Source: Capitulum mitella
Taxonomy: Eukaryota > Arthropoda > Thecostraca > Pollicipedomorpha > Pollicipedidae
Direction of reading: 5' to 3'
Assembly: GCA_030062745.1 (NCBI GenBank)
Contig: CP099845.1
Coordinates: 20,606,556 to 20,670,555 of the forward strand
Length of the DNA: 64,000 nucleotides
Part shown: positions 1 to 64,000 of the stretch, in pieces
Numbering within the stretch: position 1 is the stretch's first letter
Layout of the letters: each line of letters starts with the position of its first letter
Made by a program: the position numbers and the translations under genes
Notes under the pieces: generated by a model
Told to the model about the DNA's origin: nothing
Database searches by the model: none
What the model saw: only the letters and a program-made list of their open reading frames with translations

Positions 1-159
1 CAAAATTCGTCCTTAAAAAGCTGAATCAAGCACCAGCCTGAGCGTGAGTTCTGACTTTGTGTTTCTGTGTCACGATGGTGACATTTTCACAAAAGGGTGC
101 CTATTACGACTTTAATGCTACTAGGGCGTTTTTTTAGACAGTTAAATGTCTTGGTTCTT

Positions 160-1010
160 TACCGGGTTGTCTTTGTGCCTTCCGGACCCCTTTTGAATGA
201 TGGGGCGCCCATAAGCCCCTCGCACGGTCGCCTTTTTGGTACCACAGAAGCGCCATTGGAGCGACAGGCCATCCATACTCCATGTCATGGGTGTCAAGGG
301 ATGTGAAGGGGTGCCTTTTGAACGATAGGGCGCCCATGCTCCATCACAGAGGGAGCCTTCTTGGTGTCACATGGACGTTCTTTTGAACGACAGTGCAACC
401 ATATTCTGTCGCATGGGCGGCTCCTTAATGCCGCAGGGGCGCCTTTTAATCGACAGGTTGACCATAAAGAATGACAGGGGCGCACTCTTGATGTCATATG
501 TACATCGTTGCATGCGCGCCTCCCTAGTGTCACAGGGGCGCCTTTTGAGACCAAAGACGCCCCTGTGACACCATCTCCTCTCCCATACACCATCCCAGAG
601 GTGTCTCCTTGATGTCGTATGGGCGCATGGTAAATAACGGGGCGCCCACATTCCACCACAAGGAGGCACACTAAATATAAAGTGGCCTCTTTTTAAGCGA
701 CAAAGTGCCAGTGCCTCATCGCAGAGGCGCTTGTTTGGTGTTCGCAAGGGCACATTTTGAATGCTTTGCCATTGAAAGGCCGCCTCTGTGTTAAACGAGC
801 GTCATGCAATCGAAAACATCATCCACGTACCTTGAAGTGGCGCCTCCTCGGTGTCGGCTGGGCGCCCTTTAAAGGGAACCATGCCCGTCACAGATAATAC
901 TCCTTTGTGTCAAGGGGATGCCTTTTCAACGCCAGGGCGCTTACACATCATCGCAAGGGACGCCTCTCTGCCCTTTGTGTCCCATCAGTCTCACATAACT
1001 CTGTTAACGA
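160..1010. repeat. GC-rich diverged minisatellite, about 21 bp basic unit
   Basis: Degenerate copies alternate among three related subunits of about 20-22 bases: one with GGGGCGCC followed by TTTTGAACGACA, one with GGGCGCCCAT plus a CTCCATCGCA-like end, and one with GGGGCGCCTCC plus a TTGGTGTCAC-like end. Together they give a higher-order period of roughly 62-66 bases. The core GGCGCC is self-complementary, so short ORFs open on both strands and overlap throughout. I treat those ORFs as repeat artefacts. Bases 1-159 hold nothing I can support. Confidence 0.75.
527..571. repeat. Perfect 14 bp inverted repeat (hairpin)
   Basis: Bases 527-540 (GTGTCACAGGGGCG) are the exact reverse complement of 558-571, with a 17-base loop. 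It lies inside the 0.16-1.0 kb array and probably arose from two array units in opposite orientation. Confidence 0.8.
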
Positions 1011-1679
1011 CACCTTTTTAAGGGCTGTGTGCACATGAGCCATACTATGGCCGTTTCCTCGATATCGCAGGAGTGTCTTTTGAATAAGGGCGCTTATATC
1101 CTATCAGAAGAGTGCACGAGGCACATGTGCGTTTTTTTAACGAAAGAGTGCCTTTGTATCCACGGACAGCGTGCGTCCACGAATGACCTAGATGCTTTTA
1201 TCCGCCTTCGGCACCTTAAGGCTTCCCGACGGAGATGGGTATAAGCGGACCTTACCATTTTGGCCCCTTACCTGACCTCATCGCGTAAGGGCGCCAAAAT
1301 GCCAAGCGGGGAGGCGGTGAAAAGGCACTTTACCCCCCCCCCCGAGCCCAGGGGGACCATCCCGCTCGCCTCCTTCCTGGATCCGTCCCTAAGCACGTAT
1401 AGTGCGGGATAAGCTTTCATATGAGGACTGATGTCAGGTGGATACGGAGCCGAGCAACAGGAATGGACGTGTGGCAGGTGCTTGGTTCAAGTCTCAGAAA
1501 AGGCAACCACATTTGACCACAGACCGAAAGGGTCAGCCGGTCTCGGACGGCTGTGTCGTGGGATCTTACATCACCATGAAACTTCTCAGTGCTATCTGAT
1601 TCGATGCCTCAGGCAAAATTGTTCTGTTTGGAAACAGGTGAACACTTAGGTTACATTGCTAAGGCCGACACAAACTATT

Positions 1680-1792
1680 ATATATAGACATATACATATA
1701 TGTATGTATATGTGTATATATGTATATACATATATGTATATAATGTAAATAATACACACATATATAATATATATGTATATGTATAATGTAAA

Positions 1793-1848
<56 letters not shown>
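1680..1848. repeat. AT microsatellite, (TA)27 with flanking TATG-rich tract
   Basis: Bases 1795-1848 are an uninterrupted AT dinucleotide run of 54 bases. The preceding 110 bases are an impure mixture of TATG, TATA and CACA steps. A poly-C run of 11 sits nearby at 1333-1343. Between 1010 and 1680, and from 1850 to about 3540, I see no gene, only short chance ORFs. Confidence 0.95.
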
Positions 1849-1851
<3 letters not shown>

Positions 1852-3539
1852 AATATCGTAGGATTTCTGCAGTTTGTTGTACAGGCGAAAAATTGAAAAG
1901 ATATGAAAAGTCGTCTTTGATTAAAATAGTGTGTTAAATCCACCGGGAAACTCACATTTGAGGAGGTTCGATTGTCCGGCCCTCGGCTCGGCCCCACCAA
2001 TCATTTACACAAAATGGCACCACTGCGCACACACCAGAGCTTAATCGATGTTGAGTTTTGGGATGACGATTCAGACATCTGTATATGAGTGAACGAAGAT
2101 TTGTTCACAAAACGCAGTTTTCTTGTTATGTTGTTGTTGTTATATTGTTTCCTTATCTAAGAGAGGATTGCTGTAAGCGTCATTTATGTCCAATAATTTG
2201 CTTTACTGGCCTCATCATACGGTTTAAAAACGACGAGCCTTTCGTTGCGGGGAACGGCTGGACGCACACCGCATGGCTTTATGTTTTACTACAGTTGTTT
2301 TATGCTCCAATAGCTCATGTTAACAAGGACGTATGAAAGCCTTATTGGAGACCATCTCCTGGAAAATCAAAAGAGGGTTCGCTGAAATGACGCCCATCTA
2401 TACACGATTGGACATGAGTCGCCCTCAGCATACCAATATGATACGCGAGTGTTTCACCAATCCCCTTATTGCTCAATTTCAGGTATGCGCAGTGAACCAG
2501 ATATTCCATAGACTTTATTCAATAAAGCGAGATGAGGAATAGTTGGTCCCATTTGACCTTTTCCAACGAAATATAATAACATAAAGTAGCACAAAGATAG
2601 CATACCTTTGTAGGTACACTTCCTTGCGAAACACCATTCACTGAGCTCTTTGCAGAAAACTGGCATAGATAGCTTATGTAAAGCGTTCGGCGGACTAGAC
2701 AATCAGACATGTCTTTTCTTGAACGATTTTTGTCTAGCTGATCATCGATATAGAAATGCTCTGAATCTCTGTCACGCTTAGAGAGCGACTAAAGGCGTCA
2801 ATGACTCGCCCGTCAGAATTCTTATTTTTTTGCCTTCGATTTCTTTGTGGAAAATGGAAAAAGAAACAAACAAAACATATCAGCATGACCCCAGAGTTGG
2901 TAGCGGCGCATTGCATCGATGCAGTGAAAGCGTCTCGTTTTCATGCATGAGAACTTCAACATCACTTCAAGATACATTAAAATCGTGCATTTATATCGCA
3001 TACTGGGTACAAACAGCTAAATGTTATAAACAAGGAATTTCTATGGAACTGCAGATGAAATGAAACGGATAACTATTAAAATGTTTCCGATTTGACGCAA
3101 ATGCGTGCGCACCTATATCTTACATACTCATTATCGGTTACAATGAATTAATCTTTCGATGGGACGAGACGTGAAGTGAGTGCATTTTTTTAAGTAGGAT
3201 GGCCTGACCTGTCGTCTTTAGATGTTCCTGGGCTTTGTTTTTTTTCCCGAACATAACTACATATTTTGTTTTCAAAGGCCTGTTGCCACACATCTTAAGC
3301 ATCCTGAAATGGGAAAAAAAGATGTTAATGGACAATGGCACATCAACTGACAAAACCCAACATCCGTTTCTCCTCCACAAAGCGGAGGCATCTCGCTAAC
3401 TAGTCAACGCGCATTTAAATAGCCCTGAGAACTTATCAAACTGTCTATTAAAGTAGTGGTGAAGAACGTGTAAATCGGTTCATGTGTGCATGGAATTTCG
3501 CCACATGCCTGACTCAGGGTTGAATTCTGCCCAGCACCT

Positions 3540-4010
3540 CTGTCTGAAAAACCGTGCCCGCAGCGCCACCGCTCATGTTTGGGCTCGGACGGACACACTG
3601 CCCAGTCACGTGACTGTCCGCTGGAGCTAAGTCTCTCGCCGACGAGGATATTCCACAGCATACGGTGGATGACCTTAAACAAAAGTCTGAGCCTGTGTCG
3701 CTCTCCGACACGGTGTGGTCGGAACCGCGTGCCGCTTGCCTGCCGACCCGGGCGTCGTCGCACGTGCTCGTCCACCGCGACGCGCGCTGGCCGCCGCCGA
3801 GTCGACAGACGACCGCTGCGGTGGCACGCCTCACCCTGCTGACGGCGTGCGGTTGCTGCTGCCGACAGCGAGGCGGCGTCATTACGAGCCGGAGGGGGCT
3901 GAAGTACTCATCGCGCCGGCTCGGCCGCCGACCGAACCTCCTTGCCGTAAAGAGACGGGGCCTGTCAGAAACTGTCGTACGTCCGCGCAAAGCTCACCAG
4001 AAGAGTTGAC
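3540..4010. other. GC-rich island, no gene assigned
   Basis: This segment is clearly richer in G, C and CpG than its flanks. Overlapping ORFs of 87-158 codons open on both strands, which is expected in CpG-rich DNA, and none has a recognisable domain or a clean exon boundary. It may be a promoter or 5' exon of an unseen gene. The stretch 4010-5020 holds no supported gene. Confidence 0.35.
3604..3615. promoter_or_regulatory. Palindromic E-box AGTCACGTGACT
   Basis: A perfect 12-base palindrome containing GTCACGTGAC, the form of E-box bound by MiT/TFE, USF and Max-type bHLH-zip factors. It lies at the edge of the GC island. An identical 12-mer occurs at 47725-47736. Function is inferred from the motif alone. 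Confidence 0.35.
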
Positions 4011-5019
4011 AGCGTGGCTGCTTGTGATGCCAGTCCTGCGGTGTGGTACCACGCACGCGGACCTCATATATCAGGCCACATATTCCGCCTCATATATTAC
4101 ACAACCTCATCTACAACCACTGCTACATCGCGGATGAATGTTGATAAATCGAGAGATTTTAGGCATACTGTTCGCTCTTGGGGCCCTTATCACTAGGATG
4201 CAGTAATCTGACACGTAGTTCATCGGATGCATCCAAACCTTTCTGCACGGTAATCGTTACTGTCAGCGTACGTTATCTTGCTCTCTCGTCATGCGTTCTA
4301 GAAGCACGTTTTTGTTTTGGAAATGAGAATGGAACGGAAGTCCAATTCATCTGCTGTTTTGTTCTCATTCATTTTATCTTGCTTATTACAAAATCAATGA
4401 GAAAACTGGCACAATTTTCCACCCCACTCCGCTGGGGATGTCACAAACGCGGTTGACTGCTGCCAATTAACTTCCGTGATGTCAACCCGACAGTGCATCG
4501 GATCAGATCAAAATTAAGGTGTCGCCAAAGGAAGTTATTTTTTGTCCTGTGCCGTTCGGCCTCTCAGTGACGTTAACTGACTTCTACTGGTACAGGTCTG
4601 GAGAAGAAGAGCACGTCTGATCACAAAACATGGACAGCATATGTCATAACAATGAATTTCTGTAAATCATGGGCGTTTTCCTTCCCGTCTGGGGCGAAGC
4701 CATGGCACTACAGGACTTTTATGGCCAAAATGAACAGTTCGTAATCCTCTCAGTAGAAAATGGTTATGATTTACGGCGCGAGCTTCTCGTAGACTCAGCA
4801 TATGGACCAGTGGAACATATTTCTCTCATCCCTCGATAATTGGTTCGAAAGGCAACATCATAACTAATAAGCTATTGACGAGGTGATCACGTATGACTGA
4901 ACCATCAGTTCAGTCCAAATAATACCGCCGATTGCAACAGGTGAGAGCACGCGAAACACTAATCCACTCGTATGCGACTGACCACAGGCAGATGCATAAC
5001 CCGACCTCGGACAATCTCG

Positions 5020-5370
5020 GAGGCGGCCTGGACCGGACCGCGGTGGCACGTTCCCAGGTCCCGCTCCAGACGGAGGTTCTCTGATCCGAACCGGGCTTCG
5101 CGGCTCAGAGATCGATCTGCCGGCGTCTAACCAGCCGCGGTCCGGCCGCGGCCGACCCGACCCCGGAGGATAACCCGGCCGCGGATCGCTGTGATTAATG
5201 CCAGATCTGTTTACGCTGGTGGACCCTCGCGGAAATGGGGCGGAGATGGCGGGCCAGAAGGCGGCGCGGGGCAATCGCACCATCGCGTGCCGGAGGAAAG
5301 TTTGTTTCTAGAGGTGACGCTGGCCGGCCGGCGGAGGCGAGGCTGTTTGGTCGGGACCGACCGCCGTCTC
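5020..5370. other. GC-rich palindrome-rich segment, no gene
   Basis: A local GC peak with many CCGG, GGCCGCGG and GGTCCGGCC-like self-complementary words. The 139-codon minus ORF here has no recognisable domain. From 5370 to 9900 I see no supported gene; the longest ORFs (about 100 codons) look like chance. Confidence 0.3.
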
Positions 5371-7370
5371 TTGAGTCACCGCATCTTAAACCTGGCTAAT
5401 AGTTCCGTCTAAAATGAGGCTGACTTCGGTCACGGGTGCCATTTTGCAGATGTTTTTTCTTGGCAGGGTTTCGCTACTTCTAGCGCTGGCTTGACTTTCT
5501 AATTATTTTACGCTGAAGCATGCGACCACATTAAAGGCATCTTCTCCACATCAGTCAGGCAGCCATCTTTGCGTAGACGGGATGCTTCCGCAACAGATCG
5601 GTAATGAAGTTTGAGCCACGAAAATGCTGCTATCTGCTTGCATTCTCTTTGCAGTTGACTGCAACTGATGTTTGGAGCAGATGACATTACCGCCTCTTTG
5701 ATATCGCTAGGGAATCTCTTTGATGCTAATCTCTGCAGTGATTTAAGTTTCGAATGTGATTAAATGAGCCAATTTTGATTAAGAGCAACCAGAGCTCCAT
5801 AACCCCCGCATAGCCTTCCGGTAAAACGCGCGACTCAGTACCGGCATGACGCCTCACACATTGCGTCAGCTTGCCGGCCGGAAACAAGACGACGGAGTTC
5901 GGTCCGCAAAGGAAGAGGTCCACGATGTGCAACACGAGGAATTCGTGTTGCGGCTTTTACGCCGCGTAAAAGATGCTCAGCGCCATCTGCCTCGGCCGCT
6001 GGGGCAGCGTGAGTCCGCATATTGGTACACTTGAGGGGCGTGTTCTGAGCTTGGCCCGGGAGACGATATTAGTTTAGTGAGGTCTTTGATTACAGGCACG
6101 TCCTTTTCGACTGCCTGAAGCGCTCTGACTACAAATTACTTGGGGATCAACAAGATAAACTGTTTCCAGCTGTTGGTAAGTGCACCATGAGCTAAAACCA
6201 ACACTAACTGTCGCATTATTGCTTTCATAAGCGATGATGTGCGGAAAGACTTGTATAACTTCTTAGACTTACATGCTGACATACATGTTCTCATTCAGTG
6301 TTTTAATTCAGTTTCCCAACCAAAGCGAGTGGCTCATATACTACATGTTACCAATGTTTAAAGACAACATCTAGGTTTGCGGGAAGGCGACGGGTGCCGA
6401 TTCCAGGCTGAAAACTCGCTCCCGTAATTTCTTTGCATCGCATCTATCCCTCGCAAAAAAGAATGACACGCCAGTGACAAAAAAAAACTAGAGCTAGTAA
6501 GACGTCGGGTATTCATCCGGAATGCTCACAATTTCCAGTCATCCATGGTCAAGCGCACTGACTCCCGGAACCGTGAGCAGCACAGACAATGCAACACAAA
6601 GCCAACTGTGTCCGGTTCAGCAGCCCAAAGAAGGTATTAGAATGAATCGCTCCGAGCGTTACTACCCCCATTTGCAGACATGCCATCTGACTTGAGTGGC
6701 ACGGCCCGGAGAAAGGCAATCGGATTTGGAACATATTGTACCTCCTCCTTGATGTAGAAAAATTCTGGCGTCCACCTTTAGCTTGTTGGTATTCATTCAA
6801 ACGAGACCCCTCTCCGGTGCTGCTGACATTTGGAAGAACACTGTTCTAAGGTGACAACTGGGCGAAGAGGAACGGACAAAGACGTGCCAGATGCTTTCAT
6901 TGTCTTTAAAAGCCCGACTCTCAAGCGTCTCTGCCATGATCCTGTTCCAAGATGTTCAAACTGACAGTGTTTTCGAGGTCCTTCAACAACACCATGGCAG
7001 ACTGTGTACCATTACGTCAAATCACACCGTCCAAAGAGCTATGTTGCCTCGAAATATAACGATCCATTAGCATAAGTGTCGATGAAATTTATCATTTTTC
7101 CTTTTATCGTTATTTTTTGTATTTGCTGCCTTATGCGTTTTCATGGAACACCATGAATACCGTTTCCAGATGATTTCGTTATACGACTTTGAAAGGGACG
7201 CTCAAAAAGCAGCTTCTGCTGTCCCTGAACGTTGGTATTCCCGCATGATTTACGTTTTGCCGCGCCGTATCCACTGCACTCATGTTTCCAAAAACAGTGT
7301 CATCCTGTCCCAGGCACTGCGCCAGGTGAAGCCTGAGGATTTTTAAAACATGAATGCACAATGGCGCAAA

Positions 7371-7452
7371 CCCGGACCAACTATTAATGCGATTATTAAA
7401 CCCGGGCCAACTATATTAATGCTAAATATTATTCGGACCAACTATTAATGCC
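7371..7452. repeat. Three-copy short tandem repeat
   Basis: The phrase CCCGGACCAACTATTAATGC recurs three times with small changes (near 7371, 7400 and 7433), separated by AT-rich spacers. It lies in otherwise featureless noncoding DNA. Confidence 0.6.
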
Positions 7453-9999
7453 TGTTTTGCGAGGAGAGGCCGGGTCCACCAATGCCGATTTTCTCTCCGC
7501 GTGCCTTGGTCGAGGGGGTGGTGCTCTGAGCTTGAACCGAGCGCCATTATGACTGCGAAACACCGCGAGAAACTGCCATGGAAGATCTTCATTAATTTAG
7601 GTCTAGTTATTTTCACCAATTTCGGTACATTTTCGTCTTAACCCTCGCCGGGCTGACCTCTTTATCCACCTTTGCCGGGCCGGGGGGATTCATGAAAACG
7701 CCCTCCTCCCAAGGTCTCTAAAACTATTGGTACCACGGAGAAAGTAATGACGCCGTTGGAAAGCCCTTGGCGAAAATAGAACGAAGCATTTAATTCTTTA
7801 AGTAAGGTCAGTATTAACGTCACCAAAGTCATGTCAGGTCAGATTACTCTGTTGACATTTTAGGCAGAAAACTTTGATAACCAATGCTTGTACGTGGCCA
7901 ACACGGGATTTAGCAGCAAAAAGAATGCCTTATTTATCTATGTGGAGCGGAAAAAGAGGCACTCTAGCTCAAAGTTCATCATTTCATGGAAAACGGAAAA
8001 TGAAGGTAGAAATCGTGATTTTTAGGGTAGGAGTCCCGTTTTTCTGAATGTATAAGTATGCGTCTTAGCTGGTGTGCGCCTCAAATGTGCCTGGCACGTA
8101 GATGAAACCTGCAACTACCATATTCAAGTTGGTCAACCTAGGTCAAAGTATTGACGCCGATGCGTCGAGCGTTTCTCGTGTTTCCCGTATCATTCGCCAC
8201 ATTGTCATTGATCAGACACGGTGCAGCAAAAATGTCGTAATATCGGATGAGGTGATATCGGATTAAGTATTTTTAATTTACTCTTTTACATCGTGAAACC
8301 CATGTCCCAAAACATTTTCGACGCGTCACTCAGATACTGGGCATCGGGCACTGTGGTAGCTCAAAATGATGTTTGGCGGAAAGTTATTTTCGCGACGTCA
8401 ATGGTTTTTATTTTGGCGGCCAAGAATAAGAGGACAGGGGCAGTACGAACTGCATCGATCAAAGGCATGGGTAAGTTTGTTATCATTTGGGATCGTAATA
8501 AGTATGCATGCATTGAAAATAAGCATAATATTTCGAAACGTCAAATCAGACCAGCCTGGGTCAAATGGATTGGGCCACCCTTGGCAAATAACATCTTATC
8601 ATAAGTGCTTCCAAAGCACTTATGGCTACGAATAAACATTCTGGTACTAAACCAAAGAACTGTTCTCGGTTGCAGGTCCAGAAAGTTCAGTATGAAACGA
8701 GCTTAACCTTAGGTCATGGGTGAAAGAGTACAGTTATGTGTCCAAATGACGTGAGAAACACCAAGGTGCATACCCAAACCTCAAAACCGTCGAACCAGTC
8801 TCATTATCTCAAAAGCAAACGTGGAAAAGCCCTAAAGTTTAGCTGACGTAAGGTCAGTAATCTGGAAATTTCCCGAAAATTCGAGATAAGAGAATTGTTT
8901 TATTTATCGTGTTCTAGCAATATGTGAATTGGCATTCCAGTTGACGCATTTCATAAAATTTTGTGCCAGTTTCATTTTTTTAACCTGGTCTGACTTGATA
9001 TGTTCTAAGTCAATGACATGACGCGACCCCGAGTCTTAAAATCGGCACAAGGTGTAAAATGCTGTATGAAAAGGCACTTAAGGTTTCCTACCTCTACACC
9101 TTTTTGCTTTATGGCTTACTTCAGAAAAGCGGACGAGGGGTTCCCATGAGCCCCACAGGTTAACCTAAAATCTGTTTTGGAACTCATGGCAATCAAGCCC
9201 GTCTTGATGCAGAACTCTTGCATATCTTGTGCTAAACTTGATTTCGCACAGTTTCGTACATTTTGGAAACATAACCTAATTTAACCTAACCTGATTCTTT
9301 TACAAAGTTGGGATTGGCCATTGTCGTGAAATGTATCGGACTCCCGCGTTAAACCAAAGCCAATTACATGCAAAATGTCACGAAAGAAGGCAGTCTGGGC
9401 TTAACAGGACGGTGACAAGGACCAAGATCAATGTTTCACGTGCGATTTTTTTGGATAATTTCGCTCTAAGATGTTTTCAGCGTCGACGTTCGTAAAAAGC
9501 TGCGTTAAGGTACACACCGGCTCGAACAGACCAGGCCAAGTTTGTTTGAGGAAAAAAGCCCAGAGGCCCGAGGGTAGGCCCGGATCGGCAAGCATCGGCT
9601 CCCTGCGGTCTGCACCGCCCGGGAGAAAACAATGGCCAAACTTTACCCCATAAGGCCGAGCACGGCGCTGACGTCCTGACAAACAAGGACGGGATGTCTC
9701 ACAAGATGCCTGCGGAAAATACACGGTCATTGTGTGCGGTGAAATGGAGTTTTAAAACCCCGGAAGAGGTCGGCGTGAGGGAAACCTCCTCACGGTCCCT
9801 GGCTTTCGGCACTGTCACGGCGTCTCATGCCAGCGTCGCTTAACAGCCCAATGATACCAGGTACGTCTGGAAAGGAATATTTGTTTGGCCATGCCCAGAT
9901 TTCACCACATGTGCAGGGTGGAAGCAGCCAATTTGCTGCGACGAAATATTGGAAATATCTGGCCAACCCACCAGCTTTAACCTGACTCCAGCGGCACTC

Positions 10000-10570
10000 A
10001 TTACGATCTCGCCGACGCTCACGCTTACCCCGGCTGAGGAGTGCTCTGACCCCATCAAATGCCGTTCTTGCCCCACCGACCCTCACCCTGATCCACCTAA
10101 CTCTCCTGACCACTAATCTGACCGCACCAAACACCACCCTGATCTCTAAGATCTCCGACCCGATTCCATAGACCCACATCCTGGCAATCCCTATGCTGAC
10201 CCCACCGGCATTCGGGCCGCTTCGACCCCTACCATGGCTCCAATGACCCTAAATTTGAACCATCTGCCCCTTTTCCTTATCCCACAGATCCTCCCTGTCC
10301 GCACCAGCGTTCACTGACCTCAGCAAGGTCATTTTGTTCTGACCACTCCCACCGTCCCTCGCCGAGGCCCCACTGACCCTCACCTGTTCCGTGCTGGCCG
10401 TCCCATTGACCTCTACCATTCTGCTGACACCCATCAGCCGTCTCTCCGGACCCACCGACCCACATCCCGACTCGCCGACTTTCACCCCGATCCCATCGAC
10501 CCCACCTCTCCCTGGCCCCATCCACCGTCACTCGGGTCCTGCATCTCCTCCCGTCTCTCACTGCATGACC
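10000..10570. repeat. Degenerate CACC/GACC-rich array
   Basis: The plus strand is dominated by words such as GACCCCACCGACC, CTGACCC and CACCGACCC at irregular 12-30 base spacing, with strong strand asymmetry (C-rich plus strand). The minus-strand ORF crossing it reads as low-complexity Gly/Arg/Trp protein. I read this as an old, decayed minisatellite. Confidence 0.55.
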
Positions 10571-10623
10571 TTTGGGACTACTCGGTGCAGTTACCTGCTC
10601 CATTATGTTGGTCGGTATGGACG

Positions 10624-10800
10624 CTAATGAGTCGGCGTTATCATCAGCATCACATCCATTTCTTTTAAATCTGTGCGTTGTTCCTCCAGCGAACGAACAT
10701 GCAAAGTTTGGATAGCCAGGGTAACATAGTGGACCATGGAGGCCATGAACAGCACTGAGATTAGGGCCATCACCGTACACATTGCGTCCCAACAAAACAT
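10624..10800 (-). CDS. Possible 58-aa hydrophobic small ORF
   Basis: A minus-strand ATG ORF of 58 codons. Residues 8-32 are strongly hydrophobic (the core reads MALISVLFMASMVHYVTLAI) and the rest is a charged tail containing SLEEQRTDLKEMD. The layout resembles a single-pass membrane microprotein. No family is recognised and no splice or promoter signals were found. An overlapping 222-codon minus frame is also open here but runs into the low-complexity array. It may be chance. Confidence 0.15.
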   Translation of the reverse strand: MFCWDAMCTVMALISVLFMASMVHYVTLAIQTLHVRSLEEQRTDLKEMDVMLMITPTH

Positions 10801-10949
10801 GAAAAGTGTGGGGCTCTCTGAGCAACTTAGACTTTCTTCGTGTTCGCGTCAAAGCCTTTTGCTCGACCGAGTTAAATCCGTTCACCCGTAGTTTTTTTTT
10901 TATCGCGACCATTGGTCCCACTGAGTCTTGTAGTAAAAGTTCCACGGAT

Positions 10950-13900
10950 TACGAAACGAGGATAAACATAAAAAGTGCATCCTGACGTAGTAGCTTTTTG
11001 GCTGCTTACGATAGGATGGACATCTCGTATATATCTAGTTTCTCGACGGGTACTCAAATACCATCTATTTGTTTCACTTATAAAAGACCAGATAATTGCC
11101 CATTGCCTTTTGCAGCATTAAGCAAAAGTAATTTGTTGCAAAGATGGACGTTTGATAAATGAACTGCGTGCCCCCACCCCACAGCCTTGGGCATTCCAAA
11201 CTCATTAAGTATGCTCACTCTATAAGATCTCGATGGTAAATTAAATTACATAGATATCTGGGATTCTAGGTCAGCACTGGCGGTGTCAGAACACATTAAA
11301 ACATCTTTTAAGCTCTACCTTTTACTTTATTATACGTTGATTGAACCACGGCTCGATGCATGCCGGCCACAAAAAAATGCGTAATTGACTGTTTTTCACG
11401 CCGGAGGCATTGGCAGTTTTGAAACAGAACCATCTTTGTTCAGTTTCTGACTTAATCGCGTCGATCATGGCGACGAGTGTTGGTAGTTTCCGTGTTGCTG
11501 TTGCATCGCTGGGAACTTTCGTGCTTGCATCACCCGGTCAGTCACACACCAGCTTCCTGCGATGCAAGTGACGCAACGTTCTGCATGACCGACTGAGATG
11601 GCCAATTTATGCCAGTCACGGTGACAGCTCAGTACTGATGCCTGCGGTGGCTTCCATTGAGTTCGTGCACGAGATAAACGTCATCATGACGAGAGGCATG
11701 TCGTGCCGTGGATGCGCCGTGACGCGACTCGGCAAAATCCTTGGTCAAGGTCATGAAAATGATACTTAGCGTCGCACTGCGCGTTGCACGTGGAAGGCAA
11801 AGTTTTCAAAGTATAAAACTCCCGGCTCAGCCATTGGCACCGCGCAGTACGAAACACTCACCGTCGAGCGTGGAAGAACTAGTGAAAACGTTTACTCTAA
11901 TTCTGCGCACTCCTTTTACACTGTAGAACCCGTAAATCCAGTTTCTCACGGCGTGGTCTATAACATTATCACAGTAATTCAAATCGAGCTATTTCAATAA
12001 TTTGCCCGTATTTACGTGGAGTATTTACGTGTGTTCAATATCAAGGAATGATAATGCTCTGCTAACAATGTGTAAACACCCACTAGAGTGAAAAAAAATG
12101 TTGAATTCACAGTATTATAGCATACACGTGCATTGCTCTACGGCAGGCTGACTCCAAGTCTGCGTGGTAGAAAAACTGGAGTAACCCTGCGTGGCAGATA
12201 TTGTAGTCTGATGTGTTCTCCCCTTGCTGTGCCCAGACTTACACCAGCTTAGGTGTCCCGTATTATTTTGGTGGAAGAAGAAAACTGAAAATGTTCGTTT
12301 GTTGCCATTTTGATTTGGACATTAAACATTTTCCATTCAGATTTTTGCAATCCACGAGTGCCTTTTGTACCCGCATTAGAAAAATTAAGGCCTGTACGAA
12401 CGTTTCTCCAGTTGAAACATGCTCAGTCACGGGCAGGCGAACTGGTCGCCCGGAGGAGGTACACTAAAGGTCCGTGACGAAATTGCGCGGTTCCGCACAT
12501 GCCAGCGACAGTGCCGCGGTCACTGAATTCGCTTAGAACCCCAGCTAGCCGACCTGCACGCTGAGTCTGTGGTGGATTCATTTTGTACTGAACCCATCAT
12601 ATATCGAGTGCACAGGTTGTCCAGCCCAGTAGAGATGCTGCTTTCTCAAAGCCGTCGTCATCTGCTGGCTTGGATAACGTTTGTATAAGCAAGGCATGTG
12701 CAAATATCGACTCAGAGCAGAGATGCGAGTCCACGAGGTTTCAGGCGAATATGCAACGTCCGATTTTGAAAAAAAAAACTGCATAGCTGTTTGTGAGCTG
12801 GTCTTGACCACCTCGCTCCCGTATCACGGGTCAGCGCAGAATAGACTCAGAGTACAGACCTGAACAACACCGACCAAGAGAACAGGTTTCCAAGTGGGGA
12901 CCGTTAAATCCAAGTCCAGGGCTGAAAGAGCCACTGTCTAAACAACACTTGGGAACCGGGAAAGGTCAAGGGAACCGTCGTGAAGGCAGTGTCTCGTGGA
13001 CCGCGGCCAGCCTGACAGCACCGCGCCGGTGGTGACTGCGGCTGACGCGTCACTGCTTCCGACGGCGTGGCCAGCCGCAGCCAAACTCATAGAACACCGG
13101 GACGCCCCTGCCATGACTGACGGCATATCTGTTTCAGCAGCCGCTCGACGGCTCCGGGTGGGATTCCAGGAGCGGCGGCCGAGACTTGTTTACGAGTTGC
13201 GACAAAGGCCGGTCCGGTCTCCGGGGAAATATCTGGCCGGTACTGAGTCCCCGGGCTCTGCTCGCCTCGGCCGGAAGACGCCGACTCCCAGCCAGCGACG
13301 CATGGCTCAGTCTGAATGGCCGTTTCAAGTGAATAACATTCTGTCATAAAGAGGAGAGTGCCATGATTCCATGTTTGATCGCCTCGTCATCAGTTACTGG
13401 TGCACACCATCATTTAGCGCTATACGTAGCTATATGTTCGCACAGAATATGAAAACAGTAGTAGCGGGGACAACCGACCTTAAGCCAGCTTTTCCCCTTC
13501 ATGACCTCGTTTGACACTTTGGCACATGACCCGCTTTGCGGGTCATTCACTCTGTTCATTTTGAAACGTGTAGTCGGCGACTGGCTTCCATTTCTTCGCC
13601 ATCGCTTCGGTCTCTTGTCAGCGTTTGTCTTACGGCAAGTGTGCCGGTCTTTGGTAATCACAATGAGGGCGCCCGGATGCTCAGTGGGAATCAGAACTCG
13701 CTCCGAAGCTCACCTTTTCATTCTCTTCCTCTTCTGCTCGTTCTTCTTCCTTCTCTTGCTTTCAGCTCGGGTCCAAGAGCGTATTCAAAGCATGAGCCAA
13801 GGGGAAGGGGGAATTTCCATCCTCGGTAACCTTACATACCCCAAATGCAAATTTCTCCTCGAGTTTCGGCCACTTTGTTTCGCCATTTTCAGAAATTAAC

Positions 13901-14640
13901 GTGGGTATACGTGCATTTTTGTTTGGAAAACCCATACATTTCCGTCAGTACCCATACAGTTTCCGTCCGAAATAAGGGACCAAAAGCCATGCAGGTCCCA
14001 GGTTCCCAAAGAAGAATGGACATGGTCCCGAAGGTCCTCGCCCTGGAACCACCAGAGCCTGAAATCATGCCGAAACACCCGTGTACTTCCTTTCCAAAAG
14101 CGGCTCAAACTTTCTTTTAAGCCATGTCTTCTTCCTGTCCTGCTTGCGTCCTTTTCTCTGGATTTTCACACTTGTTTACGATTTGCTTTGCTGACGCGCT
14201 ATTTCAGGTTGTGTTGCACCCTTGGATAATATATATATCGTCCAATATTTGAACACACGTCCGATGGTTTCAAAAAGGATTCAACCGTCTAGCCTGTTTA
14301 TTGTCTTTTGGCCTCTGATTTAATTTATTTCAATGTACTTTGCAAAGTTTTCTTCCTTTTAGTTATTTTGCTGCTTTTTAAGTGTAGCTGTCTTGTTTGT
14401 CAGTCAGTTTTATTTTTTGTTTAAAAATATTCCTGGCTCGAGATAGCTCATCGCAGTAAAGGCTGTGGTCAAAACACCGGATTGATCTTCAGAGGATTAC
14501 CTTAACTCTTAACCATGCAACGATGAGATGAAAACTCAAAAAGCGTATGACCAGCTACATGGGCTGCAGCAGCCGCGGTACGAACAGCACGATATCCCCG
14601 CCGGCGGAGGAAGCTAGCGAAAAACGTACACGATACGGTC
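10950..14640. other. Noncoding stretch, no gene supported
   Basis: Only short overlapping ORFs. A GC-rich patch at 12980-13330 opens several frames at once without a recognisable domain. A long pyrimidine tract ending TTTCAG near 13760 resembles a 3' splice site but is followed by no recognisable exon. Confidence 0.4.
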
Positions 14641-14645
14641 AAGCC

Positions 14646-14854
14646 GTTTCGGGGTATGCGTGAGTAAGGCAATTCGATGTTATAAAAAGTTCACTATCTG
14701 CTCCCTTCTGCGGCCTTGACCACAGTTTCACTTGACGGCAACGGTAACACAGGTGATGTAAGTGGCAGATGTAAGTCATGCAAGCTACATGTACTTCGCA
14801 CAAGCCTGAGCTTTTTATAAGATCAAACCCATTTACTCACGTATACCCCGAAAC
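14646..14854. mobile_element. Inverted-repeat element, 44 bp arms (MITE-like)
   Basis: Bases 14646-14689 and 14811-14854 are imperfect reverse complements over 44 bases. Both outer ends read GTTTCGGGGTAT followed by a GTGAGTAA block, and both inner ends read TTATAAAAAG in the matching orientation. About 120 bases lie between the arms. No coding capacity and no clear target-site duplication were seen, so the class is unknown. Confidence 0.55.
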
Positions 14855-14858
14855 AATC

Positions 14859-15565
14859 TGGGGGCGGCGGCGCAGCAGAGGGGGCAGTTGCCCCCTGTCG
14901 ACAAGCAGGGGGAAGGGGCAGGAGTATGGTTTCGTCCCCTTCCCCCCGAAAAAAATGAGAGGCCCCTGTACCAAAACTGAAAGCTCTGCAGTTAAACGTT
15001 ATCAAATTCCAGATCAAGGAAGCCCCATAACTCAGCTAGGTGATCCTTAATGGTATTCAGGAGGTCCTTTTCTGCATCAAGGAACCGCGTCCCTGGATCA
15101 GGAGGCCCCATTTAAGAATTAAGTAGCCCCTGCTCTAGATGAAGAGGCGATGTTTTGTATTCAGGAGGCCTCTTTGCTGGCTCGGGAGGCCCCCTTTATG
15201 AATCAGGAGGCCCCTCTTCTGGATTAAGAGGCACACTCGTTATATCAGGAGGCCCCTTTTATGTATCAGAAGGTCCTGTTCCGAATTCGGGAGGTCCTGT
15301 TTTGGTATACAGAAGCTCTTTGCTGAATTAGGATGCCCTCCTTATAAATCAGAAGGCCCCTGTTCTGGTTTCGGAGGCCCCTGTCTATATAAGCAGGCCC
15401 CTGATGTGGAACAGGCGGCTCTATTCTGGGATAAGATAAGATATATGGGATTTGCTGGATCTGGAAGCCCGCTGTGTGAATCAGGAGGCCCCCCTGCGAG
15501 GAGGCTCCCTGGAAAATTCTGCCTCCTTCCCCCCGCCCAGCTCAAAATCCGTGACGCCGCCCCTG
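14859..15565. mobile_element. Probable small element carrying a GGCCCCT minisatellite
   Basis: The left end has GGGGGCGGCGGCG followed by G-rich sequence. The right end has CGCCGCCCC preceded by a C-rich block, so the ends are roughly inverted. Between about 14960 and 15500 lie diverged copies of a 20-22 base unit close to AGGAGGCCCCTGTTCTGGAT. The boundaries are approximate and no target-site duplication was identified, so element status is an inference. The repeat itself is clear. Confidence 0.45.
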
Positions 15566-15726
15566 CTTGGTCATCACCTGCTGAGCAAAAATGCTATTAT
15601 GGACTCGTGCACACCATGCTCCGGAGATTTTCCGGTGGTCATCGACAGTGGCCCGGAAGACGGCAACATGAGTGCAGGCATGGTCTTACCCTGAAACAAC
15701 GGTGCAATAAACCTCTATGAAAATGT

Positions 15727-16003
15727 TTAAAAACCCGATCGACATATGAGCGGAGATGCGTGCAAAATTTGCTGTCGCCGCGTGGAGTGGCTGCGGAGGA
15801 AAACACGGACAACCAGGTGGTCAGTGCCCCCGAAGCAGCCTTTATCATTGGACCTTACGGTTGAAAAAAGCGTGGTGCAATGACTGGGTCACCCCGTTAT
15901 GAGGCCGCGACGGAGTACCACCAGCACGTTTCAAAGCCCGACGACCACATGAACGAAGGTGTGTGCAAAATCCCACGACACGACATCACGACGCTGACGA
16001 GAA
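15727..16003 (+). repeat. Two diverged tandem copies about 203 bp apart
   Basis: The block near 15727 (AAAACCCGATCGACATATGA and the following GTGCAAAAT) recurs near 15930 (AAAGCCCGACGACCACATGA and GTGCAAAAT). The next part, GAGGAAAACACGGACAAC, recurs as GAGAAAAATGCAAACAAC. A 167-codon plus ORF (15880-16383) covers the second copy but has no recognisable domain. It may be remnant transposon coding sequence. Confidence 0.4.
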
Positions 16004-16009
16004 AAATGC

Positions 16010-17200
16010 AAACAACTGGAGAGACCTTGAAATCAGCACCGTTCATCATTTCAGACTTCCCGCGGACCAGTGGCTCCCAAACGTTTCGGTACTTCTTTCC
16101 ACTTTTGATCGCGATGGTGAGGGGGGGTATTGCTCCATCCGGAGTGAAATTTGGTACCTATAGTTGCGAGCATGGTTCATTTATCGTATTATTGGCATTT
16201 GGTTTGATATATGAACTTATTATTGAGTGTTCATGTTGGTGTAAAGCATTAAGCGTATCATGGACCGAGATAAACAACCTACAGTCAGGAATTCCTTATC
16301 ACTCACACGTCTCCGTCGTACCTATCGGGAGGAGCTCTAATATTTTTTTGAAATTTCCCGTCGTTCTTCCTGGTCTGAAATAACGGAGACGAAAATGTAT
16401 TGGTCTTTATGTATTCAAGCCGGTACATCGATGGTCATGCGGGTTTGAACGCGCCCCGAAGAGCATCAGAGAACGGACTGAGCCGGAGAGGGGGCAAATT
16501 TTGCCCACCCCCTCTAACTTTGTAAATTATTCACAAATCTCAACGAAATTATGCATCGAGGTAGCGATCTTAAAGAGGTCATTGGCCCTTCACTTTCGGA
16601 TTCCAGTCAAAAGTCTGCGTGTAAAATGGGACCAAATGTACCAAAAATTGGCAACGTCGCGGTCCGAATTCGGTGAAATACAGCCACTATCTTCTGTACT
16701 TCATACATCCCAAATTGTGACAAAATGAGGAATTATGTGGCCGTAACACACTCATGTCAGCCGAAATAAAGACAAAATCTTCAAATCTGTTTCAGGAAAA
16801 ACAGCTACGCGGAAAAAATGGATAACGTAAAGATTTTTGCCTTCGTAACGGCTGACATCGCGCTGGTGTCTTTCTCTCATTGTCTCGCTCGACCACATGC
16901 AACGCGTGTAAACCTGACAAATTTTGCACATCTGACATGTACTCGAAAAGGCTTTGTAGCGGATCGCTACCCCACCGGAAAGGCGAAGTCACCCGAAGTC
17001 GGGTGATACCCCGATGTTGGGAACCTCTGCTGTGGACTGACCCAGCCGGTAACGGAACGGAAGCGCCGGTATCACCACGTGACAGTGACTTGCAGCAGAC
17101 GGCGTGCAACAGGCTGCACTGGCTGCACGCCCGGCCGGATTACGAAACCGGTTCCCAAAACCGCCGGCAGGAGCACACACGGCGCCGTCTGGTGCTGCCG
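16010..17200. other. Noncoding region upstream of the first GST gene
   Basis: No gene is supported. An imperfect hairpin with GAGGGGGCAAA and TTTTGCCC-type arms lies near 16488-16517. A TGACATCGC word at 16853-16861 fits the TGACnnnGC core of antioxidant response elements, about 350 bases before the likely GST start site. A CACGTG E-box lies at about 17076. All are motif-only observations. Confidence 0.3.
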
Positions 17201-17210
17201 CAGCCAGTTC

Positions 17211-17247
17211 AGTTTTCGCTACGACGGCAGAAGCGCAACGTCACAAG
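17211..17247 (+). promoter_or_regulatory. Likely initiator and noncoding leader exon of the first GST gene
   Basis: TTCAGTTTT at 17208-17216 fits the arthropod initiator TCAGTT, with transcription start expected near A17211. A good donor, ACAAG followed by GTAAGC, starts at 17248, and the matching acceptor TTTCCAG ends at 17747, six bases before the GST start codon. The three downstream GST genes have the same arrangement of a short noncoding exon and a leader intron. The start site is an inference. Confidence 0.45.
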
Positions 17248-17753
17248 GTAAGCTTGCAGTGTTTATGCTCAGTGTTTGGTGGGTAGATAGAGCCCTGTGT
17301 GACGCAGGAAGACCCAGCATGCAGTGGCCGCACGTGATGCGCGAGAAATATGGACAGGTTTGGCGGCTGGTTGCTGTAAAACCGATTTATGTAGCCTCTT
17401 TGACCGTCGGGTTTCATATCGGCTTGCTCTTTAGTATATCTTAATGGTACCTTATCCAGAAGTTGTCACTCGTTAAGTATTTTTGGAACTCGGCTTCCAG
17501 ATGGAATGACAAAATATATTTTTATTCAAAAACTGACTCCACTTATTTGGGCTTTCAAACTTCCAATAAGTGACTAGCCTATCCCCAAAAGATTTGTTCG
17601 GGAATCATTCGTTTAAGACGTTTGCTTTCTGTTAATTTCTGGGGCATAATGTTCTCCATGAATGACGAGAAAACCGGAAAATAATGACTGAAGACAGTCT
17701 TCGCAGTCGCAGCCCAGCCGCTGTTGAAATAAGCGCCCCGTTTCCAGATCGCC

Positions 17754-19211
17754 ATGGTCCTGAAGGTGTACGGCTTCGACGCCAGCCCGCCGTGTCGGGG
17801 CGCGTTTCTGGCCATCCGTGCCCTCGGGCTGGACTACGAGCTGAAGCCGATTGACCTCAAGCGCGGTGACCACCGAGAGCCGGCCTACCTGGAGATGAAC
17901 CCGCAGCACACGGTGCCCCTCCTGGACGACGACGGATTCATCCTCGCTGAAAGGTTGGCGAGCAGAGTTTAAATTCGCATCCTGCACAAAATGCTTTTGT
18001 GTCGATGACCTTCCCAGATACACTGAAGCGATAGGAAGGCTGCTGCACAGAGCAATTTGCGCGAAACTAGCGAAATTCAAAACCTCGGTTTTGACTCAAA
18101 ACTCTTCCAGATATGAGTTTGTTTGGTGTAATTGGAACAAAGCTAAAATAAGGGGTTAGCGGCCATCCTAACGAAAGTCACAGGAAGATTCATCTGCATT
18201 AACAATGATATATATACCTTTTCTCTGGTCTTTCAGCTGCTAGATTTTCCAGTTTGTTGAAATAATAACGAGAAAAATAAGAAACTGTATGGAGCAGACT
18301 CTCTGTCCAATCAAGCGTCCACACAAATTTTAATTTTTCTTAAGGTGGTCATCTGACAGTCATTTGTGAAAAGATCTTGTGCTAATTCTGCAATGTGATT
18401 ATCTCTTTCAAGAGCTAATGTCTTGTTCCGCAGCCGAGCCATCGCCACGTACTTAGCGAACAAGTACGCGCCGGACAGCAGCCTCTATCCCAGGGACCCA
18501 GCGGCCCGTGGCTTGGTGGACAGCAGACTCTTCTTTGACTCAGGGTTCTTCACTTCACTCATACGTGTTCTGGTAAGCAAATGAATTTGGCGAAGGACAA
18601 AAGAACAGTTTCCTATCCTCATGTAGCTGAGATCAATTATTCGTTCATTGTGCCTGTTTTTTTCGTTTTTTTGCCTCTCTAGTTAACTTGTCAGATAACT
18701 TTTCCAAAAATTTCGAATTTTCCTGCATTTGAGGGTGCTCATTTGAAAAAGCCTGGAAACGAATGACTTCTTGCAGCTGGACGATAGTTTTAATGTTTTC
18801 ATTGCTGTGATTTCCTTAGGGACGTTTTCATGTGATCAGTTTTGACAACGACCTCCAAGTTCAAATATACCATCTGTTTTTCAGTCCCCATTGCTGTACC
18901 AGAAGGACCTGAAGAGTTCCTTGGAGGCCGTCCCCAAGGTTGAAGAAAATCTTCAGATCCTGGAGAAATTTCTTGAGAAGTCTGCTTATGCTGCCGGCGA
19001 GCACCTGACGCTTGCCGATCTCGCGCTGCTGGCCACCGTGTCCAGCATCGAGTCCATCGGCATCGATCTGTCCGGCGTGCCGAAGGTGCGAGAGTGGTTG
19101 GCGAAGCTGAAGGAGCAGCTGCCTTACTACGAAGTGAACGCCAAGGGTGCTAAGGCTCTCGGGGAGGCTTATTGCAAGATGAGGGCTGAATGTGAGGGCT
19201 CAGGCCAATGA
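17754..19211 (+). CDS. Glutathione S-transferase, delta/epsilon class, 221 aa, three coding exons
   Basis: This cytosolic enzyme should conjugate reduced glutathione to electrophiles. The coding exons are 17754-17953, 18434-18572 and 18885-19211, all with GT-AG introns (phase 2 after residue 66, phase 0 after residue 113). The thioredoxin-like N domain has the active-site motif ASPPCR with the expected catalytic serine at residue 11. It also has NPQHTVP at 49-55 with the cis-proline that holds glutathione, and ESRAI from residue 66, where Glu66 and Ser67 contact the gamma-glutamyl group. The helical C domain contains [14 protein letters not shown], the GST N-capping box. Length is normal for the class. 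The start was chosen because the acceptor lies six bases upstream and the exon lengths 200 and 139 match the three downstream paralogues exactly. It is clearly diverged from those paralogues and lies outside their tandem repeat. Delta versus epsilon cannot be settled by eye. Confidence 0.96.
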
Positions 19212-19734
19212 ATGGTGGCTTGAACGTATTTGTTATGGCAAGGAGGGCTGTGCAAGGCTGATGTTTGGACGACAGAATACGCATATAAGCCACGGACATG
19301 AACCCCTGGGACTGCCTACATTGTTTTTAAGACCTTGGTAATATCTTCAGTATCTCTCAATCATGTGGTGGGGTCTTTTGCTTAAAAGACGATACAGTCT
19401 GGACACCCAGCCCGACAAAGTGTCGTTGATGACCTACCCAGGTACTGGCATTTTTGTTCTAAATTATTAAGAGTTCTTTCGTATTTACCAGTTGAAACTC
19501 AAACCATCCTTTCAGTATCTGACGTGTCCATAGCCCTTACCAAGGACCACTAGACTATTTCTACAGCACGCATCTGTTTTGTGGACAAGTCCCAGAAGCA
19601 GCTGGCCTGCAAGTGCTTCCGAGGTGCCATTTAACCCAGTTCTAGCTATGTAGTATGGGTTGTGGTTCTGCCAAGTGTTTGGTTCAGTAAACACGTTGTA
19701 CACAATACATGTCAAGGTTGCTACCTTTCCTGAC

Positions 19735-19740
19735 AATAAA
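19735..19740 (+). terminator. AATAAA polyadenylation signal of the first GST gene
   Basis: The first AATAAA downstream of the stop codon lies 524 bases past it, followed by a GT-rich stretch (CCTGTGAGTTTTCC). It probably marks the mRNA 3' end near 19760. Confidence 0.55.
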
Positions 19741-19891
19741 CGTTCCTGCGAACCTGTGAGTTTTCCCAGTTAAAACACGTATGGCATGAGCCATCCGTCG
19801 TAAACTCGGCAGCAGTATTAGACAAGCACGTTGTGTTTTGCGCATTTTTGTTTCCTGGCACTCTAAATACAGTCAGATGTTCATTTTAACT

Positions 19892-19921
19892 AATTATGTG
19901 GTTAAGTAACACCACATAATT
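19892..19921. repeat. Perfect 11 bp hairpin
   Basis: AATTATGTGGT at 19892-19902 is exactly complementary to ACCACATAATT at 19911-19921 around an 8-base loop. It sits just downstream of the GST 3' end. It could be the remnant of a small inverted-repeat element. Nothing else is supported between 19760 and 20520. Confidence 0.7.
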
Positions 19922-20519
19922 CACTTCGGAACTAATAATTAGTTATACTTTCTAATTTGCCCATCCCATACTAAATCCCGTTTTCACTGAAAGAGATACG
20001 TCGATATGCATCTCACGATATTATTGCTGCATTGAAGAGGACAATTTTCGTCCGGCGGCCACGGGAGTAATACGCATAATCTGAGAAACAAATTAACCAA
20101 CTTCCATGCGGGGACTAAGTTGAAATGACATTACAGAAAACGGCGAGATGTTACATCTGGGTTATGGGTTGGCTCACGAGATAAATTTATTTTTTGTCAT
20201 TTGTGCACCCACCAACGACGTATATCGTTGTTTTGTGGCATTGAGATCTTCGGAATTAGAAAATGAAATACGCTTTGATTTTGTTGTTCTTCATTTGTCT
20301 TCCTGATAAGTCTCAGTCTTTCACTCGCTTCATTTTCCACGAGCAATTTTGGTTGTAACAGTACACCCTTACCGGCTTCTGTCAACAACCGTGTGTTCTT
20401 TACCTGGCCGTCAGCCTTCTGCATTTATTCGTTCTGAAGCCTCCAGACATGACAGACATTTAAGGAAACCCTTCCCGTCCAGAGCAGACTGGTGACGGAT
20501 GGCACGGCATGGCCCAGAC

Positions 20520-22440
20520 AGGTGTCGGACGACCTGACACAGCGACGGCGGAAAAGGGGGGGCAGGAGGGGCGGCCGCTCCCCCAGCCGTCAGGCTGGGA
20601 GGGCAGAACTATGTTTTTGCCCCCCCCCCAGAAACTTTGGTCACTGCACCAAGCAACATCGTAAAAAAATCAACCTTACGCTATTAAAAAAAGAAAAAAA
20701 TCGATGTACGAGCCGAAAGAAAACGTACTCCGAATATACGAGAAGGTTTTGTGCTGTGAAGAGAGACCCGTGGTCTGGAGAAGCGTTTAGGGGCCCCTGC
20801 TGGCTTGCAGCGGAATTCACTGCTTGTTTAAGGAGACAAGTCAAGAGGAGACCCTGTAGACCCATAAAGGATCCCTGCCAGCCTCTGAAGGAGCCTCCTT
20901 TCGGTCTGGAAAAAGGGCTCCGCCCCTGCCTCCAGAGGTCGACAGGGGCCCTTTACATACAGATAGGGTGCCCTCTACAGACAGGCAGTGACCCTCCCCC
21001 CGGCCAACAGGTGCCCCTAAACCATCATTCAGGAGCCTCTGCTTTCATGTCAATATGTCCCTGCCGACCTGTAACAGATACGCCAGGTCGCCAGGAGCGT
21101 CTTTACAGGCGAGCATGGGCCCGTTTACACTTCAGCGAGGCACCTTTACAAACCGACAGTAATTTTAACTACATGGGGCCCCACTGATTACGAGGCCAAG
21201 GCGCGGATCCAAAGGGAGAGCAACTGGAGTGACCGCCCCCTCCCCCTAAGGACTGAGAAGGGGCCCCTATCAGACTTAAAAGGAGCCCCGAAGGGGCCCG
21301 TATGAGCTTCACGGGGTTTCTTGATGCAGTCCGAGAGGCCTCCTGGAGGGCTACATGACCCCTGAGACACACAGAGGGCCCCTGAAGCTCCCACAGGGCC
21401 TCTGAGACCACAACAGGGTCCCAACACGGCAGACTGTTCCCGAGACCGCCAGATGGTTCATAGGGCCCCTGAGACGGCCAAGATGAGGACTGAGTCCCTT
21501 GGGGGCCCCTGTGAGTGAAAAGCTGAAAGTTCTTGATGTAGTCAGAGGGCCTCCGGGAGGGTTAATGAGACCCTGACACGGCAAGATGGCCCCTAAGATA
21601 GAAAGAAGGGTCCTTGAAACTCTTCGAGGGCCCCTGGGACTGCAAGGGGCCCCAGCACGGCAAAGGGTCCATGGGACCGCTAACATTGCCAGAGAAGCAC
21701 CTACGACGGAAAGAACAGTGCCTCTGAGACGGTATTTGAGCTTTATGGGGGCGCTGGGCGGCCAGAAAGTCCCTGAGTGTAATAAGCGGGCTCCTGGCAC
21801 GGGCAAGATCCCCCTGAGACTGCCAGCGAGGCCCATGAAGCGCCAACAAAACGGCTAGAGTTGTTACGGCTAGAGGGGCCCTAAAAGACTGCCAGATGTA
21901 CCTCATGTAACATAGCAAGACCCCTGAGCAAGACAGCCATTGAGACCACCGGGCACGTTCAGAGGGTCTATGACACTGCACAGGGGCCCTGGCATTGCCA
22001 AAAGGTCTTTTGTAACTGCCAGAGGGCCCCTGAGATGGCAAAAATGTTCCCTTGAGACGATAAGAGGGGTATCCAGGACCGCAGGGGGTCCACTGAGACT
22101 GCTAGAAAGAGACCTTTGAGACTGGTAACTAGAAGCCTCTAGCAATAGGGGCCACTGAGACGACCAGAGGGTCCCCTAAAACTAGACCTTGACCTTGAGA
22201 CGTTCAGACTGCTCTTGAAACGGTCAAAGGACTTAGACAATTGCAAGAGACGTCCCTGTCACAGCAGAGAGAGACTTACACAGGACCCTTTTTAGTGCCT
22301 GAGGGGCTCCTTAGACGGCAAAAACGTCCCAGGGACGACAGGAAGGAATCCGAGATGGTTTAAGCGTCCCTGAAACTGCCAGCTGGGTCCCTGGGACTAT
22401 CCGAGGTGCTCCTGAAACTGCATTGCAAAATAAGCGGCTG
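20520..22440. repeat. Long diverged minisatellite with GGGCCCCT core
   Basis: From about 20770 the sequence is built of degenerate units of roughly 20-22 bases close to AGGGCCCCTGAGACTGCCAG, continuing to about 22440. The first part (20770-21180) is more C-rich and looser. It is preceded by a G-rich then C-rich head (20540-20630) that includes a run of ten C, resembling the head of the 14.86 kb element. ORFs up to 231 codons on either strand are repeat by-products. From 22440 to 23690 I see no gene. Confidence 0.75.
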
Positions 22441-23693
22441 CTCCACTAAGGTAGACCTACGAAAAAGACCATGGCGCTTCGTTTTAATTTTCAGAGGTCA
22501 TAAATAAATAACGGAAGGACGAATGAACGGAGTTGTAGTTTTCCCGGCTCAAACGGCGATTTTATCGTTGTTCTGGACCGATTCGTGTTGCCCTTAGAAG
22601 AGCATTCAATTTGTGGGATCATAGAACGGTCGTTTTAAGTTGTGTAATAGGGAAGTTAAATTGTTGTCAGAAAGCTTCATTTGTTGAGTGGCTATGAAAT
22701 GCTTTCAACATCTGACTTCGATGCATAGCAAGATTGACGAAAGATGATACATGATGTGACAGCATAATCGCCTGCCTGGTTTATGTAATTATACAGTCAT
22801 ACTATTACCTGCAAGACACCTGACTATGCGGCGATTTCAGCACTTTGGCTGGCCACTCTGTAAATTCTTGTTTTTTTTTAAACTTAGCAACTTACAGAAG
22901 ACTTAAACATGACATAAGGGTCTAAATAATAACGAAGAACATAAGAAATATTCATGGCTGGCGCTGTAGTATGCAAGCATAAGTAGCCCCTATATGAATA
23001 GATAATCAAACAGAGTCAAAACTAGCTTAAGTTTCATCGCCTTCTAAGATCAGAAAAAAATAATGGGAAAAGAAATAAATAATGTTCTACATCCGGACCA
23101 ATGTGGCAGCTTTGCAATGAGCTATGAAAATATTTTTCTTAACTTCTTGGCAGTGGTATTCATTTTCCCTCAGTTTCGTCTGCATCGCGACGAAAAGTTG
23201 GCCGTAAGCGCTGGATTTCAGTTGCCATCCGCAAACCTACATTCGATAAAATTTCGTTAAAATAATGCAGAAGAAAAACAGAAAAGTATCTGGGACTTCA
23301 ACGTCGAGGTACGCTTGCTGTTCAACCTCTACTCGTTTATCACAAGCCGACAGTTCGATGAGAAAACAAAAGCGACTTTAATTTGCAATGTTGAAACAAA
23401 AACATCCTGGCATGTTCCGATGTCGAAGTAATTTCGGATCTGAACTTCGCACGTCACAAAACCATTAAATGTATCTTGGCAAACATGTTGGGATAAATGA
23501 AAAGCCATCGCGGATTTCATTTAGTCTCATACATGATCAAAGGTAGATCACCTGCCGAACATGAATCTTTATGTTTGAACGTCATCGTTCGATTATGACA
23601 GGAAGCGGGACAGATGCCTGACGCGGCGTGAGAAGACAGCATCAGTGCTGAGCTGAGGCGACGGCACAGGTGGCTCGTGCCCTGAGCGAAGGC

Positions 23694-23897
23694 GGCCGCA
23701 GAGGCGCCTTCAGTCGTGAACAGTGGCGGCCGCAGAGGCGCCTTCAGTTCTGAGCAGAGACGGCGGCAGGGGCGCCTTCAGTCGTGAACAGAGGCGGTGA
23801 CAGAGGTGCCTTCGGTCGTGAACAGAGACGGCGGCAGAGGCGCCTTCAGTCGTGAACAGAGGCGGTGGCAGAGGTGCCTTCGGTCGTGAACAGAGGC
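23694..23897. repeat. 34 bp minisatellite, six copies
   Basis: Six direct copies of a 34-base unit run from 23694 to 23897. Each contains AGAGGCGCCTTCAGTCGTGA followed by ACAGAGGCGGCGG or close variants. The unit is not a multiple of three, so the frame rotates in each copy. It abuts the left end of the GST triplication. Confidence 0.9.
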
Positions 23898-24114
23898 GGC
23901 GGCGGTTCCTGGCGGCTCGCGAGGGGGCGGCCGCACCTGACAGGAGTCCCCTCCACGCGCTCCGCCAGCCCCAGCGACTGTCCGGCGCACAGCAGACCGC
24001 CGCAGGCTGTCGCGCCATGCTGACTGGCAATTTCTGCTGCCTGAGACCTTGACGGAGGCCGGCCGGCTCCACGCAGGAGAGACAAAACAGACGAGCCCAG
24101 CGTCCGTGTCCTGC

Positions 24115-24163
24115 AGTTTGTGTCGAGAGACTGGGCGAGAAGCAGGTGACAGGCCACTGAAAG
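24115..24163 (+). promoter_or_regulatory. Probable start region and noncoding leader exon of GST unit 1
   Basis: CTGCAGTTTGTGTCG around 24111-24125 resembles an arthropod initiator. The donor CTGAAAG followed by GTGAGAC starts at 24164, and the matching acceptor TTGGCAG ends at 25225, seven bases before the coding start. A second possible donor (AGCAG followed by GTGAC) lies 17 bases upstream. A GC-rich block with a CCAAT box (GGACCAATCGC near 25064) inside the intron is an alternative promoter. Confidence 0.4.
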
Positions 24164-25232
24164 GTGAGACAGCGGAGCGCTGCTTTGCTCGGCGATAGGG
24201 TGTCGCGCTGATGGGTAGAAAAGGTCAGGTTTTACGAGGACCGTCTTTGTGTGCTCTTGCGTTATCTATATGTGGATATACATATATATCGTGATGTACT
24301 ATATTCGTAATGCTTGGCAGTTTTCCGTCGCAGCTGCTCCGTGTTTGTTCCGGACAAGCTGCCTTCCTGCAGAAGACGTTAAGCACCTTCTAAATTGAAA
24401 GCAATGAAAAGTAGTAAATATGGAGAATGGAAATGAGCTTGAGTGCTTGTCGGTACCTACTTAGCTTTTGCGATGTTATTTTGTGTTATGTTGTGTAATG
24501 TTATGTGATCTACTGGACTGACACTGTGCATGATATGAATTGCTCGTACGTTTGATTTGCCTTTTATGTGCCGCAATCAGCCGAAAATCATTTGCTCCAT
24601 GTCTCGTCGAATTTCAGCAATCTTGCGACATTTAAATACCCTCCCATTTTTGTCATCGCCAAGTCTTGCAGATGCTTTATAAGACGGGCTAACTGAACCG
24701 GTGTGAATTAATTTTCGCTTGCTCTACCATTTTTGGCACAAAAACACACATATCTCAAACTAAACGCGTGCAAATGGCTTTGTGTAAACATCCTTTGTCA
24801 TTGCCTTTGCATGACAACCCCAGGCGTGAATGAACTAGAAATATCGTGGGTGTGAAGCTCATTTATATTTTTTACCTATTTACGGAAAAAAATGTATTCA
24901 CATGCAAGGAAAAGTTCCGGTTCACTAGTTTTCGTCTCCGCCACTCCCCTTCCAAGTAAATAAGGTTTGGTCCCCTGCCCTCTCCGTTTTCGCACCGTGC
25001 TCCTGTTTCCCGAACTCTGGATTCGCTGCCCTCGGCCGTAGTGAGCTCAATGGTTCTCGCCTGGACCAATCGCTATCCTCGCCACGTCGGCCAGTTCGAC
25101 CACTGTGTTTACAGCGCAATGGCGGGTTGCCAAACGCATTAACCGTCGGTATCACACGGTCAAACAACGTCCCCGGAACGCAGCGATGAGCGAGCTCGTT
25201 GATCTGTGAAACTTTCGCTTGGCAGCGAAGCG

Positions 25233-27312
25233 ATGGGAGTCGACATTTACTACGTGGAGGGCAGCCCGCCTTGCCGCACCGTCCTGCTCACGGTCAAGGC
25301 CATCGACCTCGACTGCAACCTCAAGTTGATCAGCATGCAAGACGGCGAGCACAAGACGCCCGAGTTCCTCAAGATGAACCCGCAGCACACCGTTCCCACC
25401 ATGAATGACAACGGCCTCTATCTGTCCGAGAGGTGAGTGCAAAGCAACACGTTCCAATGACCCAGGTGTTTCGAAAGGCAGCGCTGATCCCATCTGAACG
25501 CAGACTTGACAACGGGTTGACTTGCGTCGCGACGTGATCATGCAGGAGCTGGTGTGCCAATTGAAATTCTTCTGCGGTCAGTTATTTGTTGTCTTACAAG
25601 CACATGAAGCAAGCGTCTTCGACGTATGGTCTTAAGGTAACTGACTATCTATCATCACTTGAACTAATCCGAATTCACAGCCGGGCGATCGCCACCTACC
25701 TGCTGAACAAGTACGCCCCGGACAGCAGTCTGTATCCCAAGGACCCAGCCGCCCGCGCACGGGTCGACAACCGGCTCTACTTCGACACCGGCCTGTTTGC
25801 GTCCATCAGGGGCATTGCGGTAAGTATCTCTGAACAAATTCATACGCTGCGAAAGCTTTGACGAGAAAGGTCTGCTCTGAAGGTGCGTTAGCGTCATGTA
25901 TGCAGTGATTGGAATGCAGAATACCATGTTGTTCGTTTTTAGTTCGTATTTACACCAAGTCCAGGTTAGGCTGATGAAATTCCACTAATTGGTATCTCTT
26001 GACAAACAAGAGCATGCCTGCCGAGATCACGCATTTTCTCCGAAGGCGTTGCGTCAGGCTGTCGATCCAAGGTCAACATATGTAAAACTTTTTGTTGTCT
26101 CACCTTTACCCACGCCAACTTTCAATCCGGGCTGTTGGACAGGTGCTACACCCCGGTGGTATCTTTGCCCCTTTCGCTGACTTGCCTTAAACCAGTGATA
26201 CACCTAAGTGTTGTCACTAGTAAAGACCTTTAATGACATTTCAATCTCGTCAGTCCATCGTCTGAATAATACATCTCCGTAAAACGTCCCACCGGCTTCA
26301 TCGTTTTTGTCATGAAATAGAACTTTTCCTGTACTGGCTGCCGTTTCATGGCAGTAGTGCTATTTCCATCCACATGTCGTCTCGATATGAAACTGAAACA
26401 TGCAGGATTTTGACACCGTCTTGGACGCACTCTTAGTGCAGAAGGCCGAGAACGTTCAGCCATGGTTTGCGTTGCTTTGAGTAACGTCGTCAAGGTAGCG
26501 TAAACCACGGCTACCTCTCAAACAGATCGGACCCTGGTGTTTCGTGTCCTTGCTTATCGCAATGACGTCAAACTCGCCGCATGTACGGCAAGACAATCGC
26601 CTGGAGTTTCGGCGTCTGAGTATCCGAATAATGACCCGAAAACCAACCTTCCATTTACCCATTCCCAATCTGAGCATGCAGCAGTTCTTATTCACGACTT
26701 CCTAGGCCTTGGGTTTACACGCCTTTTAGGGTTTCTTGGCACGCTGCTACACTATGTCAGTCATGGGAACGATCATATGCGAATTAAATTTAGTTCCTTT
26801 TAATCAACGTTCCGTTGAGAGTTTTAGACAAATCTTGCATGTTACTCCATGATAAACTGCATTTTTCTGCTCGTTTTCAAGACATTGCTTTCAAAACTTC
26901 TAATCCTGACCGTACCTGCATTAGGTACGATTCCATCTCAGAGCACTGTACACCACTGCGCTGGATTAGTGAACCACTGACTGTATTTCAGTTCCCGCTG
27001 CTGTTTATGAAGAACCTGGAGGAGTCCCAGAAAAACATGGACAAGGTGATCGAGAATCTTGGCTACTTGGAGACGTTCCTGAGCAACTCACCGTACGTCG
27101 CTGGCGACCATTTGACTGTGGCCGACCTGGCTGTCCTCGCCAACGTCTCCACCCTGGACGAGGCCGGCATTGACCTTTCCCCCTTCCCGAAGCTGAACGC
27201 CTGGCTGGTCAAGCTGAAGTCCGAACTGCCGTACTACTCAATCAACGACAAGGGCGCCAAAATGCTGGGAGCCGCGTACCGTAACGCCAAGGCGGAGTGC
27301 GAAAAGAAGTAA
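25233..27312 (+). CDS. Glutathione S-transferase, delta/epsilon class, paralogue 1, 219 aa
   Basis: Coding exons are 25233-25432, 25681-25819 and 26992-27312, with introns in phase 2 and phase 0 as in the other three GST genes. It has the active-site motif EGSPPCR with catalytic Ser11, NPQHTVP at 49-55 with cis-Pro55, ESRAI from residue 66, and the C-domain capping box VAGDHLTVADLAVL (149-162). The protein should be cytosolic and dimeric, transferring glutathione to electrophilic substrates. The start ATG lies seven bases after the acceptor; an upstream in-frame GTG was rejected because it falls in the intron. A short upstream ORF (ATG AGC GAG CTC, seven codons) lies just before that acceptor. 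Compared with paralogue 2 it differs at about six residues. The likely polyadenylation signal is AATAAA at 28531, giving a long 3' untranslated region. Confidence 0.96.
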
Positions 27313-28598
27313 TTATGATCGCGTCCTAATTTTCATATAGCTTGTGGTCACATCGGCAATGTGCGACGTAGCGTTTTTGGTACCCGATTTGTCGTCGTCC
27401 TGCCTTTAAAATCTCCTATTTCCTTCGTCTCACTGGCGCACTGGACAACGGCTGTCCGACGAGGAATGAACTCGCCGCTTAGGGAGCAACACCTCGGATA
27501 TTGCTCAGGAATGTGGACACATCTTGCTTGCTTATGTGATCTTTACAGAAACGATTTTCTGTATCTGGCGCATGAAAATACAATGGCGGCCCATTGGCTG
27601 TGTTACCGACTGCGGAGTAAATACACATGGCCGATGTACCACGTTTTGTCAGAAATATCTTCGGCATCGTGGAAGATTCCACGATTATAACGTTGCACTG
27701 AGAAAACGCCTTACACCAGAGGTTTGATAAGGAAATATGACGAGGCAACATTACAGATATGATGTTATCGTTTCCGAAGCACGATGACTTGCGGCGTATA
27801 TTGAACTGTCGGCTCATGACATCGCTGTAAAAGCATGGCCGTAAACAATTTAATGCGGCGTAAACCGGCTCCACAATGATCTCCCATTCGACTCTGTAGC
27901 TACCATGTCGCGCCTCGGAAGAAATTGTTTGTACGGTAAATGTCCGTTTGTAAAGATGCCACAACTTTTCTGCAGGTATTCAGCCTGGTATAGGAGGCAC
28001 TGGGCTGTTAGGTACACAGCATCAAAGTTCGTCAGCAAATATTCGTTGAACAAAGTCCTGTTTTGTTAAATACCTCACAGATCGTTCAGTTGTTTTCGAA
28101 AACAGGCAAACTCTTTCTTGAACGTTTGCAGTTGGCGTAACATAAAGTTCATTTTCTAAGCAAATCTGACCTCTCTACAAAGGAGAAGTTAATCACATTT
28201 GTTTATCTACATTAGTATGCGAATAGTCATACCAGTACGTGATGGATTGTTGGCTGTCTGACGTAGACATGGATTAAAACCATCTAAACCAGTAACACGC
28301 CTTGTGAGGCTATCACGAACGTGGCCTACGGTGCGTGTCTTCAACTATAATGCGATATTTAAAACATTTTCGGTACCGTAATTTCCCGTTGATGCATTTT
28401 GCAACAAAACCAATGCCTATTTGCCGATCCGTTTCAGTATTTTGCACCCCAGAAATTGCAAATATCGACATCACAAGCCCCAGTGATCTCGATGACTGTG
28501 TTTACGGAGCGGTTCAAAGACACCTGTAGAAATAAACGATGAACGGTTAAGACCAAAAGCGTCACCAAGGAATAGCAATTTATTCTGAGGGAAATTTC
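27313..28598 (+). other. 3' flank of GST unit 1 with distal AATAAA
   Basis: About 1.2 kb shared by all three units, ending with AATAAA at 28531-28536 (33090-33095 and 37731-37736 in units 2 and 3). Minus-strand ORFs of 60-178 codons occur at matching places but their frames are broken differently in each unit, so I read the region as 3' untranslated or intergenic DNA. No other gene is seen in it. Confidence 0.45.
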
Positions 28599-28760
28599 CT
28601 CCACGCGTGCCGCCAGCCCCAGCGACTGTCCGGCGCACAGCAGACCGCCGCAGGCTGTCGCGCCATGCTGACTGTCAGTTTCTGCCGCCTGAGACCTTGA
28701 CGGAGGCCGCCGGCTCCACGCAGAAGGGCCAAAACGCCGAGACCAGCGTCCGTGTCCTGC

Positions 28761-28809
28761 AGTTTGTGTCGGGAGACTGGGCGAGAAGCAGGTGACAGGC
28801 CACTGAAAG
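28761..28809 (+). promoter_or_regulatory. Probable start region and noncoding leader exon of GST unit 2
   Basis: The same initiator-like CTGCAGTTTGTGTCG occurs around 28757-28771. The donor CTGAAAG followed by GTGAGAC begins at 28810. The acceptor CTTCGCAG ends at 29818, seven bases before the coding ATG. Confidence 0.4.
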
Positions 28810-29825
28810 GTGAGACAGCGGTGCGCTGCTTTGCTCGGCGATAGGGTGTCGCGTTGATGGGTAGAAAAGGTAAGGTTTTACGATGATTGTATTTTTTTGT
28901 GTTCATATAATATATTTCTAATGATTTGCGGTTTTTTGTCGCGGCTGCGCGTGTTTATTCCGGACAAGCTGCCTTTCTGAAGAGGACGTTTAACGCCTTC
29001 CCAATTGATAGGAATAAAGAGTAATACATATGGAGATTGGGAATGACCTTATCGGTGTCAACATTTGTACCATTATGATAAGTGTTATCTGATCTACTGA
29101 AATGACTCTAGGTATGATATAAATTGCGCATACGTTTGATTTTCTTTCTGTGAAACAAGATTCTCTTTGTCTTATTGAATTTCAGCAATCCTGCAACATT
29201 AAATACCTTCTTATTTTTTCGCCATCGCCAAGTCTTGCAGATGTTGCATAAGACGGGCTAGCTGAACCTATGTGAGTTAATTTTGATTTGTTCTACCATT
29301 TTTGGCAAAAAAAACATATACATCTCAAACTAAACACATGCAGATGGCTTTGTCCAAACATCCTTAGTCATCGCCACTGCATGGCAACCGCAGACGTGAA
29401 TGAACTAGAGGTGTCGTGGGTGCGAAGCCCATTTATATTTTTCATATATTTACAGAAAAAATATCTTCACACGCAAGGAAAACTTCTGGTTCACGAGGTT
29501 TCGTTTCCACTCCCTCCCCTTCCAAGTGAATAGGACCCTAAAGGTTACGAATAAGGTTCCCAATCCCCTGCCCTCTCCGTTTTCGCACCGTGCCCCTGTT
29601 CCCCGAACTCTGGCTCCGCTGCCCCTGGCCGTAGTGAGCTCAATGGTTCTCGCCTGGACCAATCGCTATCCTCGCCACGTCGGCCAGTTCGATCGCTGTG
29701 TTTACAACGCAATGGCGGGCTGCCAAACGCATCAACCGTCGGCATCACACGGTCAAACAACGTCCCCGGAACGCAGCGATCAGCGAGCTCGCTGACCTGT
29801 GAAACCTTCGCTTCGCAGTGAAGCG

Positions 29826-31874
29826 ATGGGAGTCGACATTTATTACGTGGACGGCAGCCCGCCTTGCCGCACCGTCCTGCTCACGGTCAAGGCCATCGAC
29901 CTCGACTGCAACCTCAAGTTGATCAGCATGCAAGACGGCGAGCACAAGACGCCCGAGTTCCTCAAGATGAACCCGCAGCATACCGTTCCCACCATGAATG
30001 ACAACGGCCTCTATCTGTCCGAGAGGTGAGTGCAAAGCAACACGTTCCAATGACCCAGGTGTTTCGAAAGGCAGCGCTGATCCCATCTGAACGCAGACTT
30101 GATAACGGGTTGACTTGCGTCGCGACGTGATCATGCAGGAGCTGGTGTGCCATTTGAGATCCTTCTGCGGTCAGTTATTCGATGTCGCACAAGCAAATGA
30201 AGCAAGCGTCTTCGACGTATGGTCTCAATGTAACTGACTGTCCATCATCACTTGAACTAATCCGAATTCACAGCCGGGCGATCGCCACCTACCTGCTGAA
30301 CAAGTACGCCCCGGACAGCAGTCTGTATCCCAAGGACCCAGCCGCCCGCGCACGGGTCGACAACCGGCTCTACTTCGACACCGGCCTGTTTGCCTCCATC
30401 AGGGGCATTGTGGTGAGTATCTCTGAACGAATTCAAATGCTGCGAAAGCTTCGACGAGAAAGGCCTGTTCTGAAGGTGCGTAAGCGTCATGTATGCAGTG
30501 ATTGGAAAGCAGAATACCATGTTGTTTGAGAAATTTAGGCTGATGAAATTTCACTAGTTTGTATCTCTTGGCAAACAAGAGCATGCTTGCCGAGATCGTG
30601 CATTTTCTCCGACGGCGTAGGCTGTCGATCCAAGGTCAACACATGCAAAATTGTTTGTTGTCTCACCTTCACCCACGCCAACTTTCAATCCGGGCTGTTG
30701 GACAGGTGCTACACCCCGGTGATATCCTTGCCCCTTTCGCTGACTTGCCTTAAACCAGTGATACACCTAAGTGTTATCACTAGTACAGACCTTTAATGAC
30801 ATTTCAATCTCGTCAGTCCATCGTCTGAATAATACACCTCCGTAAAACGTCCCAACGGCTTCATCGTTTTTGTCATGGAATAGAACTCTTTTCCTGTACT
30901 GGCTGCCGTTTCATGGCAGTAGTGCTATTTCCATCCAAATGTCGTATCGATATGAAACTGAAACATGCAGGATTTCGGCACCGTCTTGGACGCACGCTTA
31001 GTACAGGACGCCGAGAACGTTCAGCCATGCTTTGCGTTGCTTTGAGTAACGTCGTCAAGGTAGCTTAAACCACGGCTACCTCTCAGACAGATCGGACCCT
31101 GGTGTTTCGTGTCCTTGCTGATCGCAATGACGTCAAACTCGCCGCATGTACAGCAAGACAATCGTCTGGAGTTTTGGTGTCTTGAGTATCCGGATAATGA
31201 CCCGAAAACCAACCATTCAATTTACCCGTTCCCAACCTGAGTATGCAGCAGTCCTTGTTCACGACTTCTTGCCTTGGCCTTGGGTTTGCACGCCTTTTTG
31301 ACACGCTGCTACACCATGTCAATCGTGGGAGCGATCATATGCGAATTAAATTTAGTTCCTTTTAATCAACGTTCTGTTGAGAGTTTTAGACAAATCTTGC
31401 ATGTTATTCCACGATGGACTGCATTTTTCTGCCCGTTTTCAAGATATGGCTTTCAAAACTTCCAATCCTAGCCGTACCTGCATTAAGTACGATTCCATCT
31501 CAGAGCATTGTACACCACTGCGCTGGATTAGTGAACCACTGACTGTATTTCAGTTCCCGCTAGTCTTTATGAAGAACCTGGAGGAGTCCCAGAAAAACAT
31601 GGACAAGGTGGTCGAGAATCTTGGCTACTTGGAGACGTTCCTGAGCAACTCACCGTACGTCGCTGGCGACCATTTGACTGTGGCCGACCTGGCTGTCCTC
31701 GCCAACGTCTCCACCCTGGACGAGGCCGGCATTGACCTTTCCCCCTTCCCGAAGCTGAAGGCCTGGCTGGTCAAGCTGAAGTCCGAACTGCCGTACTACT
31801 CAATCAACGACAAGGGCGCCAAAATGCTGGGAGCCGCGTTCCGTAACGCCAAGGCGGAGTGCGAAAAGAAGTAA
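29826..31874 (+). CDS. Glutathione S-transferase, delta/epsilon class, paralogue 2, 219 aa
   Basis: Coding exons are 29826-30025, 30274-30412 and 31554-31874. Their lengths (200, 139, 321) are identical to paralogue 1. All glutathione-site residues are kept: Ser11 in DGSPPCR, NPQHTVP, Glu66-Ser67 and the capping box at 149-162. Differences from paralogue 1 are E9D, A113V, L117V, I133V, N182K and Y209F; residues 113 and 117 lie in the helix 4 region that borders the hydrophobic substrate site in related GSTs. The upstream seven-codon ORF seen in units 1 and 3 has lost its ATG here (ATC). Introns are GT-AG and intron 2 is 248 bases in all three units. Confidence 0.96.
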
Positions 31875-33157
31875 TTGTGATCGCGTCCGAATTTCCATAT
31901 GGCTTAGGGTCACGTCGTCAATATGCGACGTAGCGTTTTTGGTACCCGATTTGTCGTCGTCCTGCCTTTAAAATCTCCTATTTCCTTCGTCTCGCTGGCG
32001 CACTGGACAACGGCTGTCCAACGAGGGATGAACTCGTCGCTTAGGGAACAATAACTCGGATATTGCTCAGGAATGTGGACATATCTTGCTTCGTTATATC
32101 CTCTTTATAGAAACGATTTGCTGTATCTGGCGCATGAAAATACAATGGCGGCCCATTGGCGGTGTTACCAACTGCAGAGTAAATACGTAACGACCGGTGT
32201 ATCACGTTTCGTCAGAAACATCTTCGGCATCGTGGAAGTTTCCACGATTATAACGTTACACTGAGAAAACGCCTTACACCGGAGGTTTGATGAGGAAATC
32301 TGACGCGACAACATTGCGGATATGATGTCATCGTTACCTGAACACTTTATGACTTGTGGCGTATATTGAACTGTCGGCTCATGACATCGCTGTAAAAGCA
32401 TGGCCGTAAACAATTTAATGCGGCGTAAACTGGCTCCACAATGATCGCCCATTCGACTCTGTAACTACCATGTCGCGCCTCGGAAGAAACTGATTGTACG
32501 GTAAATGTCTGTAAGGATGCCACAACTTTTCTGCAGGTATTCAGCCTGGTATAAGAGGCACTGGGCCGTTAGGTACACAGCATCATAATTCGCCAGCAAA
32601 TATTCGTTGAACAAAGTCCTGTTTTGTTAACTACCCACAGACCGTCGACTTGTTTTCGAAACTGGGCGAACTATTTCTTGAACGTTTGCAGGTTCGCACA
32701 TAAAGTTTATTTTCTTAGCAAATCTGACCTCCCTACAAAGGAGAAATTAATCACATTTCTTTATCTACATAAGTATGCGAATAGTCATACCAGTATGAAA
32801 TGAATTGTTGGCTGTCTGACGTAGACATGGATTAAAACCATCTAAACCAGTAACACGCCCTGTGAGGCTATCACGAGCGTGGCCTACGGTGAGCGTCTTC
32901 AACTTTGTAGCAATATTTAAAACATTTTCGGTACCGTAATTTCCCCTTGATGCATTTCGCAATAAAACCAATGTCTATTTACCGATCCGTTTCCGTATTT
33001 CGCACCCGAGAAATTGCAAATGTAGACGTCACCCACCCTTAGTGATCTCGATGATTGTGTTTACGGAGCGGTTCAAAGACACCTGTAGAAATAAACGATG
33101 AACGGTTAAGACCAAAAGCGTCATCAAGAAATACAGATGTATTCTGACGGGAATCTC
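31875..33157 (+). other. 3' flank of GST unit 2
   Basis: Homologous to 27313-28598, with AATAAA at 33090-33095 and an extra AATAAA near 32961 that unit 1 lacks (it has AACAAA). Coding frames are broken. No independent gene is supported. Confidence 0.45.
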
Positions 33158-33318
33158 CTCCACCCGCTCCGCCAGCCCCAGCGACTGTCCGACGCCCCCC
33201 AGACCGTCAACATGTCGCGCCATGTTGACTGTCAGTTTCTGCCGCCTGAGACCTTGACGGAGGCCGGCCGGCTCCGTGCAGGCGGGCCAAACAGACGAGC
33301 CCAGCATCCGTGGCCTGC

Positions 33319-33402
33319 AGTTTGTGTCGAGAGACTCAAAGAAGACAAGTGACACAGACCAGTCTGAGAGACACAGAGAAGCAAGTGACAGGCCACTGAA
33401 AG
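33319..33402 (+). promoter_or_regulatory. Probable start region and longer leader exon of GST unit 3
   Basis: The initiator-like CTGCAGTTTGTGTCG occurs around 33315-33329 and the donor CTGAAAG followed by GTGAGAC begins at 33403. Compared with units 1 and 2 the leader is about 35 bases longer because of a local duplication containing AGTGACA and GAGACACAGA. The acceptor TTTTGCAG ends at 34404. Confidence 0.4.
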
Positions 33403-34411
33403 GTGAGACGGCGGAGCGCTGCTATACTCGGCGATAAGTCGCACTGATGGGTAGAAAAGGTAACGTTTTACGATGGTTGTATTTTTTGTGTTCATATTAT
33501 ATATTTCTAATGATCTGCAGTTTTCTGTCGCGGCTGCCCGTGTTTATTCCGGACAAGCTTCCTTCCTGAAGAGCACGTTTAGCGCCTTCCAAATTGATAG
33601 GAATAAAGAATAATACATATGGAGATTGGAAATAAACTTACCGGTATCAACATTTGTACCATTATGATAAGTGTTATATGATCTACTGAAATGACTCTAG
33701 GTATGATATAAATTGCGCATACGTTTGATTTGCTTTCTCTGTAGCGAACTTCTTCTTGTTTCGTGAAATTTCAGCAATCCTGCAACATTTAAATACCTTC
33801 CTATTTTTTTGTCATCGCCAAGTCTTGCAGATGTTGTATAAGACGGGCTAGCTGAACCGATGTGAGTTAATTTTGACTTGTTCTACCATTATTGGCACAA
33901 AAACACACACATCTCAAACTAAACGCGTGCAGATGGTTTTGTTCAAACATCCTTAGTCATCGCGATTGCATGGCAACCGTAGACGTGAATGAACTAGATG
34001 TGTCGTGGGTGCGAAGCCCATTTATATTTTTCATATATTTACAGAAAAAATATCTTCACACGCAAGGAAAACTTCCGGTTCACGAGGTTTCGTTTCCACT
34101 CCCTCCCCTTCCAAGTGAATAAGACCCTTAAGGTTACGAATAAGGTTTCCAATCCCCTGCCCTCTCCGTTTTCGCACCGTGCCCTGTTCCCCGAACTCTG
34201 GCTCCGCTGCCCCTGGCCGTAGTGAGCTCAATGGTTCTCGCCTGGACCAATCGCTTTCCTCGCCACGTCGGCCAGTTCGATCGCTGTGTTTACAGCGCAA
34301 TGGCGGGCTGCCAAACATCAACCGTCGGCATCACACGGTCAAACGACGTCCCCGGAACGCAGCCATGAGCGAGCTCGCTGACCTGTGAGTGCTTCGTTTT
34401 GCAGCGAAGCG

Positions 34412-36531
34412 ATGGGAGTCGACATTTACTACACGGAGGGCAGCCCGCCTTCCCGCACCGTCCTGCTCACGGCCAAAGCCATCGACCTCGACTGCAACCT
34501 CAAGTTGATCAGCTTGCAAGACGGCGAACAAAAGACGCCCGAGTTCCTCAAGATGAACCCGCAGCACACCGTTCCCACCATGAATGACAACGGCCTCTAT
34601 CTGTCCGAGAGGTGGGTGCAAGGCAACACGTTCCAATGGCCCAGGTGTTCCGAAAGGCAACGCTGATCCTATCTGAGCGCAGACTTGATAACGGGTTGAC
34701 TTGCGTCGCGACGTGATCATGCAGGAACTGGTGTGCCAATTGAAATTCTTCTGCGGTCATTTATTCGTTGTGTTACAAGCAAATGAAGCTAGCGTCTTCG
34801 ACGTATGGTCTTAAGGTAACTGACTATCTATCATCACTTGAACTAATCCGAATTCACAGCCGGGCGATCGCCACCTACCTGCTGAACAAGTACGCCCCGG
34901 ACAGCAGTCTGTATCCCAAGGACCCAGCCGCCCGCGCACGGGTCGACAACCGGCTCTACTTCGACGTCGGCCTGTTTGCGTCCATCAGGGACGTTGCGGT
35001 GAGTATCTCTGAACAAATTCATACGCTGCGAAAGCTTCGACGAGAAAGGTCTGCTCTGAAGGTGCGTTAGCGTCATGTATGCAGTGATTTGAATGCAGAA
35101 TACCATGTTGTTCGAGAAATGCTCGTATTTACACCAAGTCCAGGTTAGGCTGATGAAATTCCACTAATTGGTATCTCTTGGCAAACAAGAGCATGCCTGC
35201 CGAGATCTCGCATTTTCTCCGACGGCGTTGCGTCAGGCTGTCGATCCAAGGTCAACACATGCAAAATTGTTTATTGTCTCATCTTTACCCACGCCAACTT
35301 TCAATCCGGGCTGCTGGACAGGTGCTACACCCCGGTGGTATCCTTGCCCCTTTCGCTGACTTGCCTTAAACCAGTGATACACCTAAGTGTTATCACTAGT
35401 AAAGACCTTTAATGACATTTCAATCTCGTCAGTCCATCGTCTGAATAATACATTGCCGTAAAACGTCCCACCGGCTTCATCGTTTTTGTCATGAAATAGA
35501 ACTCTTTTCCTGTACTGGCTGCCGTTTCATGGCAGTAGTGCTATTTCCATCCAAATGTCGTATCGATATGAAACTGAAACATGCAGGATTTCGACACCGT
35601 CTTGGACGCACTCTTAGTACAGGAGGCAGAGAACGTTCAGCCATGGTTTGCGTTGCTTTGAGTAATGTCGTCAAGGTAGCTTAAACCACGGCTACCTCTC
35701 AAACAGAGTGGACTCTGGTGTTTCGTGCCCTTGTTTTTCTCAATGACGTCATACTTGCCGCATGTACAGCATGTACATGCTGTGCATGCTGATTGTCTTA
35801 CATGTACAGCAAGGCAATCGTCTGGAGTTTCGGCGTCTTGAGTATCAGGATAATGACCCGAAAACCAACCTTTCCATTTACCCATTCCCAATCTGAGTAT
35901 GCAGCAGTCCTTGTTCACGACTTCTTAGGCCTTGGGTTTGCACGCCTTTTAGGGTTTCTTGGCACGCTGCTACACCATGTCAATCGTGGGAGTGATCATA
36001 TGCGAATTAAATTTAGTTCCTTTTAATCAACGTTCTGTTGAGCGTTTTAGACAAAGCTTATTACTCCACGATGGACTACATTTTTCTGCTCGTTTTCAAG
36101 ACATGGCATTCGAAACGTCTAGTCCTGGCCGTACCTGAATAAGGTACGATTCCATCTCAGAACATTGTACACCGCTGCGCTGGATTAGTGAACCACTGAC
36201 TGTATTTCAGTTCCCGCTAGTCTTTATGAAGAACCTGGAGGAGTCCCAGAAAAACATGGACAAATTGGTCGAGAATCTTGGCCACTTGGAGACGTTCCTG
36301 AGCAACTCCCCGTACGTCGCCGGCGACCACTTGACTGTGGCCGACCTGGCTGTCCTCGTCAACGTCTCCACCCTGGACGAGGCCGGCATTGACCTTTCCC
36401 CCTTCCCGAAGCTGAAGGCCTGGCTGGTCAAGCTGAAGTCCGAACTGCCGCACTACTCAATCAACGACAAGGGCGCCAAAATGCTGGGAGCCGCGTACCG
36501 TAACGCCAAGGCGGAGTGCGAAAAGAAGTAA
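34412..36531 (+). CDS. Glutathione S-transferase, delta/epsilon class, paralogue 3, 219 aa, changed active-site flank
   Basis: Coding exons are 34412-34611, 34860-34998 and 36211-36531, with the same lengths and phases as its two sisters. The catalytic Ser11, NPQHTVP, Glu66-Ser67 and the capping box are present. It is the most diverged of the three, with about 15 changes from paralogue 1. These include V8T and C14S beside the catalytic serine (GSPPSR instead of GSPPCR), V21A, M35L, H40Q, and T103V, G111D, I112V and L117V around helix 4. The reading frame is intact and splice sites are normal (first donor GTGGGT), so it should be expressed. The substitutions suggest altered substrate range rather than decay. 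Substrates cannot be read from sequence. Confidence 0.95.
35769..35809 (+). repeat. Unit-3-specific palindromic insertion in GST intron
   Basis: In units 1 and 2 the intron reads CGCATGTACxGCAAGACAAT. In unit 3 about 40 extra bases separate two copies of CATGTACAGC and include GATTGTCTT, the reverse complement of the neighbouring AAGACAATC, plus the palindrome AGCATGTACATGCT. This is the pattern expected from a replication template switch. Confidence 0.6.
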
Positions 36532-37787
36532 TTGGGATTGCGTCCCAATTTCCCAATGGCTTAGGGTCACATCGTCAATTTGCGACGTAGCGTTTTGGTA
36601 CCCGATTTGTCGTCGTCCTGCCCTCGAAATCCACTATTTCCTTCGTCTCGCTGGCGCGCTGGACAGAGGCTGTCCAACGAGGGATGAACTCGCCGCTTAG
36701 GGAGCAACATCTTAGATATTGCTCAGGAATGTGGACATATCTTGCTTCATTATATACTCTTTATAGAAACGATTTTCTGTATCTGGCGCATGAAAATACA
36801 ATGGCGGCCCATTGGCTGTGTTACCGACTGCAGAGTAAATACATAATGGCCGATGTACCACGTTTCCACGATTACAACGTTACACTGAGAAAATGCCTTA
36901 CACCAAAGGTTTGATGAGGACATCTGACGCGACAATACTGCGGATATGATGTCATCGTTACCTGAACACTTTATGACTTGCGGCGTATATTGAACTGTCG
37001 GCTCATGACATCGCTTTAAAAGCATGACCATAAACAGTTTTATGCGGCGTAAATTGGCACTAAAATTATCTTTCATTCGACTTTGTGCCTGCCTTCTCGC
37101 GCCTCGGGGGACGTATTTGTACGGTAAATGCCCCTTAGTAAGGATGCCGCAACTTTTTTGCAGATATTCAGCCTGGTATAAGAGGCACTGGGCTGTTAGG
37201 TACACAGCGTCATAGTTCGTCAGCAAATATTCTTTGAACAAAGTCCTGTTTTGTTGACTACCCACAGACCGTCGAGTTGCTCGCAAAGATCCTTTCGAAA
37301 ATGGGTATTTTTTTTATTAAACTTTTGCAGTTGGCGTAACATAAGGTTCATTTTCAAAGCAAATCTGACCTCCCTACAAAGGAGAAGTTAATCGCATTTA
37401 TTTATCTACATTAGTATACGAATAGTCATACCAGTATGTAATGAATTGTTGGCTGTCTGACGTAGACATGAATTAAAACCATCTAAACCATTAACACGCC
37501 CTGTGAGGCTATCACGAGCGTAGCCTACGGTGCGCGTCTTCAGATTTGGAGCAATGTTTAAGATATTTTCGGTACCGTAATTTTCCCTTGATGCATTTTG
37601 CAATAAAACGGATACTTATTTGCCGATCCTTTTCAGTATATTGCACCCGAGAAATTGAAAATGTGGACGTCACACACCCTCTGTGATCTTGATAACTGTG
37701 TTTACGGAGCGGTTCAAAGACACTTGAAGAAATAAACGGTGAACGGTTAAGACCAAAAGCATCACCCCCGGAATGCGAATTTATTCG
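36532..37787 (+). other. 3' flank of GST unit 3
   Basis: Homologous to the other two 3' flanks, with AATAAA at 37731-37736. A 178-codon minus ORF spans it but is not preserved intact in the sister units. Confidence 0.45.
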
Positions 37788-40700
37788 TAAAAGCTCTCAA
37801 GTTATTGCAATATGGAAGCAAATGAGCTATTCTGGGGTAATATCTTCCTGATTCGGTGCCTACTGGTGGGGAACAGGTTAATGACGTGTTTTCGTAATGA
37901 AAAGTTCGTATTAGCGCATGTTATAATATTTTTGGGGGGAAAGGCCGTCTTTGTTTGAAAGCCCCCTCTTCTACCGATCCCCACATTCCCGAGTGCGCTT
38001 ATAGGTGATCGAGAGACAATAAACTCAGTGCCGACCATTGACTCATGCAAACAAACCTTGATAAGCCGCGCACCATTCGAAGGACGTCACTGTTGACTGT
38101 TCACCTCAGAAGTGCACTGGCAAGGTCACAGTTTGGCTGATAGCTCTCGCGAGAGTCGGCGCCTCCGGAACACTGTTCCCTCACTAATGACTCAGCATAA
38201 GTAATCCCAAACTAATGGCCATAATTCCTCGGCGGTGAATCCCGTTAGAACTCAGCGGAAGCTGGCAGGAGTTCTCACCGCGGACGGACAAATTTCGCTA
38301 TTCGCTTCGCTCGAGGCTGGCCCGGAGCCTCTCCAGCGGCAGGGCTGTGAACCGAGCTGGTGATTTCGCGGACGGTATTTGGTGACCTCATCCGACCGAC
38401 CCCTGACTCTCTGGGCGGGGGGGGGGGCATGTGTTATGACTGCCGTTGAATCGGCGCCTGTGGCCAGCGCTGCCGGCTGTGGTTGCCTTTGCGCGGAGAC
38501 AGAAGACCTAGAAGAAAATACGTTATTTTTCGACGGACCGGTTTTTTTGGCGCGTCTGGCGACACGTCAGCACAGCGAAGCCTTGACGTGAAAACTGTGA
38601 GGGACGGCAAAGCCAGCCAGACCAACTCACGATCAACCAATAATGGCAGACAGAGTCGCGTTATAGCATCTCCCGAGTTTTTTTGGTTTGGTCTGGTATA
38701 GTGTCATACATTTCATACAAATGTTTGTTATATGACGGTCTCAAGAAGTTTCACGGGGTGTAAGAGCCTGTTTTGCCCTCCTGTAGGTTATTCAGAGGCA
38801 CACACTGCAATATACATAATTCAGAGGCACATACTGCACACTGCACAGGCACAAATAGATTGGGAAACACAAATAGATTGGGAAAAACGCACGCGTGATT
38901 CCTGGCTGAGGTGAAGATCGCAGATAAAAATATAGCTTTTTCCAGAAATGCCACGACGATGATTACGTCCAGGATTTTTTTGCGTCATTCACGTACACGG
39001 AACGTACACCGCCCCGAGAGAAATCGGCACAAAAACCCCACCGGCTATTCAAACAGGAAAGCGTAATCCGCCAGGCGCCGCGTTTGCTCGCGCCAGAAAC
39101 GTCACAAAAACCACCGCATCCAGCGCGGGGAGCGGCGACCTGACCTCGAGCCGCAGCCGGGGCGGCCAGCAGCCAACCTTGGGGCACGGCCTCCGTGATC
39201 GGCGCGAGAAGACGGCACCGTCGCGAGGGCGCGCGTGCGACGTGACTTGCGTTTCTGCGCGGCGTGCTAGCTCGCGTGACGGAAAGGCCGGGTCATTCAG
39301 CGCCCCTGGATTCTGCGTCGACCGTCGGCGGGCGAACGGAGGGGGCGCGCGGCGGCTCTGGACAGTCACGCATTCGGCAATGACCCAGATACTGAATAGC
39401 GCCAGCTGCCAGCAACCTGTCTTTAGTGGTTACAAAGCATCACTTCTTTCTGAAGGCTATCATGTTGTCCGGCTTCTTTCTCAATGTATTGCAGTTCTGG
39501 ACAGGCAGAATGATTAAAAGTCCTGTGTCCCTTCTTTCGGCAATAATTGGACCCCCACTTTTTTCGCAACAGAGCAAATGCACAATGAGTTCCTAAAGCC
39601 AAAATTATTGCGGCAGCGTATAAAGGCACATTTGCACCGGATGAGATTTAGGCAATTTTTGCTTGCTAACTTCTGAGAGTGCCTGTTGCTTAGTTGGCCA
39701 AATGTTCGCCAGTTCTAAGAGCATTGATTTTATGTGAGTTTTAATGTCATATTTAAGAACAAAAGACACAGGCTATTGTTGTGGAATGTTCAACTATGAA
39801 GGTTTGGAAGTTAGGAAAGCCCGAAGAAATTTCCATACCATTAATTTATTTGTGAATCAAAAAAGGCGGTATGATTTAGGTGTATCTGAGTACAAACAAC
39901 ATCAGTTTAATACAAAATGCGTTAAATAGAAAGGTTTCATCAAAGACCTGGAAACACCCTTTTTAATTTAAATTATCAAATGCATGAGAACGGCCTTTTT
40001 GAGACGAAACGTCGTGCTTGAGGGATTACTTTTAAAATAGTTTGTCTATTTGGAGCAGCCGCACACCTCACCATTTCCTTCCCATATACGTGACTGCAAC
40101 ACCTGCAGACACGTGTCTCTGCAAGCGACATCAACACTCAGACATGGCCGTGCAGATTGTCGGAATGGCTTCCACGTGAGCGTGGTCTCAGAGACGAACG
40201 CGTCACATGGCTGCGGCATGCCGCCGACCTCACGGCCAGCAGGTACGATGAAGCTGATCGGGTTTCTCGCCGTGAACCGGCACGCGGGAGCAGTTGACGG
40301 CCTCCAGAGCGAGCACGAACGTCCCTTGAGCATCCGCTCCGCGACCCAGCCGACCCCTCGTTCATTCAGCTGACTGCCTGCTCGGACGACCACGTACGTA
40401 CGATGTTTTTTCTGGATGCTCCCGGCTACCCTACCGGTGCCTTGCCGCCGAATCCGGTTCAGTTCCAGTGTTGTTCGCTGGCGTGAGCTGTGAGGCGCTA
40501 ACGAGGAGGCTGATTAGGTTCGGGCTGGTTACCTGGTTAGGGTTGGTCGGAACTGTAACGCCGGTGTCTGCGAGAGACCTCACGGAACGGCAGGTACACA
40601 AGCAAGGCGGAACGCGGACAGAAAGATCCTGCATTCTACTCTTCCATTTCTGTCACTGAGAAGAAGGCGAAATCGTGTGCCCGTAGACAAGAACCGAGAA
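37788..40700. other. Intergenic region between the GST cluster and the transporter
   Basis: No gene is supported. GC- and CpG-rich patches occur at 38270-38620 and 39010-39370 and may be regulatory. A run of 11 G lies at 38417-38427. Small direct duplications occur at 38790-38890 (ACACAAATAGATTGGGAA twice in a row; TTCAGAGGCACA twice). The 5' leader of the transporter probably lies within the last few hundred bases. Confidence 0.4.
38188..38197 (+). promoter_or_regulatory. Antioxidant-response-like element TGACTCAGCA
   Basis: TGACTCAGCA matches the Cnc/Nrf2-Maf recognition pattern TGACnnnGCA, which commonly controls GST and cystine-transport genes. It sits 0.4 kb after the GST triplication and 2.5 kb before the transporter. 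This is a motif match only. Confidence 0.3.
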
Positions 40701-40722
40701 GGACGACCTGACTGCCACCGAC

Positions 40723-42321
40723 ATGGACAACCCGGCCTTCGTTAATCACGCTGTCGAAAACGACGCACCGCAAAATGACAAACGCGAAGCAGGAGCGCCA
40801 GCCGAGGACTCGGCAGAACCATCTTCGGCCAGCGCCCCGTCGGCGAAATCCGAACAGGTCAACTCAGGGCGCCACCCGCCAGCGATCGGCCGGCACCTCC
40901 CGCCGGCCGACGACGCAGCCCGCCTACGGCGCTCCGTGGGCCCGCTCTCCGCCGTCGGCGTCGTCATGGGCACGATGATCGGCGCCGGCATCTTCGTGTC
41001 GTCGCGCGGCGTGCTGGCGCGCGCCGGCTCGCCGGCCGCCTCGCTGGCCGTGTGGGCCGCGTGCGGCGTGCTCTCGACGCTGTGCGGCCTCTGCTACATC
41101 GAGCTGGGCGCGCTGGTGCCGCGGTCGGGCGGCGAGTTCGCCTACCTGCTGGAAGGCCTAGGCCCGTTACACGGCTTCTTCGGCCCGCTGTCGGCCTTCC
41201 TGTTCGCCTGGGTGACCGGCCTGGTGACGCGACCGGCCAACACGGCCATCCAGGGCCTGGCGTTCGCCGAGTACTGCGTAGAGCCGTTCTTCGGCGCCGC
41301 GTGCGGCACGCCGCCGCTTGCGGTGCCGCTCGGCGCCGTCTGCGCCGTCTGGCTGGCCACCTTCGTTAACTGCTACAGCGTCACGCTGACGACGACCATG
41401 CAGAACCTCTTCACCGTCGCCAAGCTGGCCGTGATCGCGGGCATTCTCGGCATCGGGGCGTACTCGGCGGCGGCCGACGGCGCGCGGCGCCTGGCGGCCG
41501 GGCTCTCCTCCGGCGGCGCCGCCTCCGTCGGCAGCCTGGCCACCGCCTTCTACGGCGGCCTCTGGGCCTTCGACGGCTGGAACAACCTCAACTTCCTGAC
41601 GGAGGAGCTGCGCCACCCGGGGCGCGACCTGCCGCGCGCGCTCACCGCAGGCGTGCCGCTCGTGACTGCGCTCTACCTGCTGGTGAACGCGGCCTACCTG
41701 GCCGTGCTGTCGCCGCGCCAGCTGCTGGCCGCGCCGGCCGTGGCCGTGGCGTTCGCCGAGCGCGCGCTGGGTCCGCCCGGCCGGCTGGTGCCGCTGCTCG
41801 TGGCGCTCTCCGTGCTCGGCTCGCTCAACGGCGGCGTACTGACCACCAGCCGGATCGCGTTCGCGGCGGCGCGGGCCGGCCACTTCTCGGGCGCCCTGCG
41901 CCTGATCGAGGCGCGCCGCCGCACGCCCGTGCCGGCGGCGCTGCTCAACGCTCTACTCGCCACGGCGATGATCGCCGCCGGCGACATCGGCAGCCTGATC
42001 GACTGCGCCAGCTTCACCGTCTGGATCTTCCAGGGCCTGTCGATGGTGGCGCTGCTGGCGCTGCGGCGGCGGCCGCGCGCCGCGCCCGGCCGCCGCCTGC
42101 CCGGCTGGGTGCCCGGCCTGGTGCTGCTGGCCGCTGTCTGGCTCGTCGTCGGCCCCGTCGTCGAAGCGCCGCGGCTCATGCACCTGTGCGTGGCCACGTT
42201 CGTGCTGCTCGGCGTGCTGGTGTACGCGCAGTGCGTGTACCGCCGGCGGACCCTGCCCGGCACGCGGCGCATGACCGTGCTGCTGCAGGTGCTGATGGGG
42301 CTGGTGCCGGGTGAGGGGTGA
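40723..42321 (+). CDS. SLC7-family amino-acid transporter light chain, 532 aa, intronless
   Basis: A multi-pass plasma-membrane amino-acid exchanger of the heteromeric (LAT/b0,+AT/xCT) family. Residues 1-70 are a hydrophilic N tail. The first membrane helix carries GTMIGAGIFVSSRGVL (83-98), the family's substrate-backbone motif. ELGALVPRSGGEFAYL (127-142) follows. EPFFGAAC (187-194) aligns with the loop whose cysteine forms the disulfide to the SLC3 heavy chain, so Cys194 is the expected partner. AFDGWNNLNFLTEEL (282-296) marks helix 6, and SLNGGVLTTSR (367-377) and TPVPA (401-405) follow. The C end, TVLLQVLMGLVPGEG, matches the family end, so the ORF is complete. About 12 hydrophobic segments are visible. 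The gene is a single very GC-rich exon. The N tail is longer than in most mammalian members. Cystine, neutral or cationic substrate preference cannot be decided by eye. Confidence 0.93.
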   Translation: MDNPAFVNHAVENDAPQNDKREAGAPAEDSAEPSSASAPSAKSEQVNSGRHPPAIGRHLPPADDAARLRRSVGPLSAVGVVMGTMIGAGIFVSSRGVLARAGSPAASLAVWAACGVLSTLCGLCYIELGALVPRSGGEFAYLLEGLGPLHGFFGPLSAFLFAWVTGLVTRPANTAIQGLAFAEYCVEPFFGAACGTPPLAVPLGAVCAVWLATFVNCYSVTLTTTMQNLFTVAKLAVIAGILGIGAYSAAADGARRLAAGLSSGGAASVGSLATAFYGGLWAFDGWNNLNFLTEELRHPGRDLPRALTAGVPLVTALYLLVNAAYLAVLSPRQLLAAPAVAVAFAERALGPPGRLVPLLVALSVLGSLNGGVLTTSRIAFAAARAGHFSGALRLIEARRRTPVPAALLNALLATAMIAAGDIGSLIDCASFTVWIFQGLSMVALLALRRRPRAAPGRRLPGWVPGLVLLAAVWLVVGPVVEAPRLMHLCVATFVLLGVLVYAQCVYRRRTLPGTRRMTVLLQVLMGLVPGEG

Positions 42322-42691
42322 GCGGGAAGCGTGTCGTTCGCGCTGTGCGACAGACGCGGTCAGTTGGGGTGTGTCTCTGCTTCGTGTCGAGTGTGGGGAT
42401 CTCTTCGTGGTGCTTCGCGTCGTTGGTGCTTCAGTCACGTGGAGAGGTAATGGCACGGGAACAAAGAATGTCCAGGATCTTAGTGGCCGGATAACATATC
42501 CAGGCCACAGAGTTGTTTTTTTTGGGCCAACGCCGCTGTAAAGTGGCGTTGCGGTGTAGCTGTACATAAGCAGGGATTGCTGCAAACTTCGCAGAATCAG
42601 ATGCAGATAATCCCGTGATGAAAGCCACTTGCAAAGCTTTGTTCGCGGTGCCTGACAATGTGCCGAGCAACGTTGGGCGCCATTGCAAGGG

Positions 42692-42697
42692 AATAAA
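42692..42697 (+). terminator. AATAAA polyadenylation signal after the transporter
   Basis: The first AATAAA downstream of the stop codon, 371 bases past it. It probably closes the transporter mRNA near 42715. Confidence 0.5.
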
Positions 42698-42719
42698 CTC
42701 AAAGGCAGCCTGGAAACCA

Positions 42720-45580
42720 TCAGCTGTCGCTGCTATCATGTCATCTTAAAGTCACTTCAACAAGCGAAGTCTGATGGTTAACTGCTGTTGGTGGCTACGA
42801 CACACGACACGTATTTCACGGTCATTTTTCACAAAACGTGGTCCAAACAGCTTGACGCTGTCACATTCGTACAATATCTCGCCCATGCCGGTGCTTTACA
42901 GGCGGCACGATGGTCACATGGTGCAAAAATGGCTATTTGAATTACGCTGTTTATTCGCGCCTTTTGGAAGTCACATCCGATGAAGTTCGCCAAAAAGTTT
43001 TTAAGCCACAGCCGTCCCATAACCATTGTAAAGCGGCATCGAATGCGGCCATTCCTTACCATCGTCCCAGATTCTGGCACGTCACAGCGTCCCGTTCTCT
43101 TGATGACGTCCAAATCCCCCACTTGGCCTCCTCCACCGCTCGCGGCCACACCGTATCCGAGCCCGTTTGTGCGCCTCGAGGTCCGCTGGCCGAAAGTCGT
43201 GACGGCAGAAAACAGCGAAAAGTCGACGGCCGTCAGAGACCCGCCCCGGGCGGAATCCGATTTGCCGCGGAAACTTTCCAAATGGGCCTGTGTTTCGCTG
43301 AGTTTATCCGCTAAGTTCGGCTGTGGCCGTTCAGAGTCGCCTGTTACAGCTGGCAACTGCAAAGGAGCACGATGCTCAATTAATTCAAGGTATATTTCAC
43401 CGAAATGCCAGCCGTTATTTGAATCAATATTTGATTTTCTTCCGAGCGTCGTAGCATTAGATCATATATAACTCAGCTGGTTTTATAGTATCCTGCATCT
43501 TGCAACCTACCATGGTACGCTTGTTACGTGTCCAAGGTTTTACTGCTTGGACTGCAATTTGCCAGCTACCTTTTACTTACCAGTAAAATAACATTTGTTA
43601 CAAGTTTGATACTTCGAACAGATATATTCATGTGCACTAAATTTTTTTATTGTATTTTGTCTTTAACCGGGAAGTTCACGACTGTCAGCCATATTTTCAT
43701 GCTGGACGCCGGAAAAAACGTCAGGAAATTGCCCCCGCCCCTCCCTATCGCAAAAAAGCTTGACGCTGCATCTCAACGAAACAAGAAATGGCAAACATTA
43801 TCTTGAAAACATGTCAGTTTTGTGTTTCTCGTTTTCTATTAAGATTGCACCTTTACAGTCATATTGTTTTTCATTTCACCCGTTGGGTTTGAAGCATCTG
43901 TTATCAGCTTCACTGTCTTGCATGGTAGAACGTTGTAACTTTCCACCTTCCGAAAATGTGTCGTAATCTCTGTTAGTAACGAAACCTGCATAAACTGTTT
44001 AAAAAGAACCATGAGTAATGAGACTCAGTAACTCTGATGAGACTGGAAGGAATAATCCCAAGAACACTGTAGCGATTTTACCATAGTTGCTCAAGCAGAA
44101 GCGACATTTTATGTTTGTGTGAGCATTCCCGGTTTGCTTCCAAGTTATTTAAAAGTGAGGAAAATAGGATATTTTCCACCTTGTGGACGAAGGTGTTCAC
44201 CAGCCTTTCCAATAATTTATTACGCCCTATAGCAAAAAATTGCAAACAGAGTGTTTCTGTCTTTAACGCATAATCCTACGCAATATCAGAAAGGCTCGCC
44301 TAATAGCAGTTTAACTGAAATGATTTAACGTTTGCAAATCCATTGTCCGCACACTTGGTCCCGGCCACACCATATGGCGCGGTTCGATCGGCATTATGTG
44401 ATTTCAGTGCTGAAAATTTGGAAGGCTGATAAGCTGGCGATGTCGTCGCATAGCAGACCAAGACTATGACGTGCAAATGGAGCTGATGCTGAATTTGTGC
44501 GAAGCAAGCTTCCTCCAGAAAACCCGGATGACGCAGGGAGAGCCTTTTCTAGAGCCCAGTCGGTTTTCACAAATTCCTGTACGGTGCGGGGCGCCGGCCG
44601 TTTCGGCCATAGCCACTGTGGCTTTACGTGAACAGTGGCCATCGGTGTGCAATAGCAGGGCCACTAACTCAATGCCGTTTTTATTCAGTTGACCAATTCT
44701 TGTTATATCTATGTGTTGGTGGCATGGACTGCCTGCCTAAGACATGTGTTTTACCGCAAGAGTATCATCACGTCAAAGTCGCTATTCGGCGACGAAATTG
44801 TTTGGCGGTGCTTCGGATGTTGTTCGTTATTCCATCCCTTCTGGATCGTCACACCTGCACATGCATCAAGACTGGGCTGCTGCTCTGCATACAGTAAGGC
44901 ATGACAAGCAGATTTTTGTGGTAAACACACAGACTACAGCTAGGAAAACATCCTTGAAACCCTCACTTCCAAAGCATGAATCTTCATATTGGTGCTTATC
45001 AGCACGCACCAGGCTCACATTGCTAGCGTTGGTTTGCGTCATTGTGAACTGACGAAATAGGCATTACAAAATAAACGGCTGCAGAGCTTTAGCGCCAGTT
45101 ACGTACATGCATGATACCAACGGACATTCTCATCTTCACTCCTTAATGATTCATCGGCACTGTCTCGAACAGTGCGATCGATACGAAGTTGACCACCACA
45201 TTTACCTTGAACAAAATCCGCTCCCACTGATTGCTAATCGAGTGTGTCTTAAACATTGCACAAGGTACAAGGCATTCTTGAGCGTCACGTTCAGTTCAAT
45301 GCGTGATGTTAACTAGACTGAAAACGAACCAGACCTGAAGATGTTTTTCTTTCCTTGATGCACGTGTGACTGGAAGACAAATCTTCGTACATCGTTAACA
45401 CCAATGAACATTCGCAACACAATAACTTAAAGAAGTTATACATGCGCACACAATAACTCACCACAGCATGGTGTACAATCAGCCAGACCGCATGCAACAT
45501 CAGCAAGCTTTTGCGACACGCCCTGTGCACAGGATGAGAAGACATCACGACACCACGGCCAGGACAGAAGCCAAGCATAG
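42720..45580. other. Noncoding stretch, no gene supported
   Basis: A patch at 42980-43370 is open in three frames (134-177 codons) with no recognisable domain in any. The rest contains short chance ORFs. Confidence 0.35.
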
Positions 45581-45599
45581 TTTTCGAAGGACTGCACGC

Positions 45600-45818
45600 G
45601 ACACGGACCATCAGCCGCTCCCAGCGCGGGTCCCGAGCTCCCGGTGTACGGGAAGCAGCACTGCAGCTTCACACAGTCCTGCAGCACGTTCAGGAAGAAG
45701 AGCAGATGACGGCCTGCGGCAGCGGCTTGTCGTCTTCTGGCCAGCACAGCCTGGGACGCCGGCGTCCATTGAGAGGAATCGTCGGCCAGAGCTCTTCGGT
45801 GCTCGAGTGGTCTTCCAT
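45600..45818 (-). pseudogene. Frame-shifted coding-like fragment, family unknown
   Basis: On the minus strand an ATG at 45818 opens 42 codons (MEDHSSTEELWPTIPLNG, then RPRLCWPEDDKPLPQAVI) ending at 45690. From there another frame continues in the same style, with LLFFLNVLQDCVKLQCC then FPYTGSSGPALGAADG. Both halves show coding-like G/C third positions. Their junction needs one frame change or an unseen intron, so this is either an eroded gene or transposon fragment, or two exons misjoined. No family is recognised. Confidence 0.25.
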
Positions 45819-45869
45819 GGCAGGGTGAATCCAAGGAAGGGCCGGAGGTGTGACGGCTCTTCCGGGCTA

Positions 45870-45955
45870 ACAGTCTGTCAAAACAACCTGTCTAAGTTAA
45901 CAGTCAAAAATGTTTGTCATGTCTGTTAAACGTCTGTTAAAGGTCTGTCAAGAAA
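45870..45955. repeat. Short GTCTGTTAAA-type repeats
   Basis: Words CTGTCAA, GTCTGTTAAAC, GTCTGTTAAAG and GTCTGTCAAG recur within 85 bases. A small local repeat with no other feature. Confidence 0.5.
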
Positions 45956-46345
45956 AGTTTGTTTTTCCTGATTTAGATGATCATTTTTGTGGTGTAGTTA
46001 CACGCCCAGGAAAGGTTGGAAAGTAAACGACCAGCATAAGCGAGCAGCACGTTCCACTCGTGACACATTTTAAAAATTGTGTCATCCAACCAATCAGTGG
46101 CTCTCTGCCCACAACTGTCACAGTTCCCCCAGTATGATAGCCTTGATCCGCCCCTGATCCGTGAAGCGTCGTAGTGCTTAAAAGGCATGTCTGGTTGGTG
46201 AAGATGTGTAAGGCAATGTCATATATTTAAATGGGGAACATGCAGAAACAGTGGTTTTCCAAGCTTATACCAAAGCCGAAAGATACTGGGCAACGGACGC
46301 AGTCCGACATACGTAAAACACGTGGGTTTCATGTTGACGGCTACA

Positions 46346-46510
46346 GGCGCAGCCTAAAAGAGAGGGGGATGGGGTTCCTCCCGCCCCTCCCCCCGTAGGC
46401 CCGCATTTTTGTGAAAACCATCACATCGTCCTTCCAGCAGGCGTTATTCGTATGATTTCATTTCGCACTGAGCGACCCCCCCCCCCTTAAGAAAATCCTG
46501 GCTGCGCCCT
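46346..46510. mobile_element. Short inverted-end element (MITE-like)
   Basis: GGCGCAGCC at 46346-46354 is matched in inverse orientation by GGCTGCGCC at 46500-46508. Inside these lie G-rich (AGAGAGGGGGATGGGG) and C-rich (run of 11 C at 46476-46486) segments that continue the inverted symmetry. The length is about 165 bases and it has no coding capacity. No target-site duplication was identified. The style GGCGCAGCC followed by a homopolymer-rich interior is common at ends of invertebrate DNA elements. Confidence 0.4.
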
Positions 46511-47120
46511 TGTTCACGGCTCCCCACTTCACTGGATGCAGCGTCATGACCAGTAGTGCAGATCGGGAGTCAGTGATCCAGAAGTGCAGCCAGTAGTGCA
46601 GATCGCACTACAACGTGACTCACGCGACCGACTGATGCCAAGCTCGCACTGCTGCGTTCCAGACCCGTATTCCGGCCCCCTCTCTACACATACAGCGGAC
46701 CTGGCCTCTCCTGGCGCCGCACGGCGGGACCCATCGTTTGATCGAGCCCGCGGCGGTGGGCCGGCAGCCTACTCTTTCCGGGAGGGGACGGGCTCCGTCC
46801 GGCATCTGGTTACCGCATGATGTTAACATCTTGCATCGCACTGTTTTTATCGATGTTTATTCTTGTCGTGTTTGTTCCACGCATTTTTGTGAATGTGTTG
46901 TTTTCGCTGCTAATTCGTCAACTCCTTTTACCACGGCTATGATGGAGGCAAAACCGTCGGGCAGTCTGAGATGCAGGCTTCATGTTTCATGGCCAAATTT
47001 GGTGGATTTGACCAATACGAGGCAGACAGCATGAAAACTCACACAAAGTTCATTATCGCAAGGCCTGATCTAGGCAAAATTCAAACCTAACTTCAGAAGA
47101 CCTATTCAAACATTACATAA

Positions 47121-47429
47121 TTAAAGCTTTGGTTCAGCGCTTGCCTTGGAGGCAGTCAAGAGCTAGGCCCGAGTCGGAGTTTGGGAAGTCTAGAAGACTT
47201 GTGCCAACTGCAAGTCACCCTTCAGCCAGCAGAACGCTATGCTCTTCTGGGACTTCTAAACACCATGAGCGACTCTGAACTAGCCGCCTTTGTCCACCGT
47301 TTATTGACACAACTGGGCCGCCTTCGTCCGCTGCTAAGGTCGCAGGTCTCCTGTGTTGTCCAGGGACGGCTCCAAGGTCACGAGGCGGGGAGGAGACAGC
47401 GCGACCATCCTCCGACGCCTCCGGTCTGA
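47121..47429 (+). CDS. Unrecognised helical ORF or terminal exon
   Basis: An open frame with coding-like character runs from a TAA just before 47121 to the TGA at 47427. The middle reads LEDLCQLQVTL, then ERYALLGLLNTMSDSEL, then AAFVHRLLTQLGRLRPLL, an amphipathic helix-rich pattern with regular leucines. The end is basic and proline-rich (HPPTPPV). No ATG precedes the conserved-looking part, so it may be a 3' exon entered at one of the AG sites near 47136-47160. An internal ATG (MSDSEL) could also serve. I do not recognise a family and no partner exon was found. Confidence 0.35.
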   Translation, partial: LKLWFSACLGGSQELGPSRSLGSLEDLCQLQVTLQPAERYALLGLLNTMSDSELAAFVHRLLTQLGRLRPLLRSQVSCVVQGRLQGHEAGRRQRDHPPTPPV

Positions 47430-47724
47430 TGTTTTCGCTGCGTTTCTGACGCCGACTGCTGTCGGAACGTCGATCATAAGCCTAGATTCATAACCGGTGC
47501 GACTGTCCATCGTCTATGCCTAATGTCCATTGTCTATGTCTATGCTGCACAATAGTCGGCGTCTGAACCCCATATACCCGTTCTCGGTTTGCGTGGGAAT
47601 AAGCAGTGTTATGAAGCCAGCGCGGTTGGAACAGCCTCTCTAGACCGGCAGTGAGCATCTACAAAACAATGCAGTTATCTTGAGACAAGGACATCCTGTG
47701 CTTGCCACCTTCGATTTTCCCTCG

Positions 47725-47736
47725 AGTCACGTGACT
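47725..47736. promoter_or_regulatory. Palindromic E-box AGTCACGTGACT, second copy
   Basis: Identical over 12 bases to the palindrome at 3604-3615, 44 kb away. It contains GTCACGTGAC, the MiT/TFE-type E-box. No gene start can be tied to it. Confidence 0.35.
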
Positions 47737-48399
47737 TCGGGCGAGCGCGACGAGCATCATCCGCGAATACGCTTCTCCAGCGAGGCATGAACACTGGAGG
47801 CTTTTCTCGGCTTCGCCATTTTCAGGATCACCGTAGCACGTTCGACTGCCGCTACATCATATAGTTCCGCGGCCCTCTGATTACCGACTCTCTTGTCGAA
47901 GTCGCAGGTCACCCACTTCGGCGATGACGATCAAAAGTCTCGCCTGCTCGGCCATCGATTTCTCTCGCGACGGTCCCGGCCACCAAAAGTGGCAGGTGAG
48001 TCTGGCTGTGTCACCTCTCGACGCTAAGGGGCCCGGCCTTGCGTTTGCTTGTCTGCAGAGAAATTGGTAATTGCTGCGCGAATGTACCAAATGTACTGCC
48101 TCGCTACAAACGCGTTGCTCCACTATCATTTTTTTCCACTGAAGAATTCCTAAACTTCGCCAAAGTCGGTACGTAGATTGCCTCTCGAGTGCGTAGATGA
48201 GAAATCGGCGCCCATCCAAAGGTTCAATAATGCAACCCAGTAATGCTCACGCTTGCTGTATGCGAGAAGTTCTGCGAAAAATCTACACAAACTTGCAGTC
48301 TTTCAGCAGGAAAACATCGAACTTTTTTGTCAAAGCTCTATGGCATTAATTGCTTCGAACGTTCCTTTAGTTCATCACTAGCTACTTGACGACTGAAGG

Positions 48400-48700
48400 C
48401 CGTCAATTTCGGCAGTCGGGCTCCTGTGTCCTCTCCTGACCGTTTCCAGATGAGTCCGCAGTCGTGCTCCTGCTTCCTCCCGGGCCGTCGGCAGGTGCAA
48501 CGTCGTGCCCCTGAGCGTCGCCGCCGGTCGACTACCCCAGCCCGCCGGGCCGGGCCGCGCGAGCCATTCTGTCCGATGGAGTGGCTGTAAAACGGCCCGC
48601 CCGGGACCAGAGGACGGGAGGGGGAGGGCTGATGGGAGACGAAACACGGCGCGAGGAATCGGCGGAGAGGGAAGTGTGATAGCGCGGGGCGGCATCAGAG
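48400..48700. other. GC-rich island, no gene assigned
   Basis: A CpG-rich patch with overlapping ORFs of about 100 codons on both strands (minus 48378-48695 is Pro/Arg-rich, plus 48505-48804 likewise). No recognised domain and no convincing splice pair. It may be a promoter island or a noncoding first exon. Confidence 0.3.
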
Positions 48701-49188
48701 CGGTTCTGGCTGTTCGCGATCCCGTCGATTGCTATGCATGGACAGCTGCACCGGCGTTCGCATCGCAGGCGTGGAGCGGAAGAAGTTATGGCGCCCTTGA
48801 ATAACCCGCGATGGCCTGTGATGTAGACGGTGTTTCGAGAATGGTAGTGGGCTGCATTTCCGCGGTGGTAAACGTGAGAAATGAGCAGGTGTTCTGTGTT
48901 CGCCCGCTGGAATGTCCGATTGAGTTAGCGCTAGCTCGCAACCGCTGCAAGACATTACACGGCTTTTTAAAGATCATCGCGATTTTAGACGAAAATATTA
49001 CGTACCTGGAAGCTGTCTTCAGCGAGCAAAATCCCCAAGCGTAAAGTATGATCATACGACTGTTTCGAGACCCAAAGCAGACCCACTGAGACACCCGACA
49101 CTTCAAAGGCAAACGGAGAACATCCGACGCGTCCGATGTCCGTGTCATAGCCGAGTGTGGAGCTTCGGCGTCTCGAACGCACGCACCG

Positions 49189-49201
49189 CCCCCCCCCCCC
49201 C
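49189..49201. repeat. Poly-C run of 13
   Basis: Thirteen consecutive C followed by CTCCCTCCTCCCTCC-like sequence. It is the longest of six C or G runs of ten or more in the window. Confidence 0.95.
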
Positions 49202-49780
49202 TCCCTCCTCCCTCCTGCCGCGTCACCGTGAATATTCACCTCCAGTGTGAGGCAGCAGGGTCACAGTCTTCAGGACAAGTAACCTTGGGCTGCTGTCGCC
49301 CTTCACCGCCACCACGGTGAGCGGAACATGACAGTCGGCGATGACTGCTGAAGTCCTCCCCGGCGTTGACCGCGCCCAGAAACTCAGGCGACTTCCTGAA
49401 TGCTGTTCCTTGTGCGGTTTGGGAGCCCTGCCCTGTGCTGAACACGCGTAAGCCAGGGATGGCGACGTTAGTGGATCCCTGAAAGACGGGCATTCTAATG
49501 GCCCACAGCGGCGGTCGAACGTTGGCTTTTCGGCTCTTGTGAATCGGTTGCGGTATATGACGGAAAAACGCATTATTTCAAACGCGAAATAGTCCAATGT
49601 GTAGAAACGCGACCACGAACGCACGGAAATTTTTGTGTCTTCAGAGGTAATGGCCTCACGTGGACTTGAACACTAAACGACGCGGGATACGCCCAAAATA
49701 TTAACAAGGTCAACATAAATCGCGCCTAGAATGAAATCGGAAAATCTGGACAGTCGAAAAAAACCACGTATGACATTGGT

Positions 49781-50700
49781 TTATTCACCCACAATTATCA
49801 CAAAGTACAGACAGTACAATATATGTGTGAACCGTTTTTGAACAGTAGAATAATGAAAGTGATATAACTCACACACTTTACCTTCCGAATTATGACGACC
49901 CATGTCTACAAAGAAAGCGTTGATTGTGAATGTCGACGCAGTGAGTGTTAACTCAATAGTTTTAGCATAATACGATGACAACGCATGCTGATAAGCATTC
50001 ATAACGAGTTTGCAGAAACACATAAAGAAGCAAAAGTTCATGTACAGTATCACAGTCAATAGTTTTTCCCATGCACCAAGACGTATGTTTTGAACAAGAA
50101 AGTTCATTATGCTTGTTAAGGGCAAGCAAAGGTATGCAGACGACTTCCTTTTTACGATGCTGGGATTTGACGCGTTTAATTTTTTATGTCAATGAATACA
50201 GTTTCGGCATGAACAAAAGACAGGAGAAATAGTCACGGAAACCTGCTGAACAACCGATACATGTATTTGTATTGCAAATAAAAAAATCGACGTAATAAAA
50301 CCTAAGTATATAACTAATGAAACAGCTTCAGGTAATTCGACACTTGATATCACGAAGAAAACTGGAATTATATGCAGCCACGTGGAAGAAATGACACAAG
50401 AATGCGTTCTGCAAAACAAAATAATTAATTCGTGCGTCGCAATTGCTCGACACAGGATAAATACACTGTTCCCATCAGCACTACAGGATTCACAGCGCGA
50501 TGAAACCACCTTAAATGGACCAGATGGGAGAAACGATGAGAAATCAAATCGGCAGCATGCCCAAAGAGCAACGCAATAGCGATATGGACGTCAAACACGA
50601 TGGTGAAAACGCACGTCGCACGCACACAAGCCGACGAAAATGGCACGGTTTTTAGGCGACATTGTTCAAGGTCCGGTGCCATCATGACGCCTCCTTCGCG
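49781..50700 (-). CDS. Candidate multi-exon membrane protein, chemoreceptor-like at best
   Basis: Three hydrophobic minus-strand ORFs lie head to tail. The first starts near 50694 (MMAPDLEQCRLKTVPFSS, then hydrophobic FTIVFDVHIAIALLFG). The second follows an excellent acceptor (TTTTGTTTTGCAG) and contains two or three membrane segments (WLHIIPVFFVI, SLVIYLGFITSIFLFAI). The third (50105 down to 49781) follows the acceptor-like CTTTGCTTGCCCTTAACAAG and contains LLTVILYMNFCFFMCF and a final ILYCLYFVIIVGE. Its TAA stop is embedded in AATAAA. A donor, AAG followed by GTGGTT, suits the first junction in phase; the second junction is not in phase with the obvious donor CAG-GTTTCC. Insect-type gustatory receptors have a comparable short-exon, seven-helix layout, but I see no diagnostic C-terminal motif. 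It may be a decayed gene or chance AT-rich hydrophobic reading. Confidence 0.22.
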
Positions 50701-50706
50701 AAGCAC

Positions 50707-53560
50707 AGGCCACGGTCGATATCAATGCCGCACGGGCTCGCCGGAGGTCACTTGGTCCTGGTCACTGCCGGTTCCCCGCGGGCGCCACTGCTGCCACCTC
50801 CCGGTAGCGTTCAGTACTAGAACTGCGTCGATAGGTGGCTGCCGGTGACCGTCACCACGGACTGGCGGGGCGGGGAGGTGCTGGGAGTCCGCTGGCTACG
50901 ACCCAGCGTCCGGGCGGAGCCCTGAAACAGAACAACAGTGGCAGGCTATAGATCGCGTGGTACTGGGAGCATTTTCCCCCGCTTTGTTTGTTCCGATATA
51001 ACCTTCGAACGACAAAACCCAGCGGACCAAGCACTTTAGCGCAAACACCTGAGCTGCACTATTCCTTCTCGAGATGGGCGAGAGGGGACGCAAGGTGGCG
51101 AAATACATCATCAGTGCCCGGGATAATCTGTCCGGAAAAAATAAAACCGAAGGCTTTATGTATTACTTAAGGGTTGCTTTCATTTAATTTTCAATCAATT
51201 CAATAATTCAATCAATCAATTCAATAATATCATTTCATCCCGGAAGATTAAACCAGCAAGACGCCTTGTGGGGCAAGTGACGAGAAAGGCCTACTTAGTT
51301 CTTGCTTGTATTGTTGCTTTCACTCCATGCATTTCATAATACGAAGGAATAGTTACCGATCGATTTCAGTATTCCGCATTCAAAGAACTGCAAGTTTAAA
51401 TCACGCATATCCATGACACTATCCGCTACCATCAAAGAACGCTTCAAAAACACTCGTGGATAAATAGGTCTGAGAACAAACATATTACGCTGACAAACAC
51501 ACAAAAATAAAACATTAGTTAGGAGGAAGAAAGTGCTTGCGAGCTACCGCATTTGAAATGCAAAAACACAGAATTTAAAGAAACGGCCTATCTCCTACTG
51601 AAAACTTCATGATTCCCTGTCGAGTGGATGCAAAGTAATTCGCCTCAGGAACGCGTCATGGTCGGAGCAGACCAGGCCGGACCGAGCCACTGAGTTTGAA
51701 TTTTTCTGTCAGTTTAAGTGGGACTCACTCGTCATTCGGCCTCACTCGTAGCCGAGGGCCTTACTTGAGGCGCAAACGAAAATACGGCCCTGCTGCATTT
51801 CGCATTTAAGAACCCCGAGGTAACCTGGCCAGCGTTGTTCGTCAGGTTCGGAACGGGACCCTGGTGCGGTGACGGTCGGCATCGAGAACTGTGCCACGCC
51901 CCTCTGACTTATGCTGTGCCGCTTACGCCCGAGGGCAGACGGTGACCTGCGCCCCAGTGGAGGACGGCAGGCCGACCGGCTCGGCTGAACTGACTGTTCA
52001 GAGAGCCGTCTCGGACCGACGGGCCGAACAGACAGTAAAGTGACTGGCAGCTGAGCAGGTCCCAGCACAGTACCGGGTAGGTTCACACGAATAGCGTGTG
52101 GCAGGTTCAGATGTTAAGCCTGAGTAGCACCATTTCACGGCTCTGAAATACTGCTATGCGATCTTTCACTGTATTGCATGTATTGCATTGCATTACATAT
52201 ACATGCTTTACACGTGCAAAAACGTGAACATTATTTTCGGCCCACTCTCGTAACTCGATGAGTTTGCTGCGCATGGATACAAAATGCATACGCCCGTCAC
52301 AGAGGACATCTGACAATTTTACAACATGCGATTTTACGAATCCCCTTCCTGTATCTTAGGAACTGTTGATTTAAAGGTTCACTAAAAGAAGCCAACATCG
52401 TTTTTCTCATTTAGCGGGATTTTCTGGGGTTTGGTTTAAATGTTTCCAAGAAACTGATTTTTTATTGAACGCATAAATGGAGTACTGCAATGGCCAGACC
52501 TTATTCAAACTGCCCGCAACATTTCTGCCGGAAAGAGGGTCTTTTCGTCTTTTCGGTGCGAGAGAATTTCCGCAGAGTTCTACATTTAACACTGATCCCG
52601 GGTTTTCGTATTGGATTCAGAAGACACGTGGCCTATTCTATATGGCTACAATCATGGCATACCTGCAGAGGATTTGTCACTGCATCTAAATAAAAGCAAA
52701 CGTGCAGGTCCGCTCATCAGCACGAATGCGCATAATTTCATGCATAACATCACAGAACCGAAGCAGTGACATTTACTTCCCTTAATCCTCGCCAGTATTC
52801 GCCGTCTGCACACATCCGACATTACAAGGGATTGGTACGACCCTTGGCCATTTCGAAACCTGGCACGATGGAGCAATGAAATGAAATCTAACGCGAATAT
52901 TGGCCTTTCAGTTACACGACGATGCCCTGTTTGGTTATTTAAGTCGCCCGTTCGCCTTACAAGGAGATCGTTAACGTCATATCAGTGTATTCCTGGTTTC
53001 CATTGGATTCCATAGATATGGCCTATGGAGCACTTGAGAGGGGCCCATATCTCGTCCCTACGATGTAACGGAACTTGAACTTCTGTTACCATGCAAATCA
53101 GTGCTTCTGATTACGCCATGACCCCCTGTGGGTTCCATAAAAAGCCCCAAAAAGCCAGTGACCTCAACTGATGATTTTGAACAAAGATGACATCCTCACA
53201 AGTGAGGACCCATGTGCGAAGGTCACTGACATCATGGATGACACGCACGCACAAGAATGACAAAAAATTAGTATGCTTGAAATATTTGCCGTGCGACGAC
53301 TTATCGTAGCTGCATCAAGATTTCTCCCTGGCATGCTCTCGCGAAACAGTTTATAGCTCCATGTCCTTCAAGGTCCTGATCTTAAATGTCTACAGAGTGC
53401 TCCTAAAAACTTTTCCAACACACGTACGCAAAGTTTCAGAACAATCAGAGCAGTTTTTAGGTCAGCTCGGGAAAACATTCATGGCAAAACCTCACCTGGC
53501 GAAGGTAACCTAATGCCAGACGCAATCAAATCCCAGAAATAACCCAGAGGACCGAACAGT
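50707..53560. other. Noncoding stretch, no gene supported
   Basis: A GC-rich patch at 50700-50930 could be the promoter of the minus-strand candidate just described. A TCAAT-rich low-complexity tract lies at 51185-51240. The remaining ORFs are short and unrecognised. Confidence 0.35.
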
Positions 53561-53589
53561 ACCCACCGATGCCACGCGCGCGGCCCTCG

Positions 53590-53850
53590 ACCGCGCTCCC
53601 CGGCTCTAGGCCGAGCTCTGCCAGCTCTAGACCGCGCTCTCCCGGCGCCTGACGACCGGCAGCAGCGGCGCCGCTTCTCCGGCCGCCGGCCTGGCCGCTG
53701 GCCGGTGGAGTCCGCTCGCCGGGAGGTCGCCTGGTGGCGGCGGCGGGCCCGCCGCGGCAGGCAGACCCTTCAACACGACGGCCGCCGGTGCAGCGTGAAC
53801 GGCGTGCAGGCGCTCGGCCGAGCAGTGATTGGCGGACGACACGGCAAGCA
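53590..53850 (-). CDS. Possible GC-rich terminal exon of the minus-strand adhesion gene
   Basis: On the minus strand a very GC-rich ORF reads AERLHAVHAAPAAVVLKGLP, then a Pro-rich run (AAAGPPPPPGDLPASG), and ends VVRRRESAV with a stop near 53627. A second minus frame is open over the same bases. Pro/Ala-rich composition would suit a cytoplasmic tail, and the position lies downstream of the transmembrane exon at 57.9 kb on the same strand. No convincing acceptor was found, so this may be only a CpG island. From 53850 to 55150 I see no gene. Confidence 0.18.
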
Positions 53851-55159
53851 AAACGAGGAGAAACCATCATTGTCATGCGCATGCAGCAATGCGAGTAGTC
53901 TGTACACTGAGCAAAAGCGTCGCTAGAACGCAAAACAAAACAGGTTAGTACACTCCAGAAAACATAAGTCATCTGGGTGTAACATCTGCGACAGAACAAA
54001 CCCAGCGTAAAACAGTTTTCGAGGAAACTTTTCATGATCTAAAGAATCAAGAGCAATGAAGCATTTTTATGTCTAAGGGTCTTTGAGATGACTAAGCACT
54101 AGCATCTGACAGAGACGAGACAACACATGCATGCAATAAACAGGCCATAACACACATATCGAACCATCGCAATGGATAATTCTGTCATGCAAGTGCATTC
54201 AGTTGACCAAAATTATGTCTGTATTATCTTTTTCAACGTGATGTAGGCGTTTAAGCCTGGGTGGTTTTCACGAAGACAAGAAGCATTTTATGTTGAAATG
54301 CAAATAACGTTCAGTAGACAGCAGATAATGTGACTGAATAGTACGTTGTAAGAGTATTTTGTGATTCCGTTTACAAAAACCAAACCCAGTTGAAATATTT
54401 GCAATGATTTATATATACTTGTGTATTTACATGCTGCATGTTTCTTCCTTTAATTCAGGGGCGTGAGGCCCAAGACCATTGATTCTAGACACGTTTTCAC
54501 CCACAAAATGAAAAGTCAAGCATTTTTGTCTCTCCTCGACGGGAACGACTACAATCTAACTCACTCGAAAGCTCAACTTCGCCTCTACCGTTTTTCCTTT
54601 CCCAATAGCTAATCGCTATTGAGACTGATACATTGAACAACAAGCTGTCAGCTTTTTCTTCAGTGCTCTCAGAAAACGATTTAATTCATCACGAGATTGG
54701 AGTGTGTTTAGCGGAACGAAGTTCTAGATTGCCGCTCGAAATTTATTGCTTTAGAGGATCGGTAAAGCTGGTACCGTCTGAGGAAGATAGGAGCCCTTAT
54801 AGCGCTTCCTGCTGGAGCAGGCTTTATCAAGCGAAAAATTTCGCTGCAAACAATCTCTGTTTGGCCTTACGTTCTGAAGAAGTATGCAAGCAGGGAAGAC
54901 TAGGATAATATTCGCTCAATCTGTAACCCCCCAAAAATTTCTCAGGTTAAAACGGACGCAACAATAGCAACAACCCATGACTGCCGTAGACGTAGTGCCC
55001 ACTCTAGCTTGATTTCTCTGCGTTCATTTTGTCTGCGGTTGGGAACGTGGCCAAAGTGCAACAAGCACCGCTCCCAGTGCCAAGCACCAACATCCTGAGG
55101 CGACTTGAACAGCTCCAGCCAAGTGTGGGGCTAAGCCACTGGAGCGGTCCCGGGCCGCC

Positions 55160-55690
55160 TGGGACTCTTCTTACCGGTCCCTGGTGGTGTCGGAGGACCC
55201 CCACCTCTCTTACCGGTCCCTGGTGGTGTCAGAGGCCCCCCTCTCTTACCGGTCCTTGGTGGCGTCAGAGGCCCCTCTCTTACCTGACCCTGGTGGCGGC
55301 TGAAGCCCCCTCTCTTACCGGTCCCTGGTGGCGACAGAGGCCCCTCTCTTACCGGCCCCTGGTGGCGGCTGAAGCCCCCTCTCTTACCGGACCTTGGTGG
55401 CGGCAGAGGCCCCTCTTTTACCGGCCCCTGGTGGCAACAGAGGCCCCTCTCTTACCGGTCCCTGGTGGCCAGGGGCCCCTCTATTGCTGGTCCCTGATGG
55501 CGGCAGAGGCCCCTTTCTCTTACCGGTCCCTGGTGGCGCCGGAGCCCCTTCTCTCACCGTCCCTGATGGCGGCAGAGGCCCCTTTCTCTTACCGATCCCT
55601 GGTGGCGCCGGAGCCCCTTCTCTCACCGTCCCTGATGGCGGCAGAGGCCCCTTTCTCTTACCGGCCCCTGGTGGCGCCCCAGGGACCGGC
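55160..55690 (-). repeat. 34-36 bp minisatellite carrying repeated 5' splice sites
   Basis: About 15 direct units of 34-36 bases. On the minus strand each reads approximately GGTAAGAGAGGGGCCTCTGC followed by CGCCACCAGGGACC. Fourteen of the fifteen keep GGTAAG or GGTGAG, a consensus U1-type donor, at the same place; only the unit near 55482 has lost it. The right half (55500-55690) alternates two unit types (GGTAAGAGAAAG and GGTGAGAGAAGG) as a 69-70 base higher-order repeat. Long ORFs open on both strands as a result. Whether any donor is used is unknown. Confidence 0.85.
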
Positions 55691-55843
55691 CCGAGCGGCG
55701 CGGCAGCGTCTGGAGGTCTCGCACCGGCGGCGGAGGGTCGCCGAAGCTGGCCGGAGGCGGCGGGAACCGACTGTTCCGGAGCCTCTCGATCATGTGCTTC
55801 TCCTCCGGGTCCAGGTACTCTGCGGCAGGCCACGGCCGCCGGC
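55662..55843 (-). CDS. Candidate cytoplasmic-tail exon beside the splice-site minisatellite
   Basis: The minus frame reads PAAEYLDPEEKHMIERLRNS, then RFPPPPASFGDPPPPVRDLQ and TLPRR, which looks like a proline-rich intracellular tail, with coding-like third positions. A good acceptor (GACGCCCCCTCAG) ends at 55844 and another (CCTGCCGCAG) ends at 55820. A good donor (GGGGCCG followed by GTAAGAG) starts at 55661, and further identical donors follow in the array. It lies 2 kb downstream of the transmembrane exon on the same strand. Neither first-choice acceptor is in phase with that exon, so an intermediate exon or another acceptor is needed. Linkage to that gene is inference. Confidence 0.4.
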
Positions 55844-55949
55844 CTGAGGGGGCGTCCGCGTCCGGGCGATAGCGCGGCCGACTTGGCCAAAACACGAGAG
55901 CCAGCTCAGTCCGGTGACGGGAGAACATTCCGCAGGGAATGACTGGGTG

Positions 55950-57830
55950 AATCTTTCACCGATTCTTCGAGGGCATCAGCAGTGCTGATGATGTTGATTA
56001 CGCAAGGACAGCATTCATAACAGAAAAACACAGTCGAGCGTAGTGCTGTAGATCCAGACAAGCACAGAAGGGACGCCCGATACCCGGCGTAATCTGTGTA
56101 TTACCATATGCGTAAGAGCATTGTAAAAAAAGAAGTTAAGAAGTAGGGACGGCATATTCTGAGTCGACTCTGCCCCCGCATTCCTTTAGCGTTAGCGTTA
56201 AAGGCCGAATTAAAGGGGGAGGCATGGATCCCTGCTATGGATGGATTCCTTCGTTCTTACGACTACGGCAATGACAAGTCGTAATCATGATCACGAACAA
56301 ACCGTGATGGTGCGCATTCATGAATCAAGAAGACAGACAGGTACCTGTTTTCTGTGGTATTAAATCTGGATCGTGCTTCTCCTCGAAGCTGCCTGATTCG
56401 TCGAAGTTTCTTACAAGCTGAACGTGGCATGCTCCCTGCTGGTTCTCCTTCGAAAAGACCCCATGCATATCACACATCAGCATGCGTCTCAGCATGATCA
56501 GCCCGGCATATAAAATAACTACTTACAAATCAGCCTGATATGTGGATAGCACATTCATATTCCATTAGCAACTGATGCTTCGGAATAAACGTAATGCGTA
56601 TGGAACTTGTCAGCTTGGTTCATTCCGAGAGCATGGTTTCACTGTTTCAAGCGTGTTGACAGAGTGTTAGCAATCCCAGCAACGCGACAGACTAAAAGGA
56701 ATTATGCAAAAGTGTTCAGTCTCTGCAAAATTATTCCTTTCTCGTGGGAAGATTTCCAAGGAAAGAGAACTTAAACAACGGGAGTCCCCAAGACAAACAA
56801 CACACAGTGACAGAGGTCCTCAAGCACAAACAGACATGGCAAATAGCGAGGTATTTGAGGCAGAATTATGGTGGCGGGCACTCTGCTTCTGTTAGTGACG
56901 TTTAAAGCCCGTTTTCGTCTGAGTCGGCCTCAAGCGAAAACTTCTGAAATTAGTAGTACAAATATGGGTGGAAAACAGTAATTCAGGATTTAGATGTTCT
57001 TAACCATTTTCAATTTGTTGCTCTTCGAAACTGCCGGGAAAGCAAGCGACCTGAAAATATGTAAACAGTAAAACGAATTACTCCTTTGGAGTTAACTTTA
57101 CGAACATTTGTTCTACCGTTTTGGGACCTACGCAGCAAGAAAGTGCTATAACGACAACGGTAGATGGATTACAAAGCGTGCATGGATGCGTCGCCTGTAA
57201 CGTCGCCTTACAACGTACACTGGTCATTTCTGAAACGTACAGGTCTGAAGGTTTCTTCTGCCGTTCTGATTGTCTTACACATTGAACAACAGATGGATAC
57301 TGACAGAATGATTTGACGAACTCTTCCAGGACAGCAAACTAGTTACTCAGCTATTTTCTGTCTGTTTCATGACCGCAGAAAAGTTGGGTCACGGAAGATA
57401 AAAGCTGGTCCATTGTAAGGACATGCTGTTGTCCCGTACCGTTTTAGGCAAGTTACGTACACACCACGCCTCTCATGGTGCTCTCATGGTCTGACGTTAG
57501 ATGCTTAACTTTTATCGACATGCCCACGATATTACTATTTTTTTTAATATACTAGCACTCATTTATGAAACGAGAGTCGAAAGGCGGAAAGATTATCTTA
57601 TTCCACGTTACAATATTTCGCCAAAAAGACATTCCGATAATTTCACTGAGACAAAATCTATTTCAGATTTCTCCAAACCAGTCTTCTTGGAACATCTGAT
57701 TGATAAATGGCTCGACGTTCACGAAGGAACCGACAAATAACCCCCGGATCTTGACAGGTAATCATCCCATCATAACTCGTCTCAGAATGTTCTGCCCAGG
57801 TCGTTCTGTACAGCACTGCGCCATCAAACG
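55950..57830. other. Presumed intron or intergenic DNA, no exon supported
   Basis: Only short ORFs (63 and 79 codons on the plus strand) with no recognised domain. On the minus strand this would be intron between the transmembrane exon and any tail exon. Confidence 0.35.
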
Positions 57831-57892
57831 CTACAAACGTCCGTCGCTTGCAGCGTCCCGGCCGACTCGCTCGTGAATCAGCGGCCTCGTAC

Positions 57893-58947
57893 CTTTGCCT
57901 GCGGCCGCGCGCGGTACCTCCGCGTCGCGGCGATGATGCCGGCGGTGAGCGCCAGCGTCGCGACGACGCCGACGACCACGCCCAGCACGGGCGTCAGCTG
58001 CAGCAAACCGGCCAGCGCGCCTGAGGGCACACCAGCGGCGGCGCCGCGTCAGCGCCAGCGGCCGGCGCGGCCGGCGGCGGCGCCGGCTAACGAGAACGCC
58101 GGCTGCCGGTGAGCGCGGCGTGACGTCAGCCGGCGCGGCCAGGCTCGGCGCGGCCCGGAGCGGAGCCGCCGCCGTGAGATCGGCGCTCACGGTCCAGTGG
58201 TCGGCCGAGCACGCCGCCTGCCGGGGTCGGCACGTCAAGGGCAGGAGCGAAGGCGGGGCTGAGGCTGCAGCGGCTCGGCCGGTAGCTCCCCACACACTTG
58301 CATATGTACCGCGCTAGGAAGGTCAGATGCCTACCCCGGAAGGAGCAGCTGTGATGAACGTGCCCCGGCAAAGGTCGAGTGACGTATTACCACCGTGGAT
58401 GAACATTTCTCTGGTCGGTTTACGGAATACAGGTTCTCTTCCTGTGAAATGCAAGTCCCAGGCATTCATGTTTTTATGAGACATCAGACCTGAGACAGCA
58501 GGCATCTCGCCGGCCGTCCCTTGGGATTTAGATGGCAGACCCAGAACCGCTGCCTTCAGGCATTTAGGCATCAGCCGTCAGGAACCTCCAAATCGTTCTG
58601 TTACACCGCCTGCTTTGTAACGACAGGCTTCCCTACATTGTCTACAGCACAAACGAAGCGCTACACATCTAATCTCAGCCCTGCCGGTAGCAGCCCAATC
58701 AGGTGCCGCAACACCTACACACTTTCTGTCAAATACCAAAACAAAAATGTCCTCCAGCCCCAACTGCCCCCCCCCCCCTCTTCCCCCGGCGGTGAAGCCG
58801 GTCCACTCACGGCCTCCGGTCTCCGGCGCCTCCTCGCCGTCCAGGGTGTGCGCCACGAGCGTGTACGGCTCGCTGGCGCCGCGCGTGTTGAGCGCGTACA
58901 CGGAGAGTTGGTACGGCCGGCCCGGCAGCAGCCCGGAGGCGTTCAGT
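57893..58947 (-). CDS. Sidestep-type adhesion protein, partial: end of fibronectin III domain plus transmembrane exon
   Basis: Two minus-strand exons are clear. The first, 58947-58811, encodes LNASGLLPGRPYQLSV, YALNTRGASEPYTLVAHTL and DGEEAPETGG, the last strands of a fibronectin type III domain, entered after GTGCTGTGCCGCAG and left at GGCC followed by GTGAGT. The second, 58020-57893, encodes QLTPVLGVVVGVVATLALTA then GIIAATRRYRARPQAK, a single transmembrane helix with a basic stop-transfer tail, between CCCTCAG and AAAG followed by GTACGAG. The exon ends fit in phase (1+2). The order fibronectin III then a TPxLGVxxGVV helix is typical of the arthropod Sidestep family of immunoglobulin-superfamily receptors (Beat partners in motor-axon guidance). 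The Ig-domain exons must lie beyond the right edge of the window, because none is visible up to 64000. Family assignment rests on recognising the helix and its preceding motif. Confidence 0.68.
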
Positions 58948-60356
58948 CTGCGGCACAGCACCGGAACATTCAGCGCCGCAGAGGTCGGTCTCAGGCGTCG
59001 TCCTCAGCGTTCGAACTCAACCTAGGGCCTGCTTGTTCAGTGCTCAACTGTCCGTTCGCCCCTTCAAGGCATTGTCGTCGAAGTGGACGGAATCAGGCTC
59101 TGTTGCGATATTCCTCTGGCATCGCTGGCATCGACCTCTGTGCCGGGCAAAGAACTGCTGTTCTGGTTGCTGTAACTATCGCCCTTTATTTCAATATTGT
59201 TGCCGCTTCCATTGCTGTCGCATTTCGTTCGCTGCAACAGGCACAACACAAATCACCACAAGCTGCGAGTGCGGCACCCAAAAAGGCATTTATGATTCAC
59301 GCCGTGATGTAAAATTAATCATTCCGGCGGAACTTTTGGTGCTTTAAAGTGAATCGTGTTAGCATAAGAAAATCGTAAGCACAAATATGAGATTTTCATC
59401 TAACAGTAAAGGTCCCTTTGGAAACACGATTCAATGATACTTGTGTTTACCCTTATTCCCGGAGGGCTAGACGGTATAGCCGTTGCCGGCATGGGGTTTG
59501 CCCCCTGAGATCTCGAGAACTCGAGAACGCATCCGATTTAATTACAACAAATGAGCTGAAGACCAAAATGGAGGGCATTTTTAAGCTTGTTATAACTCCG
59601 CTGTTTGTTCGCCCATTTTGATGAAATTGGCATAAATCGAGAAGTTATGGACGGAGCTTTTACCTTTGGTCCATATCTTCGTAATTTGAGAAATTTCATA
59701 GACGTTCACGGGTTTCAAAAATGGAACCATTAGTTCTGAATTAACAAAACAGTTAAAAACGCTTTCTTGACATTCAGTAGTCATGTTATGCTGAAGAAGC
59801 ACAAATTGTATTACACTCTTTGTATAAAGTTGACGTAGGCAGTGCTAGGGACATGAAAAGGGAGAACTGGCGTGGTCACATGTTCATCAGATCAACTTAC
59901 GACCTCTGACCTTAAATGACCTCCAGTGACCTTAGAGTTACGCGGGATGATCTTGAGTGCATTTCATGCTGTCTGAAAACGTTTCTAGTCATTTTAATCT
60001 GCTCTATTTCTAAAATTTTATTTTACGGCTGTTGTGATATACGGTACGCTTACTGACATTTTATGTCATAGCTCCATGAGCCGACCTAATATTCAACTGG
60101 AAACCTTGTACATAAGAAGAGGGCACCTTTCTATGTGATATGTATTCCGGATTTGGCACTTGGAAAAAATAGCATCAAAATTATTACTATAAAACCGATT
60201 TTTTCACTTCTGACCTTGGCCTGACATTATCAGAAGATCTCAGAATAACAAAATTACATTTGTTGCTTGCCAAACTATTTACCTTTACATCCACATAAAG
60301 CTTTAAATTCTATCTTAAAAGCGCTCTTTTTGGCAGCCATTTTCCTTTTACCTTAA

Positions 60357-61553
60357 CCCTATTCCCGGAGGGCTCGACGGTATGGTTGATTTCCGGCAGG
60401 GGGGGCGGATTCGGCCCCCCCTGAGATCTCGAGAACTACTTGTCCGATTTCATCGCAACAAACGGCAATCGACTTGCCATGATGTAAACTACATTTTTTT
60501 ACAGAAAAAATTGAAAGGTGTAGATACACGGGGGGCAAAAATTTCAAAATAAGGGATATTTTTGGACTTCCTATAACTCCGTTGTTTATGGACCGATTTC
60601 GATGAAACCGGCATGAATCAAGAGATTATGGATAGGACTTTCACCATTAGCACACACATCTGAAATTTTGGGAAAATTCATCGGCGTTCACAGGGTTTCA
60701 AAAATAGGATGATTATTTTTTCAACCACTGAATGAACAAAAAAGGCAAAACACTTTTTTGGCTTCTGCTAGTCATGTTATGCTAAACAAGTACAAATTGC
60801 ATTACAGTGTTTGCATAATATTCGCATAGGCAGTGCCAGGGACATGAAAAAAGGGAACTGCCATGGTCACATGCTCTTCAGATCAACTTGTGACCTTTGA
60901 CCTTAAATGACCTCCAGCGACCTCCTTGGAGTCACTTGTAATGATCTCATGTGCATTTAATATTATCTGCAAACGTTTTCAGTAATTTGAATTCACTCTA
61001 TTTCAAAAATTTCATTTTATGGCAATTGCGATATAAGATACGCGCACTGACATTTTAGGTCATAGCTCCGTGACCCGACCTGATATCAAGCTGAAACTTG
61101 ATACACAAGTAGAGGGCATTTTTCTGCGTCATATGTATTCCGGGTTTGGCATTTAAAAAACCGCACCGAAATTTTTGCGATAAAACCAAATTTTGACTTT
61201 TGACCTTAACCTGACCTTGTAAAGTTACCTCAGATGGACAAAATTATATCTGCACATTGCCCAGCTATTTATCTATACATCCATATAAAGTTTTAAGTTT
61301 TATCTTAAAAACGCCGTTTTTGGCAGACACTTTCCTTGTGCCCTCAACATGGCCAAAAATGGCATGAGGTGCCTCCCAACAACGTTGCCTGGCTTCGATC
61401 CTGAGCAAAATAGGTTTTTGAAATTTTGTCACGGCACGTAAAAAGAATAGCTAGGGAAAGTCACCATGTTTCGTGAAACTGCGTTAAAAAGCCTGGAATT
61501 GGCAAGCCAAAAACCCGAGGGGGGCTGATTCAGCTCCCCTGCCGGGAATAGGG
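60357..61553. mobile_element. Inner TTAA element (piggyBac-like MITE), 1197 bp
   Basis: It begins CCCTATTCCCGGAGGG and ends CCCTGCCGGGAATAGGG, with ends inverted over about 16 bases with one gap. It is flanked by exact TTAA on both sides (60353-60356 and 61554-61557), the expected piggyBac target duplication. It interrupts the related outer element. No ORF of useful length is present, so it would need a transposase supplied from elsewhere. Confidence 0.82.
60891..60903. promoter_or_regulatory. Consensus DR1 nuclear-receptor site inside the inner element
   Basis: TGACCTTTGACCT is, on the minus strand, AGGTCAAAGGTCA, a perfect direct repeat with one-base spacing of the type bound by HNF4 and RXR/USP. 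More TGACCT half-sites follow within 30 bases. The outer element has the related CGACCTCTGACCT at 59900-59912. Confidence 0.4.
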
Positions 61554-62763
61554 TTAAACAGGGACAACAAATGGCCTGAGATGCCTCCCAAAAACGTCAC
61601 CTGGCTTTGTCCTTGAGCAAAACAGAATTACGAAATTTTGTTGCGGTGCATGCAAAGAATATGTAGAAAAATTGAGCAGGTTTCGTGTAGCTGCATCAAA
61701 AGCCCTGAAATTAGCGAGCAAAAAACCCGAGGGGACGGATTCAGTCCCCTGCAGGGAATAGAGTTAATAAGCATTTACAAATTTCTGGTTTTCATTACAT
61801 CGCAGCAGAGATCTGAGTTTGATGTTAGTGTCCTGCTGCACGAGGGATGACATGGATCTCCAGCTGATGGTACCTATTTTGCAGCGTGGCAGCAGCCGAG
61901 GAGAACAGAGCGTCGGTATTCCTTGGCTTCCAGCGAGTGGACGCGGTGACGGAAGGCAATGCGACAAAGGTCTGCCCAGAGGGAGACGACTGGCTTCGTA
62001 CTCTAGCTAATGGCAAAGACGCTATCTAGTTCACATTTTTCCTGTCAACGAGCAGCAAAAGTGCGCGAGTCAGGGAAGAGGCGCTGGGCTCCTCACGTGC
62101 CTTGCAAACTTAAATTAGGCGCTTGTTTGCCTGCTACGGCGCATGAACTCATAAAGTATACCTGCTTGCTGTGTATAAATAGCGCATAAAAGGGAATGTA
62201 GTTTCTTTACTCGTCCATGAAATGGGCACTGTGTCCATCAAACTGGCGCAAACATTATACTTACTGCAATTTTCCTTTGGAGAACCACACAATGGACTCT
62301 CAAAAGAATATTAGAAAAAACTGCAACGGGGCTAAAGGTAAGTTTCTGCCCGACGAAATCGCAAACAATCCTTTGTATAGTTGCCACCAATGTAAATAAT
62401 GTATCATCCTGTTTCTAACCATACTTTCCACTAGTTGATTTTTTAAAAAATAAGAAAATCGTAACGATAATGTACCACTCAGTAGTACCTTGCTGCAGTC
62501 GACTGGCGTAGAACGACATTATTCCGTGGCGGAAAATGTAGTGCCGCCAAGGTTAAGGTTATTGACATCAAGGATGTGTAGACCCTGCATGCATCTTGAA
62601 GCGATTAATGACGTCATATACATGGAAATTATATTCTGTTGCCACAGACTGAATTTGAGGAACTGCTGAATTATTACGCCGTTATATTATTGTATTAGAT
62701 AATTGTTGGGATATCTGACATCAGTATTATTACACTATGACGTTTAATACTCGTTAGATTACA

Positions 62764-62915
62764 TTAGGTTGCTAGGTTGGGTTGTGCTGGGCTAGGTTAG
62801 ATAAGGTTAGGTTAGGTTAGGCTAGGTTAGGTTAGGTTAGGTTAGGCTAGGCTAGGCTAGGCTAAACTAGGCTAGGTTAGGTTAGGTTAGGTTAGGTTAC
62901 TTTGTTAGGTTAGGG
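62764..62915 (+). repeat. Interstitial telomere-type repeat, TTAGG/GCTAGG
   Basis: About 150 bases made mostly of GTTAG and GCTAG pentamers, including runs of four to six perfect TTAGG units. TTAGG is the arthropod telomere repeat. It is embedded in ordinary sequence on both sides, so it is an interstitial block and not a chromosome end. Confidence 0.9.
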
Positions 62916-62919
62916 TAAA

Positions 62920-63141
62920 TTTTTATTTATTGTTTTATTTCACTTCCTAATATTTTCAAGTTTTGTCCCGTGATTTCTTTTCAGAGATTTTATTCCACTG
63001 CTTTTTATTTTTGTTTTGTATTTTTCAAATTGCAATTTCACTTTCCCATCTTTCTAATATTTTTACTTTTTATTATTCTCGTTGTTCGTTATTATTATTA
63101 TTACCATTTTATTATTATTGTAATTATTGTTATTATCACTA

Positions 63142-63175
<34 letters not shown>

Positions 63176-63180
63176 AAACG
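62920..63180. repeat. AT-rich low-complexity tract with (TTA)n
   Basis: Pyrimidine- and AT-rich sequence ending in about ten consecutive ATT/TTA steps at 63142-63173. The plus ORFs here (poly Phe/Tyr/Ile/Leu) are artefacts of this composition. Confidence 0.9.
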
Positions 63181-63323
63181 ACTAACTTTTTATTTTAGAG
63201 ATAATTTATATCGCATTAGTTATTTCCCCAACCTTTTTTATTACTCTTGATTGGACCTTGAGTCCGACCGACGACCAATCAGCGTCGGGATCTCACGTAA
63301 ACAAACTATTTAACGCAGAAACG

Positions 63324-63743
63324 TCAAAAATCCCTCCGCGAGCGTCTGGCGGTTAGCATATCAGTGACGACGCAATCTGTTTTGGGGAAAACAATGTGTG
63401 CTTCAGGTTTTTCCGGCTGAAATCGTAAGTAGTGCTTACCAGTATTGCATTTGAAGCGCCATGCAACCACCACTACGATTATTTTCCCTCGAAGTAAGCG
63501 CTCGGTCAAAATCTTACTGTTGACCTCGGAACGAAAGAAGCCACAGACCTCATATTCCAAGAACCCTATCTGAACAGCACAACCACCTCTTTCCAAAACA
63601 TAGTTGATCCGTTCGCCACGGGCAAGGTCGTGTGACGTCATAAGCTGAATCAAAGACTCGGTTTTCAGCAGTGTTAGGAATTCGGTATCTGCCTTTCCCT
63701 TTCGACATGACCTGCAAAAGCTGATCAGGACATAAGGACACAA
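63324..63743 (-). CDS. Unrecognised 139-codon ORF
   Basis: A single-exon minus ORF of 139 codons in DNA of about 46% GC, longer than expected by chance but without a known domain. It contains ESLIQLMTSHDLARGERINY then VLERGG, and ends MLTARRSRRDF. No promoter was found upstream of its start. CCAAT boxes in both orientations (GATTGG at 63249, CCAAT at 63273) lie just past its 3' end. It could be an exon, a transposon remnant or chance. Confidence 0.2.
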   Translation of the reverse strand: MCPYVLISFCRSCRKGKADTEFLTLLKTESLIQLMTSHDLARGERINYVLERGGCAVQIGFLEYEVCGFFRSEVNSKILTERLLRGKIIVVVVAWRFKCNTGKHYLRFQPEKPEAHIVFPKTDCVVTDMLTARRSRRDF

Positions 63744-64000
63744 GGACCAAATACCAGGTTGTGCAGTTCACAGATAGCCGCAACTGAGGTCAGCGACGGT
63801 CAGTGGCTTACTTCGCACAGTATCGATTTTGCTTCTTCTCTGAGATAGATCTAGCTCTAGCTCTAGTGTAGATAAGGGAACAATGGGCTTTTGTAGCTTC
63901 TCATAATATTTTGCTCCCGAAACATGAAAGGGTCAAATGTCCGACCATGGCCCAATTTAAAATTGTGTCCTTGGTTAACATAGGTCACTGTCTGCAAAAA

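Follow-up and report, generated by a model that had tools for sequence, protein, structure and literature searches.

The window, a stretch of 64,000 nucleotides from contig CP099845.1 of the barnacle Capitulum mitella, contains a minisatellite whose units carry a 5' splice site on the minus strand. The array probably lies within a minus-strand gene, five predicted exons of which encode half of an fn3 domain, a membrane helix and a cytoplasmic tail, the full model being a prediction (Table 1). By conceptual splicing all five exons join in one frame, and several of them match a paralog on another contig, so that the minus-strand gene proposed by the first-pass annotation is upheld as a prediction. 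A six-frame Pfam scan of 49-64 kb returned a weak fn3 half-domain only, at ~58.9 kb on the minus strand. In the DNA further upstream on this strand Pfam detected Ig domains (Ig_3, E 9e-19) in three stretches, and by motif reading we recognized further Ig-like stretches as far as Ig1 at extended coordinate 83568. The upstream Pfam scan covered the three frames of one segment, two of the three frames of the next, other than that of Ig1, and once more one of the three frames of 59-64 kb in the window; Ig1 therefore rests on its motif and on the family search described below. Likewise, the count of five Ig domains comes from motif reading, with Pfam Ig families in one upstream segment and a weak fn3 match. 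When solved structures were searched with Ig2, the best match was SYG-2. The tail exon matched no family in Pfam and gave chance hits only in the PDB, and an Rfam scan of the window yielded nothing at the gathering threshold.

With five Ig-like stretches followed by fn3, TM and a short tail, the order resembles that of Drosophila Sidestep (Side), which is described as having five Ig domains together with FNIII, a TM segment and a cytoplasmic domain that is short (PMC8209334). By this analogy in domain order, matched to Side by description, we regard the array gene as a putative Sidestep relative. Relative to the gene's strand, two repeats with a spacing of ~990 bp (59756-60167 and 60747-61160; similarity 77-82%) and a tandem pair of 212 bp (61346-61767) also lie upstream of the fn3 exon; the repeats in 59447-61767 are perhaps the remains of repeat elements.

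Table 1. Positions of the array, its donors and the predicted exons in the window
Feature	Position	Strand	Basis
Predicted exon, second half of fn3 domain, LNASGLLPGRPYQLSVYALNTRGASEPYTLVAHTLDGEEAPETGG	58811..58947	minus	Pfam fn3 below curated cut-off; paralog match E 6e-7
Predicted transmembrane exon, phase 1 to 0, ALAGLLQLTPVLGVVVGVVATLALTAGIIAATRRYRARPQAK	57893..58020	minus	Conceptual join; paralog match E 5e-6
Predicted juxtamembrane tail exon, phase 0 to 1, GACHVQLVRNFDESGSFEEKHDPDLIPQKT	56345..56435	minus	Phase fit only
Proline-rich cytoplasmic-tail exon, 158 nt, EYLDPEEKHMIERL...GRHQGP, phase 1 in, phase 0 out	55662..55819	minus	Donor CCG/GTAAGAG = first unit
Donor 1, predicted canonical 5' splice site CCG/GTAAGA, U1 duplex -8.2 kcal/mol	55656..55664	minus	U1 pairing, conceptual splicing
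Minisatellite of 34-36 bp, unit with 5' splice site	55169..55676	minus	TRF and unit parsing; 15 boundaries
Dead boundary of the array, AGCAAT replacing GGTAAG	55483..55488	minus	Unit parsing
Strongest array donor by U1 pairing, CAG/GTAAGA, -11.1 kcal/mol, boundary 12 (55284)	55278..55286	minus	U1 pairing
Predicted intron, array at its 5' end	53813..55661	minus	Conceptual splicing
Predicted last coding exon, phase 0, RLHAVHAAP...VVRRRESAV*, stop codon 53629-53627	53627..53812	minus	Phase and C-terminal resemblance

An array-free paralog

The tail exon, used as a genome query, had six matches, namely itself and five of low score, of which one, on contig C9, was informative. The low-score matches on C12, C16 and C1 contained stops or agreed in proline-rich stretches only, and were discarded. 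In the C9 exon EYLDPEEKHMIERL is identical at all 14 residues, with DNA differences at silent sites; the acceptor, CAG/AG, has the same position, and an ordinary phase-0 donor, CTG/GTGAGC, closes the exon. The surrounding C9 region matches Ig1, Ig2 (in pieces), Ig4, Ig5, fn3, TM and tail exon of the array gene in the same order and on one strand. The third Ig stretch matches only the fifth Ig of the paralog, and we found in the paralog no good counterpart to the juxtamembrane exon or to the body of the last exon. The subsequent phase-0 frame on C9 ends in RESSV, versus RESAV in the array gene, and the likeness of the last exon to the paralog is confined to this end, the rest giving low-complexity matches; the acceptor of this exon is GAG, not CAG. 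Both C termini may be PDZ-ligand-like.

Since the start and the end phase of the tail exon are common to the paralogous exon (G000:C9:2901983-2902072), there is very probably a genuine exon in this proline-rich stretch, and its phase-0 donor would be the first unit of the array, at 55662. This agrees with the first-pass annotation, which had placed such an exon directly beside the array with the first unit as its donor. The predicted C9 intron measures 680 nt and contains a single GGTRAG, its own donor; TRF found no array with a period of 10-100 in it. About 35 nt past this donor, where the array gene has its minisatellite, we noted a run of TG dinucleotides.

A genome query with Ig1 gave at least 21 matches (E up to 0.23), of which 11 were on C7 and 10 on C9, out of 16 contigs. 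A whole-genome duplication has been reported for barnacles, and Capitulum mitella is reported to have 16 chromosomes (PMC11331182, PMC8416341). The confinement of the Ig1 matches to C7 and C9 is as would be expected for a gene family located on a duplicated chromosome pair.

Array units and their likeness to the exon end

TRF reported the array in two rows, as 14.6 copies of period 34 (55169-55676) and as 7.3 copies of period 69 (55169-55678). On the minus strand we parsed 15 donor-like boundaries, 11 of them GGTAAG and 2 GGTGAG, i.e. 13 of 15 with GGTRAG. The exceptions are GGTAAA at 55422 and AGCAAT, without GT, at 55488. The array is thus in place as first annotated, but the 14 of about 15 units that were said to carry GGTAAG or GGTGAG are reached only if GGTAAA is counted as well; similarly, the unit length of 34-36 bp holds for most units, the full spread being 32-39 nt. 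The exon-proximal part of the array is made up of two alternating unit types, and the 69-bp copies at 55490-55558 and 55559-55627 are 99% alike. Such near-identical dimers on the exon side suggest recent turnover, the copy-number evidence coming from one assembly. GGTRAG is found 13 times in the array, compared with a mean of 0.42 and a maximum of 4 in 2000 mononucleotide shuffles, and all 12 occurrences of GGTRAGAGA in the window (0.64 expected) are inside the array; both excesses restate only that the array is a repeat. The predicted intron contains no GGTRAG beyond the array. Searching the 477-Mb genome (16 contigs) with a sensitivity that skips very common words, we found no second match to the array DNA.

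The array begins at the end of the exon and runs in sense orientation. We compared the last 24 nt of the exon with 14 unit ends and found 16-18 matching positions for 11 of them. With all 14 unit ends compared, 32 of 100,000 shuffled exon ends attained the best match of 18, a version that supersedes a comparison with four chosen unit ends (8 of 100,000 shuffles). The remaining three unit ends match at 9, 9 and 13 of 24 positions, two of them being shifted by a one-base deletion. The exon end of the C9 paralog matches any of the 14 unit ends at 9 positions at most. Given this agreement between the final 24 nt of the exon and most unit ends, the unit spans the exon/intron boundary, with ~16-18 nt of exon-like and ~16 nt of intron-like sequence. 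The earlier suggestion that the unit arose from such a boundary is thereby supported, in the sense that the unit arose from the boundary or engulfed it. On the sequence evidence, the simplest account is that the boundary was tandemly duplicated and then expanded, a direction judged against one paralog; instead of duplication outward from the boundary, an intronic array may have grown into the exon end.

Conservation, strength and predicted use of the donors

The first-pass annotation had seen possible constraint in the retention of the donor among otherwise varying units, and had named beforehand a comparison of mutation rates at donor and non-donor positions. In a gapped alignment of 14 units to their consensus, from which the last partial unit (boundary 55175, GGTAAG) was left out, substitutions were present in 6 of 84 cells of the donor hexamer and in 33 of 388 other cells (one-sided Fisher P = 0.44). 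Counting the 11 indel events as changes, the numbers were 6/84 and 44/396 (P = 0.19). Hence we did not find significant donor-specific conservation among these 14 related, non-independent units, which provide little power, and the comparison lends the idea of constraint no support, although weak constraint may be present. Half of the donor changes (3 of 6) sit in the single dead boundary, and both AGAGGG, directly after the donor (2/84), and CCACCA (3/84) are substituted less often than the donor hexamer itself. The donor hexamer is free of indels, and most of the length changes fall in the purine run after the donor. An ungapped anchored alignment had given P = 0.005 (6/84 versus 66/350). This value is misleading because the one-base deletions of units 1 and 3, like the other differences in length, displaced bases that were then counted as changes, and the alignment was replaced by the gapped one. 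A MAFFT alignment of the units was misaligned at the G run and was left out.

With regard to donor strength, the U1 duplex has an energy of -8.2 or -8.3 kcal/mol at 12 of the 15 boundaries, donor 1 included, while two others, at -5.5 and -1.1 kcal/mol, are weak or dead. Of all 3845 GT sites on the minus strand of the window, those of the array among them, ~2.3% match donor 1 in pairing.

In conceptual splicing to 53812, the RESAV tail was kept with donor 1 alone. Donor 2 shifted the frame, which then ran to ...HRRPSC and stopped 43 nt into the last exon. With any of donors 3-15 the result was one and the same truncated tail (...VRERGLCRHQGR), as it was for the unspliced transcript, because the TGA inside the unit-2 donor stops the frame of the exon. 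For the same reason the length of the array alters the count of possible donors but not the protein past unit 2; of the earlier proposal that array length would change both the donor number and the tail, only the first part holds for the later units. For donors 4-15 the TGA stop lies 65-448 nt ahead of the junction. According to the 50-nt rule, a stop located far enough before a junction can trigger decay, and at these distances transcripts from donors 4-15 could be subject to it. More generally, GTRAG holds a stop (TRA) in one frame, so that a repeated donor whose period is no multiple of three can bring the upstream reading frame to a stop in the space of a few units. Such early closure, here at unit 2, limits the protein consequences of later donors.

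Interpretation and known boundary-spanning minisatellites

We consider it likely that the array is an expanded boundary duplication in a Sidestep-like Ig/fn3 receptor gene and that its donors have been kept by descent. A segment across the 3' end of the cytoplasmic-tail exon (~16-18 nt) and the beginning of the intron that follows (~16 nt) would have been tandemly duplicated, and the duplicate would then have expanded to ~15 units. The units would contain donor-like hexamers because every one of them descends from the boundary, and turnover, as in the recent dimers on the exon side, would keep them alike. The first donor would be used, as in the paralog, and is the one most likely to work, donor choice being predicted here. 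Use of donor 2 would shift the frame; with donors 3-15, or if the intron is retained, translation would stop at the TGA within the unit-2 donor, and any donor except the first would thus lose the predicted RESAV C terminus.

Alternatively, the array could be a regulated splicing switch, in which competing donors, the stronger boundary 12 among them, send part of the pre-mRNA into truncated or unstable transcripts and thereby control how much of the RESAV isoform is made. Repeat units are reported to be able to serve as donors in human IFI6 (PMC4526556), whereas the amphioxus minisatellites discussed below are suggested not to disturb regular splicing (PMC3087553). In the present array the U1 pairing at 12 of 15 boundaries, and the still better pairing at boundary 12, would suit such a switch, as would the loss of the RESAV end with each alternative donor and the lack of indels inside the donor hexamer. 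However, the donors show no significant excess of conservation, one boundary is dead and another weakened, and the paralog is without such an array, so that we regard a functional role of this kind as unlikely. Slightly less likely still is the speculative case that the donors act as decoys that tune the share of mRNA with the RESAV (presumably PDZ-ligand-like) tail, copy number being a heritable dial in one of two duplicated genes.

It is improbable that we are dealing with an ordinary GC-rich minisatellite in an intron, in which GGTRAG would be incidental and the similarity to the exon end secondary. Across ~314 kb of neighbouring and paralog DNA (a background other than a random genome sample), TRF listed 36 rows, some overlapping, with a period of 10-100 and three copies or more, and the other period-34 array of the window, at 23690-23903, has a 12-mer in common with the donor unit. 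Yet GGTRAG occurs in at least half of the copies in only 1 of the 34 other rows (two overlapping rows being the donor array), and the predicted donor falls in register with the first unit, the exon end itself being unit-like. That the array is coding is very hard to credit: stop-free frames do run through minus 55384-55905 (an open frame of 173 codons through part of the array) and plus 55008-55847, but open frames are expected in GC-rich repeats, and the frame set by the paralogous exon (EYLDPEEKHMIERL) is another one, which stops at unit 2.

As an expanded boundary duplication, the array is a boundary-spanning minisatellite of an already described kind, with human IFI6 and the amphioxus 'mirages' as precedents that run counter to the first-pass remark that no such system had been described. 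The minisatellite of the human gene 6-16 (IFI6, G1P3) reportedly provides multiple splice donor sites (Turri, Cuin and Porter in 1995). Two downstream repeat units are reported to serve as donors, giving rise to three mRNAs (PMC4526556). The likeness lies in minisatellite units that are splice donors, demonstrated in IFI6 and predicted in our array; the gene and the phylum differ, and the human unit is shorter, with 26 units of 12 nt at the end of exon 2. Like our array, the human one starts at the exon end in sense orientation. The amphioxus mirages, found in Adh3 and the globin genes BflGb6 and BflGb9, are described as minisatellite-like tandem duplications across exon-intron boundaries, both 5' and 3', with splice signals in many units; regular splicing seems undisturbed by them, and their copy number is unstable (PMC3087553). 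Like the mirages, the array has a unit that spans an exon-intron boundary, and its many units with a splice signal (13 of 15 with GGTRAG) are a feature of this type of minisatellite. In contrast, the mirages belong to a cephalochordate, with units of 10-72 bp in Adh3 and ~150-160 bp in the globin genes (PMC3087553), and undisturbed splicing and length instability are reported for them, whereas the array is known here from the sequence of one assembly. In human segmental-duplication paralogs, minisatellites with units of ~30 bp on average are reported to alter exon-intron structure at boundaries; the boundary cases in that report concern novel intron formation in recent primate paralogs and not a donor repeated ~15 times (PMC2812944).

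Among the matches listed in our literature search there was no barnacle or Sidestep case of a donor minisatellite. The array adds a probable crustacean example to the small class of donor-repeating minisatellites, and its array-free paralog is a built-in control. If later donors are used, they would offer a natural test of spliceosome choice among near-identical neighbouring donors.

Elsewhere in the window, glutathione S-transferase C-terminal domains are encoded in four open frames on the plus strand (18846-19208, 26794-27309, 31356-31871 and 36139-36528), three of them nearly alike, and the four together form a tandem GST cluster. The period-34 minisatellite at 23690-23903 (6.3 copies) lies between glutathione S-transferase exons, and the 12-mer GGCGGCAGAGGC that it has in common with the plus strand of the donor array may reflect kinship or chance. 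A single open frame of 544 codons on the plus strand (40687-42318) matches an amino acid permease (AA_permease_2, E 1.5e-48). Finally, an array of (TAGGT)n, presumably the arthropod telomere-type repeat, is located inside the chromosome at 62793-62914 with 24.8 copies.
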